Shown here: in pieces, positions 1-34,792 of the stretch
Layout: each line of letters starts with the position of its first letter
How positions within the stretch are numbered: the stretch's first letter is position 1
Virus record (IMG/VR): IMGVR_UViG_3300046411_000278
Location: 1-34,792 of that record
Reading direction: 5' to 3' (one strand)
Source: a virus
Length of the DNA stretch: 34,792 nucleotides
Position numbers and translations under genes: made by a program
The notes under the pieces: model-generated
What the model was told of the DNA's origin: nothing
The model's database searches: none
Seen by the model: only the letters and a program-made list of their open reading frames with translations

Positions 1-1036
1 TAAATATTCCATCTGCTAATACAGCATCTCTAAAGTTACGTGTATCAGTTGCATACTTTAATTCATCAATACTTGGAACCATTCTATAGACCCATTTAGT
101 TCTGTCTTCAGTTTCAGTTTGAATATAAATTTGTCCATTTGCTGTAGCAAGGAAAGGAGAAGCACAATCAAATGTAATTGTAAAGTTTGGATTATGATAC
201 TTACGAACTGCTCTTTGTATATCTGTTAGTAGTGTAGCCCATTCTAATTTACTTGTGCCTAAGAAGTGCATAAAGTCGTGTAAACCTTTTTCAAGTAATC
301 CGTCAAAACGTAATGCAACAATACGTTTCAGAACTAAGTGTATATCACACATGTTCTGGCCACCCATTGACCAACCATTAAAGTGATCTGTATAATGCTT
401 AGGATCACAATAGTCTTTCATTTGTTGATACCAATCTTCTGCATCAGTATGATTTTCACCTTGTAGTACATTTAAGAATTTACAATTACCATTTCGATTA
501 TCCATAAAGTAATCGTTGTTTATGCGAGTAGCATTTACTGCCTCTTGATATGTGCTTATGCCTGTTGCTTTTACACCTGCAGGTGAACGTGCCACCCAAG
601 CAGGAATATCAAGTATCATTCCGTAATCCATATAAGCGTCCATCCAAGCAAGTACTTGTTCACGTTTCTTTTGTGCTTTAGGGCAATTAGGATCTTTCCA
701 ATCACCTTCCCACACACCTTTACCAATCTGAAAACCACCACTGTCACCTAGCAACCAACTATTTTCTCTATCACGTTCCCTAACCATTAATTCTTTAGGA
801 GCATCTTTATTGATGTCTAGTTCAGCATGTCCAGCTGAGTATAAACTCCAATGGTAGTTAAACAATCCGTCTTTTTTGTTTAACCAATTGATACTTTCCA
901 TATTAGGATAAGGAATACGACTTTCTTCAACATATTCTTCGCGTCTTTGCTTACCTACAAATGTTGCATAAAATCCGCTTAATGCTGGAAGAAAGATTGC
1001 ATAGTCTTTTTGTGCTTCTGTTAGATTAGTATTCAA
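1..1036 (-). CDS. tRNA-guanine transglycosylase (TGT) superfamily protein, probable DpdA-like DNA 7-deazaguanine transglycosylase (partial, C-terminus beyond left edge)
   Basis: The frame is open from a TTG start at 1036 to the left edge (345 codons). TTG is chosen because AAGGA lies about 14 bases upstream and the next gene's stop abuts it. TGT hallmarks appear in order: GDSGGFQ (counterpart of the SDSGGYQ active-site Asp loop), MILDIPAW, NVLQG, GWSMGG (like the GLAVGE substrate loop) and FDCASP followed by NGQIYI, which fits the nucleophile-Asp region. TGTs exchange guanine for a 7-deazaguanine base. Phage members called DpdA are known to put preQ0-type bases into DNA, and a DNA role is my inference here because the gene sits in the replication operon behind gp45. 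No preQ0 synthesis genes (folE, queC/D/E) are in this window. It could instead be a tRNA enzyme. Family call fairly sure, DNA target uncertain. Confidence 0.75.
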   Translation of the reverse strand, partial: MNTNLTEAQKDYAIFLPALSGFYATFVGKQRREEYVEESRIPYPNMESINWLNKKDGLFNYHWSLYSAGHAELDINKDAPKELMVRERDRENSWLLGDSGGFQIGKGVWEGDWKDPNCPKAQKKREQVLAWMDAYMDYGMILDIPAWVARSPAGVKATGISTYQEAVNATRINNDYFMDNRNGNCKFLNVLQGENHTDAEDWYQQMKDYCDPKHYTDHFNGWSMGGQNMCDIHLVLKRIVALRFDGLLEKGLHDFMHFLGTSKLEWATLLTDIQRAVRKYHNPNFTITFDCASPFLATANGQIYIQTETEDRTKWVYRMVPSIDELKYATDTRNFRDAVLADGIF

Positions 1037-1234
1037 TTAAATGTCCGTCCTTACAATGTGTTTTCTTAAAGCTCTAACAAGTTCTTCAATTTTGTCTACT
1101 ACAGATATCATATCTTTGTCTGTAATATACTTTTGTTTTTCTCTCAACTTGTCATACTCCTTAAGAGGTATAGTTACTGTACTATTTTCATTTTCAAATG
1201 TTTTGTCATCGTCATTAATATCAACACTTGTCAT
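1037..1234 (-). CDS. Small acidic protein of unknown function (65 aa)
   Basis: An open frame extends upstream to 1294, but the start at 1234 is preferred: an AGGAG site sits just before this ATG, and the longer form would overlap the gp45 gene. The protein is charged, with an Asp/Glu-rich N-terminal third (DINDDDK) and a predicted helical remainder containing KLREKQKY and VVDKIEELVRALRKH, which could form a coiled coil. No family recognised. It lies between gp45 and the DpdA-like gene with almost no spacing, so it is probably co-transcribed from the promoter upstream of gp45. Confidence 0.6.
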   Translation of the reverse strand: MTSVDINDDDKTFENENSTVTIPLKEYDKLREKQKYITDKDMISVVDKIEELVRALRKHIVRTDI

Positions 1235-1241
1235 AAAACTC

Positions 1242-1988
1242 CTATTTAGATTGTGCTGGCAAAATATAGTTGTATGTTCCCATGCCACTATCAACTGTAA
1301 TTTGCATTGCGCCTTGATCGCTCAAGCTCATTGTTGCTTGTCCGTCCAAGTTTAAGATTGCTTGTACTTGTGCTACAGGATATGTCCATGCATGTTTTAA
1401 TGTACCTTCAACACCTGTTTGAAATACAAACTTACCTGCGTGTGTATTTGCATCACCAAAGTAAAACATTACATCAGTTACACCACCAGTTTCTTCAACT
1501 TTAATTGTAAAAGTTGTTTCTTCTGAATGTGCCGCACTTTGTAGTTTCATTCTAGTAATTGCCGCTAATGATGGCGTAAACGATACGTCCCATGTTGCAC
1601 CTTTAAACTTAACACTTTTAAGTTTTTCGTTAATAATTTCCGTTGACATAAATCTAAAGTCATTCTGGAAATCACCTGCTTCATTTTCAAAATGAATACC
1701 TGTTGGAATAGTTGCACCATTACGTTCTGCTTCAGTAATAGTAAGTTTGCTATTCTTTTGATACTCTGGATTTTTCAAATGCAAAGCAAGTTTATCTAAG
1801 TTAGGCATACCAAAAATGTTTGCACCAAACTCAGCTACTTTCTCTTTTGTATTTGCTGACAGGATCACACTGCGATCTTCTGCCATTGATTCGACTGTAG
1901 TACCAGCATCATCACCCGTTACTTTTACTAAGCTCAAAAAGCCTAAAGAGTGTGTTTTTGCTACTACGTCTTGTAAAATATCTTTCAT
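1242..1988 (-). CDS. 45: DNA polymerase sliding clamp (T4 gp45-like)
   Basis: At 248 aa it is close to T4 gp45 (228 aa). The protein is mostly beta strand with no enzymatic motif. The segment FYFGDANTHAGKFVFQ and the layout of its second half resemble gp45 of marine T4-like phages. The clamp forms a trimeric ring that tethers gp43 polymerase to DNA and, in T4, also activates late transcription with gp33 and gp55. Both the polymerase (4127..6796) and the clamp loader ATPase (28896..29810) are in this window, which supports the call. A near-consensus sigma70 promoter at 2012..2040 sits directly upstream, so the gene likely has its own early transcript, and an AGGAG site precedes the ATG. The assignment is from overall resemblance, since clamps carry no short diagnostic motif. 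Confidence 0.75.
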   Translation of the reverse strand: MKDILQDVVAKTHSLGFLSLVKVTGDDAGTTVESMAEDRSVILSANTKEKVAEFGANIFGMPNLDKLALHLKNPEYQKNSKLTITEAERNGATIPTGIHFENEAGDFQNDFRFMSTEIINEKLKSVKFKGATWDVSFTPSLAAITRMKLQSAAHSEETTFTIKVEETGGVTDVMFYFGDANTHAGKFVFQTGVEGTLKHAWTYPVAQVQAILNLDGQATMSLSDQGAMQITVDSGMGTYNYILPAQSK

Positions 1989-2011
1989 AATACTTCTCCT
2001 ATGTTCCTTTT

Positions 2012-2040
2012 ATTATACGACATTTTGTTGATAAAGTCAA
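2012..2040 (-). promoter_or_regulatory. Sigma70-type (early) promoter of gp45
   Basis: On the minus strand TTGACT and TATAAT are separated by exactly 17 bases, 23 bases upstream of the gp45 ATG. Only the last base of the -35 box differs from consensus. It matches three other sites in the window in boxes and spacing. Confidence 0.8.
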
Positions 2041-2444
2041 CAACTTTTTACTCTATTTCTGAGATCACTGCTTGAAAAACGGTGTTCTCTTTTGTTAAAA
2101 AACAACTCAATTCCTCGTTTGGCACATATAGCCCTACCAGTAAATGTTTTGTTTTTGTATTCTTCACCTAAAATCCTAACATCAATATGAAGCATGTTTA
2201 GAATGTCTTCTAAATCTTTTTCTGTTTGATATGGAATTATTTCGTCAACGTACCTGACTGCATTAAGCTGAGTATATCTTTCTACAATAGTTTGTACGGG
2301 TGAGTTCTTGTCTTTGCGATCAAGGCTTGGGTCTACTTGTAGTCCACATATTAAATAGTCGCATTGTTCTTTTGCATCTCTTAACATCTGAATGTGTCCT
2401 GCGTGTAGCAGATCAAATGTACTACATGTAAAGCCTATTTTCAT
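2037..2444 (-). CDS. Cytidylyltransferase-like nucleotidyltransferase (TagD/glycerol-3-phosphate cytidylyltransferase type)
   Basis: This 135-residue protein has the compact size of the HxGH nucleotidyltransferase fold. TFDLLHAGHI (residues 9-18) is the HxGH nucleotide-binding site and SSSDLR near residue 125 is the counterpart of the ISTTxxR motif. Such enzymes transfer CMP or AMP from CTP or ATP to a phosphorylated alcohol or sugar phosphate. The start overlaps the end of the upstream epimerase gene by 4 bases, and a UDP-glucose dehydrogenase-like gene precedes that. The three probably make an activated sugar or polyol for glycan or surface modification. The substrate cannot be read from the sequence. 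One of three HxGH-type nucleotidyltransferases in this window. Confidence 0.8.
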   Translation of the reverse strand: MKIGFTCSTFDLLHAGHIQMLRDAKEQCDYLICGLQVDPSLDRKDKNSPVQTIVERYTQLNAVRYVDEIIPYQTEKDLEDILNMLHIDVRILGEEYKNKTFTGRAICAKRGIELFFNKREHRFSSSDLRNRVKSC

Positions 2445-3154
2445 TTCTTGAAGCCTTGTTCTTTTAAAAATCCATCTACTGTGTATTTAGGTCTGAAGCC
2501 TAACTTATCCATTAAATGTGTATTTGCCTGTGTTTTTGTTCGTTCGCCAATAGTATTTAACTTCACAGGCAAGTCAGGTCTTATATCTTGGATCCTTACA
2601 CAATGACCTGTACCAATATCCACATTACCTGTAATGTCTTTGTCCATTAATAAGATTATACCATCAGTTAGATCTTCTAAATGAATAAAATCTCTTTGAT
2701 GATTTGTTGTATATTCTAGTGTGCCGTTAAGTAATTTATCAAAGAACATTTTAGCTCTTGGACTTTCACTATACACTGTATGAAAACGCATAAACAAAAC
2801 ATTAGGGTGTGGAATGTTTTCGATTATATTCTTGCTTGCGGCATATGGATTCAAGTGTGGTTCGTATTGAGAACTTGAACCTGCTACAAGCACTCTTACA
2901 TTTTTATAATTGTCTAGTATTCTTTTTGTACCTTCTACATTTGTATTCCAGTATTTTGCCGGATCTGCAAGACTTTCTCTTACACCTCCGATACCTGCTA
3001 AGTGGATAACAAAATCAACTTTAGGCAATGGTGCTGTTAGGATGTCGGTACCTTCTTTTATATCTATACCAACTACTTCGTGTCCGTCTACTACTAATTT
3101 TTCATATAGTCTGGAACCGATAAATCCTAAATGACCTGTTAACAGTATTTTCAT
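2441..3154 (-). CDS. NAD-dependent epimerase/dehydratase family protein (extended SDR)
   Basis: At 237 aa it is shorter than a typical GalE/RmlB (about 300-340). The N-terminal Rossmann motif is TGHLGFIGS (residues 6-14, GxxGxxG). The catalytic YxxxK is YAASK (Tyr104, Lys108), and the RDFIHLEDL stretch is typical of nucleotide-sugar epimerases and dehydratases. It probably acts on an NDP-sugar, with NAD(P) bound at the N-terminus. The missing length is in the C-terminal substrate domain, so this may be a minimal phage version. It overlaps its upstream neighbour by 4 bases and its downstream neighbour by 4, which indicates translational coupling with the dehydrogenase and nucleotidyltransferase. 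Confidence 0.85.
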   Translation of the reverse strand: MKILLTGHLGFIGSRLYEKLVVDGHEVVGIDIKEGTDILTAPLPKVDFVIHLAGIGGVRESLADPAKYWNTNVEGTKRILDNYKNVRVLVAGSSSQYEPHLNPYAASKNIIENIPHPNVLFMRFHTVYSESPRAKMFFDKLLNGTLEYTTNHQRDFIHLEDLTDGIILLMDKDITGNVDIGTGHCVRIQDIRPDLPVKLNTIGERTKTQANTHLMDKLGFRPKYTVDGFLKEQGFKK

Positions 3155-3906
3155 TTATCTTTCCTTATCTCTTTGTTGCTTTGTACAGCAGTTTGTAATG
3201 TAGGTAGTGTAGCGCCAAGAACGTTTGCAGAGTACAGTAATGCTTCCGTATCTTTCGGAAAACATGCTCCACCAAAACCTTTGTCGCCGTCTGGACCAGG
3301 AACATGCATATGACTATGTGTAATCCTTTCGTCCATTCCTACCAATGCCTTAACTTGGTTATAATCTATGCCTGCTGTTTTACATAAATTAAATACTTCA
3401 TTAAAGAAAGCAACTTTAGTTGCTAAAAAACTATTTCTTAAATATTTTGTAAAAATTAATTCTTCTACTGTAGCATATATTGGATCAAAACCTTTACATA
3501 AAATAAACACATCGTTCCAAAATTCTACATTGCCTCCACCAAACAACATTTTGGTTTGATTCTTAAAATCTTGATTAGCATTTGCCGCAGTCAAAAATTC
3601 AGGACTAAATGTTATTTCTTTTCCTTGCGGTAATAAATCTTTACGCCAACCTTCTAAACTTATTGTACTTTTTATTAGTATAGGTTTATCTTTTGGACAT
3701 GCTTTAATAACTGTTTCAACAATAGTCATATTACATGCTCCTGTAACTGTTGCTGGTGTCGGAACACAAACAATATAACCGTCGCTGTCATTATCAATAA
3801 TGTTATCGTTAAATTCAGGATCAACAATTTTTACTTCGTGGTAGTCTTTGAGTACTTCGTATACAGCTTTACCGACAAACCCGTACCCAATTAAAGTTAG
3901 TTTCAT
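3151..3906 (-). CDS. UDP-glucose/GDP-mannose dehydrogenase family protein, short form
   Basis: The protein begins with the dinucleotide-binding motif GYGFVG (residues 7-12). SPEFL (101-105) is the conserved substrate-proximal motif, and GFGGACFPKD (210-219) carries the catalytic cysteine Cys215. The family oxidises the C6 hydroxyl of an NDP-sugar to a uronic acid using NAD. Full-length enzymes are about 390-450 aa, whereas this one stops at 251, shortly after the cysteine motif, so it lacks the C-terminal NDP-sugar domain. It might act on a different substrate or lean on a partner such as the adjoining epimerase. It forms a tight operon with that epimerase and a nucleotidyltransferase. Confidence 0.85.
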   Translation of the reverse strand: MKLTLIGYGFVGKAVYEVLKDYHEVKIVDPEFNDNIIDNDSDGYIVCVPTPATVTGACNMTIVETVIKACPKDKPILIKSTISLEGWRKDLLPQGKEITFSPEFLTAANANQDFKNQTKMLFGGGNVEFWNDVFILCKGFDPIYATVEELIFTKYLRNSFLATKVAFFNEVFNLCKTAGIDYNQVKALVGMDERITHSHMHVPGPDGDKGFGGACFPKDTEALLYSANVLGATLPTLQTAVQSNKEIRKDK

Positions 3907-4115
3907 TTAGTCTCCTTTTTTGATTGCAATTTAGGATGGGGTGTTTTATCGTTATAGATATCACCAGCTAATGCTTGTACTTGTTCTACAAGATATGTAA
4001 CCTTATCGACATCATATTCTTTGTCGTGGCTTTTATATTTTTCTCTATGTGCTTGTACGGCAAGTCCATGCATAGCACTAACTTTGTCCATTAGTTGTTG
4101 TATTGTGTGTTGCAT
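3903..4115 (-). CDS. Small protein of unknown function (70 aa)
   Basis: A strong GGAGG site precedes the ATG and the end overlaps the downstream dehydrogenase start by 4 bases, which supports a real gene. The sequence is helical and charged (KVSAMHGLAVQAHREKYKSHDKEYD), with no membrane segment or recognised domain. It sits between DNA polymerase and the nucleotide-sugar genes. No function can be assigned. Confidence 0.65.
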   Translation of the reverse strand: MQHTIQQLMDKVSAMHGLAVQAHREKYKSHDKEYDVDKVTYLVEQVQALAGDIYNDKTPHPKLQSKKETK

Positions 4116-4126
4116 CTTTCCTCCTT

Positions 4127-6796
4127 TTACTCTCCAAATTCAAATAGACTACCAAATGTTGTATTTTGTTTTGTATCTTCTAATGGATAGTCTAGAACAC
4201 CAATCAAGTTGTCTAGTTTGTTGTCAATAATAGTTTCTGCCATTGCCGCATCATCAAATGGCAACTCTTTAAACCAATCTGGAATACGCAATTCATCTGT
4301 TGGATACGCAACGCTTGTGTAACCTAATGGATTTTGTTTTAGTTTGCAAACAATAACTTTCATACCATCTACAATCTCTTGCGAGTACTTGTCACCGTTC
4401 ATACGTTTAAGTGTATTCCAGTTGATACTTGCTCTTACGTGTCCAGGCATGTTTGCTTTGCCTTGTTTTTCTTCAAGACGTTGATAGTGTCCAATTTTGT
4501 TTGCACGTTTAGGCGAACCTTTCTCCCAACCTGGGCGATCACTAAATTCTTTACGGAATTCTGTAATACGATCTAGTACTTCTTTTTGTGGAACTTCAGT
4601 AAGCACCATTAATAGTAGTTCGCTTAGAAACTGTTGCATGAACACAGGAGTATCTGACCTACGCAAGTCCAAGCCCATTGCTTTAACCTTGCCTGGACTG
4701 TCTTCCGAGTCACTTCTAAATCCTTCAATATCATATACAAGTGCCGCATAACGTTTCTTAGTGATATACAAGCCTGATTGTGCTACAATTTCTCTACCTG
4801 CCGCAATTACATCACTACGTGACTTAGGACAATGAAATGCATTATACATAAACTTCTCAAATGTTTCATTTGCCGCTTCACAAACTTGATCATATAGTGT
4901 AATTACATTGTCTTTTGACCAAGGAATCTCGCCTTTATCAATTTGATCTCTTAGTGTCGGATAAGCACTAAAGTAAACAGAGTCTGTATCTCCATAAATT
5001 ACTGATTCGCCTACATGATCATATGTGCCTGTAATTACTTTGTTAACTTCAGCACTCATATGCTTAACAATAGTCCGACCTGATAGTGTAGTTGACTGTC
5101 CGATACGTTTATCAAAAAATCTACAGCCCGGATTAAGTATAGCACCATATAAACTGTTCAAGTTAATCTTCTTAACAAGCTGACGCTTATCCCAATACTC
5201 TATTTCAGTCTTGTTATCAGCATCTTTTGCTTTCTTTAGCATTCCTTGTAATTCTTTACGTTCACTATACCAACGTTTAAGTAATCCTGGTATAACACCT
5301 TCGTGTTCTGTAGTAAAGATTGTACCATTAGAACTAAGCATCCAAGGCTTATTACTATCAAAAATTACTTTGTATATTTCTGCACCGCTTAGAACATCAC
5401 TTTGTCCGTTTTCCCAATCAACAGTAAGTGGAACATCACGTTTTTGTTCCATAACTGCTTCATATTCTTCTGTCGAAAAACGTCCTTCCCAGCTACCTGC
5501 AAATGATTTCTTCTTAAGGCCCATATCTTCTTGAACACGGCTTTCACTTATTTCAGGACGTATTTGTCCTATAATAGTTGCAGGATCCATATTCAATGCA
5601 CGAATAACACTTGGATACAGACTGTTCAAGTCCATAGAGCCAATCCATTTGTGCAAGCCTTTTTTCGGAAACGCAACATATGCACCTGCGGCTTGTGTGT
5701 TTTCTTCGTCACGATGTGGACGATTAGGTACTTGCATACCACGTCTATGTGCTTCGTTTACAATCGCTTGCTCTGTAACTGCAACAGCACCCATAGTGGT
5801 CTGTAGCAAAACAGTATTTGCATGAGCTAGTTCATTACTTAGATCAATAAATCTTAGTTTTTTGTCCAGCTTGTCCAGTAGTGCGGTATCTTGTATGTTG
5901 TATTCAATGAACTTTCTAAAGTCATTGTTGTACAGTTGATCCAAAGTTCCTTCATATGGAACTTTATTCTCTCCAACTTCGATTTCGCCAATGGCATCAA
6001 GTCTATATGTGTGTCTTTCTTCATATGTATATTTACGATAAAGTTCTAAACTATCTAGATGTACTCTACCTATTAGGTCAAAGGTTACAGCTGATTTACC
6101 ATACTTCTCATATTCACGTTTCTTAGGAAGTTGTCCCCATAAACAAAAACGCCTTGTATCATCTTTGCTTAATACACGGCTAGTTCTGTTTACAGTATAC
6201 GGAATATCATAACCTTCACTGTTCCAACCTGACAAAATATCAGCATCTTCAATCAGTGTTAAGAAAGTGTCAATCATTTCACTTTCTTTTTCAAACAACA
6301 TTACGTTGTCAATACCTTCTAGTTCTGCTTTTGCTTCGGACATTGTAAGAGTCTTAGGAGGAACTGCTAAACAGATCATTGTTTCCATCCACTGCAAGTA
6401 TACACTAATACTTGTAATAGGCATAAACGGATCTGCCGGATCAGCAAAGCCACGCTCTGGATCAAAGTCAGTCTCAATATCAAAAAATGCAATGTTTAGT
6501 TTAGGAGCATCTTGATTAAGATAGTTTTCACTTAGGCATTGGAAGATAGGATTGATATCGCTTTCAAACATCTTCTTACCTTTGTTTATTGCAAGTTCTT
6601 TACGAAACTCTTTTGTATTTTTACATACAATTCTGCTTATAGGATCACCATAGATACTTTTGTGTTTGCCTTTTGGATCTTCATAGTAAAATGTATATTT
6701 GATAGGATACTCAGTATACTTTCTTTTGCCGTCTTTGCGTTCTACAACACGGACAATATCGCTATCTCTATCAAATAATGCGTCTACGTAACTCAA
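4127..6796 (-). CDS. 43: DNA polymerase, family B (T4 gp43-like) with 3'-5' exonuclease
   Basis: At 889 aa it nearly equals T4 gp43 (898). Exonuclease motifs: FDIETD (105-110, Exo I), GWNSEGYDIPY (190-200, Exo II) and YNIQDTALL (299-307, Exo III). Polymerase motifs: DLNSLYPSVIR (389-399, motif A), KKINLNSLYGA (542-552, motif B) and YGDTDSVYFS (601-610, motif C with the catalytic Asp pair). The C-terminus ends in a hydrophobic TTFGSLFEF segment that looks like the clamp-binding tail of gp43. All catalytic residues are present, so it should replicate and proofread the phage genome with gp45 and gp44. The start is a TTG preceded by GGGAG and directly adjoining the stop of the upstream oxygenase gene. 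No intein or split is seen. Confidence 0.97.
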   Translation of the reverse strand: MSYVDALFDRDSDIVRVVERKDGKRKYTEYPIKYTFYYEDPKGKHKSIYGDPISRIVCKNTKEFRKELAINKGKKMFESDINPIFQCLSENYLNQDAPKLNIAFFDIETDFDPERGFADPADPFMPITSISVYLQWMETMICLAVPPKTLTMSEAKAELEGIDNVMLFEKESEMIDTFLTLIEDADILSGWNSEGYDIPYTVNRTSRVLSKDDTRRFCLWGQLPKKREYEKYGKSAVTFDLIGRVHLDSLELYRKYTYEERHTYRLDAIGEIEVGENKVPYEGTLDQLYNNDFRKFIEYNIQDTALLDKLDKKLRFIDLSNELAHANTVLLQTTMGAVAVTEQAIVNEAHRRGMQVPNRPHRDEENTQAAGAYVAFPKKGLHKWIGSMDLNSLYPSVIRALNMDPATIIGQIRPEISESRVQEDMGLKKKSFAGSWEGRFSTEEYEAVMEQKRDVPLTVDWENGQSDVLSGAEIYKVIFDSNKPWMLSSNGTIFTTEHEGVIPGLLKRWYSERKELQGMLKKAKDADNKTEIEYWDKRQLVKKINLNSLYGAILNPGCRFFDKRIGQSTTLSGRTIVKHMSAEVNKVITGTYDHVGESVIYGDTDSVYFSAYPTLRDQIDKGEIPWSKDNVITLYDQVCEAANETFEKFMYNAFHCPKSRSDVIAAGREIVAQSGLYITKKRYAALVYDIEGFRSDSEDSPGKVKAMGLDLRRSDTPVFMQQFLSELLLMVLTEVPQKEVLDRITEFRKEFSDRPGWEKGSPKRANKIGHYQRLEEKQGKANMPGHVRASINWNTLKRMNGDKYSQEIVDGMKVIVCKLKQNPLGYTSVAYPTDELRIPDWFKELPFDDAAMAETIIDNKLDNLIGVLDYPLEDTKQNTTFGSLFEFGE

Positions 6797-7399
6797 TTAA
6801 TTCTCCCTATACGTAATGTCGTTAATGTTTCCTGCTAAAATATATCTTGTTGTGTTTACAGGATATACTTTATGATGTATGGTACTAGGAAACATAACTA
6901 CCATATCATTATATACTGGTAAGTTGACTTCGTCAACCGGAAAGATTTCATTTTTGGATTGTTGCATTTCAACAAACGTAAGCGGATTATTACTTTCTCC
7001 AACATCTAAGTAATATACCCAACTACAACGACTTAATGTACCATGCTCATGTTGTGGACAACCTTGTCCAGGCAAGCTCTCTTGAAACCATACTTCTGCA
7101 TCAATATCTAAGTTACTAGTATCAGGCCATACTTGATCAGTTATAAACTTAGGACCTCGAGGACCTACAACATTATGGCAATACCATAAATGTATTTGAT
7201 CTAATAAAGGATTAAGTATATCATGATCAAGATGTATGTCATGCTCAGTCTTCCAAGACTCATTAGTAGGCTGACTCTCACCTTTTAATTTAAGAAAATA
7301 TTCAACAATAGATTGTCTAGATTGTTTGCTTACCCCTAATGGACCGTGCCGAATAGCAGTGGGGTGCGAGATGTATAGTGTACTACAACTTAACTTCAT
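6797..7399 (-). CDS. Putative 2OG-Fe(II) oxygenase
   Basis: A 200-residue protein ending in a double-stranded beta-helix-like half: QHEHGT, then a YYLDVGESNNPLTFVE strand region, then FPSTIHHKVYPV and RYILAGNI. HxH followed by a distal His and an Arg matches the putative 2OG-Fe(II) oxygenases of marine phages (TIGR02466-like), where the usual HxD is HxH. Such enzymes use 2-oxoglutarate and Fe(II) to hydroxylate a target, which is unknown here. A second member lies at 26881..27414. An AGGAAAAT site precedes the ATG, and the stop abuts the TTG start of gp43, so it is co-transcribed with the polymerase. Confidence 0.75.
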   Translation of the reverse strand: MKLSCSTLYISHPTAIRHGPLGVSKQSRQSIVEYFLKLKGESQPTNESWKTEHDIHLDHDILNPLLDQIHLWYCHNVVGPRGPKFITDQVWPDTSNLDIDAEVWFQESLPGQGCPQHEHGTLSRCSWVYYLDVGESNNPLTFVEMQQSKNEIFPVDEVNLPVYNDMVVMFPSTIHHKVYPVNTTRYILAGNINDITYREN

Positions 7400-7467
7400 A
7401 TTTTCCTACGTTGCTTGTGGCCAACTTAACCTTCTACATGCCTAGCTATTGCTATTGGCGTTATTAT

Positions 7468-7475
7468 TATTTATT
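7468..7475 (-). promoter_or_regulatory. Possible T4-type late promoter box upstream of the 6797..7399 oxygenase
   Basis: AATAAATA on the minus strand, 68 bases before the oxygenase ATG, in one of the longer gene-free gaps (7400-7473). It matches the late box except for its first base, but the surrounding DNA is very AT-rich, so chance is likely. No hairpin terminator was seen in this gap. Confidence 0.3.
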
Positions 7476-7692
7476 AAAACAGTAAACCCGCAACATAAAT
7501 TACGGTTAGTCCTGAATTTAATACTACTAAACTTCTTTCTTTCCACAAAAGACCTATTAATACCCACAATGTATTACTACCAATAAAGGCGTAGATATAC
7601 CAAGGGTATATATTAAAAGCGGCCATTGTAGCGGCAACTAGTAGACATGCCGTACTAAACCATGCTAATGGTTGATAAGGTTTTACCACCAT
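7474..7692 (-). CDS. Small integral membrane protein, unknown function (72 aa)
   Basis: Almost entirely hydrophobic, with three likely membrane segments: about residues 8-25 (WFSTACLLVAATMAAF), 30-48 (WYIYAFIGSNTLWVLIGLLW) and 54-72. A single WKERS loop carries most of the charge. Its start overlaps the end of the upstream membrane gene by 10 bases, so the two are translationally coupled and could form one complex. The pair lies between dsbA and gp43, so it is probably expressed early and is less likely to be lysis-related. The topology is reminiscent of small transporters, but I recognise no family. Confidence 0.65.
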   Translation of the reverse strand: MVVKPYQPLAWFSTACLLVAATMAAFNIYPWYIYAFIGSNTLWVLIGLLWKERSLVVLNSGLTVIYVAGLLF

Positions 7693-7964
7693 GATGCGGC
7701 AACTCCATAACCAAATACATTAACACATACAAACCAACCTGTTAACAACATAACCCATGCCGCACCTCTACGCATTGAAGCATAGCATTGTGTTATACTT
7801 CCTACAAAAAATGCAGGATATACTATTAACATGTTAGGATCTTTAGCAGTTAGTGCCAAAGTCAAACTAGCACCTACAGTAAAGATGAAACTGACAAGTT
7901 CAAATGCAAATGCAATCTTGTCACTCTTATAACTATTAATCCAAAAGTCTTTTACCTTTTGCAT
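7683..7964 (-). CDS. Small integral membrane protein, unknown function (93 aa)
   Basis: A charged amphipathic N-terminus (QKVKDFWINSYKSDK) precedes three predicted membrane segments: about residues 17-38 (FAFELVSFIFTVGASLTLAL), 47-60 and 70-90 (WVMLLTGWFVCVNVFGYGVA). It overlaps the downstream 72-aa membrane gene by 10 bases and shares one base with the dsbA-like stop, so all three look like one early operon. The layout is similar to its partner, which suggests a two-subunit membrane protein. Function unknown. Confidence 0.65.
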   Translation of the reverse strand: MQKVKDFWINSYKSDKIAFAFELVSFIFTVGASLTLALTAKDPNMLIVYPAFFVGSITQCYASMRRGAAWVMLLTGWFVCVNVFGYGVAASWW

Positions 7965-8227
7965 TACGGTTTATCTTTTCCAACTGTAACAACAAGTGTT
8001 TCTAAGTCGTCAAACTCATCAGCAACCTTTTCCCAATCGCCTTTGTGTGCAACTTTAATTGCCTTGTTAATAAGAGCTGGTTTGATATCCAATTCTTCTG
8101 CTATTGCTTTAACAGTTTCTTTAAGACCTGTGCTTAGATCTTCAATTTCACGTAACACTGTAGCACCTTCGTTAACCAAACGTTCTAGTTTAGCCTTCTC
8201 GTCGCCACCGTATACTCTATCACTCAT
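7964..8227 (-). CDS. dsbA: DsbA-like late-transcription/dsDNA-binding protein
   Basis: At 87 aa it matches T4 DsbA (89 aa), a double-stranded DNA-binding protein that favours late-promoter regions. The central helices TVKAIAEELDIKPALINKAIKVAHKGDW align by eye with the T4 stretch of similar pattern (helix, [DE]LG[VI]..KxxNKxxxLxHK[DG][ND]), which reads as a helix-turn-helix. It is first in its operon, behind a perfect sigma70 promoter at 8253..8281, as expected for an early or middle regulator. The identification is from recall of the family and not from an alignment. Confidence 0.65.
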   Translation of the reverse strand: MSDRVYGGDEKAKLERLVNEGATVLREIEDLSTGLKETVKAIAEELDIKPALINKAIKVAHKGDWEKVADEFDDLETLVVTVGKDKP

Positions 8228-8252
8228 AAGATTCTCCTTTAGTTTAAGTTAA

Positions 8253-8281
8253 ATTATACATTATTTTAGGGTGTTTGTCAA
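8253..8281 (-). promoter_or_regulatory. Consensus sigma70 (early) promoter of the dsbA-gp43 operon
   Basis: Minus-strand TTGACA and TATAAT with a 17-base spacer, matching the consensus exactly, 25 bases upstream of the dsbA ATG, which has its own AGGAG-like site. It would drive the run of genes from dsbA down to the nucleotidyltransferase at 2037. Confidence 0.88.
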
Positions 8282-8297
8282 GCGTTATTTTTACCAA

Positions 8298-8729
8298 TTA
8301 TCTTGGCGGACAAATCTCAAAACCGTTGATTTGTTTCTTGTATTCATCTGCATAGCCAATGTATATGTACTTAACGCCTTTGGCTTTATAGTATGCACAT
8401 TCGTGGCGTAGACTCTTTAAACCTAAAAATAAATTAGGATTTTTATAATTCCAAGCAAATTGTATTGCTTCTACATTATGTTTATTGAAGTTATGATAAA
8501 AACTAAATGCAACAAGTTTTTTATTACTGTAATATCCAATTATGTCACTTCTTGGAGCACATAAGTCTTCATTAAACAAAGGCATTACACTTTCAAATTG
8601 TTTGTACTTACAATATTGATCGTATATTACTTGTAATTCTTCTACTGGAGGATTTTCAAACAGTACAGCTGATTTAGACATCCTATAGTTTGTTTTAGAT
8701 AAATTTATTCTAGCATATATGTCGCTCAC
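8298..8729 (-). CDS. GNAT-fold protein resembling the C-terminal half of leucyl/arginyl-tRNA-protein transferases (Bpt/ATE1)
   Basis: At 143 aa it is about half a full Bpt (about 240). The stretch from residue 63 onward follows the ATE1/Bpt C-terminal pattern: IIGYYSNKKLVAFSFYH, then IQFAWNYKNPNLFLGLKSLRHE, then AKGVKYIYIGYADEYKKQINGFE, parallel to the family's LG..e.......G..Y.YLGYwi....kmdYK..f.P. Bpt/ATE enzymes attach Leu or Arg to protein N-termini and so mark them for ClpS/ClpAP. This copy lacks the N-terminal Cys-containing domain, so transferase activity is uncertain; a plain acetyltransferase is the alternative. It starts with GTG, overlaps the upstream stop by 3 bases and has an AGGAT site. 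It is the last gene of a late operon. Confidence 0.5.
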   Translation of the reverse strand: MSDIYARINLSKTNYRMSKSAVLFENPPVEELQVIYDQYCKYKQFESVMPLFNEDLCAPRSDIIGYYSNKKLVAFSFYHNFNKHNVEAIQFAWNYKNPNLFLGLKSLRHECAYYKAKGVKYIYIGYADEYKKQINGFEICPPR

Positions 8730-9223
8730 CGATCCTGCACCTCTTTCTTATATTCCTTCGCCCAATTCTTGTAATAGTTTTTCTTTTCTAACCAAGCTCT
8801 TGCTGTATTTAACTTTTCTTTTTCTTGTATAAGAACTAATCCGTAAGTGCCGTGGTTCAATTTTATTCCTTCTACAACTTCAGGATCATCTGGGTGATCC
8901 TCGAGTGCAACAAATCCACGTTCATCTAACATAGATTTAGTATCGTCTATAATTTTACTTAATTCTTCTGGAGTAATACGACTTGGATTAAAACCTAATA
9001 CAACTACTTCTTTACCTTTAGGCCAGTGATATGTGTAATTTTCTATTTCGGCACTGATCCAAAGTTTTATTTCAAATGTATTATCAAGCCAATGTGTTAG
9101 AACAGATTTATCTAACCAAGCCTTCTTTGCATAAGGACATGGAGGTAGGTTGTTAAAAATTTTTGATGGTTTGCTTAAAAAGTTTTGTATCCAATCATCT
9201 ATGGATGATTCGAAGGTCTGCAT
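8726..9223 (-). CDS. Protein of unknown function (165 aa)
   Basis: The N-terminal part has LPPCPYAKKAW at about residues 26-36, reminiscent of the CPFA/CPYA motif of DUF1415-type proteins. The middle reads KGKEVVVLGFNPSRITPEELSKIIDDTK, a strand followed by a helix. The C-terminus (residues 130-165) is basic and Trp/Tyr/Lys-rich. No signal peptide or membrane segment. It lies between a structural-looking gene and the aminoacyl-transferase-like gene, overlapping the latter by 4 bases. The single proline-flanked cysteine could be catalytic, but I can only call it unknown. Confidence 0.7.
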   Translation of the reverse strand: MQTFESSIDDWIQNFLSKPSKIFNNLPPCPYAKKAWLDKSVLTHWLDNTFEIKLWISAEIENYTYHWPKGKEVVVLGFNPSRITPEELSKIIDDTKSMLDERGFVALEDHPDDPEVVEGIKLNHGTYGLVLIQEKEKLNTARAWLEKKNYYKNWAKEYKKEVQDR

Positions 9224-9225
9224 TA

Positions 9226-10029
9226 CTACATCTTAACGCAGTTGTCTACAGTCTTGCCGCCTTTTTTCTTAGTACCCATACGTTTGTAGCCCTTCCAGCA
9301 TACTTTACCGTCAACACCCTTTTGCTTTTCTTCTGGTAGTGTTGTGTAACTTGGGTTACCGCAGTCTGAACATAGACCTTTTGCTTCGTCTAGTTTTGAT
9401 TGCAAATAATCTACATAAGATTCTTCATTAGATTTTCTAGGTTGTGTTTTATCTTTGTATTCATATCTCTTGTCACCAGCTCTCCAACGTTGATATGCAG
9501 GCGTATTAGCTTTTTCGTCTGCTTTACTAATCTGCATTTTTTCTGCTGGCTTTTTATCTTCTTCTTTAATTTTACCATATGTTATACACGGGTCTTCCCC
9601 ACAACCACAGTTTTTCTTTTTACCTTCCTCAACTTTTTTAGTCTTTGGATTGTCGTGGCTCCAACCTTTTTTTGCTAGATCTTTATGTTCTTTATCTGTA
9701 TTAGCTTTTTTAGATTTGCCATCTTTATACATTGTGTGTGGTTCAAACTTATCATCTTTTTTTGACTCAGATACTTCGTCAAATTTCATTTCATAATCCA
9801 TATGATGATAAACACTGCTTAAATAATCTGCGGCTTTAGTGATCTTAGATTGTACCCAACCTTCAAGTCCTTCACGTTCTTCAACACCTTTTAACATTTC
9901 ATGCATTTTGATTGCATATTTTGCAACCTTGTATAATTCTGCACGTGCCATTTGAACTTCGTGATCTGATTCGACTTTGAAAGCCATATCAGCTAAACCG
10001 TTTTCTTTTAAGTCTTTTTCTCTCATCAT
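9226..10029 (-). CDS. Virion-associated modular protein (267 aa), cysteine-rich C-terminal modules
   Basis: Residues 20-85 form a helical domain (ARAELYKVAKYAIKMHEM, WVQSKITKAADYLSSVYH) that I recall as common in structural-region proteins of marine T4-like phages. A lysine-rich linker follows. Then come short modules: KKGWSHDNPKTKKVEEGKKK with CGCGEDPC (141-148), CSDC (220-223), and a basic Cys tail with CWKGYKRMGTKKKGG then NCVKM (244-267). The cysteines could bind a metal. A GATAAATA late box sits 15 bases upstream of its AAGGAT site and ATG, so late expression is expected. Best guess is an internal-head or decoration protein. Other genes nearby carry comparable basic Cys modules. Confidence 0.65.
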   Translation of the reverse strand: MMREKDLKENGLADMAFKVESDHEVQMARAELYKVAKYAIKMHEMLKGVEEREGLEGWVQSKITKAADYLSSVYHHMDYEMKFDEVSESKKDDKFEPHTMYKDGKSKKANTDKEHKDLAKKGWSHDNPKTKKVEEGKKKNCGCGEDPCITYGKIKEEDKKPAEKMQISKADEKANTPAYQRWRAGDKRYEYKDKTQPRKSNEESYVDYLQSKLDEAKGLCSDCGNPSYTTLPEEKQKGVDGKVCWKGYKRMGTKKKGGKTVDNCVKM

Positions 10030-10044
10030 ATTATCCTTATAGTG

Positions 10045-10052
10045 TATTTATC
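10045..10052 (-). promoter_or_regulatory. T4-type late promoter box (GATAAATA)
   Basis: Seven of eight bases match TATAAATA, the T4 late box, on the minus strand 15 bases before the ATG of 9226..10029, followed by an AAGGAT ribosome-binding site. The position is as expected for a short late leader. Confidence 0.65.
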
Positions 10053-10575
10053 TTTTAATAGTCTTGCCACCCATTAAACTGTTACTAATGTCTAAAGCGT
10101 TTTTTGCTGTTCCATCTGGGTTTTTCTTTTGCGGCGCTTTTGGAACACCATTTTTATCACGTTTTCTGTGACCATATGCTTGTTTTGGGTTAGCAACAGA
10201 TGCTATATTCCCTGCACTTGTAGCACCTGCTGTAGCAGTTTCGCCTATAGTTCCTAATGAATTAAACTCCATAGGAACTTCTGAAGTACCAACTATATTT
10301 TGATACATCTGTAGTAGCTCTTTCGTGGGTCCTTGATCTGATAAACGTTTGTTAAATTCTGTTGCCGCATTATCAGCAACTTCGTCGCCATGTTTATTTG
10401 CTAGTTTATTATATATCTGTGCACCTGGATCAGTAGTGTCCCATTTAGCAGTTTTACTAGGGTTTAATAAAAGTTCTGCTACAGCCCAGCCTAATGTAGG
10501 AAGCATAGCCATCAATGCTGGCGCCAACTCATTGACTGGTTTTTTAATATTATTTGTAAGTTCTCGTATTAACAT
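10048..10575 (-). CDS. Unknown protein, possible capsid-internal or virion protein (175 aa)
   Basis: The N-terminus MLIRELTNN resembles the short targeting peptide seen on neighbouring genes, with an I-x-E site at residues 3-5 where a gp21-type prohead protease could cut. One hydrophobic stretch follows (LAPALMAMLPTLGWAVAELLL, about residues 17-37). The rest is helical, then a Gly/Ala-rich and basic tail (GHRKRDKNGVPKAPQKKNPDG, about 130-152). An AAGG site lies 13 bases ahead of the ATG. Its place between other cargo-like genes suggests a head-associated role, but no domain is recognised. Confidence 0.6.
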   Translation of the reverse strand: MLIRELTNNIKKPVNELAPALMAMLPTLGWAVAELLLNPSKTAKWDTTDPGAQIYNKLANKHGDEVADNAATEFNKRLSDQGPTKELLQMYQNIVGTSEVPMEFNSLGTIGETATAGATSAGNIASVANPKQAYGHRKRDKNGVPKAPQKKNPDGTAKNALDISNSLMGGKTIKR

Positions 10576-10592
10576 GCTAATATTTACCTTTT

Positions 10593-12839
10593 TTACTTGT
10601 TGACTGACACGCCTGTCTTGCTATTTGCTGATATCTTGGTATCAGGACTCATTTGATAGTCTATTGTGTAACCTTTATCCTTATCAATACTTACGCCCAT
10701 GTCTCCGGAACTTACAGAAGTACGATCACCACTTATAAGTTTACCGCTCATGTCATACGTTGCTTTTTGATCTATGCTTGCTCCACTATTTTGTCCTGTA
10801 AAGTCTACTGTTACAGTTTTCTTTGCAATATCGTGTGTTTGCTGTAGACCTTTTATTTTAGGTGTTTCGTATTTTAATAGCTTGCCATCTGGTGAAAATG
10901 TATATGTACCTGCTCCACTTGATACAGTACGGTTACTGTTTTTATCTGTTTGTGTGCTTGTACCATTGTCGTTTGTGCCGTCTGGAGTATCAGCACCTGG
11001 TGCTGGTGGAGGAGTTGGCATTTTTATTATGTCTATATTCTTAGGAGCCATTTGTCCAGGGCCTATATCATTACCTGTGTCCATTGTAGCACTCATTGTT
11101 GTCATTGAATTAAGTTTATCTAATGGAGTATCTATTTTTGCCATGTCTCCTGCTTGAACTGCTCCGGCAATAGTTCCTAATAGTGTTGCTACTAACACAA
11201 GATTTTTTCCTGTCTTAGGAATTTTTTTAAGCATTGGCTTTACTTTTCCTAATAAATTTTTAGGAAGTTTTTTTAAACTATCTGCTATGCCTTCTTGTAA
11301 TTGTTGAGGAGTACTTTCATTCAAAATTTGTAAAAATTCTTTTTCAGTATATAAAGATTCTGATTTCTTTTTACCTGACTTCATATTAGCACACCAGTGA
11401 TACATTTTTGCACGTTCACCTGATGCTTTTTTTGCTTTTGATCTTAAACTTGTTACTGATCCGTTACAACTAGCACCCGATTTCTTTACTCTACCTGGAC
11501 GGCTTTTGCCTTTTTTCTTTCCATCAGCAAAGTTTTCCTTCATCATTCCTAAAACAAATTCAAGAGTGTAAGGAAGTTTAGCAACACTAATCGATTCCAT
11601 TTGTAATAATTTAACTACATCATATCTATGATGTCCATTGATAATTCTATTTGTATTATCAACTACTATAGGTGTATATTCTCCACCTGCAATTTTCTTT
11701 AGTTGTTTAGTATAGTTTTCTTTAAGCCTTTCTTTTTGTACAGGTACAATACTTTCTACTTTTATACTAATAATTTTATGTGGGATATATTCTAAATGTT
11801 TTTTACGTATTTGTGGAAGTTGATTCCTTGTAAAACCTTCTGACTTTTTCTTTTTAGGTAATCCTTTATGTTTTGTAGAGGCAAACTTCTTAACATCAGA
11901 CTTTTTCATATCCTTTGCAACGTCTCCTGCTTCACCACCCTTAGGCATATCACCTTTTTGCATTGCTCTAACAATACCAAAAAACTGTTGTTGTTTTTTG
12001 CTTACTGCTTTTTCTTCAACAGGCTCTGACATATGTTTTTTAATTGCTTTTGCAGTTCTTTCAAACTTATGATCTTTGTGCTTAAAGCCTTCGCCACCAG
12101 CCGCTTCCCAACTTGCAATGTTTTTGCCAAAATCGTCAATTAGTATGTTTGGTGTTCCGTCTTGATTCGTTGCAAACTTTGCTTTATCATGTGTAATGAT
12201 AACATTCTCTGGAGGAAAGAAGTCTAAATTCTTTTTAATCCATTCACGCTTGTGTGGTTCTGAATTAGGGTCATTTGGTAAAGGGCTACTTAAAATAGTA
12301 TAGCTACCTTTTACTTTTTTAATTACACCTAGTAAGTTTTTTGCTTGTGGTAGCAAAGGAAGGTTCAAAAAGAAATCATCTGTATCTCTAATTTTTTGTA
12401 GTTCTGGTTCAATGTCTTTGACATTACGCCAGTCTTTACCTATTAACTTTGTCCATTCTCCAAAAAAGTCTGCTAGTACGCCATCCATGTCAACAAATAC
12501 TTTACTTGTACTTGCTAATTCACCCAAATTCTCTGCCATCTTAGCATAGTATAACATACTTTCATCGGTGTTGTCAACCGATTCTGCAAGGCCTAGATTG
12601 AATAATACATTGGTTTTTGAGCCTTTTACCTTCTTTGATAGTGTAGGTGGGCGTCCATCTTTGTCTACTTTGTTACCAAACTTAGCGGCTTGCTTCTTAA
12701 TAGCATCTACACCAACATCTGCTGTAGTGTTGACACCTTTTACAACACGGCCACCGTGCTCTTGTAAACGCAAATAGTGTTTAAAACTGCCTCGCTTAGG
12801 GACTTTATTTTCAATGTCTCTAAAACTATGAAACTTCAT
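10593..12839 (-). CDS. 748-aa multidomain protein: HAD nucleotidase-like, DUF3008-like, ParB/Srx-like, basic Cys module, membrane/β-rich tail
   Basis: Modules in order: N-terminal peptide MKFHSFRDIE with LQE at 25-27; HAD domain 112-250 resembling 5'(3')-deoxyribonucleotidases (DMDGVLADF 117-125, LSSP 183-186, IDDF 234-237); residues 280-330 with KKQQQFFGIVRAMQKG and FASTKHKGLP, like DUF3008; a ParB/sulfiredoxin-type domain 355-422 with the NGHHRYD motif (401-407); a basic module 442-492 with two cysteines and MYHWCANMKSG; a hydrophobic segment 546-563; a Pro/Thr linker; and a repetitive beta-rich tail 640-748. Several L-x-E sites fall between modules (LAE 84-86, LNE 506-508, LQE 514-516), so prohead-protease cutting into separate parts is possible. 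ParB/Srx-like domains can bind DNA or hydrolyse NTPs. I infer a capsid-packaged composite protein; activities untested. Confidence 0.75.
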   Translation of the reverse strand: MKFHSFRDIENKVPKRGSFKHYLRLQEHGGRVVKGVNTTADVGVDAIKKQAAKFGNKVDKDGRPPTLSKKVKGSKTNVLFNLGLAESVDNTDESMLYYAKMAENLGELASTSKVFVDMDGVLADFFGEWTKLIGKDWRNVKDIEPELQKIRDTDDFFLNLPLLPQAKNLLGVIKKVKGSYTILSSPLPNDPNSEPHKREWIKKNLDFFPPENVIITHDKAKFATNQDGTPNILIDDFGKNIASWEAAGGEGFKHKDHKFERTAKAIKKHMSEPVEEKAVSKKQQQFFGIVRAMQKGDMPKGGEAGDVAKDMKKSDVKKFASTKHKGLPKKKKSEGFTRNQLPQIRKKHLEYIPHKIISIKVESIVPVQKERLKENYTKQLKKIAGGEYTPIVVDNTNRIINGHHRYDVVKLLQMESISVAKLPYTLEFVLGMMKENFADGKKKGKSRPGRVKKSGASCNGSVTSLRSKAKKASGERAKMYHWCANMKSGKKKSESLYTEKEFLQILNESTPQQLQEGIADSLKKLPKNLLGKVKPMLKKIPKTGKNLVLVATLLGTIAGAVQAGDMAKIDTPLDKLNSMTTMSATMDTGNDIGPGQMAPKNIDIIKMPTPPPAPGADTPDGTNDNGTSTQTDKNSNRTVSSGAGTYTFSPDGKLLKYETPKIKGLQQTHDIAKKTVTVDFTGQNSGASIDQKATYDMSGKLISGDRTSVSSGDMGVSIDKDKGYTIDYQMSPDTKISANSKTGVSVNK

Positions 12840-13045
12840 TTTTTACGTCCTCTAAAACCACCACCAGTCATGTGTGGTAAACTAAACCAAAGTTTGAACC
12901 AGTCATTATCACCTGGCTTAATCTTTTTTTCTCTTTCTATCTTACGTTTTTCACTAGCAGTCTTACTAATGTTTTCTAATGTGTAAGGTGTGTATCCTTT
13001 ATATTCATTGACACCTGCAAGTTCTTTTAAACGTTCAATGTCCAT
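12836..13045 (-). CDS. Small basic protein with capsid-targeting-like N-terminus (69 aa)
   Basis: It begins MDIERLKELAGV, matching the ELDRMKELAGA segment inside the 14270..15241 protein, which points to a shared peptide used by head proteins. The LKE at residues 6-8 would be a possible prohead-protease site. The remainder is Lys/Arg-rich and ends GGGFRGRKK, compatible with DNA contact. An AGAAGG site lies upstream, within a 1-base gap after the 13047 gene, and its stop overlaps the next start by 4 bases. No enzymatic motif. Confidence 0.6.
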   Translation of the reverse strand: MDIERLKELAGVNEYKGYTPYTLENISKTASEKRKIEREKKIKPGDNDWFKLWFSLPHMTGGGFRGRKK

Positions 13046-13046
13046 A

Positions 13047-13946
13047 TTAGTCAGCCCTTCTGATTTGATATCTTATTCCTAATCTGTCAAACAATTTACC
13101 TGCCGTAGCAATGTTTGTAAGGGCTTGTTTTATTTGTGGCAAGTAATCATCGTTTTGTTCTACTTTATTCATAAACTTTTGTGCTTCGGCTGGTCTAATA
13201 AAAATTAATTTGCCACTCCATGCCGCACCTTTTCTATAAAAACTTAAAAAATGTTCTTTGCCATCAGCACGAGATGCTACCCAATCTAATACTTTAAGTT
13301 TATTAGGGTCTTGTGCCTTGATTGAGGAGTGATCTGTTTTCTTAAATAACTCAAGTTCAGCTATGTTATCTTCTTCAACAGCGTCAACACCCATTATACC
13401 TTGTAATCTTTTGAACATTTCTTCTGCGTGTGGTAACGCTTTTTGAGTGACTCCTTTTTTAAATGACTCTAAATCATTATCCACGACTGTTTGGCGCATC
13501 TTACTTGCACTCATTCCTGTTGCACCTTCAGCATCAGGATCACGATTTAATTGTACGTAATTTATTTTATCGAAGTTATAATTGTGTAATTCTTTTTCAA
13601 CACCGTTGTATTGTTGTAATATTTTTAGTAATTTAGGTTCACCTTCTAAGAAAGTTACTTCGGTGTAACCCATTTTAAATAATCTGTCAGCGGCAGTTAA
13701 TACTGTTTTAGCTAATCCTATACTTACGCCATCAAAGCTCTTACGTGCCCAGTCTAGTTTTTCGTCTGGCGATAAAGGATCTGTAGGTAATTTACTTGCT
13801 CTATCAGTTAAAAATAAAAAAGAATCGCCTGGAGCTTTTTTAATAGCGTCTACAAGTAATGCATGTCCATTTGTTGCTGGGTTCAGTCTGCCAAGTGCAA
13901 AAGAGGCAACTTTACCTTCAGCTTCATATAGTTGTCTTAGTAGCAT
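13047..13946 (-). CDS. Nucleotidyltransferase with capsid-targeting-like N-terminus (299 aa)
   Basis: GRLNPATNGHALLVDAI (residues 19-35) contains the (H/T)xGH nucleotide-binding site. The second signature is GMSASKMR (144-151), the ISTSxxR counterpart. This places it in the NMN-adenylyltransferase/cytidylyltransferase superfamily. The C-terminal half (about 190-299) contains LDWVASRADGKEHFLSFYRKG and is not recognised. The first ten residues, MLLRQLYEAE, resemble T4 capsid-targeting peptides and offer LYE or EAE for gp21-type cleavage, immediately before the enzymatic domain. I infer a head-packaged enzyme injected with DNA. It could be involved in NAD or nucleotide-sugar chemistry; the substrate is unknown. 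Confidence 0.75.
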   Translation of the reverse strand: MLLRQLYEAEGKVASFALGRLNPATNGHALLVDAIKKAPGDSFLFLTDRASKLPTDPLSPDEKLDWARKSFDGVSIGLAKTVLTAADRLFKMGYTEVTFLEGEPKLLKILQQYNGVEKELHNYNFDKINYVQLNRDPDAEGATGMSASKMRQTVVDNDLESFKKGVTQKALPHAEEMFKRLQGIMGVDAVEEDNIAELELFKKTDHSSIKAQDPNKLKVLDWVASRADGKEHFLSFYRKGAAWSGKLIFIRPAEAQKFMNKVEQNDDYLPQIKQALTNIATAGKLFDRLGIRYQIRRAD

Positions 13947-14268
13947 CTGGTAATTCTTCCTTTGGATTTCTTTCGTGATCTAAGACCTTGTGTGCAAGAT
14001 CTGATTTTTCGGAATTGTTCATTAACTCCTTAGGATGTTTATTGATATCATATTTTAAACAATAATGATTTAAGCATTTATCAATCATAGGCATAATATG
14101 GCCTTGAATTACTTTTTCATTAGTTTCACTTCTCATTTTATCCATACATGGTAGATAATGTTTACGATAAAATCCTTCATCATTCAGCATATGAAAATGC
14201 ACATCGTCAATAACATTAAAAGGCATTGAATCTTGTATTGGGTTATTAAATATTTCTTTTAAAAGCAT
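13924..14268 (-). CDS. Unknown head-region protein (114 aa)
   Basis: The open frame extends to 14325, but the ATG at 14268 is chosen: it follows an AGGA site and starts just after the upstream stop at 14270. The protein begins MLLKEIFNN, another short hydrophobic/acidic peptide with an LKE site. It continues with DVHFHMLNDEGFYRKHYLPCMDKM, a stretch I recall from marine T4-like phages without a function. It has several His and Cys residues (HIMPMIDKCLNHYCLKYD) that could bind metal. Its end overlaps the nucleotidyltransferase start by 23 bases. Confidence 0.6.
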   Translation of the reverse strand: MLLKEIFNNPIQDSMPFNVIDDVHFHMLNDEGFYRKHYLPCMDKMRSETNEKVIQGHIMPMIDKCLNHYCLKYDINKHPKELMNNSEKSDLAHKVLDHERNPKEELPDATKTTI

Positions 14269-14269
14269 C

Positions 14270-15241
14270 TTACCACTTCCTACATGACCAGTAACGTGCC
14301 TTTGTTCTTGGTCCAGGATTATCACAATTATGTCTAGCCCGGAAAGAACGTCTACGTGCAGGGTTTGATTTCTTGATACTCATTGATTTGCCTTTTACAC
14401 TTGAGCCGCCATGTCCAAAGTTTACTTTTTTAATGTTTTTAGTTTTTGGATCTCTAACATATACCTTGAACTTCTTAACATCACCTTGCATTGGCTTGCC
14501 AAGTTTAACTTTACGTCCTTGATACTCTGCTTCATCTATAGGATCATCGTCATCGTTGTACCACATCTCACCGTATGCTTCGTAAAATGCATCATCGTCA
14601 TCATATGTTTCGTCAATACTTGCACCAGCAAGTTCTTTCATTCTATCAAGTTCTTGTGTGCCTTCATCGACACCAAAACCTACAATGTCATCGCCTAAGA
14701 TCTTTGCCGCTTCTTTACAGTTGTCTTCATCAATTGCTGATACACCCATAATTTTTCTAAATTCATTTTCCATAGCATTTGTGATAGGCAACATTTTTGC
14801 AAATTTTTCATCATCATTAAAAAGTTCATCTTCGGCTTCGCTTCTGTCGCCACCAAGCATTTGTACTGCTTTTTCAAGTTCGTTGTCTTCAACACCGTCT
14901 GTTAAAATGCCTGAGTCTATATAACCTCTTAACATTCCTGCTGGTAGTTCGTCACCGTTGTTTCCTCGATACTTGCTGTATTTGTTATACCAAGCCTCTA
15001 ATGCTGACTTGTCTGCTTCATTGACATTTTCGTCACCTGGTGAATATGCTTCTTTTGTCTTTTCAGCTTTACTGTATTTGTCTTTCAAACGTCCTAGTTC
15101 TTCTTGACTTGCACCTTCGCGTCCTGCTTTAGCGGCTTTTTTCATATATTCTTTACCGTGCTTTTTAACACCAGTATAATATTGCAAGCCTGATTCGCTT
15201 GTTTCAGCTTCTTTAAGGTAATCTATAAATGTCTTTGTCAT
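14270..15241 (-). CDS. Probable internal head/prohead-core protein with capsid-targeting sequence (323 aa)
   Basis: The N-terminus MTKTFIDYLKEAETSES closely parallels the T4 internal-protein targeting peptide (MKTYQEFIAEA): a hydrophobic helix ending in L-x-E then Ala, which gp21 protease cuts. A basic region follows (KKHGKEYMKKAAKAGRE), then a long acidic middle (DDDDAFYEAYGEMWYNDDDDP) with an ELDRMKELAGA repeat of the neighbour's N-terminus. The C-terminus is basic (RRRSFRARHNCDNPGPRTKA, then RYWSCRKW) with a Cys pair, likely DNA- or metal-binding. The acidic/basic layout fits a scaffold-core or internal protein. It is first in a late operon behind GATAAATA at 15273..15280. Confidence 0.7.
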   Translation of the reverse strand: MTKTFIDYLKEAETSESGLQYYTGVKKHGKEYMKKAAKAGREGASQEELGRLKDKYSKAEKTKEAYSPGDENVNEADKSALEAWYNKYSKYRGNNGDELPAGMLRGYIDSGILTDGVEDNELEKAVQMLGGDRSEAEDELFNDDEKFAKMLPITNAMENEFRKIMGVSAIDEDNCKEAAKILGDDIVGFGVDEGTQELDRMKELAGASIDETYDDDDAFYEAYGEMWYNDDDDPIDEAEYQGRKVKLGKPMQGDVKKFKVYVRDPKTKNIKKVNFGHGGSSVKGKSMSIKKSNPARRRSFRARHNCDNPGPRTKARYWSCRKW

Positions 15242-15272
15242 GTGTCAACACCCTTTATATTATAATTTAAAG

Positions 15273-15280
15273 TATTTATC
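15273..15280 (-). promoter_or_regulatory. T4-type late promoter box (GATAAATA) of the cargo operon
   Basis: Minus-strand GATAAATA, 31 bases upstream of the ATG of 14270..15241, in the divergent gap 15242-15338 that also carries the speD upstream region on the other strand. Confidence 0.65.
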
Positions 15281-15310
15281 AATATTAGTCAAGCTCTATG
15301 GGTGCAGTGG

Positions 15311-15318
15311 ACTAAATA
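15311..15318 (+). promoter_or_regulatory. Candidate late promoter box (ACTAAATA) of speD
   Basis: Plus-strand ACTAAATA lies 20 bases before the speD ATG, with an AAGGA site in between. It departs from TATAAATA in its first two bases, as does the phoH box (GCTAAATA), so a looser NCTAAATA form may be used on the plus strand. Confidence 0.45.
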
Positions 15319-15338
15319 GAAACCAAAAAGGAACGGCT

Positions 15339-15713
15339 ATGTTGAAGCATAAACACATGATAATTAGAGCTGAAGTAAGCAATCCACCACAATGCGAGCA
15401 AACTATAGTCGATTGGGCTGGTAATTTAATAAGAGATATAGACATGAAAATAATGATGGGGCCGTACGCCAAGTATTGTGAAATGCCAGGCAATAGAGGG
15501 TTTACTTGTGTTACTATTATTGAAACAAGTCACATAGCAATACATGTTTGGGACGAAGTAAAGCCTGCATTAGTACAACTAGATGTATATACGTGTGGTG
15601 AATTAGATAAACGTAAAGTATTTGATGCACTAGAACGCTGGGATCCAGTTAAAATTGAATACAAATATTTAGATAGAGAAAAAGAACTTACTTTAGTTGA
15701 CTTTCATTCTTAA
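15339..15713 (+). CDS. speD: S-adenosylmethionine decarboxylase-like (SpeD) pyruvoyl proenzyme
   Basis: A 124-residue class 1B SpeD-type protein. The family makes decarboxylated AdoMet for spermidine synthesis after self-cleavage to form a pyruvoyl group. ETSHIAIHVWDE then LDVYTCG holds the key residues: Ser64 (cleavage and pyruvoyl source), His69 (processing) and Cys86 (proton donor). All three are present. Bacterial relatives normally read ESH at the cleavage point, whereas here the residue before Ser is Thr. The ATG at 15339 is chosen for its AAGGA site and because the protein family begins near here, though the frame extends to 15240. It is one of two plus-strand genes, and its 3' end overlaps the opposing gene by 21 bases. 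Phage SpeD relatives may have other decarboxylase substrates, so the exact amine is open. Confidence 0.85.
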   Translation: MLKHKHMIIRAEVSNPPQCEQTIVDWAGNLIRDIDMKIMMGPYAKYCEMPGNRGFTCVTIIETSHIAIHVWDEVKPALVQLDVYTCGELDKRKVFDALERWDPVKIEYKYLDREKELTLVDFHS

Positions 15714-17126
15714 TTTAGAACGTGGTCCTTCTTTCATACTAGAACTCACAGCAACTTCAACTTGGCCTGTTGCCATTTCTCTGTTTGGCCATGTAATAAC
15801 TGAATTCATTGCGTTTGCATCTGATATGTTTTGTGGTGCCATTTTGTTAGATAATTTAATAAAATTTTGTTGCAGTGTTTCACGTACTACAGGAGCAAAG
15901 TTAGGTAATGCATTATCTTTGTTTACTACTTTAGAAGTAAGTGCCTCAAAAGCATAGAATATATTTTTGTATTTTTGTACAGGATTGTCTTTATCTTCTA
16001 AAAATTTAGCAAAGTTGTTAACTTTGAGTTTATCTAAAATAGTATCTAAGTATTTAGGAAATGTCTTGCCAGCAATAGCTTCGCTAATTTCAGACTCTGT
16101 GATTTCTCTGTCCATATATAGTCTAAAACCTTGTGCCTCCATTTTGTAAAAGAAGTTTGCATTTAGAAATGCACTATTTTTTGTAGTTGTTTTATCTTGT
16201 AATTCTAAAAATGCCACTGCTCTTGGATTCTTTTCTTTAAGTTCTTTCGGTACTTCGAATTGTCCCATACTAAAGGCCGCACCTTTTCCTGATTTACCAC
16301 CTTTTACAGAAATCCAAATTTTATTTCCTGATACAGGATTTTCAAAGCCTGCTACTGCTCCTTCTGCATCTGCTAATCTTGCATTTTTTGCAGTTGGGAA
16401 TACCATCTTCATTTGATCGAAACTGGTTAAACCAACATGGTCAAAGAATGCTTGTTCAACATCGCCTGTAAATGTTGCCATTCCTTTAAGCATCATAAGC
16501 GGACCAAGATATTCACCTGCATCATCTCTAAACGCGGCAAATTCACCTGAGCTTAATTCACTTAGATCAAAAGTATTATCTTTATTCGCAATTTGTGTAG
16601 CCGCATCGATAACCTTTCGTCCAATTTCAGTTGCTTGTAATTTTTGATTACCTTTTATTGCTTGGAGTAAAGATTCCGCAGTATATTCTGCACCACCTGC
16701 ATCAATACCAATATCTGCTGGTTTTAAACTTGCGGCTTCTTTTCCGCCTGCTACAAATTTACTGCCTCCAAATTCTGCACCTTTAATTAAAGGCGATACA
16801 CTATTTTTTGTATTGATAGGTATTGGAGTTTGTTCAGTATCTTTTACATCGTATCCATATAATGTAAACGGAACTGTTTTATTTTTGCCAGCCGCCCAAG
16901 TTGTAAATACTTTTACATTGTCATACTCTGTAGGTGGATCAGATTGTAATGCAATCTTAGGTGGAATTATAATTTCTTTGCCATCTTTTGTTTTAAAAGG
17001 AGTTGGGTTGTTAATAAAATTTAAAAATGTTTCTTTACGATCAGGTTTTCTATCCTTCATAAGCTCGTCACCTGTTAGATAAGGGGACGCCTCAGTCAGT
17101 TGACTTCTAAATTGGAAATAACGCAT
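15693..17126 (-). CDS. Unknown 477-aa protein with capsid-targeting-like N-terminus
   Basis: It starts MRYFQFRSQLTEASPYL: a short amphipathic helix ending LTE then Ala, like T4 internal-protein targeting peptides. In the core, about residues 245-290, comes NARLADAEGAVAGFENP followed by KIWISVKGGKSGKGAAFS. The acidic residue, then a strand with S-x-K-G-G, is reminiscent of PD-(D/E)xK nuclease-like folds seen in other phage proteins, but I cannot confirm a catalytic set. No membrane segment. A GAGG site precedes the ATG, which overlaps the upstream stop by 1 base. Likely packaged or head-associated; function unknown. Confidence 0.65.
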   Translation of the reverse strand: MRYFQFRSQLTEASPYLTGDELMKDRKPDRKETFLNFINNPTPFKTKDGKEIIIPPKIALQSDPPTEYDNVKVFTTWAAGKNKTVPFTLYGYDVKDTEQTPIPINTKNSVSPLIKGAEFGGSKFVAGGKEAASLKPADIGIDAGGAEYTAESLLQAIKGNQKLQATEIGRKVIDAATQIANKDNTFDLSELSSGEFAAFRDDAGEYLGPLMMLKGMATFTGDVEQAFFDHVGLTSFDQMKMVFPTAKNARLADAEGAVAGFENPVSGNKIWISVKGGKSGKGAAFSMGQFEVPKELKEKNPRAVAFLELQDKTTTKNSAFLNANFFYKMEAQGFRLYMDREITESEISEAIAGKTFPKYLDTILDKLKVNNFAKFLEDKDNPVQKYKNIFYAFEALTSKVVNKDNALPNFAPVVRETLQQNFIKLSNKMAPQNISDANAMNSVITWPNREMATGQVEVAVSSSMKEGPRSKLRMKVN

Positions 17127-17392
17127 TAAACACTAACCTCAATATCAAAATTATCATACCCTAGATCAAAAAGTTTGTTTGCTACATTGTTTGCAACTTC
17201 ATCTGATTCTTCTTCATCTAGTTGAACGTGTGTTTCAACTGTAAGAACAGTTTGTCCTGATTGTGATTCTGTCAAACTATAATTAGTTTCACTTTCCATT
17301 AATGCAGTAGATGCACTTGTTGCAACTTCTGATACAACAATATCGTCAATTTCTTCTTTGTTATCAAAAATAATGTTAATAAAGTTTTCCAT
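17126..17392 (-). CDS. Small acidic protein of unknown function (88 aa)
   Basis: Strongly acidic and Ser/Thr-rich (NKEEIDDIVVSEVATSAS, VQLDEEESDEVANNVANKL), with no basic cluster, cysteine or membrane segment. An AGGAAG site sits ahead of its ATG. It is sandwiched between a virion-type protein and the 477-aa protein in the late block. Small acidic proteins in this position can be prohead-core or assembly factors, but nothing here proves that. Confidence 0.6.
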   Translation of the reverse strand: MENFINIIFDNKEEIDDIVVSEVATSASTALMESETNYSLTESQSGQTVLTVETHVQLDEEESDEVANNVANKLFDLGYDNFDIEVSV

Positions 17393-17400
17393 ATTACTTC

Positions 17401-17742
17401 CTAATGATTAAGTCTAACACTATTTACAGTACCATCTGTGTAAACTAGTTTTGCTCTAATGAAAACAAAGTTACCTGTAAAGTTAACATATTTGACTTCT
17501 GTTTGATTAGCAACGGTTATAGTATCTACGTCAAACCAGTCAGCATCTGCTGGTGTAGTTGCTAATGTTGCTTGTATAGTGATCGAACCTGTAAGACCTA
17601 CGTAATCATACTGTACAGTATGAACACCATCTGATCTTCCATAATATCCGTCACCCTTAAAGTTACTTCCGGTTACAGTTTCAGTCGTACTGTCTCCTGG
17701 ATGTGTGTTGGCTGATAAAATTATTTCGCTTGTACTGGGCAT
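17401..17742 (-). CDS. Putative virion structural protein (113 aa)
   Basis: Beta-rich, Thr/Gly/Asp-rich sequence with GSITIQATLATTPADADWFDV and VNFTGNFVFIRAKLVYTDG, a pattern shared by small fibre- or baseplate-associated proteins of marine T4-like phages. The frame continues upstream to 17775; MPSTSE at 17742 is preferred because a CATAAATA box ends only 5 bases before it and the family begins there. No ribosome-binding site is in range of either start, so the exact start is unsure. Confidence 0.6.
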   Translation of the reverse strand: MPSTSEIILSANTHPGDSTTETVTGSNFKGDGYYGRSDGVHTVQYDYVGLTGSITIQATLATTPADADWFDVDTITVANQTEVKYVNFTGNFVFIRAKLVYTDGTVNSVRLNH

Positions 17743-17746
17743 AATA

Positions 17747-18433
17747 CTATTTATGCAAATCCTTTTGTGAAACATATTTTATAATACGTCGGATTTGTCC
17801 TCCTAAAGCTATTTTTGCTAACATTAGATATCGTTCATTTTTAGCATAAAAGTAAAAACCTTCGGCAAAATGGTTGTTACGTACAACACGTTTTGCAACA
17901 TTGCCTATTCTAAATCCGTCTGGATTGTTTTCACAATAGTCTGCAAAATTAGGATCAACTTTCTTCCCTAATATTGCTTTGAATTCCCATTCAACGTCAC
18001 CGTCAATTATTTTAGTGTTTGCATTATCTATAAGATAGTTGAAAATTTCATCATTTTCAGGTTCATGCCATTGTACTGCACTGACTTGTGTTTGCAATTT
18101 ATGTAACCAATCTGGTTCGTTTGAATACATATCTAAGTTGTATCCTTCGCAACGCACCATAGCATTACTTTTATTTTTTTCTAGTGCATTGTACACAACG
18201 CAGGCATCCATAAATGTTTCTAAATCAATAGTCATATTTTTCCTACGTGCTAAATGGTTAAAAGGACATGATATAGGCAACTCTGACTCTGCTTCTCTTT
18301 GCATAGCATCTAGTTTTGATTTAACATATCCTAGATTCAATCCGCGAAACATAGATGCAATAGTGCTCTTTACACGTAGCTTGTATAGATACTTGTTATA
18401 AAATAACTTAGTTGTGTAATACTTTTGTAACAT
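17747..18433 (-). CDS. Unknown protein co-transcribed with clpA (228 aa)
   Basis: No recognised family. It begins with a Tyr/Lys-rich stretch (LQKYYTTKLFYNKYLYKL), has LETFMDACVVYNALEK and YNLDMYSNEPDWLHKLQ mid-protein, and ends NNHFAEGFYFYAKNERYLMLAKI then a basic tail. No membrane segment, signal peptide or nucleotide-binding motif. It overlaps the clpA end by 26 bases with an AAAAGG site, so it should be translated with ClpA from the clpA promoter. The location makes it a candidate ClpA adaptor or substrate selector; that is inference from position only. Confidence 0.7.
   Translation of the reverse strand: MLQKYYTTKLFYNKYLYKLRVKSTIASMFRGLNLGYVKSKLDAMQREAESELPISCPFNHLARRKNMTIDLETFMDACVVYNALEKNKSNAMVRCEGYNLDMYSNEPDWLHKLQTQVSAVQWHEPENDEIFNYLIDNANTKIIDGDVEWEFKAILGKKVDPNFADYCENNPDGFRIGNVAKRVVRNNHFAEGFYFYAKNERYLMLAKIALGGQIRRIIKYVSQKDLHK
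17748..17755 (-). promoter_or_regulatory. Possible late promoter box (CATAAATA) very close to a start codon
   Basis: It matches the late box in seven of eight bases but lies only 5 bases before the ATG at 17742, so transcription would begin at or near the start codon. Either the mRNA is nearly leaderless or the match is chance. Confidence 0.4.
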
Positions 18434-20666
18434 CTTTTACCTTTTCAGTAATAGGTTTTAGATGCAATTTATTGTCAGCAACATCAATTTTTAAAGTACC
18501 ACCGTCTTTTAGATCGCCGAATAAAAGCATCTTACTTAGGGGTCGTTTAATTTGTTTGTCGATATATCTGTGCATAGGTCTTGCACCCATCTTATCATCA
18601 AAACCATTTTCTACAAGATGGTCTAATGCATCGTCACTAATTTCGCAAACTACATTTTTATCATCAAGCATGTTTTTAAGTTCAAGCAAGAACTTACCAA
18701 CAATTTTTAGCATAATAGGTTTTTCAAGTTTACCAAACGTAACTACACCATCAAGTCTATTTCTAAATTCTGGAGCAAAGAAACGTTTAAATTCTTCGTC
18801 ACCATAATCACCAGCTAAATCTTGACTAAATCCTATAGTGTTTTTCTCAGCTTGTTCTGCACCTAAGTTAGTTGTAAGGATTAAGATACAATTACGTGCA
18901 TCTGCTTCTTTACCGTCACTTCCGGTAATCTTACCATTGTCCATAATTTGCAATAAAATTTGTGCAATGTCTGGGTGTGCTTTTTCAATTTCATCAAGTA
19001 ATAAAACACAATTAGGATGTTCTTGTAGTTGATTAATTAACTGTCCTGAATGTTCGTCGTGGCCAACATACCCTGGAGGAGAACCAATTAACTTACTTAC
19101 ACTATGTTTTTCTTGATATTCTGACATATCAAAACGTGCAAGGTGTATGCTTAGATTCTTTGCAAGTTGTTTAGCAAGTTCAGTCTTACCAACACCTGTT
19201 GGGCCCATGAATACAAACGATCCAATTGGTTTTTCTTCTGATTTAAGTCCTGCTTGTGCAACAAGTATCTTGTCAACAATTTCTTCAATTGCATTGTCTT
19301 GTCCATACACATTAAGTTTAAGGTTCTTGTCAAGACTTGCTAGATTATTAGTTTCTTTTTGTTGTATTTGTTCTGGAGGAAGATTTACAAACTTAGCAAG
19401 TTCAAATTTAATCTCTTCAGGACCAACAACACGATCTCCTGTAACATTGTTTACTTTAAACCGTGAACATGCTAAGTCGATTAAGTCAATTGCTTTGTCA
19501 GGTAACTTTTTATCAGTAATGTATTTTACTGAAAGTTTAACTGCTTCATCAATTGCTTCTTGTGTAATAGTAGTTGCATGGAATTCTTCGTAATACTTTT
19601 TAATACCATGTAGAATATCTGTTGTTGTTTTCTTATCAGGTTCGTCAACACTTACACGTTGGAACCTACGCATTAATGCTCTATCTTTTTCAAAATATTT
19701 TCTATATTCGTCCCAAGTAGTAGAAGCTACAACTTTAATATCACCTTTACCTAAGGCAGGTTTCAGCATATTTGCTAAATCATTAGAGCTATTGCTACCA
19801 CCAGCACCAGCACCATTCATCATGTGTGCTTCGTCAATGAATACAATCGTTTTGCCTTGACGTTTGATTGCGGCCATAACTAATTTGAAACGTTCTTCAA
19901 AGTCTCCTCGGTATTTACTACCTGCCAACATAGCACCAATGTCTAAATTGTATACTGAATACTCTTCAAGGAATGTAGGAACATCTTTGTTAACAATTCT
20001 GTATGCAAGTCCTTCTGCAATAGCAGTTTTACCAACACCTGGATCACCAACTAATAGGACATTATTTTTTTGTCTACGTCCTAATGACAAGCAAATGCTT
20101 TCTAGTTCTTCTGTACGTCCAATCACAGGATCAATTTTACCATCAACAACTTCTTGGTTCAAGTTAGAAGTAAATGCTTTCAAAGCTCGTTGTGCATGTC
20201 CTTGTAATTCTTCATCTTCTACATTTGAAACAAATTCGTTGTTTATATAATTGCTGAATGCATCTTTATCTACACCTGCTTTTGTTACTTGGTAAGTTGA
20301 ATATGATTTCTTTTCGTTAAGCAATGATAAAAATACATCACAAATATCAATGTGCTGACGCCCGCTAAACAATACTTGTGTAAATGCTCTATTCATAACA
20401 CGTTCTACAGTTTGTGTTTTCTTAGGCTTATATTTTGTGCCTTCAGGAACTTTAATATCGTCTAGTTTAGTTTGAAGATACTGCAATAGCTCGTTTTGCA
20501 ATGGTTGCACTTCAATACCAAATCCTGTCAAGATGTTAGTAAAGTTTTCTGTGCATAGCATAGCAAACAATAGATGCTCTAATGTCACATATTCGTGATT
20601 TAGTCTCTTAGCATCTTTAATTGCTTTATCAAATACAACCTGTAATTCTTCAGATGGTTCAACCAT
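18408..20666 (-). CDS. clpA: ClpA-type AAA+ unfoldase (ATP-dependent Clp protease ATP-binding subunit)
   Basis: At 752 aa it is near E. coli ClpA (758). An N-domain of Clp-N repeats spans residues 1-145 (NHEYVTLEHLLFAML, then RQHIDICDVFLSLL); in ClpA this domain binds ClpS. D1 has Walker A GDPGVGKT (207-214), Walker B VFIDEAH (275-281) and pore loop KYRGDFEER. D2 has Walker A GPTGVGKT (488-495), Walker B VLLLDEIEKAH (554-564) and pore loop SPPGYVGHDE. There is no ClpB-type middle coiled coil. IGF at 611-613 in the D2 loop (ClpA usually IGL, ClpX IGF) is the ClpP-docking tripeptide. It should unfold proteins for host ClpP; no ClpP or ClpS gene is visible here. A perfect sigma70 promoter (20700..20728) lies upstream, so it is likely made early. 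Confidence 0.95.
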   Translation of the reverse strand: MVEPSEELQVVFDKAIKDAKRLNHEYVTLEHLLFAMLCTENFTNILTGFGIEVQPLQNELLQYLQTKLDDIKVPEGTKYKPKKTQTVERVMNRAFTQVLFSGRQHIDICDVFLSLLNEKKSYSTYQVTKAGVDKDAFSNYINNEFVSNVEDEELQGHAQRALKAFTSNLNQEVVDGKIDPVIGRTEELESICLSLGRRQKNNVLLVGDPGVGKTAIAEGLAYRIVNKDVPTFLEEYSVYNLDIGAMLAGSKYRGDFEERFKLVMAAIKRQGKTIVFIDEAHMMNGAGAGGSNSSNDLANMLKPALGKGDIKVVASTTWDEYRKYFEKDRALMRRFQRVSVDEPDKKTTTDILHGIKKYYEEFHATTITQEAIDEAVKLSVKYITDKKLPDKAIDLIDLACSRFKVNNVTGDRVVGPEEIKFELAKFVNLPPEQIQQKETNNLASLDKNLKLNVYGQDNAIEEIVDKILVAQAGLKSEEKPIGSFVFMGPTGVGKTELAKQLAKNLSIHLARFDMSEYQEKHSVSKLIGSPPGYVGHDEHSGQLINQLQEHPNCVLLLDEIEKAHPDIAQILLQIMDNGKITGSDGKEADARNCILILTTNLGAEQAEKNTIGFSQDLAGDYGDEEFKRFFAPEFRNRLDGVVTFGKLEKPIMLKIVGKFLLELKNMLDDKNVVCEISDDALDHLVENGFDDKMGARPMHRYIDKQIKRPLSKMLLFGDLKDGGTLKIDVADNKLHLKPITEKVKDVTKVLHN

Positions 20667-20699
20667 ACTTTTTTATTCCTTTTCTATAACTATATTTAC

Positions 20700-20728
20700 A
20701 TTATACGTTATCATACTAATAATGTCAA
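20700..20728 (-). promoter_or_regulatory. Consensus sigma70 (early) promoter of clpA
   Basis: Minus-strand TTGACA, 17-base spacer, TATAAT, 33 bases upstream of the clpA ATG, which has an AAGGAAT site. The -35 box overlaps the last codons of dnaJ. It makes clpA the start of its own transcript, separate from the dnaJ-lysis block. Confidence 0.88.
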
Positions 20729-21540
20729 CTATATCTTTTACCAATTTGTTCAATTGCATTTTTATCTGCATCTGAAATACCTGTCGGTGTTTGACCAACA
20801 ATTCTGACTAATATATTGCCTGGATTGCCTGATCTATTTGGTAAGCCTTTGCCTGTTATTTTTAAAACTGTTCCAGGTTGTGTTCCTCCAGGTATATTTA
20901 GGTTTACTTTAGCACCACCTGGAACACTAATATTAAGAACAGTTCCTGTAATAAGTTTTAAAACACTAATTCTCTTATTAGTAATTAAATCTAATCCGTT
21001 GATCTCATACTCATTTGTGGATTGTATTACAATTTGTACAAATAAATCTCCTGGAGGTATTTGTTTAATATCATGTTGACCCATTCCTGAGTAACGGACT
21101 TTATCACCATTTCTTACACCTACAGGTATTTTGATATCAACTGTTTGCTCCATACCATTGTTTAATCTATATGAAGCAATTACACTTTTACCAGTATATA
21201 CTTCTGCAATATTAATATTACATCCTATTGTAATATCTTGATTCCGCATTTGTTGTCTTGCGCCAAACCCAAATTGACCCATTAGATCGTTTATATCAAA
21301 GCCGCCTTGGAATCCGCCTTGATTAAAATGTTGCGAGTTAAACTGAGGTTGTGGATTATCGTATTGTTGTCTTTTTTGAGGATCTTTTAATGTGCTATAT
21401 GCTTCGTTAATTTGTTTGAACTTTTCGTCACTACCGCCATTACGGTCAGGGTGGTGTTGCATACTTAATTTTTTGTATGCTTTCTTAAGATCTGTTTCAG
21501 AAGCGTTTCGCTCAACACCTAGTACGTTATAGTAATCCAT
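20725..21540 (-). CDS. DnaJ/CbpA-like co-chaperone (class B, no zinc finger)
   Basis: The J domain is residues 1-65 (DYYNVLGVERNASETDLKKAYK, then HHPDRN with HPD at 30-32). A Gly/Phe-rich linker follows (FNQGGFQGGFDINDLMGQFGFG). The C-terminal peptide-binding part (about 100-271) has IPVGVRNGDKVRYSGMG and GNILVRI, as in CbpA and DnaJB types. At 271 aa it is slightly shorter than CbpA (306), and the CxxCxGxG zinc finger is absent. The HPD should stimulate a host Hsp70. No clear ribosome-binding site precedes the ATG, and no obvious promoter lies in the 17-base gap to the upstream gene, so it probably shares the late lysis-region transcript. Confidence 0.93.
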   Translation of the reverse strand: MDYYNVLGVERNASETDLKKAYKKLSMQHHPDRNGGSDEKFKQINEAYSTLKDPQKRQQYDNPQPQFNSQHFNQGGFQGGFDINDLMGQFGFGARQQMRNQDITIGCNINIAEVYTGKSVIASYRLNNGMEQTVDIKIPVGVRNGDKVRYSGMGQHDIKQIPPGDLFVQIVIQSTNEYEINGLDLITNKRISVLKLITGTVLNISVPGGAKVNLNIPGGTQPGTVLKITGKGLPNRSGNPGNILVRIVGQTPTGISDADKNAIEQIGKRYS

Positions 21541-21557
21541 ACTAGTACTTATTGTAT

Positions 21558-21968
21558 CTATTTTTTAGATTTACTAGATCCGGTGTATAGTCCAAACCAT
21601 GCCGCGCCTGCACCTACAACAATACTAACAAGTCCGCTTTGCTCAAAACTAGGAGCATCCAACGCCATAAACCATATTACTACTTTGTACAGTAATACAA
21701 TGTAAACAGTTAAAAACATTCTTGGAAAAATTCTCCAAGCATCAATTGCTCTTGCTAGGTGTATTAATCTAGCATATGGGTTAGGTCCCATATCTTTTAC
21801 ACTAGTATCTACTTCTAAGTCTAGTTTAACTTTGCGTGTAGTTGAATCGCTAGTTGAAACTACTTCTGCCTGATATTCTTGTTCTTCATACTTCATAGGC
21901 TCTTTGTTTGCAACTGGTTTAGGATTAGTTGCTGGTTTATTTAAATCTTCTGGTTTTTTTCTTGGCAT
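21558..21968 (-). CDS. Putative holin (136 aa, two membrane segments)
   Basis: A soluble N-terminal half rich in Lys/Pro/Glu is followed by two hydrophobic segments at about residues 83-102 (RMFLTVYIVLLYKVVIWFMA) and 112-128 (GLVSIVVGAGAAWFGLYTG), with a short basic tail SSKSKK. Proteins with the IFPRxF…WFMAL…GAAWFGLY pattern in marine T4-like phages are often labelled holins. It lies downstream of endolysin and spanin genes on the same strand with GAGGGG as ribosome-binding site, overlapping its upstream neighbour by 1 base. The cassette context is the strongest support; T4 t-holin similarity is not evident. Confidence 0.55.
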   Translation of the reverse strand: MPRKKPEDLNKPATNPKPVANKEPMKYEEQEYQAEVVSTSDSTTRKVKLDLEVDTSVKDMGPNPYARLIHLARAIDAWRIFPRMFLTVYIVLLYKVVIWFMALDAPSFEQSGLVSIVVGAGAAWFGLYTGSSKSKK

Positions 21969-22249
21969 TATCTTTTCCCCTCAAGATGTTTGATACGCTT
22001 TTCAAGCTCATCTATTTTTGATGTTATTTTAGGATATTTTACACGCCAAGCATTCGGATCATTCTGTAACCATGTCCATCCCCAACGTATTGCTAGGTAT
22101 TCTAATGTAGCATCAAACTTACTGACTGCCCATGTTGCCATTCTTGTATCTTTGAACCAGAATAAAAATCCTGCACCAAATATTGACCCAGCTAATGCTG
22201 TATAAATCCATAGACGATCGCTCGCCATTTGTTCAATCATTTCCCACAT
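21968..22249 (-). CDS. Membrane-anchored small protein in lysis cassette (93 aa)
   Basis: One hydrophobic segment at about residues 13-32 (LWIYTALAGSIFGAGFLFWF) followed by a soluble C-terminal domain ending in a charged coiled coil (KITSKIDELEKRIKHLEGKR). A GAGGG site precedes the ATG and CATAAATA at 22275..22282 gives a late promoter 25 bases upstream. The single-membrane-segment topology with the neighbouring holin candidate suggests a holin partner or antiholin, but it could equally be a structural membrane protein. No family recognised. Confidence 0.6.
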   Translation of the reverse strand: MWEMIEQMASDRLWIYTALAGSIFGAGFLFWFKDTRMATWAVSKFDATLEYLAIRWGWTWLQNDPNAWRVKYPKITSKIDELEKRIKHLEGKR

Positions 22250-22274
22250 ATTAATCCCTCATTCATTATATATG

Positions 22275-22282
22275 TATTTATG
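22275..22282 (-). promoter_or_regulatory. T4-type late promoter box (CATAAATA)
   Basis: Minus-strand CATAAATA, 25 bases upstream of the ATG at 22249, immediately after the stop of the small lipoprotein gene. Its spacing to the gene is typical of the other late boxes here. Confidence 0.6.
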
Positions 22283-22283
22283 C

Positions 22284-22439
22284 TCAGAACTCGCATGCAA
22301 CGGTGGCGCCAGGTGTAACTTCTATATTGATATTTTCGTCTATTGTAACTTTAGGATCGGGTTTAGCTTTGCAATCGATTGGCCTTGTACAACTACTTGT
22401 CAGTAGTATCAGTATCAGCAGGCTTAACAGCGTTTTCAT
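22284..22439 (-). CDS. Small lipoprotein nested in the spanin region (51 aa), too short for routine gene calling
   Basis: Found by reading the minus strand past the o-spanin. It begins with a signal peptide MKTLLSLLILILLTSSC: a basic residue, a Leu/Ile core, and a lipobox-like TSSC at residues 14-17. The mature part is 34 residues (TRPIDCKAKPDPKVTIDENI, then NIEVTPGATVACEF) with two further cysteines. Its start lies 47 bases inside the o-spanin gene in another frame. No strong ribosome-binding site is visible, so translation may depend on coupling. It could be a second outer-membrane spanin component or an Rz1-like remnant; function inferred from location and signal peptide only. Confidence 0.55.
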   Translation of the reverse strand: MKTLLSLLILILLTSSCTRPIDCKAKPDPKVTIDENINIEVTPGATVACEF

Positions 22440-22791
22440 AATATACGATAATTTCGGTTTGCTGTTCTATGTAGCGTCTTAGGTCTGCTATGTTGATTGC
22501 AAGGTTTTCGTAGTCTTTCATAGATAGCACAACATATGCTAATTCGCCATGCTCTTCTTTAAATTCTTTCACAAAGGATTCGTAGTTTTCTGCTGTAACA
22601 ACATAAACTCTAGTATCTACTAAGTCAATTGGTTTCGGTCGAGCTACTGTCGGTACTGTTGTCTTCTCTATCTGTGTTACTACTTTTATCTCCGGTTCGC
22701 GGAACGTCGAGCAACCAGTTAGGAAGAGGAGTATCGCCATCACCGCCAGTAGCGGCTTCCAGCTCGCGCCATAATTTAGCTGTGGCACCAT
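22393..22791 (-). CDS. Outer-membrane spanin lipoprotein (Rz1-like o-spanin, 132 aa)
   Basis: A signal peptide with lipobox LTGC (residues 24-27, Cys27 the lipidation site) follows WKPLLAVMAILLF. The mature protein is 105 residues, longer than lambda Rz1 (40), and is partly helical (ENYESFVKEFKEEH, DYENLAINIADLRRYIEQQ). The gene starts inside the i-spanin gene in a different frame, overlapping it by 167 bases, the classic Rz/Rz1 arrangement. Its own AGAAGG site sits just ahead of the ATG, which argues strongly that the frame is translated. It pairs with the i-spanin to fuse inner and outer membranes after the endolysin has acted. Confidence 0.82.
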   Translation of the reverse strand: MVPQLNYGASWKPLLAVMAILLFLTGCSTFREPEIKVVTQIEKTTVPTVARPKPIDLVDTRVYVVTAENYESFVKEFKEEHGELAYVVLSMKDYENLAINIADLRRYIEQQTEIIVYYENAVKPADTDTTDK

Positions 22792-23113
22792 TCATCCTTC
22801 CTTCTAAATCTTCACTATCTCTAATAGCATCTTGTACAAGATCTAATTGACGTAATCTATTGCGTAAATTATCTCCGTATGCTTCTGCTTTTTGTAAGTC
22901 TTTTGTTAATTGGTCTGATAAGTTATTAAGTCTAACATTATCTTCTTTTAGTAATGCAATACTTTTTTCGCTAGTTTCTACTGCTGTTTCTAATTTTGCA
23001 TTGTTTAATCTCATTATTTCCAAGTTGGATTGTAATTGTTTTACATAAAACAATCCGCCTCCGGCTGTGGCCAGAATGACAAATACTAGTGCAATTTTTA
23101 ATGAACTAAACAT
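22625..23113 (-). CDS. Inner-membrane spanin (Rz-like i-spanin, 162 aa)
   Basis: An N-terminal membrane anchor (residues 5-22, LKIALVFVILATAGGGLF) is followed by a long predicted coiled coil with Leu/Asn repeats (KQLQSNLEIMRLNNAKLETA through LRNRLRQLDLVQDAIRD), then a low-complexity Ser/Thr/Asp tail that is the overlap with the o-spanin gene. N-in anchor plus periplasmic coiled coil is the i-spanin layout. It lies 8 bases downstream of the endolysin. The start lacks a strong ribosome-binding site. The C-terminal tail composition (SSNTDREDNSTDSSSTETN) is probably shaped by coding for two proteins at once. Confidence 0.8.
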   Translation of the reverse strand: MFSSLKIALVFVILATAGGGLFYVKQLQSNLEIMRLNNAKLETAVETSEKSIALLKEDNVRLNNLSDQLTKDLQKAEAYGDNLRNRLRQLDLVQDAIRDSEDLEGRMNGATAKLWRELEAATGGDGDTPLPNWLLDVPRTGDKSSNTDREDNSTDSSSTETN

Positions 23114-23121
23114 ACTTGTAT

Positions 23122-23970
23122 TTAGCCTAGTAACTTTCCCAAAGTTTGAGGGCCTACAATACCGTCAGCAGTAAGTCCGTTTGAACTTTGCCACTCTTTA
23201 ACAATACGTGCAGTACCCGGACCAAATATACCATCAGCAGGTGAAATATCAAGTTTCTCTTGTACTTCTGCTACTAGTGGACCACGTGATCCTTGCCTAA
23301 TTGTTTGATTATAGTCTACTTCTGGCTCTTCGAAATCTCCACCTAATACATCCATAGCATGTAGATAGTGTTTCTTACGGTCGTCTAAACCAATTGTACC
23401 ACCGTTAATTCTTTTTGTTGCTCCAACAATATCCATTGCATCACAATACTTGTTTAAGCCGTTACTATCCCAGAACCAACATGCTGAATCTAGTGCGCCT
23501 TTCTTTGTGCGTACATAATCAACTGCTACTTCTGGAGTCATGTCCATTTCTTCTGCAAACTTTGTATAATTATATCTTCCAGTTAACTGAAGTATGCCAC
23601 CACCGCGAAAGCGCCAGCCGTCACCACTATCAGTATCGCCGTTGTCCATACGTGAAGCGTAAATAACGTTTGCGATTTTTTCTGGTTGTCTATGATATTC
23701 ATTAGCATCTCTATTTGCTCTTCTAAAATATTTAGGAAAAATTGTATTCAGTGCTTTGGCGCTGTAGTTTAAGTTTTCACTCAGTACTCTAAAGCCGCCG
23801 GATTCGTGTCCACACTGTGCTACAAACATTGCTACACGTTCTGCTGTGTTTACTTCCCATAAAGGAAGAATTTCACACATTGCTTCATACCAATCTTTCC
23901 AGTCTTCTCTATGAATAAGCTCTTCTGCCATCCATTCTTCGAAATCAAATTTAAAGTGTTCTTTAGCCAT
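23122..23970 (-). CDS. Endolysin: GH19 chitinase-like lysozyme with C-terminal peptidoglycan-binding domain
   Basis: Residues 35-205 are a GH19 domain: HESGGF (55-60) has the catalytic Glu56, and FRGGGILQLTGRYNY (121-135) is the second family signature. Residues 225-282 form a PG_binding_1 domain with GSRGPLVAEVQEKL and then ADGIFGPGT…GLTADGIVGPQT repeats. The enzyme should cleave glycan strands of peptidoglycan. No signal peptide, so release through a holin is expected. At 282 aa it is the usual size for two-domain GH19 endolysins. A perfect TATAAATA late box at 24025..24032 is 54 bases upstream of the start, and spanin genes follow directly. Confidence 0.93.
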   Translation of the reverse strand: MAKEHFKFDFEEWMAEELIHREDWKDWYEAMCEILPLWEVNTAERVAMFVAQCGHESGGFRVLSENLNYSAKALNTIFPKYFRRANRDANEYHRQPEKIANVIYASRMDNGDTDSGDGWRFRGGGILQLTGRYNYTKFAEEMDMTPEVAVDYVRTKKGALDSACWFWDSNGLNKYCDAMDIVGATKRINGGTIGLDDRKKHYLHAMDVLGGDFEEPEVDYNQTIRQGSRGPLVAEVQEKLDISPADGIFGPGTARIVKEWQSSNGLTADGIVGPQTLGKLLG

Positions 23971-24115
23971 TATCTGTATCCTTTATTTGGCATGCCATAC
24001 ATCGACATTGCTCACATACTTTGATATTTATAGTTTGATTATCACCGTCTTTATGATCTTTGAATAAACTTGTTCCACAATGTGATTCGTGTCCGCAATT
24101 TTGACAGTTATTCAT
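23963..24115 (-). CDS. Small cysteine-rich putative zinc-binding protein (50 aa)
   Basis: Found by reading the 145-base gap between the endolysin and the virion-protein gene. It begins MNNCQNCGHESHCG and ends KVCEQCRCMACQIKD: eight cysteines, six of them in CxxC-type pairs (C4/C7, C34/C37, C39/C42), a zinc-ribbon-like layout, plus two histidines. The ATG sits directly next to the upstream stop (24116) and its stop overlaps the endolysin start by 8 bases, typical of phage gene packing. The late box of the endolysin lies inside this gene. It may be a small DNA- or RNA-binding or redox protein; no family recognised. Confidence 0.65.
   Translation of the reverse strand: MNNCQNCGHESHCGTSLFKDHKDGDNQTINIKVCEQCRCMACQIKDTDNG
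24025..24032 (-). promoter_or_regulatory. Perfect T4-type late promoter box (TATAAATA) of the lysis genes
   Basis: The only exact TATAAATA match I found in a promoter position on the minus strand. It is 54 bases upstream of the endolysin ATG and lies inside the small Cys-rich gene. Confidence 0.75.
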
Positions 24116-24814
24116 TTAGATCCTTTTCAAATGTAGACTATAACCCTCGTTGGTTAATACAAGTTTATCACCGTATTTTGTAATGTTATAGTCACCTAAT
24201 ACTTTAGTAAGGAAAATAACTTCAGCCATGTCATTCATATTGATTGTTTCATCAAGCATGGTTTCTTTACCAAAGTCGGTTACGTTAAACCTTAATGGTC
24301 CTGCGTAGGTATTTTTTACAATTAAAGTTTCGCCTAACATATCTATTGATTCAGCATAGCTTTTTGTAAAAAAGTTTTTATAGTTTTCGTATTGCGTTTC
24401 ATTAACAGCAATATCGTAACTTTCTTTATCAACTGGTATAGTTGCTAAATTATCTTCGTCTAAATCTTTACTTTTGAAGTTTTTATAATATCTAAACTTC
24501 ATTTTTTCTAAATCAGATAGTTTACTTACACCGTCTGCAATTTCTATAATTTGCATTGGTATATCTTTGGTACGTTCTATTTCAACAAATACTTTATATG
24601 TACCATCACTTTGTTCGCCTGAAGTTACATCAGCATCTAAAACAAATGGATAACCTTTTTCAATAAAATTTTCTAAATCCTTAGCAGGCTCATTTCCATG
24701 TATACTAAATGCAAGTGTTACTATATCACTATCATTACCCATCTTAGATTTATAAGAATCAATCTCTATGATATTATCTACCATATGTGCTAGGTCGTTT
24801 TTTAATAATCCCAT
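24116..24814 (-). CDS. Conserved virion structural protein of marine T4-like phages (232 aa)
   Basis: Contains IDSYKSKMGNDSDIVTLAFS and DLENFIEKGYPFVLDADVTSGEQ…YKVFVEIERTK, the conserved pattern of an unnamed virion protein found in many marine T4-like phages, from memory. It is soluble, mixed alpha/beta, without repeats or signal peptide. It overlaps its upstream partner (24814..25356) by 1 base, so the two are translated together and probably assemble together, behind a late box at 25382..25389. Specific place in the virion unknown. Confidence 0.72.
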   Translation of the reverse strand: MGLLKNDLAHMVDNIIEIDSYKSKMGNDSDIVTLAFSIHGNEPAKDLENFIEKGYPFVLDADVTSGEQSDGTYKVFVEIERTKDIPMQIIEIADGVSKLSDLEKMKFRYYKNFKSKDLDEDNLATIPVDKESYDIAVNETQYENYKNFFTKSYAESIDMLGETLIVKNTYAGPLRFNVTDFGKETMLDETINMNDMAEVIFLTKVLGDYNITKYGDKLVLTNEGYSLHLKRI

Positions 24815-25356
24815 TATACTGTCTCTAAGTCTGCGCCTGCATCTGCTACGTCTGCTGTAGCTTCAGCACCAGTGTCAGCTGGTTGTGTTTCTGGAGTAAT
24901 AGTTGATTCAGTGCCTGTATCAGTTTCGTAATCTGTCATTGCTTTATATCCACCGTATATGTCAGCAATAAGTTTTTTTGGCATCATTATTTCTACTACC
25001 CATATAGGTAAAGTATCTAATTTGCCTTTTTTAGTACCAGGACGAATATCATCTGGTTTCCGTATTTTACGTGGCTTAATTATTTTATCTTTTTTATAGG
25101 TTACTTTACAATCATAATCTAATAGTCTTTTTCCACCCATTGGATCAGGCATGTTATCATGTTCCCACATAAATGCACATGTTACCCAATGTCTAGAAAT
25201 TTTTGGACCAAAGACTATTTCGCCGTCTTCCCAATTATCATACACATAAACGTCAAGGTCATCTAAGACTCTTTCAAAGTCTTTTAATACAGTAAATGCA
25301 ACATCGCTGTCGTATATTTCTGATATATTTTTTACTACGTCGCTAATATCTTTCAT
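24814..25356 (-). CDS. Conserved virion structural protein of marine T4-like phages (180 aa)
   Basis: An acidic N-terminal helix (SDVVKNISEIYDSDVAFTVLKD) is followed by VYVYDNWEDGEIVFGPKISRHWVTCAFMWEHDNMPDPMGGKRLLDYDC, a sequence pattern I recall in virion proteins next to the 232-aa partner. Residues 150-180 form an Ala/Thr/Asp/Glu low-complexity tail. GATAAATA lies 25 bases upstream of the start, with ATAGGTG as ribosome-binding site. Function unknown beyond a structural role. Confidence 0.7.
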   Translation of the reverse strand: MKDISDVVKNISEIYDSDVAFTVLKDFERVLDDLDVYVYDNWEDGEIVFGPKISRHWVTCAFMWEHDNMPDPMGGKRLLDYDCKVTYKKDKIIKPRKIRKPDDIRPGTKKGKLDTLPIWVVEIMMPKKLIADIYGGYKAMTDYETDTGTESTITPETQPADTGAEATADVADAGADLETV

Positions 25357-25381
25357 GTTATAGGCACCTATCTTATATACT

Positions 25382-25389
25382 TATTTATC
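25382..25389 (-). promoter_or_regulatory. T4-type late promoter box (GATAAATA) of the structural pair
   Basis: Minus-strand GATAAATA, 25 bases before the ATG at 25356, within the divergent gap 25357-25487 that also holds the phoH upstream region. Confidence 0.65.
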
Positions 25390-25426
25390 AGTTTAATGTA
25401 TTAGTACTTAACCTTTGCGAGATCTA

Positions 25427-25434
25427 GCTAAATA
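25427..25434 (+). promoter_or_regulatory. Candidate late promoter box (GCTAAATA) of phoH
   Basis: Plus-strand GCTAAATA, 53 bases upstream of phoH. It differs from TATAAATA at its first two bases. A strong AAAGGAGG ribosome-binding site at 25473..25480 follows. No Pho-box-like repeat was seen in this gap. Confidence 0.4.
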
Positions 25435-25487
25435 TTTTTGTAAGCAAAGTTAGGGCTTACTGAAGTCACATTAAAGGAGGACACTTC

Positions 25488-26210
25488 ATGAGTGCAAAGC
25501 GAGCTCGCAAGAGCAAGAACTTTCACAATAATGTTGTTCAAATTAATAATTATCTTCCAGAAAAGCAGAAAACTGTTAAAATCGTGCCACGTAATAGGGC
25601 ACAAGAATCTTATATGCTAACGCTAGCCAATCCAAAGAAAGACGTTGTCTTTGGCATAGGTCCTGCTGGCACAGGTAAGACTCTTATTGCGGTGCTAACA
25701 GCAATTAAGTTTTTTAAAGAAGGAATTGTAGACAAGATTATTGTAACAAGACCAGCTGTTTCAGTTGACGAAGACCTAGGTTTTTTGCCTGGGACACTAG
25801 AACAAAAAATGGCTCCCTGGACAAGACCAATATTTGATGTACTACGTGAATATTTCACGGCTAAAGAAATTGAAGGTATGATTGCAGAAGGTGTAATTGA
25901 AATAGCACCCCTTGCATACATGCGTGGTCGAACGTTTAAAAGAGCATATATCATTGCTGACGAGATGCAAAACTCAACAGCTAATCAAATGAAGATGCTA
26001 CTAACACGTTTAGGGGAAGGTTCTAAGATGGCAGTAACAGGTGATCTAAATCAAGCGGATAGAATGAAAGATAACGGTTTAATAGACTTTATTAATCAAC
26101 TTAGTCGTTTTGGTAACAGTACACACCTAGACTACATTACATTTAACCATCAAGATATCGAAAGGCATAACGCAGTGAGGGAGGTACTAGAAGTATACGG
26201 TGACGAATAA
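25488..26210 (+). CDS. phoH: PhoH-like P-loop ATPase
   Basis: At 240 aa it is typical of the short phage PhoH. Walker A is GPAGTGKT (58-65), then VTRPAVSVDEDLGFLPG and the Walker B/acid motif AYIIADEMQN (153-162). GDLNQADR (about 180-187) and the QLSRF motif match the family. PhoH-like genes are found in most marine phages and are often linked to phosphate starvation, but the molecular role is debated; RNA helicase or ribonuclease partners are suggested. The gene is on the plus strand, ends 1 base before the convergent thyX stop, and has a very strong ribosome-binding site. Confidence 0.93.
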   Translation: MSAKRARKSKNFHNNVVQINNYLPEKQKTVKIVPRNRAQESYMLTLANPKKDVVFGIGPAGTGKTLIAVLTAIKFFKEGIVDKIIVTRPAVSVDEDLGFLPGTLEQKMAPWTRPIFDVLREYFTAKEIEGMIAEGVIEIAPLAYMRGRTFKRAYIIADEMQNSTANQMKMLLTRLGEGSKMAVTGDLNQADRMKDNGLIDFINQLSRFGNSTHLDYITFNHQDIERHNAVREVLEVYGDE

Positions 26211-26211
26211 G

Positions 26212-26880
26212 TTATTTTAGCTCATTCATTATCGGAAATATTTTGCTAATTACTTTGGCACAAGCATGGGCAATTTCCATGTGTTCTTTTTGTGTGCCAT
26301 TAGCGCCACGTAGCTCTATATAATGAACCCAGCTTCTTATGGAGCCGTTCATATAAAGTCGTGTTTTTGTACAACCTTCGGGTAGGACTACACGAGCTTG
26401 TTCTTTTGCGATACCATTTTCGATAGCCCATTCGTATGTTTCTTTTGCTTTGTCAATTACAGATTGTTGTTTTATTTTCCATTCGTAATGTAAATCACTT
26501 TCATCACTTATCTCGACACTATTTTGTCTGTTTTTAGTATCTTGTAAACGTGCTTCACGTGTTACAAATTGTTCACCCATTTCACTAGGCTCTGCATAAC
26601 GCTGACTAAACTCCTGAAAAGCAAAACTACGATGACGTACAATTTGATGTGCAATATCTCTTGTAGTATCAATTTCTAAACATGCACTTACCATTTCTAA
26701 CGGAGACCAATGCTGGTGTTTAATTAGGTACTTAATAAGTTTTTCACTTGTTTCTTTGTTAATTTGATTAGCAGGATTACTTACCCTGGCACAAAATGCT
26801 ACAAGATCTTGTATATCCCTAATATGCTGAGATGTCATACTTTCATCTGGTTGTGAATAACTAACTAGTCTAACGTTCAT
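26212..26880 (-). CDS. thyX: Flavin-dependent thymidylate synthase
   Basis: The signature RHRSFAFQEFS (82-92) is the ThyX RHRx7S motif. EQARVVLPEGCTKTRLYMNG, then SIRSWVHYIELR, follows in the expected order near the C-terminus. At 222 aa it fits the family's 210-250. ThyX methylates dUMP to dTMP using FAD, NADPH and methylene-tetrahydrofolate, supplying thymidine for AT-rich phage DNA. All residues known for FAD and dUMP binding in the motif are present. It is the last gene of the run from dexA; the gap to the upstream oxygenase is 0 bases. Confidence 0.96.
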   Translation of the reverse strand: MNVRLVSYSQPDESMTSQHIRDIQDLVAFCARVSNPANQINKETSEKLIKYLIKHQHWSPLEMVSACLEIDTTRDIAHQIVRHRSFAFQEFSQRYAEPSEMGEQFVTREARLQDTKNRQNSVEISDESDLHYEWKIKQQSVIDKAKETYEWAIENGIAKEQARVVLPEGCTKTRLYMNGSIRSWVHYIELRGANGTQKEHMEIAHACAKVISKIFPIMNELK

Positions 26881-27414
26881 TTAAAACTCCATATCTGCCG
26901 CAATAATAAAGCGGTCTTGTTGTGATTGCACTACCCCTGGACGATGCCATACTGCTCCAGGATATATCATCCAATGTCCTGTTTTCCAAGGTACAAAAAA
27001 GTTACCTTCACCTTCTGGACTAATAGGTGCTAATTCTGTTCCTGCTTTTTCTAAATCTTTTACATCATTAGGTAAGTGCATATAGTATACACCACTCACT
27101 GTTTTTGTTTCTGAATTGTGATTATGATGATGCCAAAGTTTATCTCTATCTTCAACATGTTTTAAACTTGTGCGAAAACTCCAGCTCTGCACATTTTTAA
27201 TTTGGACTTCTCTTCCTAAGTATCTAAAGCAACTCCAAAGGAAACTCATTTTTAAATCTGTGAAGTCTTGGAACACATTCCAATCAGTTTGATACTTTGG
27301 ACTGTTAGTCCAAAACTTGCCAGCGTCTATGCCAGTTGATACTTCACGACACATTGTTTGTCTGTCGTTTTCTGTAATTAAATTGTTCCAGTCATAAAAC
27401 TCATACTCGATCAT
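26881..27414 (-). CDS. Putative 2OG-Fe(II) oxygenase (177 aa)
   Basis: The frame reaches upstream to 27447, but the ATG at 27414 overlaps the parvulin stop (TAATG) and gives MIEYEFYDW, a natural start. WHHHNHNSETKTVSGVYYMHLP supplies an HxHN iron-site motif and WHRPGVVQSQQDRFIIAADMEF the distal His and 2OG-binding Arg. This follows the same HxH…H…R plan as the enzyme at 6797..7399. Such oxygenases hydroxylate proteins or small molecules; the substrate is unknown. Confidence 0.75.
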   Translation of the reverse strand: MIEYEFYDWNNLITENDRQTMCREVSTGIDAGKFWTNSPKYQTDWNVFQDFTDLKMSFLWSCFRYLGREVQIKNVQSWSFRTSLKHVEDRDKLWHHHNHNSETKTVSGVYYMHLPNDVKDLEKAGTELAPISPEGEGNFFVPWKTGHWMIYPGAVWHRPGVVQSQQDRFIIAADMEF

Positions 27415-27734
27415 TAACCTGTCCTTAATACAATATGTACACCCCAAGGAGTAATTACTGGTGGTCCAATGTCGTCAATTTGAATTACTTTTACAGCATT
27501 GCTAAAATCTGGATGCATTTTTTCTTCAGGAAACCAACCAAGGTCTCCACCATGCCTAGGTCCACTTGCACATGAACTATTTTTTCCAGCCGCATCTGTA
27601 AAACTTATTGTGCCTGCTTTGATATCTTTAATTAATTGTTCAGCATCTTCTACAGCAACTCCTAGTGGTCTTTCGTGCGTACTGTTTTCAGCTTTGTCAT
27701 AGCTTAGTAATATATGTTTACATTTTAACTTCAT
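27414..27734 (-). CDS. Parvulin-type peptidyl-prolyl cis-trans isomerase (PpiC/rotamase)
   Basis: A minimal 106-residue single parvulin domain: CKHILLSY at the start, AEQLIKDIKAGTISFTDAA, then SGPRHGGDLGWFPEEKMHPDF and WGVHIVLRTG at the end. These follow PpiC in order (KHIL, hydrophobic helix, GGDLGWF, GxHI). An insert (ENSTHERPLGVAVE) follows the first strand. No signal peptide, so it should act in the cytoplasm. It speeds proline isomerisation during folding, probably of phage or host proteins. It sits between ferredoxin and oxygenase genes with no spacing. Rare in phages as far as I recall. Confidence 0.88.
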   Translation of the reverse strand: MKLKCKHILLSYDKAENSTHERPLGVAVEDAEQLIKDIKAGTISFTDAAGKNSSCASGPRHGGDLGWFPEEKMHPDFSNAVKVIQIDDIGPPVITPWGVHIVLRTG

Positions 27735-28076
27735 TTAATCTCCTGCTCCTGGCTTTTCAGAAAAGTGCTTCATCTTGTCTTGTACGTCTGCCCATTCTTC
27801 TGCATCAGCCGGCACTTCTGATTCATCCTTTGATGTAATATTAGGCCAAGTGTTTGACCATTTGTAGTTTAGATCATAAAAGAAATTATCCTTATCTTGA
27901 TGATCTGTAATAATTGCATCTACTGGACATTCAGGTTCACATACTCCGCAGTCAATACATTCATCTGGATTAATTACAAGCATGTTTTCGCCTTCGTAAA
28001 AACAATCTACTGGGCAAACTTCGACGCAATCCATGTGTTTACATTTAATACAGTTGTCATTTACCAGGTATGTCAT
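27735..28076 (-). CDS. fdxA: 7Fe ferredoxin, FdxA type
   Basis: 113 aa, near full length for FdxA (about 107-112). Cys9, Cys17 and Cys50 should ligate a 3Fe-4S cluster, and Cys21, Cys40, Cys43 and Cys46 a 4Fe-4S cluster, as in Azotobacter ferredoxin I (numbering shifted by one). The long C-terminus with [13 protein letters not shown] and [12 protein letters not shown] is also FdxA-like. It moves electrons; the partner is not evident, though the phage carries oxygenases and thyX nearby. This is a bacterial-type ferredoxin, not the 2Fe-2S plant type of cyanophages, which hints at a heterotrophic host. Overlaps its upstream neighbour by 4 bases. Confidence 0.95.
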
Positions 28077-28477
28077 AGCTCTCCTTTATTACGCATTTCT
28101 GCACGGATATTTGTTGCACTAATACTATGTATCTCTTTTCCTAAGTCATGTTCTGTAAATGTGTAACCTACACCACGTCCATAACTAATATCTACAATAT
28201 TAGGAACAACCATAATAATATATTCTTGGTTATATGTATAGCCTTCTTTTGCTAATTCTTTTTTAATATTTTCTTCAACATCTGTAACAATAAAAGGATT
28301 GTCATTTTGCGTCATTGTACGTCCGCCTGATGCATCTGTGTCTTGCGGAACAGTTCTAATTTGGATACATACTTGCCCAGTTTCAGCAAGAGCACGTTTG
28401 AATAATTCTGTATGTCCAGGATGCCAAGGTTGCCATCTGCCAAGCATTTGTGTTGTAGGTTTAAATCTATCAAACAT
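28073..28477 (-). CDS. HxGH nucleotidyltransferase (134 aa)
   Basis: [17 protein letters not shown] (residues 13-29) is the HxGH nucleotide-binding motif, and [10 protein letters not shown] near residue 120 matches ISTSxxR. The fold is that of cytidylyl- or NMN/pantetheine-adenylyltransferases. A kinase gene overlaps it by 8 bases upstream, so the pair could act in sequence: kinase makes the phosphate ester and this enzyme activates it. NadR-like (NMN kinase plus adenylyltransferase) or sugar-activation chemistry are possibilities; the sequence does not decide. Confidence 0.82.
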
Positions 28478-28895
28478 TTTTCTTCTCCATGTAGTTCATA
28501 ACTACTTCTGAAAGTTGTTGATGTGTATCAGTAAACCATTGCTTTACATGATAATCAAATTTTGTAGGCGCTTGAAACATTTTGTTAGTATCTTCAAAAC
28601 GTCCTTCTTCAATAGTATCCATCCAAACTGTATAGTCTGGTGCAAACTCTGTACGTGCTTGTTCAGTGGGGCACACAAAGTCGGCAACTGCAATTTTGCC
28701 GGCCATGACTACTCCATCAGCTAAATGACGCATACGTTGAGCTTGTCTAATACGTCCTTCAGGAGTAAAGTCCCAATCGTCGTATTGTGTACGTATTGCA
28801 TCTGCGTTGATGTGTACTGCACTGATTAAGTCTGCAAAGGGTTTTGCAAGTGTAGTCTTACCACTACCGGGTAGACCAAATATTAGAATCTTCAT
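28470..28895 (-). CDS. P-loop kinase, adenylylsulfate-kinase (CysC)-like
   Basis: Walker A GLPGSGKTT (7-15). VHINADAIRTQYDDWDFTPEGRIRQAQRMRHLAD (from about residue 31) matches the CysC layout of [LI]DGDxxR, then F..E.R..NI.R...ia, with NADAIR in place of DGDNVR. VADFVCPTEQARTEF is the counterpart of the ISPxxxxR segment. At 141 aa it is smaller than CysC (about 180-200). It may phosphorylate adenylylsulfate or, given the altered motif, a sugar or nucleoside. It overlaps the nucleotidyltransferase by 8 bases and immediately follows gp44 in the operon. Confidence 0.75.
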   Translation of the reverse strand: MKILIFGLPGSGKTTLAKPFADLISAVHINADAIRTQYDDWDFTPEGRIRQAQRMRHLADGVVMAGKIAVADFVCPTEQARTEFAPDYTVWMDTIEEGRFEDTNKMFQAPTKFDYHVKQWFTDTHQQLSEVVMNYMEKKNV

Positions 28896-29810
28896 TTATA
28901 ATCTCGCTAATCTAATTAAGGTTGCGGCCAAGTTAATCTCCGGATCGGAAACTAATGTATGATCAACAAGTCCTTGCTTAATAATTAGGATTGCACTCTC
29001 TTGCTTTTCTTCATCACCAAACAAATCAATATTGTCATACAACCATTTGTATATATCTTCAATCTCATCTGGCCTTGCTTGCGAACAGACTAGTTTACGT
29101 GCTTGACCAATCTTGCCTGCTTTGAACAATTCTACCATTTCGATCTTATAGTCAGCATCTCCTGTATCTGCTTTAGCCGGCGGCACTAGTTTGCCGTCAA
29201 CACAATTCATTTGCACCATGTTAATACATTTACGCAAATCAGGATACGTTGCTTTTACATAAGTGTCTAAGATATCCAAGTCTGGAGTAACACCTTCTGT
29301 AAGAACAATTTCTGCAACTCTTGCAGTGAATTCTGTTTGATCAATACGTTCAATATGAAAGCCTTGACATCTTGAATGTAGTGCAGGAATAATTCTATTT
29401 GGATAGTTACAAGTAAGAATAAAACGTGCAGTAGTATGATACTCTTCCATAACACCACGCAATGCCGCTTGTGCGTTTGGACTCAAGTAATCAGCTTCAT
29501 CTAATAAAACAACTTTAAATGCACCAAACGGAATCATCTGTACAAAGTTTACAATTTTATCACGTACATCTTCTACTGAATTTGTTCTACTAGCATTAAT
29601 CTCTAGTACATCAAGATCGTTTATTTCTAACTGATTAAGAAGTATTTTTGCAAGTGTTGTTTTACCAATACCTGCATTACCACTAAACAATAAATGCGGA
29701 ATAGTACCATCTGTGATCCATTGCTTTACTTGTTGTCTTTGTGCGTCATCTCTAAATACATATCCGTCAACTGTGTTAGGACGATATTTTTCTACCCATA
29801 ATTCTTTCAT
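28896..29810 (-). CDS. 44: Clamp loader ATPase large subunit (T4 gp44-like)
   Basis: 304 aa (T4 gp44 is 319). EKYRP near the start, Walker A GNAGIGKTT (44-52), Walker B VVLLDEAD (100-107), and the arginine-finger SRC motif HSRCQ (145-149), all typical of RFC/gp44 clamp loaders. The C-terminal helical part (about 230-304) is the oligomerisation collar. It opens the gp45 clamp onto primed DNA with ATP. I did not find the small partner gp62 in this window. It overlaps dexA by 4 bases. Confidence 0.95.
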   Translation of the reverse strand: MKELWVEKYRPNTVDGYVFRDDAQRQQVKQWITDGTIPHLLFSGNAGIGKTTLAKILLNQLEINDLDVLEINASRTNSVEDVRDKIVNFVQMIPFGAFKVVLLDEADYLSPNAQAALRGVMEEYHTTARFILTCNYPNRIIPALHSRCQGFHIERIDQTEFTARVAEIVLTEGVTPDLDILDTYVKATYPDLRKCINMVQMNCVDGKLVPPAKADTGDADYKIEMVELFKAGKIGQARKLVCSQARPDEIEDIYKWLYDNIDLFGDEEKQESAILIIKQGLVDHTLVSDPEINLAATLIRLARL

Positions 29811-30346
29811 TTAGTAACTCCAAAGTGTTTATATGTCTGTTGTAAGCATTTTGCTTGATAGTAACAGTCTGCTAGTGCATTGTGTAATTGCTCTTGTATT
29901 GCTTTACGTGGATCACTAGGCATCATTGCAAACGCAGTTCTACTATCTCTAATTTGCCAAAAGTTCCACGGACAAGGCTTGCCAACGTTTTTGTATAAGT
30001 TTTGTAATATTGCATAATCAAATAAAGGTCCTTGACACCATAAATAATCAACTCCAACACACCATTTGTTAAGTTGCTTTGTTAAGCTATCCATATTTAC
30101 TCGCTCATGATCTCCAAAGGCTTCATCTTGGATTTCTTGCTTTTGTTTACTCCACCATGCTAATGTATTATCGTCTATACTACGACCATATTTTTCTGAT
30201 TGTTCTTCTACGTCACAACGTAGATACAAACCGTGATTGGGTTCAGCATCACTGAACGGATCAAATTTTACTGCACCTAAAGTAATGATAACACTATCAG
30301 GTTCGACACCTAGTGTTTCTAAGTCAATCATACCATGTATTGCCAT
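29807..30346 (-). CDS. dexA: DexA-like 3'-5' exonuclease (DnaQ/DEDD superfamily)
   Basis: 179 aa. Exo I IDLETLGVEP (7-16) supplies Asp and Glu, LWCQGPLFDYAIL gives the Exo II Asp, and HNALADCYYQ near residue 155 is the Exo III HxxxxD. This is a DEDDh-type exonuclease, near the size and motif spacing of T4 DexA (227), though shorter. It trims 3' DNA or RNA ends and in T4 is linked to host DNA degradation. It is third in the early transcript starting at 30668..30696, after two tiny membrane-protein genes. Confidence 0.88.
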   Translation of the reverse strand: MAIHGMIDLETLGVEPDSVIITLGAVKFDPFSDAEPNHGLYLRCDVEEQSEKYGRSIDDNTLAWWSKQKQEIQDEAFGDHERVNMDSLTKQLNKWCVGVDYLWCQGPLFDYAILQNLYKNVGKPCPWNFWQIRDSRTAFAMMPSDPRKAIQEQLHNALADCYYQAKCLQQTYKHFGVTK

Positions 30347-30347
30347 A

Positions 30348-30473
30348 CTACATTACTTTCATTAAAATAACTACTTGAACTGCTAATACTACAATCGGCA
30401 CAATAGTTCTTACAAGTTCCATTATGTGATTGTATTCATCTAGTTTTCTTTCAAGTTTATTTCTTTTTGCCAT
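30348..30473 (-). CDS. Tiny membrane protein (41 aa)
   Basis: Too short for automatic calling; found by reading the minus strand after the 30475 gene. A basic N-terminus (MAKRNKLERKLDEYN) is followed by one hydrophobic segment (LVRTIVPIVVLAVQVVILM, about residues 20-38). Its start lies one base after the upstream stop and its stop is one base before the dexA ATG. Function unknown; possibly an early membrane-targeted effector. Confidence 0.55.
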   Translation of the reverse strand: MAKRNKLERKLDEYNHIMELVRTIVPIVVLAVQVVILMKVM

Positions 30474-30474
30474 A

Positions 30475-30639
30475 CTAACCTTTCCTATTTTCTTGGCCCA
30501 TTGCACTCATAATAAGTAGAATATAAAGTATAGGCCATGCCCACCCTGTAATATATCCTGTAATATGCAGAGTCATCAATGCTACGCCTGTAAGACCAGT
30601 AGTACCGATTCCGCTAGTTTGTGGCTTTGGAAATTTCAT
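30475..30639 (-). CDS. Tiny membrane protein (54 aa)
   Basis: The start at 30639 has a clear AGGAG site seven bases upstream and a consensus promoter just beyond, so it is the first gene of the early dexA-gp44 transcript. MKFPKPQTSGIGTTGLTGV is followed by a hydrophobic stretch (ALMTLHITGYITGWAWPILY, then ILLIMSAMG). The initial short Pro/Gly segment is unusual. Function unknown; being the first gene after a strong promoter suggests early host-takeover or membrane activity. Confidence 0.65.
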   Translation of the reverse strand: MKFPKPQTSGIGTTGLTGVALMTLHITGYITGWAWPILYILLIMSAMGQENRKG

Positions 30640-30667
30640 ATGCTACTCCTATAATTAATTTTATTAC

Positions 30668-30696
30668 ATTATAGCGTATTATGAATAGAATGTCAA
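30668..30696 (-). promoter_or_regulatory. Consensus sigma70 (early) promoter of the dexA-gp44-thyX operon
   Basis: Minus-strand TTGACA, 17-base spacer, TATAAT, matching consensus in all 12 bases and 28 bases upstream of the first gene. The -35 box overlaps the last codons of the upstream HAD gene. Confidence 0.88.
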
Positions 30697-31265
30697 CCTG
30701 TTTTGGTAAGAATTATGTTAAAGATATCTTCCCATGTATCAGCTCTTTTAATGCCTTCATGTTCAAAATCTTTGTTATATGGGTGTGTAATTAGAATAGG
30801 TTTGTGGCCAGCTTCTAAGCCTGCAATAGCATTTTGTGGTTTATCTTCAATCCACCAATGCCCAGGAGCCCAATTTTTTAAATGCTCGTCTTTGTCACTG
30901 CCTGTAGCAATACAAGTACATTCAGTAATTACTTTACCAAATAGCATTTCTAAATTATATTTGCGTAGATATCCTGCATATATATCTTCGCTTTGGCTTG
31001 TTAAACATTCAAAAGTATAGCCTTCATCTTCAAAACGTTCTAACCATTTTACTGCACCTGGAATAGGTTTAAGATATCCCATCCAAGCACTTTCGTTAAA
31101 TCTGTTTGTGAGAGAGTCTGATAGTGCTTGCTCTATTCCAAAGCGTGTGCTTTGTTTATAGACACCTTCTTTTTTTACTTCATAGCCTTTGGAATTCATC
31201 CATTTGGTAAACGCTGGCTCCCATTCTAATAGGACACCGTCTACGTCAGTCAATATTGGTAACAA
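30693..31265 (-). CDS. HAD-family phosphatase (190 aa)
   Basis: LTDVDGVLLEWEPAF supplies the HAD DxDG nucleophile motif at residues 5-10. LTSQSEDI is the motif II Thr/Ser, and WWIEDKPQNA carries the Asp of motif IV. A TTG at 31265, one base after the stop of the MazG-like gene and preceded by AAGG, is chosen because it begins MLPILTDVDG, where this family normally starts; the frame extends to an ATG at 31316, which would overlap its neighbour by 50 bases. Likely a phosphatase for nucleotides or sugars. It follows MazG, so both may handle nucleotide pools. Confidence 0.8.
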   Translation of the reverse strand: MLPILTDVDGVLLEWEPAFTKWMNSKGYEVKKEGVYKQSTRFGIEQALSDSLTNRFNESAWMGYLKPIPGAVKWLERFEDEGYTFECLTSQSEDIYAGYLRKYNLEMLFGKVITECTCIATGSDKDEHLKNWAPGHWWIEDKPQNAIAGLEAGHKPILITHPYNKDFEHEGIKRADTWEDIFNIILTKTG

Positions 31266-31266
31266 T

Positions 31267-31710
31267 TTAGAGATCGCCTTCTTTTCTATTCTCACTGTAA
31301 TGAACATTAAACTCACCGCCCGGATAGCGTGACTTTAATTTGTTTACATTTTCTTCTACGACTTCATTAGGGTCCAACCCAAGTGCCCTACAAGAATTAA
31401 CCCAATACCAAATAATATCGCCAAGTTCTCGTTTAATATGAAACTTAGTTTCATCATCCATAGGCTTACCTTGGAATACACATTTTTTAACAATTTCACT
31501 AAATTCGCCTCCTTCGCTTGCAATACCAGTTGCACCTGTCATTAGTAGTGCAATGTTAACTTCATCATTTAATTCATGTAAGCGTGCCTGTAAAAAACTC
31601 CAGTCGTTTGATTCTTCTGACGTCACACCTTCAACAAATTCCTTGTACTTATTTAAATCTACTTTATTCAATTTCTTCGTCTCTTTCTTTGAGTTCGTGT
31701 TTAATTTCAT
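31267..31710 (-). CDS. MazG-like nucleotide pyrophosphohydrolase (147 aa)
   Basis: The MazG-like EExxE…ExxD pattern is present: GATGIASEGGEFSEIVKK (metal-binding Glu residues) and FHIKRELGDIIWYWVNSCRALGL, with KLKSRYPGGEF as the closing motif. MazG-type enzymes hydrolyse NTPs or dNTPs to NMPs and PPi. Phage versions are proposed to alter (p)ppGpp levels or nucleotide pools. The start is uncertain: ATG at 31710 overlaps the upstream 48-aa gene by 47 bases; a TTG at 31673 is an alternative. Confidence 0.85.
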   Translation of the reverse strand: MKLNTNSKKETKKLNKVDLNKYKEFVEGVTSEESNDWSFLQARLHELNDEVNIALLMTGATGIASEGGEFSEIVKKCVFQGKPMDDETKFHIKRELGDIIWYWVNSCRALGLDPNEVVEENVNKLKSRYPGGEFNVHYSENRKEGDL

Positions 31711-31810
31711 CTTCCGCTTGCATTATTTTATAACGCATTTGGACATCTTCTGTGATATGATAGACTGCGTCTAACTTTCTTAATTTTGCCTTCAGTCCAT
31801 TAGTGGACAA
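31664..31810 (-). CDS. Small charged protein, start uncertain (48 aa)
   Basis: A coding frame between the co-chaperonin and MazG genes, with GLKAKLRKLDAVYHITEDVQ and KIMQAEDEIKHELKERDEEIE, a Lys/Glu-rich likely coiled coil. ATG codons at 31888 and 31870 exist in frame but lie deep inside the co-chaperonin gene; a TTG at 31810 overlaps that gene by only 11 bases and is preferred. Function unknown. Confidence 0.4.
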   Translation of the reverse strand: MSTNGLKAKLRKLDAVYHITEDVQMRYKIMQAEDEIKHELKERDEEIE

Positions 31811-32237
31811 AGTCTTCAGGTCGGGCTTTATCGGAGTGGAAGTCAATTTCTTCTCCAATTCGTAAATCATTATCAGGTGCTTGGTCATTCCAACCTAGAA
31901 CACTTTCTGCTTCAACCATTCTAATTGTCATTGGTTCACCTGCTAATGTAATTTCTAGTCCACGAGTCCAACGACCATGTTCGACCAAAACCCAATCGCC
32001 TACGTCATATGGATCGTTGTTTTCTGGACCCTTTGAATGCACTTGACCCCAACGTGGGTAAATGCCTCTTGATTCACCATCATCACTTCGGATAATAATA
32101 CCACCTTTAGTAGTCTGTTCGCCGAAGTGCATGTTGTGTACTAATACTCTATTTCTTATAGGGCGGATTGAATCAGCAGTAATTGTGCCTTGTACACCCT
32201 TCTTGCCTGCCGCCATTGCTTCATAATCCATAGCCAT
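31800..32237 (-). CDS. GroES/T4 gp31-like co-chaperonin (145 aa)
   Basis: The Cpn10 layout is visible: IRPIRNRVLVHNMHFGEQTTKGGIIIR has the first strand and the mobile loop (Cpn10 has KSxGGIV), then VHSKGPENNDPYDVGDWVLVEHG, matching V.a.G.G...... .vk.Gd.V.y..y. At 145 residues it is longer than GroES (97) and T4 gp31 (111), with extra N- and C-terminal stretches. T4 gp31 replaces GroES so that GroEL can fold the major capsid protein gp23, and the same job is inferred here. An AGAGGTG site precedes the ATG. Confidence 0.75.
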   Translation of the reverse strand: MAMDYEAMAAGKKGVQGTITADSIRPIRNRVLVHNMHFGEQTTKGGIIIRSDDGESRGIYPRWGQVHSKGPENNDPYDVGDWVLVEHGRWTRGLEITLAGEPMTIRMVEAESVLGWNDQAPDNDLRIGEEIDFHSDKARPEDFVH

Positions 32238-32239
32238 TA

Positions 32240-32635
32240 TTATTCACCTCTTTTAGAAAAATTACCGTCTTCGTCTTCAACCCATTCATCAGCTTCTTCT
32301 TTCGCTTCAGCTTTTGTTTGACCTGCTTTTGCTTTAGTAGAACGTGCCTTAGGTTCTTCAACTTCTGTTGTTTCAACTGCTGGTTCTTCTACTGTGGGCT
32401 CTTTTTCAGATGCTTCAAACTCAGTCGGTTCAACATTATCTTCATAATAGTCACGTAATACTTCTTCACGCTTCTTGATAATCTTTCCACCTGGACCTAG
32501 TTCATCGCCTCTAGCATTTACACGAACGTTACCCACTGCTGGTGTAAGTTCATTTCTTTGTCTTAGCAAATCCATATCAATAGCTTTACCTTGCATTGTT
32601 CTGTATTGCTTACGACCTGTTTGCTTTACTGCCAT
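32240..32635 (-). CDS. Conserved T4-like protein of unknown function with acidic low-complexity tail (131 aa)
   Basis: The N-terminal third (TGRKQYRTMQGKAIDMDLLR, then QRNELTPAVGNVRVNARGDELGPGGKI) is a pattern I recall as conserved in marine T4-like phages. The rest (residues 60-131) is Glu/Lys/Ala/Thr-rich and disordered (EPTEFEASEKEPTVEEPAVE). A GGAG site precedes the ATG. It is 2 bases upstream of the co-chaperonin gene, which suggests a shared assembly context. Could be a head or scaffold factor; not resolved. Confidence 0.7.
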   Translation of the reverse strand: MAVKQTGRKQYRTMQGKAIDMDLLRQRNELTPAVGNVRVNARGDELGPGGKIIKKREEVLRDYYEDNVEPTEFEASEKEPTVEEPAVETTEVEEPKARSTKAKAGQTKAEAKEEADEWVEDEDGNFSKRGE

Positions 32636-32660
32636 TTTAGTCTCCTTGTTATATATGTAC

Positions 32661-33200
32661 TTATCTCAGGAACTCATGCCAATCCAGCTCAAACTGGATT
32701 GAATTTATCTTGTGTACACCAATTAAGTATAGCACATAACTTGCTACACTGCTACCTCTACCTACACCCCATACTATATTATTCTTACGCATAAAGTCTA
32801 CTAGATATATCATATAACGTAGCAAGTCTAACATACCACGTTTCTTAAATTCTTCAAGTTCTTCGAATGCTCTTCTGTATTCTTTACCTTGTGCATGATA
32901 ACCGTCTGTAATTAATTTACCTAACACATTATGTTCAACATTTAATGTTTTAAATTCTTCTGGCATAAACCATTCACTTTGACATACTCCATCAAAAGTC
33001 TTTTCATCTACGTCTAATGGAATATATTTTTGTAGTTTATCGAATCCCTGTTCTTCCATAGCATTATTAAACTTATCTATGTCATCACTAGAATCACAGA
33101 GAACTACATGACACTTGTCAATATTACCACTGTAGATCATATCGACCAGGTCACGATTCGAAAATCTGGGTATTCCTAGGCTATCTGTTTTCATAAGCAT
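32661..33200 (-). CDS. DNA polymerase III alpha-subunit-like fragment (179 aa)
   Basis: The last 50 residues, NNIVWGVGRGSSVASYVLYLIGVHKINSIQFELDWHEFLR, follow the DnaE segment GxPVGPGRGSAAGSLVAYxLGITDIDPLxYxLLFERFL. In DnaE that segment leads to the PDIDID catalytic Asp pair; this protein stops before it. The N-terminal 120 residues include LVDMIYSGNIDKC and YHAQGKEYRRAFEELEE. It therefore cannot polymerise on its own; a decoy or regulator of host replication is an inference. Start unsure (ATG at 33200 or 33194), no clear ribosome-binding site; a TTGACA/TAAAAT pair lies directly upstream. Confidence 0.7.
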   Translation of the reverse strand: MLMKTDSLGIPRFSNRDLVDMIYSGNIDKCHVVLCDSSDDIDKFNNAMEEQGFDKLQKYIPLDVDEKTFDGVCQSEWFMPEEFKTLNVEHNVLGKLITDGYHAQGKEYRRAFEELEEFKKRGMLDLLRYMIYLVDFMRKNNIVWGVGRGSSVASYVLYLIGVHKINSIQFELDWHEFLR

Positions 33201-33206
33201 ACTTGT

Positions 33207-33235
33207 ATTTTAACTGATATTAATCAGTTTGTCAA
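33207..33235 (-). promoter_or_regulatory. Candidate sigma70 promoter with palindrome in its spacer
   Basis: TTGACA, 17 bases, TAAAAT on the minus strand. The -10 box ends six bases before the ATG at 33200, so a transcript would start at or near the start codon. The spacer is the inverted repeat AACTGAT-N4-ATCAGTT (33212..33229), which could be an operator. It overlaps the end of the 33210 gene. Confidence 0.45.
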
Positions 33236-33452
33236 GATCTAAATCACTATCTTTGCGATTTTTTTCCTGATCTAGTTTTTCTTTTGCTTCTTTTATTAGA
33301 GCTTCTTGCTTGTAATACTCAATAAATGTGCTTATTTGGTCTTTTACTTGGGGATTATTTGATTGAAAATACTTTTTTGTAAGTTCAGCAACTTTATCAT
33401 AAATTTCGGCAACAGTCATTCCAGAAGTATCTTCTTGAAACGGATGAAGCAT
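33210..33452 (-). CDS. Small protein of unknown function (80 aa)
   Basis: Starts MLHPFQEDTSGMTVAEIYDKVAELTKKY and continues as a charged helix (STFIEYYKQEALIKEAKEKL, then DQEKNRKDSDLDLDK). MLHPF at the start is shared by small proteins of other T4-like phages, as far as I recall. It lies 1 base after a virion-protein gene. Predicted coiled coil; no enzymatic motif. Confidence 0.65.
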   Translation of the reverse strand: MLHPFQEDTSGMTVAEIYDKVAELTKKYFQSNNPQVKDQISTFIEYYKQEALIKEAKEKLDQEKNRKDSDLDLDKLINIS

Positions 33453-33453
33453 T

Positions 33454-34089
33454 TTACTGATAAATTCCTAAATATTCTGCCCAAACAGTAGCACCACTAT
33501 CGTAACTAATGAATTCAAAAACATAATACTTTGTTGCTTCACCAACGCCCGGAGCGCCAATTACTGCTGTGGTATCTCCTGTAGGCCAGTCTGAATGTCT
33601 CTTGAAAGTTCCGCCACCTGCATTACTTGCAAAGGTAACTGTTCTATTTACAGAACTACCTGCGGCTTGATCACTTTTGATATGTAGTCTTACTTTACCA
33701 GCTTTTGCTGTGTCACTTGACCAATTAGCAAATGTTAATGTAATATCTGCACCAAGATTAAACTCTTGAATTGCGCCATTGTCGAGGTTTACGTTTTGGC
33801 TTGTGTTAATAGTAGAGCTAGTTATATAAGCAGTTTCCGTAATATTTTTTGTATTAGCATTTACAATAGTAGTCCCTAAAAAGTTGTTACTACCATCATT
33901 TGGAGGGGTCCCAGGGTCGTATGTTACCCCTTGTGCTGTTGTTCCTTGTAGTGCTGTTATTTCTGCTTTCGCCGCTACAAAGTTGTCGCCTATTATTGTA
34001 AAGTTATCTCTAAAACCTTGTGAATCATTATCTTGTCCTGCTATTGGGTAGTTTTTGTTTACCCCTGTATCGTTAATATTACTTGCCAT
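33454..34089 (-). CDS. Virion structural protein of marine T4-like phages (211 aa)
   Basis: Begins ASNINDTGVNKNYPIAGQDNDSQGFRDNF, a characteristic start of a tail or virion protein seen in marine T4-like phages. The rest is beta-rich and Thr/Asn/Gly-rich (TFANWSSDTAKAGKVRLHIK, GGGTFKRHSDWPTGDTTAVIG) and ends YYVFEFISYDSGATVWAEYLGIYQ. GATAAATA at 34111..34118 plus GAGAGG gives a late promoter and ribosome-binding site just upstream. Fibre or neck role is possible; not proven. Confidence 0.8.
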   Translation of the reverse strand: MASNINDTGVNKNYPIAGQDNDSQGFRDNFTIIGDNFVAAKAEITALQGTTAQGVTYDPGTPPNDGSNNFLGTTIVNANTKNITETAYITSSTINTSQNVNLDNGAIQEFNLGADITLTFANWSSDTAKAGKVRLHIKSDQAAGSSVNRTVTFASNAGGGTFKRHSDWPTGDTTAVIGAPGVGEATKYYVFEFISYDSGATVWAEYLGIYQ

Positions 34090-34110
34090 AGTTTATCCTC
34101 TCGTTGCTAT

Positions 34111-34118
34111 TATTTATC
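34111..34118 (-). promoter_or_regulatory. T4-type late promoter box (GATAAATA)
   Basis: Minus-strand GATAAATA, 21 bases before the virion-protein ATG at 34089, with a GAGAGGAT site between. It lies just before the stop of the next upstream gene. Confidence 0.65.
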
Positions 34119-34122
34119 AGCA

Positions 34123-34792
34123 TTATACGTTGAATTGGTAATTTGCGAACGGAATATATTGTTCGTTACTATTACCGTCTGTACTATCAATATTGTATCT
34201 TTCTATTTCAATATCTAGTTGTTGAAAGTTAAAGTTACTATTATTAATATTTAGAATTATACTATCAGCTTCTCCTGGTTTACAATAACATAGCGGAATA
34301 GCTAATTTGAATCCTAGTTCTGCTTGCCCTACTGTTTGTGCAGTACGCATCCATAGTGGATAAAACTCTCTAAGATTTTTACCAACTGCTCTAATTCTAT
34401 CTCTCATATTAGTTATGTTACTAATATACTTTCTTTGGTCTTTACTATCACTTATTTTAATTGCATCGCTGTCTATTTTGATAGTATTAGTAATAGGACG
34501 CAATCTAATAGGATCTGAACTAATACTGCTATCAATACTTTGACTGCTGATAATAGTACCATCTTGAAGTTCTACTGTAATACTGCCACCCGGGTTAAAA
34601 GATACAGGTCCAAGTCTTGTAAAGATTGCTAAAGATCCAGAAGAAGCTGGACTATTTCCTCCGCCGCCTCTTAATCCTAGTTCAAAAAATCCTTGCCCTG
34701 TTCCAACACCAGTATTGTCATCTGTAATTGAATACTGTACTTGATCTGTTGTAATTTTATTTTGTGTTGAAATAAGAAAGTTAGTGTTAGTT
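34123..34792 (-). CDS. Virion-type protein, C-terminal part (partial, N-terminus beyond right edge)
   Basis: The frame is open from the right edge to its stop at 34123 (222 codons). The residues at the edge read TNTNFLISTQNKITTDQVQY, followed by a Gly-rich FFELGLRGGGGNSPAS, a beta-rich FNPGGSITVELQDGT and a Ser-rich stretch. The C-terminal half has RIRAVGKNLREFYPLWMRTAQT and IPLCYCKPGEADSIIL. A TTG at 34503 looks like a start but is an internal Leu codon of the longer frame. The composition fits a tail, baseplate or fibre-associated protein. Product uncertain because the N-terminus is missing. Confidence 0.6.
   Translation of the reverse strand, partial: TNTNFLISTQNKITTDQVQYSITDDNTGVGTGQGFFELGLRGGGGNSPASSGSLAIFTRLGPVSFNPGGSITVELQDGTIISSQSIDSSISSDPIRLRPITNTIKIDSDAIKISDSKDQRKYISNITNMRDRIRAVGKNLREFYPLWMRTAQTVGQAELGFKLAIPLCYCKPGEADSIILNINNSNFNFQQLDIEIERYNIDSTDGNSNEQYIPFANYQFNV

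Follow-up and report, generated by a model that had tools for sequence, protein, structure and literature searches.

A predicted aminoacyl-tRNA-dependent transferase of uncultured large phages travels with a conserved partner gene and independently of clpA

Introduction

ATE1, MprF and FemX-type enzymes all possess a second domain. In ATE1/Bpt, the GNAT-type ATE_C domain (PF04377) is accompanied by a Cys-cluster ATE_N/substrate domain, and the aminoacyl-phosphatidylglycerol synthases A-PGS and L-PGS (the MprF catalytic domain) are likewise two-domain proteins, usually membrane-linked and acting on a lipid acceptor. Within natural-product pathways, the aminoacyl-tRNA-dependent GNAT-fold transferases VlmA, DhpH, PacB, Orf11 and Sba18 have been described as FemX-like, with two GNAT domains (PMC12945691), and ZigI, a DUF6875 protein with a described haem-binding motif, is required for an oxidation step (PMC13307353). 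Among phages, the jumbo phage Atu_ph07 carries an already known Clp set comprising ClpA, ClpS and ClpP (PMC6102473, PMC7824862), whilst glycine amidinotransferase-like penteins occur in Campylobacter phage CP220 and Synechococcus phage S-SCSM2R, where they lie among radical SAM/glycosyltransferase or 2OG-oxygenase genes with no ATE-like gene annotated.

Here, we describe a 34,792-nucleotide stretch (hereafter the window) spanning positions 1 to 34,792 of IMG/VR record IMGVR_UViG_3300046411_000278, whose source is a large marine phage. The window encodes a small protein sharing the ATE_C domain of ATE1/Bpt by sequence and fold, which differs from those enzymes in comprising only 143 aa without the Cys-cluster ATE_N/substrate domain, in the reduced length of the acceptor loop that separates YLG from YK, and in its gene being found almost exclusively in phages and tied to O8 (a 165-aa partner) and amidinotransferase genes. 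The family was revealed by structure comparison and context only.

Results

The transferase-like protein and its family

The 143-aa ORF (8298..8729, minus strand) begins with a GTG that was conserved in 8/8 sequences compared, and is a real gene on the basis of its dN/dS of 0.04-0.10 against relatives. A preliminary description of the window had likened the product to Bpt/ATE1, and both Pfam searches and structure prediction upheld this relationship. ATE_C matched the window's protein at E=4.4e-5 (24.5 bits, cut-off 25) and 37 of 42 family members (best E=1.2e-7), compared with a single Acetyltransf_1 match (1/42, E=0.094) and no ATE_N match (0/42). An N-terminal extension was present in just two members of the family alignment (L076 and L077), without a Cys cluster. 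The best PDB sequence match of the family profile was yeast-type ATE1, and alignment with ATE1 confirmed retention of the ATE signature FxW...LGxxS...E.

The AlphaFold2 model of the protein (pLDDT 95.0, pTM 0.88) consists of one GNAT domain, rather than the two that characterize FemX-like biosynthetic enzymes. Foldseek searches of the PDB placed A-PGS first (4v35, E 3.7e-6), followed by ATE1 (7wfx, E 4.8e-6), with yeast and human enzymes among the ATE1 matches (7wfx, 7tif, 8tzv). MprF also outranked most acetyltransferases, as did Sba18 and Sbb17, aminoacyl-tRNA-dependent peptide synthases of the streptothricin type. The nearest families are ATE1/Bpt and the aminoacyl-phosphatidylglycerol synthases, and we infer that the protein belongs to the aminoacyl-tRNA-dependent branch of the GNAT fold, with a corresponding predicted activity. 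Resemblance to the natural-product transferases extends to fold (Sba18, 9wqy) and a multi-enzyme cassette setting (PMC12945691), but the phage protein has a single ATE-type domain and is found alongside a pentein amidinotransferase.

The ATE-like family is almost entirely phage-restricted. We detected 321 viral relatives, and in BFVD one 48%-identical 'uncharacterized protein' from an uncultured phage. Although large in metagenomes, the family was unmatched among the 50,697 phage records searched, and tblastn with two divergent members recovered no homologue from isolates. Within GTDB genomes, one locus was recovered, on a 6.3-kb MAG contig, where it forms an operon in the order O8-ATE-amidinotransferase; the two scans (0 and 1 contig) used short patterns that can miss distant relatives. 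A broader family alignment proved too diverse for scans of this kind. A cellular origin of the family was considered and set aside after these scans.

O8 and the surrounding gene cassette

Directly upstream lies O8 (8726..9223, minus strand), whose stop overlaps the transferase start by 4 bp in the window. Across 46 non-redundant loci, O8 adjoined the ATE-like gene in 40, arranged upstream on the same strand (n = 33), downstream on the same strand (n = 2) or convergently (n = 5). O8 carries the motifs CP[YF]A[KR]xA ... DHPxxxE and is weakly DUF6875/DUF1415-like; DUF6875 (PF21780) matched 22 of 41 O8 members at E<0.1 (best E 2.8e-4), the window's own O8 not being one of the 22, and the link is below the curated cut-off (best single score printed 21.2 bits versus 24.5). 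The AlphaFold2 model of O8 (pLDDT 93.3) matched no fold in the PDB at E<=1e-3. Its residues that are invariant, namely C, D, H, E, N, Y and W, are typical of an enzyme, and the N-terminal CP[FY]A region is shared with DUF6875 haem proteins acting in Trp oxidation (PMC13307353). O8 is shorter than these proteins, phage-encoded and below the family cut-off, and haem binding is putative; O8 is perhaps a haem enzyme. The CP[FY]A segment looks ATE_N-like by eye, and O8 was considered as the missing ATE_N half, a candidate rejected as Pfam returned DUF6875/DUF1415 and no ATE_N.

Within 2.5 kb of the ATE-like gene, a pentein amidinotransferase was found at 24/46 non-redundant loci, a DUF6614 gene at 31/46 and either one at 36/46. 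Gene orders included O8-amidinotransferase-ATE-DUF6614 (L075) and O8-ATE-amidinotransferase-DUF6614-amidinotransferase (L137), with gene ends mostly abutting or overlapping, and one locus (L126) encoded an amidinotransferase-DUF6614 fusion. The amidinotransferase belongs to the same family as the penteins of CP220 and S-SCSM2R. Its Pfam ADI match is weak, yet the catalytic Asp, His and Cys motifs are intact in relatives, with RD, GHxD and HCxT kept in at least 85% of 17 aligned sequences. In the window, which is a fragment, and in its nearest sublineage, neither gene lies beside the pair, whereas close kin of the window (L006 and L090) carry the pair at a different site with an amidinotransferase directly downstream. 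Conserved adjacency establishes the O8 partnership, and the counts above establish the co-location with amidinotransferase/DUF6614.

A radical SAM gene is sometimes present in the cassette, and in the window sugar-nucleotide genes (2037-3906) lie a few kb from the pair. O8 homologues without a neighbouring ATE-like gene occur in HMO-2011, cyanophages and CRP-810. A toxin-antitoxin reading, with a TacT-like GNAT, was rejected because a PADLOC search gave no match, O8 is found solo in these other phages and the pair sits within enzyme cassettes.

ClpA and its conserved neighbours

The window also encodes a 752-aa ClpA-type double-ring AAA+ unfoldase (18408..20666, minus strand), identified by Pfam, PHROG, NCBIfam and motifs. 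The preliminary description had reported a full two-ring ClpA with an N-domain, both Walker sets and an IGF tripeptide, and each element was recovered: Pfam domains Clp_N, AAA, AAA_lid_9, AAA_2 and ClpB_D2-small, covering the N-domain and two AAA+ modules; Walker A at residues 207-214 and 488-495; Walker B-type motifs at 275-281 and 555-561; and IGF at 611-613, in the position of the IGF/IGL loop. From these features the protein looks intact and functional. It matched PHROG_4871 at E=3.5e-247, and its NCBIfam ClpA score of 869 bits falls under the 993-bit equivalog cut-off, a shortfall that places it in a divergent phage branch, PHROG_4871. In all, 126 phage records matched it at E<=1e-60; ClpA is ordinary in jumbo phages.

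Upstream of clpA is a DnaJ co-chaperone (20725..21540, minus strand; Pfam DnaJ and DnaJ_C). The DnaJ-ClpA adjacency recurs in Atu_ph07, and Phosso has the order DnaJ-peptide deformylase-ClpA. Overlapping the clpA end by 26 bp is a 228-aa gene (17747..18433, minus strand) that matched no Pfam family, had a single isolated weak match among PHROGs and had none among isolates. Its relatives occur at 25 viral loci with clpA alongside, and position-equivalent, remotely similar genes follow clpA in L255, L258, L260 and L261, though not in L257 or L259. With a position tied to clpA in several lineages, some of them distant, the product, a candidate adaptor in the preliminary description, is a possible ClpA partner. 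The adjacent 124-aa protein (17401..17775, minus strand) matched PHROG_13657 (E=8.9e-13) and, more weakly, the virion structural PHROG_14467; by synteny, DnaJ, ClpA and these two genes form a conserved block. A late-promoter scan found the T4 late motif TATAAATA once in the window versus 5.4 expected by chance, giving no timing signal.

Distribution of the transferase relative to Clp genes

The transferase is independent of clpA. ATE-like genes were never found near clpA or clpS, with spacings from ~9 kb to hundreds of kb (13 kb from ClpS in G013), and the ATE/O8 pair comes and goes among relatives in which DnaJ-ClpA persists. ClpS was detected in 8/30 records of relatives; the window fragment itself has none. 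Each of the four ATE-bearing records >328 kb carries genes for ClpA, ClpS and ClpP as well, at loci far removed, and a 182-kb ATE-bearing record encodes ClpA and ClpS. Conversely, a 236-kb relative (G033) has ClpA and ClpS but no ATE-like gene, and tblastn found no such gene in Atu_ph07. The ATE-like gene was present in 7/40 records sampled by DNA polymerase, many of these records being fragments. The constant partner of the transferase was O8, and no such linkage to ClpS or ClpA was found.

Discussion

That the gene travels with O8 and often with enzymes of guanidine chemistry suggests a modification pathway run by the phage instead of a degradation tag. We see about an even chance that this phage-restricted, one-domain protein is an aminoacyl-tRNA-dependent transferase of putative activity and that it acts jointly with O8 in a cassette for modification or biosynthesis, which in most related phages includes a pentein amidinotransferase and/or a DUF6614 protein. 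As to chemistry, acceptor and order of steps, the transferase would most likely take an amino acid from host-charged tRNA and attach it to an acceptor's amine, after which O8, perhaps in a haem-enzyme step, and the amidinotransferase, by guanidine transfer from arginine, would modify the amino acid or conjugate. More tentatively, such a tRNA-fuelled pathway (ATE-type transferase, O8 as possible haem enzyme, amidinotransferase, DUF6614 and sometimes radical SAM) may operate during infection in hundreds of uncultured large phages, drawing on host charged tRNAs as building blocks and yielding a product or modification that bears guanidine. If the transferase does use aminoacyl-tRNA, these phages would divert charged tRNA from translation into their own modification pathway, of which we found no description in the open-access literature searched.

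The preliminary description had instead joined the transferase and ClpA in one pathway. In such a phage-run N-degron route, the ATE-like protein would add a destabilising residue to N-termini for recognition by phage ClpS and degradation by phage ClpA, paired with a ClpP from either phage or host. ATE family membership, the Clp complement of the largest ATE-bearing records and a close relative's ClpS, in which the residues of the N-degron pocket are largely kept (Asn-Asp, Met and His, as in E. coli), are consistent with this story, which is tempting but weak and is corrected here. We consider it unlikely given the missing ATE_N, the lack of any adjacency to Clp genes, the patchy occurrence of the ATE-like gene, a tight partner that is O8 (often joined by amidinotransferase/DUF6614) and no Clp gene, and the retention of ClpA/ClpS where the ATE-like gene is absent, including the published Clp set of Atu_ph07 (PMC6102473).

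It is also quite unlikely that O8, or a protein presented by O8, is itself the acceptor within a dedicated protein-modification unit that often has the other genes beside it but can do without them. O8 is indeed the sole near-constant, overlapping partner, and the window's sublineage has just the two genes at the site, but the enzyme-like invariant residues of O8 and its solo occurrence elsewhere point the other way. An ordinary acetyl-CoA GNAT acetyltransferase merely resembling ATE, the outcome that would have contradicted the preliminary description, is distinctly improbable: the single compact GNAT domain and the fold matches to WecD (2fs5) and VipF (7wx6) would suit it, but the top fold matches are aminoacyl-tRNA transferases, the ATE signature is retained and Pfam favours ATE_C over Acetyltransf_1. 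We regard it as very improbable that a lipid or cell-surface molecule is aminoacylated in the manner of A-PGS/L-PGS; although A-PGS is the best single fold match and sugar-nucleotide genes lie nearby, the phage protein has no membrane domain, the A-PGS catalytic domain is twice its size and sequence profiles place it with ATE_C.

ClpA is part of a separate, conserved jumbo-phage proteostasis set of DnaJ, ClpA, ClpS, ClpP and Hsp20. The window phage resembles Atu_ph07 in having ClpA beside DnaJ, and in relatives that encode ClpS and ClpP, genes beyond what the reader behind the preliminary description could see. With ClpA, ClpS and ClpP all encoded by close relatives, a putative phage-run ClpAPS machine is a subject in its own right.

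A predicted ATE-type transferase

The 143-aa protein encoded on the minus strand at 8298-8729, for which the preliminary description claimed a likeness to Bpt/ATE1 and proposed a Pfam search and structure prediction, scored slightly under the curated cut-off of Pfam ATE_C, a family matched by 37 of its 42 relatives (best E 1.2e-7), and among proteins of solved structure the family profile scored best against ATE1 (E 0.0021). Alignment to ATE1 spans the FxW, LGxxS and E positions and stops at YLG; the two proteins have the ATE_C-type domain in common, whereas the phage protein lacks ATE_N, the half that carries the Cys cluster. Structure prediction by AlphaFold gave a high-confidence model (pLDDT 95.0); the solved folds closest to it were A-PGS, ATE1, L-PGS, MprF and streptothricin-type aminoacyl-tRNA-dependent synthases, among which a few acetyltransferases were interspersed. 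The claimed likeness therefore held, and an ATE-type aminoacyl-tRNA-dependent transferase is well supported as a fold-level prediction, from which we infer tRNA use. Purifying selection acts on the gene (dN/dS 0.04-0.10), whose GTG start is conserved. ATE-like proteins at two related loci (L076 6388-7065 and L077 6473-7150, both minus strand) carry an N-terminal extension of ~70 residues that, by eye, resembles a remnant ATE_N region without the Cys cluster.

One pattern scan of IMG/VR recovered 321 relatives, including contigs of 328-352 kb, although the related records are nearly all fragments and such scans miss distant relatives; no match was found among 50,697 phage records. GTDB genomes yielded the family on one 6.3-kb contig (L254, CAJADG010000031.1) from a MAG binned 'Bacteroidetes', which carries an operon of O8 (the gene overlapping the transferase gene in the window), the ATE-like gene and an amidinotransferase gene and is probably a mis-binned phage contig. 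BFVD held one 48%-identical protein, labelled uncharacterized. Searches of open-access literature turned up no account of a phage aminoacyl-tRNA-protein transferase, which does not prove absence.

O8 and the wider cassette

Across 46 non-redundant loci with mechanical gene calls, in which O8, amidinotransferase and DUF6614 genes were assigned with HMMs built in this analysis, O8 (165 aa; 8726-9223, minus strand) abutted or overlapped the ATE-like gene in 40, lying on the same strand upstream in 33 and downstream in two, and convergent in five. Of the remaining six, three lay at or near contig edges, O8 was one gene away in L075 and ~1.5 kb away in L154, and no O8 was seen in L134. This adjacency, retained despite re-ordering, is strong evidence that the two share a function. 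Between GroES and gp44 in the relatives L006 and L010, the ATE-like protein is ~92% identical to that of the window and O8 only 39-41%, so the two genes differ in history or rate. O8 shows a weak relation to DUF6875, which 22 of 41 members match (best 2.8e-4), and its model matched no solved structure. In a paper of 2026, DUF6875 proteins are described as haem-binding, and one, ZigI, is required for a natural-product pathway step assigned as hydroxylation (PMC13307353).

In 24 of the 46 loci the 2.5 kb on either side of the transferase included an amidinotransferase-like pentein, which retains the RD, GHxD and HCxT motifs; a DUF6614 protein was present in 31 and at least one of the two in 36. 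The genes follow in close succession in L075 (O8-AT-ATE-DUF6614) and L137, and L126 encodes amidinotransferase and DUF6614 as one fusion protein; in the window sublineage O8 and the transferase stand alone, with no other cassette genes shown at the site. A pentein amidinotransferase is also encoded by Campylobacter phage CP220 (L161, 71962-80969), where it sits with several radical SAM genes and genes resembling sugar transferases in a further, uncharacterised modification cluster.

Clp genes and the transferase

The window, a 34.8-kb IMG/VR fragment, carries genes for DnaJ, ClpA, GroES, PhoH, ThyX and SpeD as well as T4-type replication genes whose translations look like gp43, gp44 and gp45. 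Phosso (469 kb) and Atu_ph07 (490 kb), both very large phages, have the DNA polymerases closest to that of the window (50% and 45%, respectively) and also keep DnaJ with ClpA, which leads us to interpret the window as part of a marine phage related to these jumbo phages. Cytidylyltransferase-like, epimerase-like and UDP-sugar-dehydrogenase-like genes (2037-3906) are flanked by the sliding clamp and DNA polymerase. In the Sinorhizobium phage Phosso, a gene for peptide deformylase, an N-terminal processing enzyme, lies within the Clp block between dnaJ and clpA (L085 6938-7456).

The window ClpA (18408-20666, minus strand) is complete as first described, with both Walker sets and IGF at 611-613. 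Since 126 phage records match it at E<=1e-60 and ClpA, ClpS, ClpP and DnaJ have been listed in jumbo phages (PMC7824862, PMC6102473), it is not unusual. Among records of relatives, ClpS was encoded in 8 of 30 and ClpP in 7 of 12; one such relative is G005, with a ClpA that shares 94% identity with that of the window. Aligned to E. coli ClpS, the G005 ClpS has retained the positions that we take to form the N-degron pocket (Asn-Asp, Met and His). In relatives with their own ClpS and ClpP, the Clp machine would not need host ClpP. Four relatives (L162, L163, L164 and L256, from G004, G005, G002 and G033) contain a block, identified by eye from translations, of hsp20, clpS, a haem-oxygenase-like gene and a bilin-reductase-like gene (AFHDFSASSGG), recalling oceanic-phage bilin pathways.

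The proposed link between ClpA and the transferase fared less well, as the partner of the transferase is O8 and Clp genes are kept without it. In the close kin L006, L010, L017 and L027 the O8-ATE pair is sited elsewhere, near gp44 and GroES; in L031 and several of L042-L050 DnaJ, ClpA and the 228-aa gene are retained and the pair is missing from its usual site. An unrelated gene of ~200 aa (MDDSAEDFVWHDID...YIVRPCVNMIGLGLG...HFWCEWFEG) occupies the slot in L031 (16323-17000) and L050 (19410-20070), which suggests an exchangeable cargo site. Only 7 of 40 records picked via DNA polymerase rather than the transferase carried the ATE-like gene, many of the others being short, and the 236-kb G033 encodes ClpS and, as read from translations, DnaJ-ClpA, and no transferase. 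The Clp genes and the transferase thus assort independently of each other.

An N-degron pathway, in which the transferase feeds ClpA, ClpS and ClpP, keeps a modest probability because all four ATE-bearing records >328 kb encode these three proteins; these records were, however, selected via the transferase and Clp genes are apparently common in the phage group, so their co-presence is weak evidence. In the scheme judged most likely, the transferase would pass an amino acid carried by charged tRNA on to an acceptor amine; that amino acid or the conjugate would be altered by O8 and, in phages that have it, the amidinotransferase.

The 228-aa gene (17747-18433, minus strand), earlier suggested as an adaptor, adjoins clpA throughout its clade, and the two genes overlap at the end of clpA in the window. 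No family assignment was found for its product, and no look-alike at that place in L257 or L259; distantly similar genes (17-33% identity, with an L-x-Y...Y motif in common) occupy the same place in L255, L258, L260 and L261, and the protein is a plausible candidate ClpA partner.

Follow-up and report, generated by a model that had tools for sequence, protein, structure and literature searches.

What would a phage do with a single chain that joins a nucleotidase, a ParB-like domain and several stretches of quite different character? The question is raised by one gene in a viral DNA fragment of 34,792 nucleotides (IMG/VR record IMGVR_UViG_3300046411_000278), here called the window. The initial annotation described a chimera whose parts a prohead protease could release, an interpretation that, as a whole, is partly supported. 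Judged from sequence comparison, the 748-residue product is probably a modular cargo polyprotein of a T4-related marine myovirus, packaged in the capsid, processed by gp21 and injected in pieces.

Modules of the protein and their exchange among relatives

The gene (10593..12839) has an ATG start and lies, like all its parts, on the minus strand. Alignment with relatives sets off a capsid-targeting-like N-terminus (residues 1-27; 12759..12839) ending in LQE|H, where the bar marks the candidate cut, in line with the rule for T4 capsid-targeting sequences (L/I-X-E; PMC9026906). A conserved leader, the N-module, follows (residues 28-86; 12582..12758) and ends in LAE|S (84-86; 12582-12590). Next come a HAD domain of the 5'(3')-deoxyribonucleotidase type (residues 107-276; 12012..12521), a basic DUF3008-like module (277-334; 11838..12011) and a ParB/Srx-like domain with GHHRY at 402-406 (345-432; 11544..11807). 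A basic C-module, recognised by sequence comparison, starts at MKE|N (residues 433-492; 11364..11543; MKE at 433-435, 11535-11543). The chain closes with a helical segment, T1 (498-592; 11064..11348), and a beta-rich tail, T2 (593-748; 10596..11063), delimited by the model together with alignment or relatives. The initial annotation had named the central domains correctly and missed the leader and the basic Cys module. Of its "membrane/beta tail", the beta part stands; the "membrane" part is the helical T1, with one Sec-signal-like stretch recognised by eye (KTGKNLVLVATLLGTIAGAVQA, residues 542-563; 11151-11216).

An AlphaFold2 model recovers both the HAD and the ParB folds, mostly at pLDDT 80-97; failure to find them had been named beforehand as grounds for rejecting the initial interpretation. 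The C-module and T1 are modelled as helical and the tail as an antiparallel beta region. The leader, the linkers and the DUF3008 part are disordered in the model; pLDDT drops below 50 over residues 275-332, and the DUF3008 part is predicted to be mostly disordered. The HAD domain matches Pfam NT5C (PF06941, 1.6e-9) and PHROG 2643 (1.2e-22), and its model aligns with 3bwv over 145 residues (Z 15.2, rmsd 2.9). All four motifs claimed for it (DxD, S/T, K and DD) are intact, at D117, D119, S/T184, K197, K219, D235 and D236, and 48 of 49 relatives retain the catalytic residues; by fold and motifs, the domain is assigned to the NT5C 5'(3')-deoxyribonucleotidase type. The DUF3008-like module scores under the Pfam gathering threshold (PF11450, 17.7 bits against a cut-off of 24, E 0.0042), matches PHROG 28725 at 2.5e-20 and shares about 50-73% identity with cyanophage homologues. 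It is best classed, on these matches, as a related but diverged DUF3008 module. The ParB-like part matches PHROG 620 (1.1e-7). In Foldseek, its model retrieves ParB-CDP 6sdk (E 9e-4) and sulfiredoxin 2rii (E 1.4e-2); both this fold and the conserved arginine of the GHHR motif are present, the GHHRY being intact as first reported, and point to membership in the ParB/Srx group. The C-module carries 19 K/R, 3 D/E and two conserved cysteines. For the tail, nothing rises above noise in Pfam or PHROGs, sequence profiles match nothing in the PDB, and Foldseek of the tail model alone against PDB and BFVD returns only weak single-sheet beta fold matches, none at E <= 0.001. Pfam detects no peptidase domain in the protein.

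A second, separate contig (L001) carries a collinear ORF with all seven modules (8001-10334), which contradicts assembly error as the origin of the gene. Between the two ORFs, dN/dS from the N- to the C-terminal module is 0.30, 0.07, 0.01, 0.07, 0.16, 0.12 and 0.31. Every module is below 0.31 or at it, so the whole chain is maintained as protein. The multi-domain ORF with HAD, DUF3008-like and ParB/Srx parts is therefore no artefact, and the Pfam and PHROG matches, the model and L001 agree on it.

An IMG/VR scan found 595 relatives, 80 of them retained. Module profiles reveal a recurring plan of N-module, HAD, variable inserts, optional ParB, C-module and optional tail, from which architectures depart by insertion, loss, splitting and reordering. 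In L004, the leader, HAD and C-module are 90-92% identical to those of the window protein and an unrelated insert replaces DUF3008 and ParB, a pattern that indicates cassette exchange. The tail (T1 and T2) is an ORF of its own in L006, L007 and L009, starting MRY(T/V)EFKQFDVKSFLSE|G, and the beta tail ends the neighbouring cytidyltransferase/nucleotidyltransferase-like protein in L043, L045, L052 and L053. Leader, HAD and C-module occupy three consecutive ORFs in L065; modules are likewise split or reordered in L006, in L069/L070 and in D-P-N-H-C and P-N-H-C ORFs. Other versions are fused (L015, L003, L002). The initial annotation had held that split ORFs in a different order would count against it. 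This is partly the case, for relatives split the modules and sometimes reorder them (L065, L006, L069/L070 and the isolates HTVC008M and Melnitz), and the fused form persists in L001; what they reveal is a shuffled modular system in place of a single odd chimera, and the protease idea survives them.

The leader travels beyond this combination. A leader-only scan gave 435 relatives, and 41 of the 82 leader ORFs analysed have no HAD of this type. Cargos behind the leader include Cu/Zn superoxide dismutase (SOD; Pfam 2.2e-47), a GH19 lysozyme-like domain (1.8e-9), a LysM protein, DUF5661 and ParB. The C-module terminates cytidyltransferases, SOD proteins, HAD proteins and a CCA-adding-enzyme-like protein (PolyA_pol 5.9e-36), and also stands alone in ORFs of 65-67 aa (e.g., MRIFEVVE|NFADGKKK...). 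From their distribution, the leader and the basic C-module appear to be portable. Three loci combine Cu/Zn SOD domains with the leader and/or the C-module (L147 418-1335, L228 1675-3705, L242 673-3552) and are candidates for a head-packaged SOD. The CCA-adding/polyA-polymerase-like protein of L065 (9154-10461), with the C-module at its end, adjoins the separate leader and HAD ORFs. An HExxH insert with a weak Peptidase_M78/SprT-like metallopeptidase match occurs in L038 (residues 68-201 of ORF 2947-4644) and L072, the only such modules in the family. Inserts in L022, L017, L048 and L236 looked ADP-ribosyltransferase-like by eye; Pfam gave nothing useful, and this reading was dropped.

The phage itself has no close cultured relative in the collection of phage records searched, since megablast of 25 kb of the window found no match there. 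The C-module likewise found none by tblastn. The N-module occurs among these records only in Sinorhizobium phage Phosso, as a stand-alone ORF of 64 aa with a targeting segment ending in LLE|D; Phosso also encodes gp21 and gp23. The window DNA polymerase is closest to those of the jumbo phages Phosso (50%) and Atu_ph07 (45%).

Candidate protease sites at module borders

The three L-x-E sites first reported in the linkers lie where they were placed (LAE 84-86, LNE 506-508, LQE 514-516), and LQE 25-27, MAE 101-103 and MKE 433-435 also fall at borders. LKE 372-374 falls within the ParB domain, and LGE 105-107 and MSE 270-272 make poorer candidates. Candidate cuts, predicted from these motifs, are after residues 27, 86, 435, 508 and 516, and possibly 103. 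No clean site marks the DUF3008/ParB border, and cutting would thus not release every module; the pair may stay joined to one another or to the HAD.

Several of these sites are conserved. Most short-form leader ORFs begin M[KR]xxx[LIF]xE|[DGEN]; the window segment is longer and ends in LQE|H. Among 65 non-identical ORFs, 58 close the leader with [LIM]xE; the next residue is mostly S or G, and the middle one is A, T, S, V or K. In the tail, all nine T1 homologues keep L and E of LNE|S (11316..11324) around a middle N, L, T, V, K or I, and all nine have LxE|G at LQE|G (11292..11300), x being Q, E or D. Across linkers, [LIM]xE|[ASGN] occurs 132 times against 39+-7 in shuffled sequences, compared with 30 against 36 in folded modules. 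After redundancy reduction, linkers retain 48 sites against 28.6 expected, a count reached by 0 of 300 shuffles, although the sequences are related and shuffling overstates their independence; the folded-module control then comprises 10 sequences, too few to use. The control motifs [LIM]xD, [KR]xE, [LIM]xxE and [LIM]E are not enriched, and [LIM]xK is so weakly (z 2.0).

The strongest site evidence comes from the junctions between cargo and C-module, since upstream residues contributed by unrelated cargos still fit the protease rule. In 80 independent contexts, P1 is E in 80 of 80, P3 is L, I, M, V or F in 59 (background 24%; binomial p 9e-21, optimistic for related sequences), and P2 and P4 show no departure from background. 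As a sequence pattern, these positions reproduce the rule of T4 gp21, L/I-x-E.

These sites also bear on another possibility, that the protein is packaged as a polyvalent-type chain, enters the head by its N-terminus and loses the leader alone, with no polyprotein processing. T4 Alt and the internal proteins (IPs) are mainly trimmed at their ends (PMC9026906), injection as large chains is predicted for polyvalent proteins from many phages (PMC5512222), and conservation of the leader site is very high. However, the internal LNE|S, LQE|G and MKE|N keep L or M together with E while the middle residue drifts, and the 80-junction pattern sits at the C-module and not at the leader. Removal of the leader alone is unlikely.

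Neighbouring genes, prohead protease and virion proteins

The gene lies in a minus-strand cluster whose members often begin like capsid-targeted proteins. A cytidyltransferase/NMNAT-like neighbour (13047..13946; phrog_3041, 4.8e-30) starts MLLRQLYE|A. Scanning of ORF N-termini adds MTKTFIDYLKE|A (14270..15241), MRYFQFRSQLTE|A (15693..17126) and MMREKDLKE|N (9226..10029), the last with a similar gene in the same place in G003 (locus L089). Such N-termini occur in 8 of 45 window genes (1.9 expected) and in 7 of 22 genes of the L089 stretch (1.1 expected).

Other genes of the window deserve mention in their own right. A ClpA/ClpB-type double AAA+ protein (18408-20666, minus strand) and a DnaJ-like protein (20725-21540, minus strand) are encoded just upstream of the cargo cluster, and the same gene order recurs in L089. 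Inside the cluster, a plus-strand ORF (15240-15713) may encode an S-adenosylmethionine decarboxylase (SpeD)-like protein, judging by eye. A second HAD-like protein (PHROG 420; 30693-31316, minus strand) lies apart from the cargo ORF, and a small sugar-nucleotide cassette (2037-3906, minus strand) holds UDP-glucose dehydrogenase-, epimerase- and adenylyltransferase-like genes.

The window, a 34.8-kb fragment, yielded neither gp21 nor gp23. Two relatives, G001 and G003, encode a T4-like gp21 (S77), gp23 and portal, and their gp23 carries the same L-x-E motif (YLAE|AATAGAS or YLAE|NATAGAT). A gp21-type prohead protease is present in both and in the isolates Phosso, HTVC008M, Melnitz and S-SCSM1. 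Among the IMG/VR relatives tested for PF03420 and gp23, only two gave matches. The large leader-bearing contigs G014 and G015 match no gp21, gp23 or T4 portal profile, a point against the polyprotein reading, and S77 and S78 searches of other large records, several of them fragments, found no match. Leader-bearing virus contigs of 275 kb (L119) and 237 kb (L160) lack matches to the S77 protease, gp23 and T4 portal profiles.

Homologues of two parts of this system are reported in virions. In S-SCSM1, five consecutive genes (89-93), including an NMNAT that starts MKSFLQFLKE|A and a stand-alone DUF3008 (SSCSM1_93), are annotated as virion proteins, and the proteome of CsCl-purified virions names the NMNAT (PMC9602691). 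Cytidylyltransferase is also present in virions of S-SZBM1 (PMC9146016) and S-CREM2 (PMC10665884), which brings mass-spectrometric detection of the family to three cyanophages (PMC9602691, PMC9146016, PMC10665884). This evidence covers homologues of the DUF3008 module (D) and of the neighbouring cytidyltransferase, not the fusion itself. Pelagibacter phage HTVC008M and Methylophilales phage Melnitz encode the HAD separately, in a gene of 196 or 170 aa a few genes after the cytidyltransferase. Taken with the conserved and enriched L-x-E sites at borders and the targeting-like N-termini nearby, gp21 in relatives lends strong comparative support to the proposal that a prohead protease might release the parts.

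The same findings weigh against a mosaic that never enters the virion, in which recombined early or middle genes would supply HAD and ParB activities to nucleotide metabolism in the infected cell during replication and the L-x-E motifs would be chance or structural. Phage NT5C genes (PHROG 2643) share the fold and catalytic residues of the window HAD and are common as stand-alone metabolic genes, and the window does hold replication genes. In contrast to such genes, the window HAD sits between a leader and other modules. The site statistics, the targeting-like N-termini in the cluster and the virion data for homologues of two parts make this reading quite improbable.

Proposed head cargo and comparison with known systems

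Gp21 of T4 cuts after L/I-X-E and removes short N-terminal capsid-targeting sequences from internal proteins (PMC9026906, PMC5694885). The window protein resembles the IPs and Alt in its short N-terminal M..(L/I/F)xE segment, the L/I-x-E rule, its basic cargo pieces, gp21 and gp23 in relatives and neighbouring genes that begin in a similar way; a targeting-like propeptide ending in L/I-x-E, a feature of T4-type internal proteins, is recognisable in its sequence. Unlike them, each a single mature protein with a short propeptide, it has a second conserved leader of ~57 aa, several unrelated domains and internal sites.

Phages and conjugative elements encode polyvalent proteins, multidomain effectors for which packaging in the capsid is predicted (Iyer et al., 2017; PMC5512222). 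These too place unrelated domains, ParB-like ones included, in one chain or use them alone or recombined, and the window protein likewise has at least two unrelated catalytic or binding domains recombined elsewhere (HAD, ParB and others). It was consequently too strong to say that such domains come together in no described system. The likeness has bounds: polyvalent processing is ascribed to embedded zincin peptidases, typical though not universal, whereas the window protein shows no peptidase domain in Pfam. The portions of PMC5512222 consulted describe no capsid-targeting leader, L-x-E sites or this cargo set, and mention T4-like only for Alt, stated to be absent from genuine polyvalent proteins; its main text uses neither the term cyanophage nor haloacid.

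Two further comparisons are closer in single parts. ParB-like phage proteins (PHROG 620; DdrB of P1) have the ParB/Srx fold and GHHR motif in common with the window domain, and DdrB is packaged in P1 heads, but the window domain is only 88 aa. The S-SCSM1 cluster of ORFs 89-93 also places a cytidyltransferase near DUF3008 and genes with targeting-like N-termini, yet its DUF3008 is a stand-alone ORF of 69 aa, with no leader, HAD or ParB fusion. A literature search that excluded most subscription journals and all preprints found no paper describing this combination.

For the polyprotein reading, the following course can be proposed. The N-terminus and leader would direct the precursor to the core of the prohead, where a gp21-type protease would cut [LIMV]xE sites between modules. 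The pieces freed would be the deoxyribonucleotidase with the basic DUF3008 peptide, the ParB/Srx domain (perhaps acting on nucleotides or DNA), the basic Cys peptide and the helical/beta tail. Packed with the DNA, they would enter the host on infection; within the first minutes, the enzymes may then act on nucleotides or DNA, whether of the host or of the phage. Exchange of cargo cassettes between cut sites would be the way in which this gene lineage evolves.

An extension of this proposal, for which the case is evenly balanced, is a cassette system in which a leader with two cut sites loads interchangeable enzymes from single genes and frees them in the head, some cuts exposing a Sec/Tat-like export signal. 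Its putative cargos would be deoxyribonucleotidase, ParB, CuZn superoxide dismutase, lysozyme, CCA-adding enzyme and nucleotidyltransferase. By eye, the Sec-like stretch of T1 would come after a cut at LQE|G, and in L007 (2443-4431), L009 (2138-4729), L015 (2262-5402) and L059 (7968-10490), hydrophobic segments of Tat-like type, RRxF[LM], directly follow [LI]xE; Tat-module scans gave 2 and 5 loci only, too few to generalise. Since cutting would expose such signals, injected pieces could possibly be re-exported to the host periplasm, a suggestion drawn by eye from a small sample.

From the tail and HAD that form separate ORFs in several relatives, one might imagine that the ORF is an assembly error or arose by accidental read-through between neighbouring genes in recent times, with no function as one protein; this is scarcely credible given the same seven-module order in L001, the fused forms of three other loci and purifying selection on every module.

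If the polyprotein reading is right, the [LIMV]xE junction rule would unite T4 capsid-targeted internal proteins and polyvalent effectors, which have been described separately. The rule could then predict head cargo among the "hypothetical" genes of abundant marine myoviruses, and would offer a testable account of the cytidyltransferases, nucleotidases and SOD in or near virion-protein clusters. It would also supply naturally occurring tags with which enzymes could be packed into phage heads.
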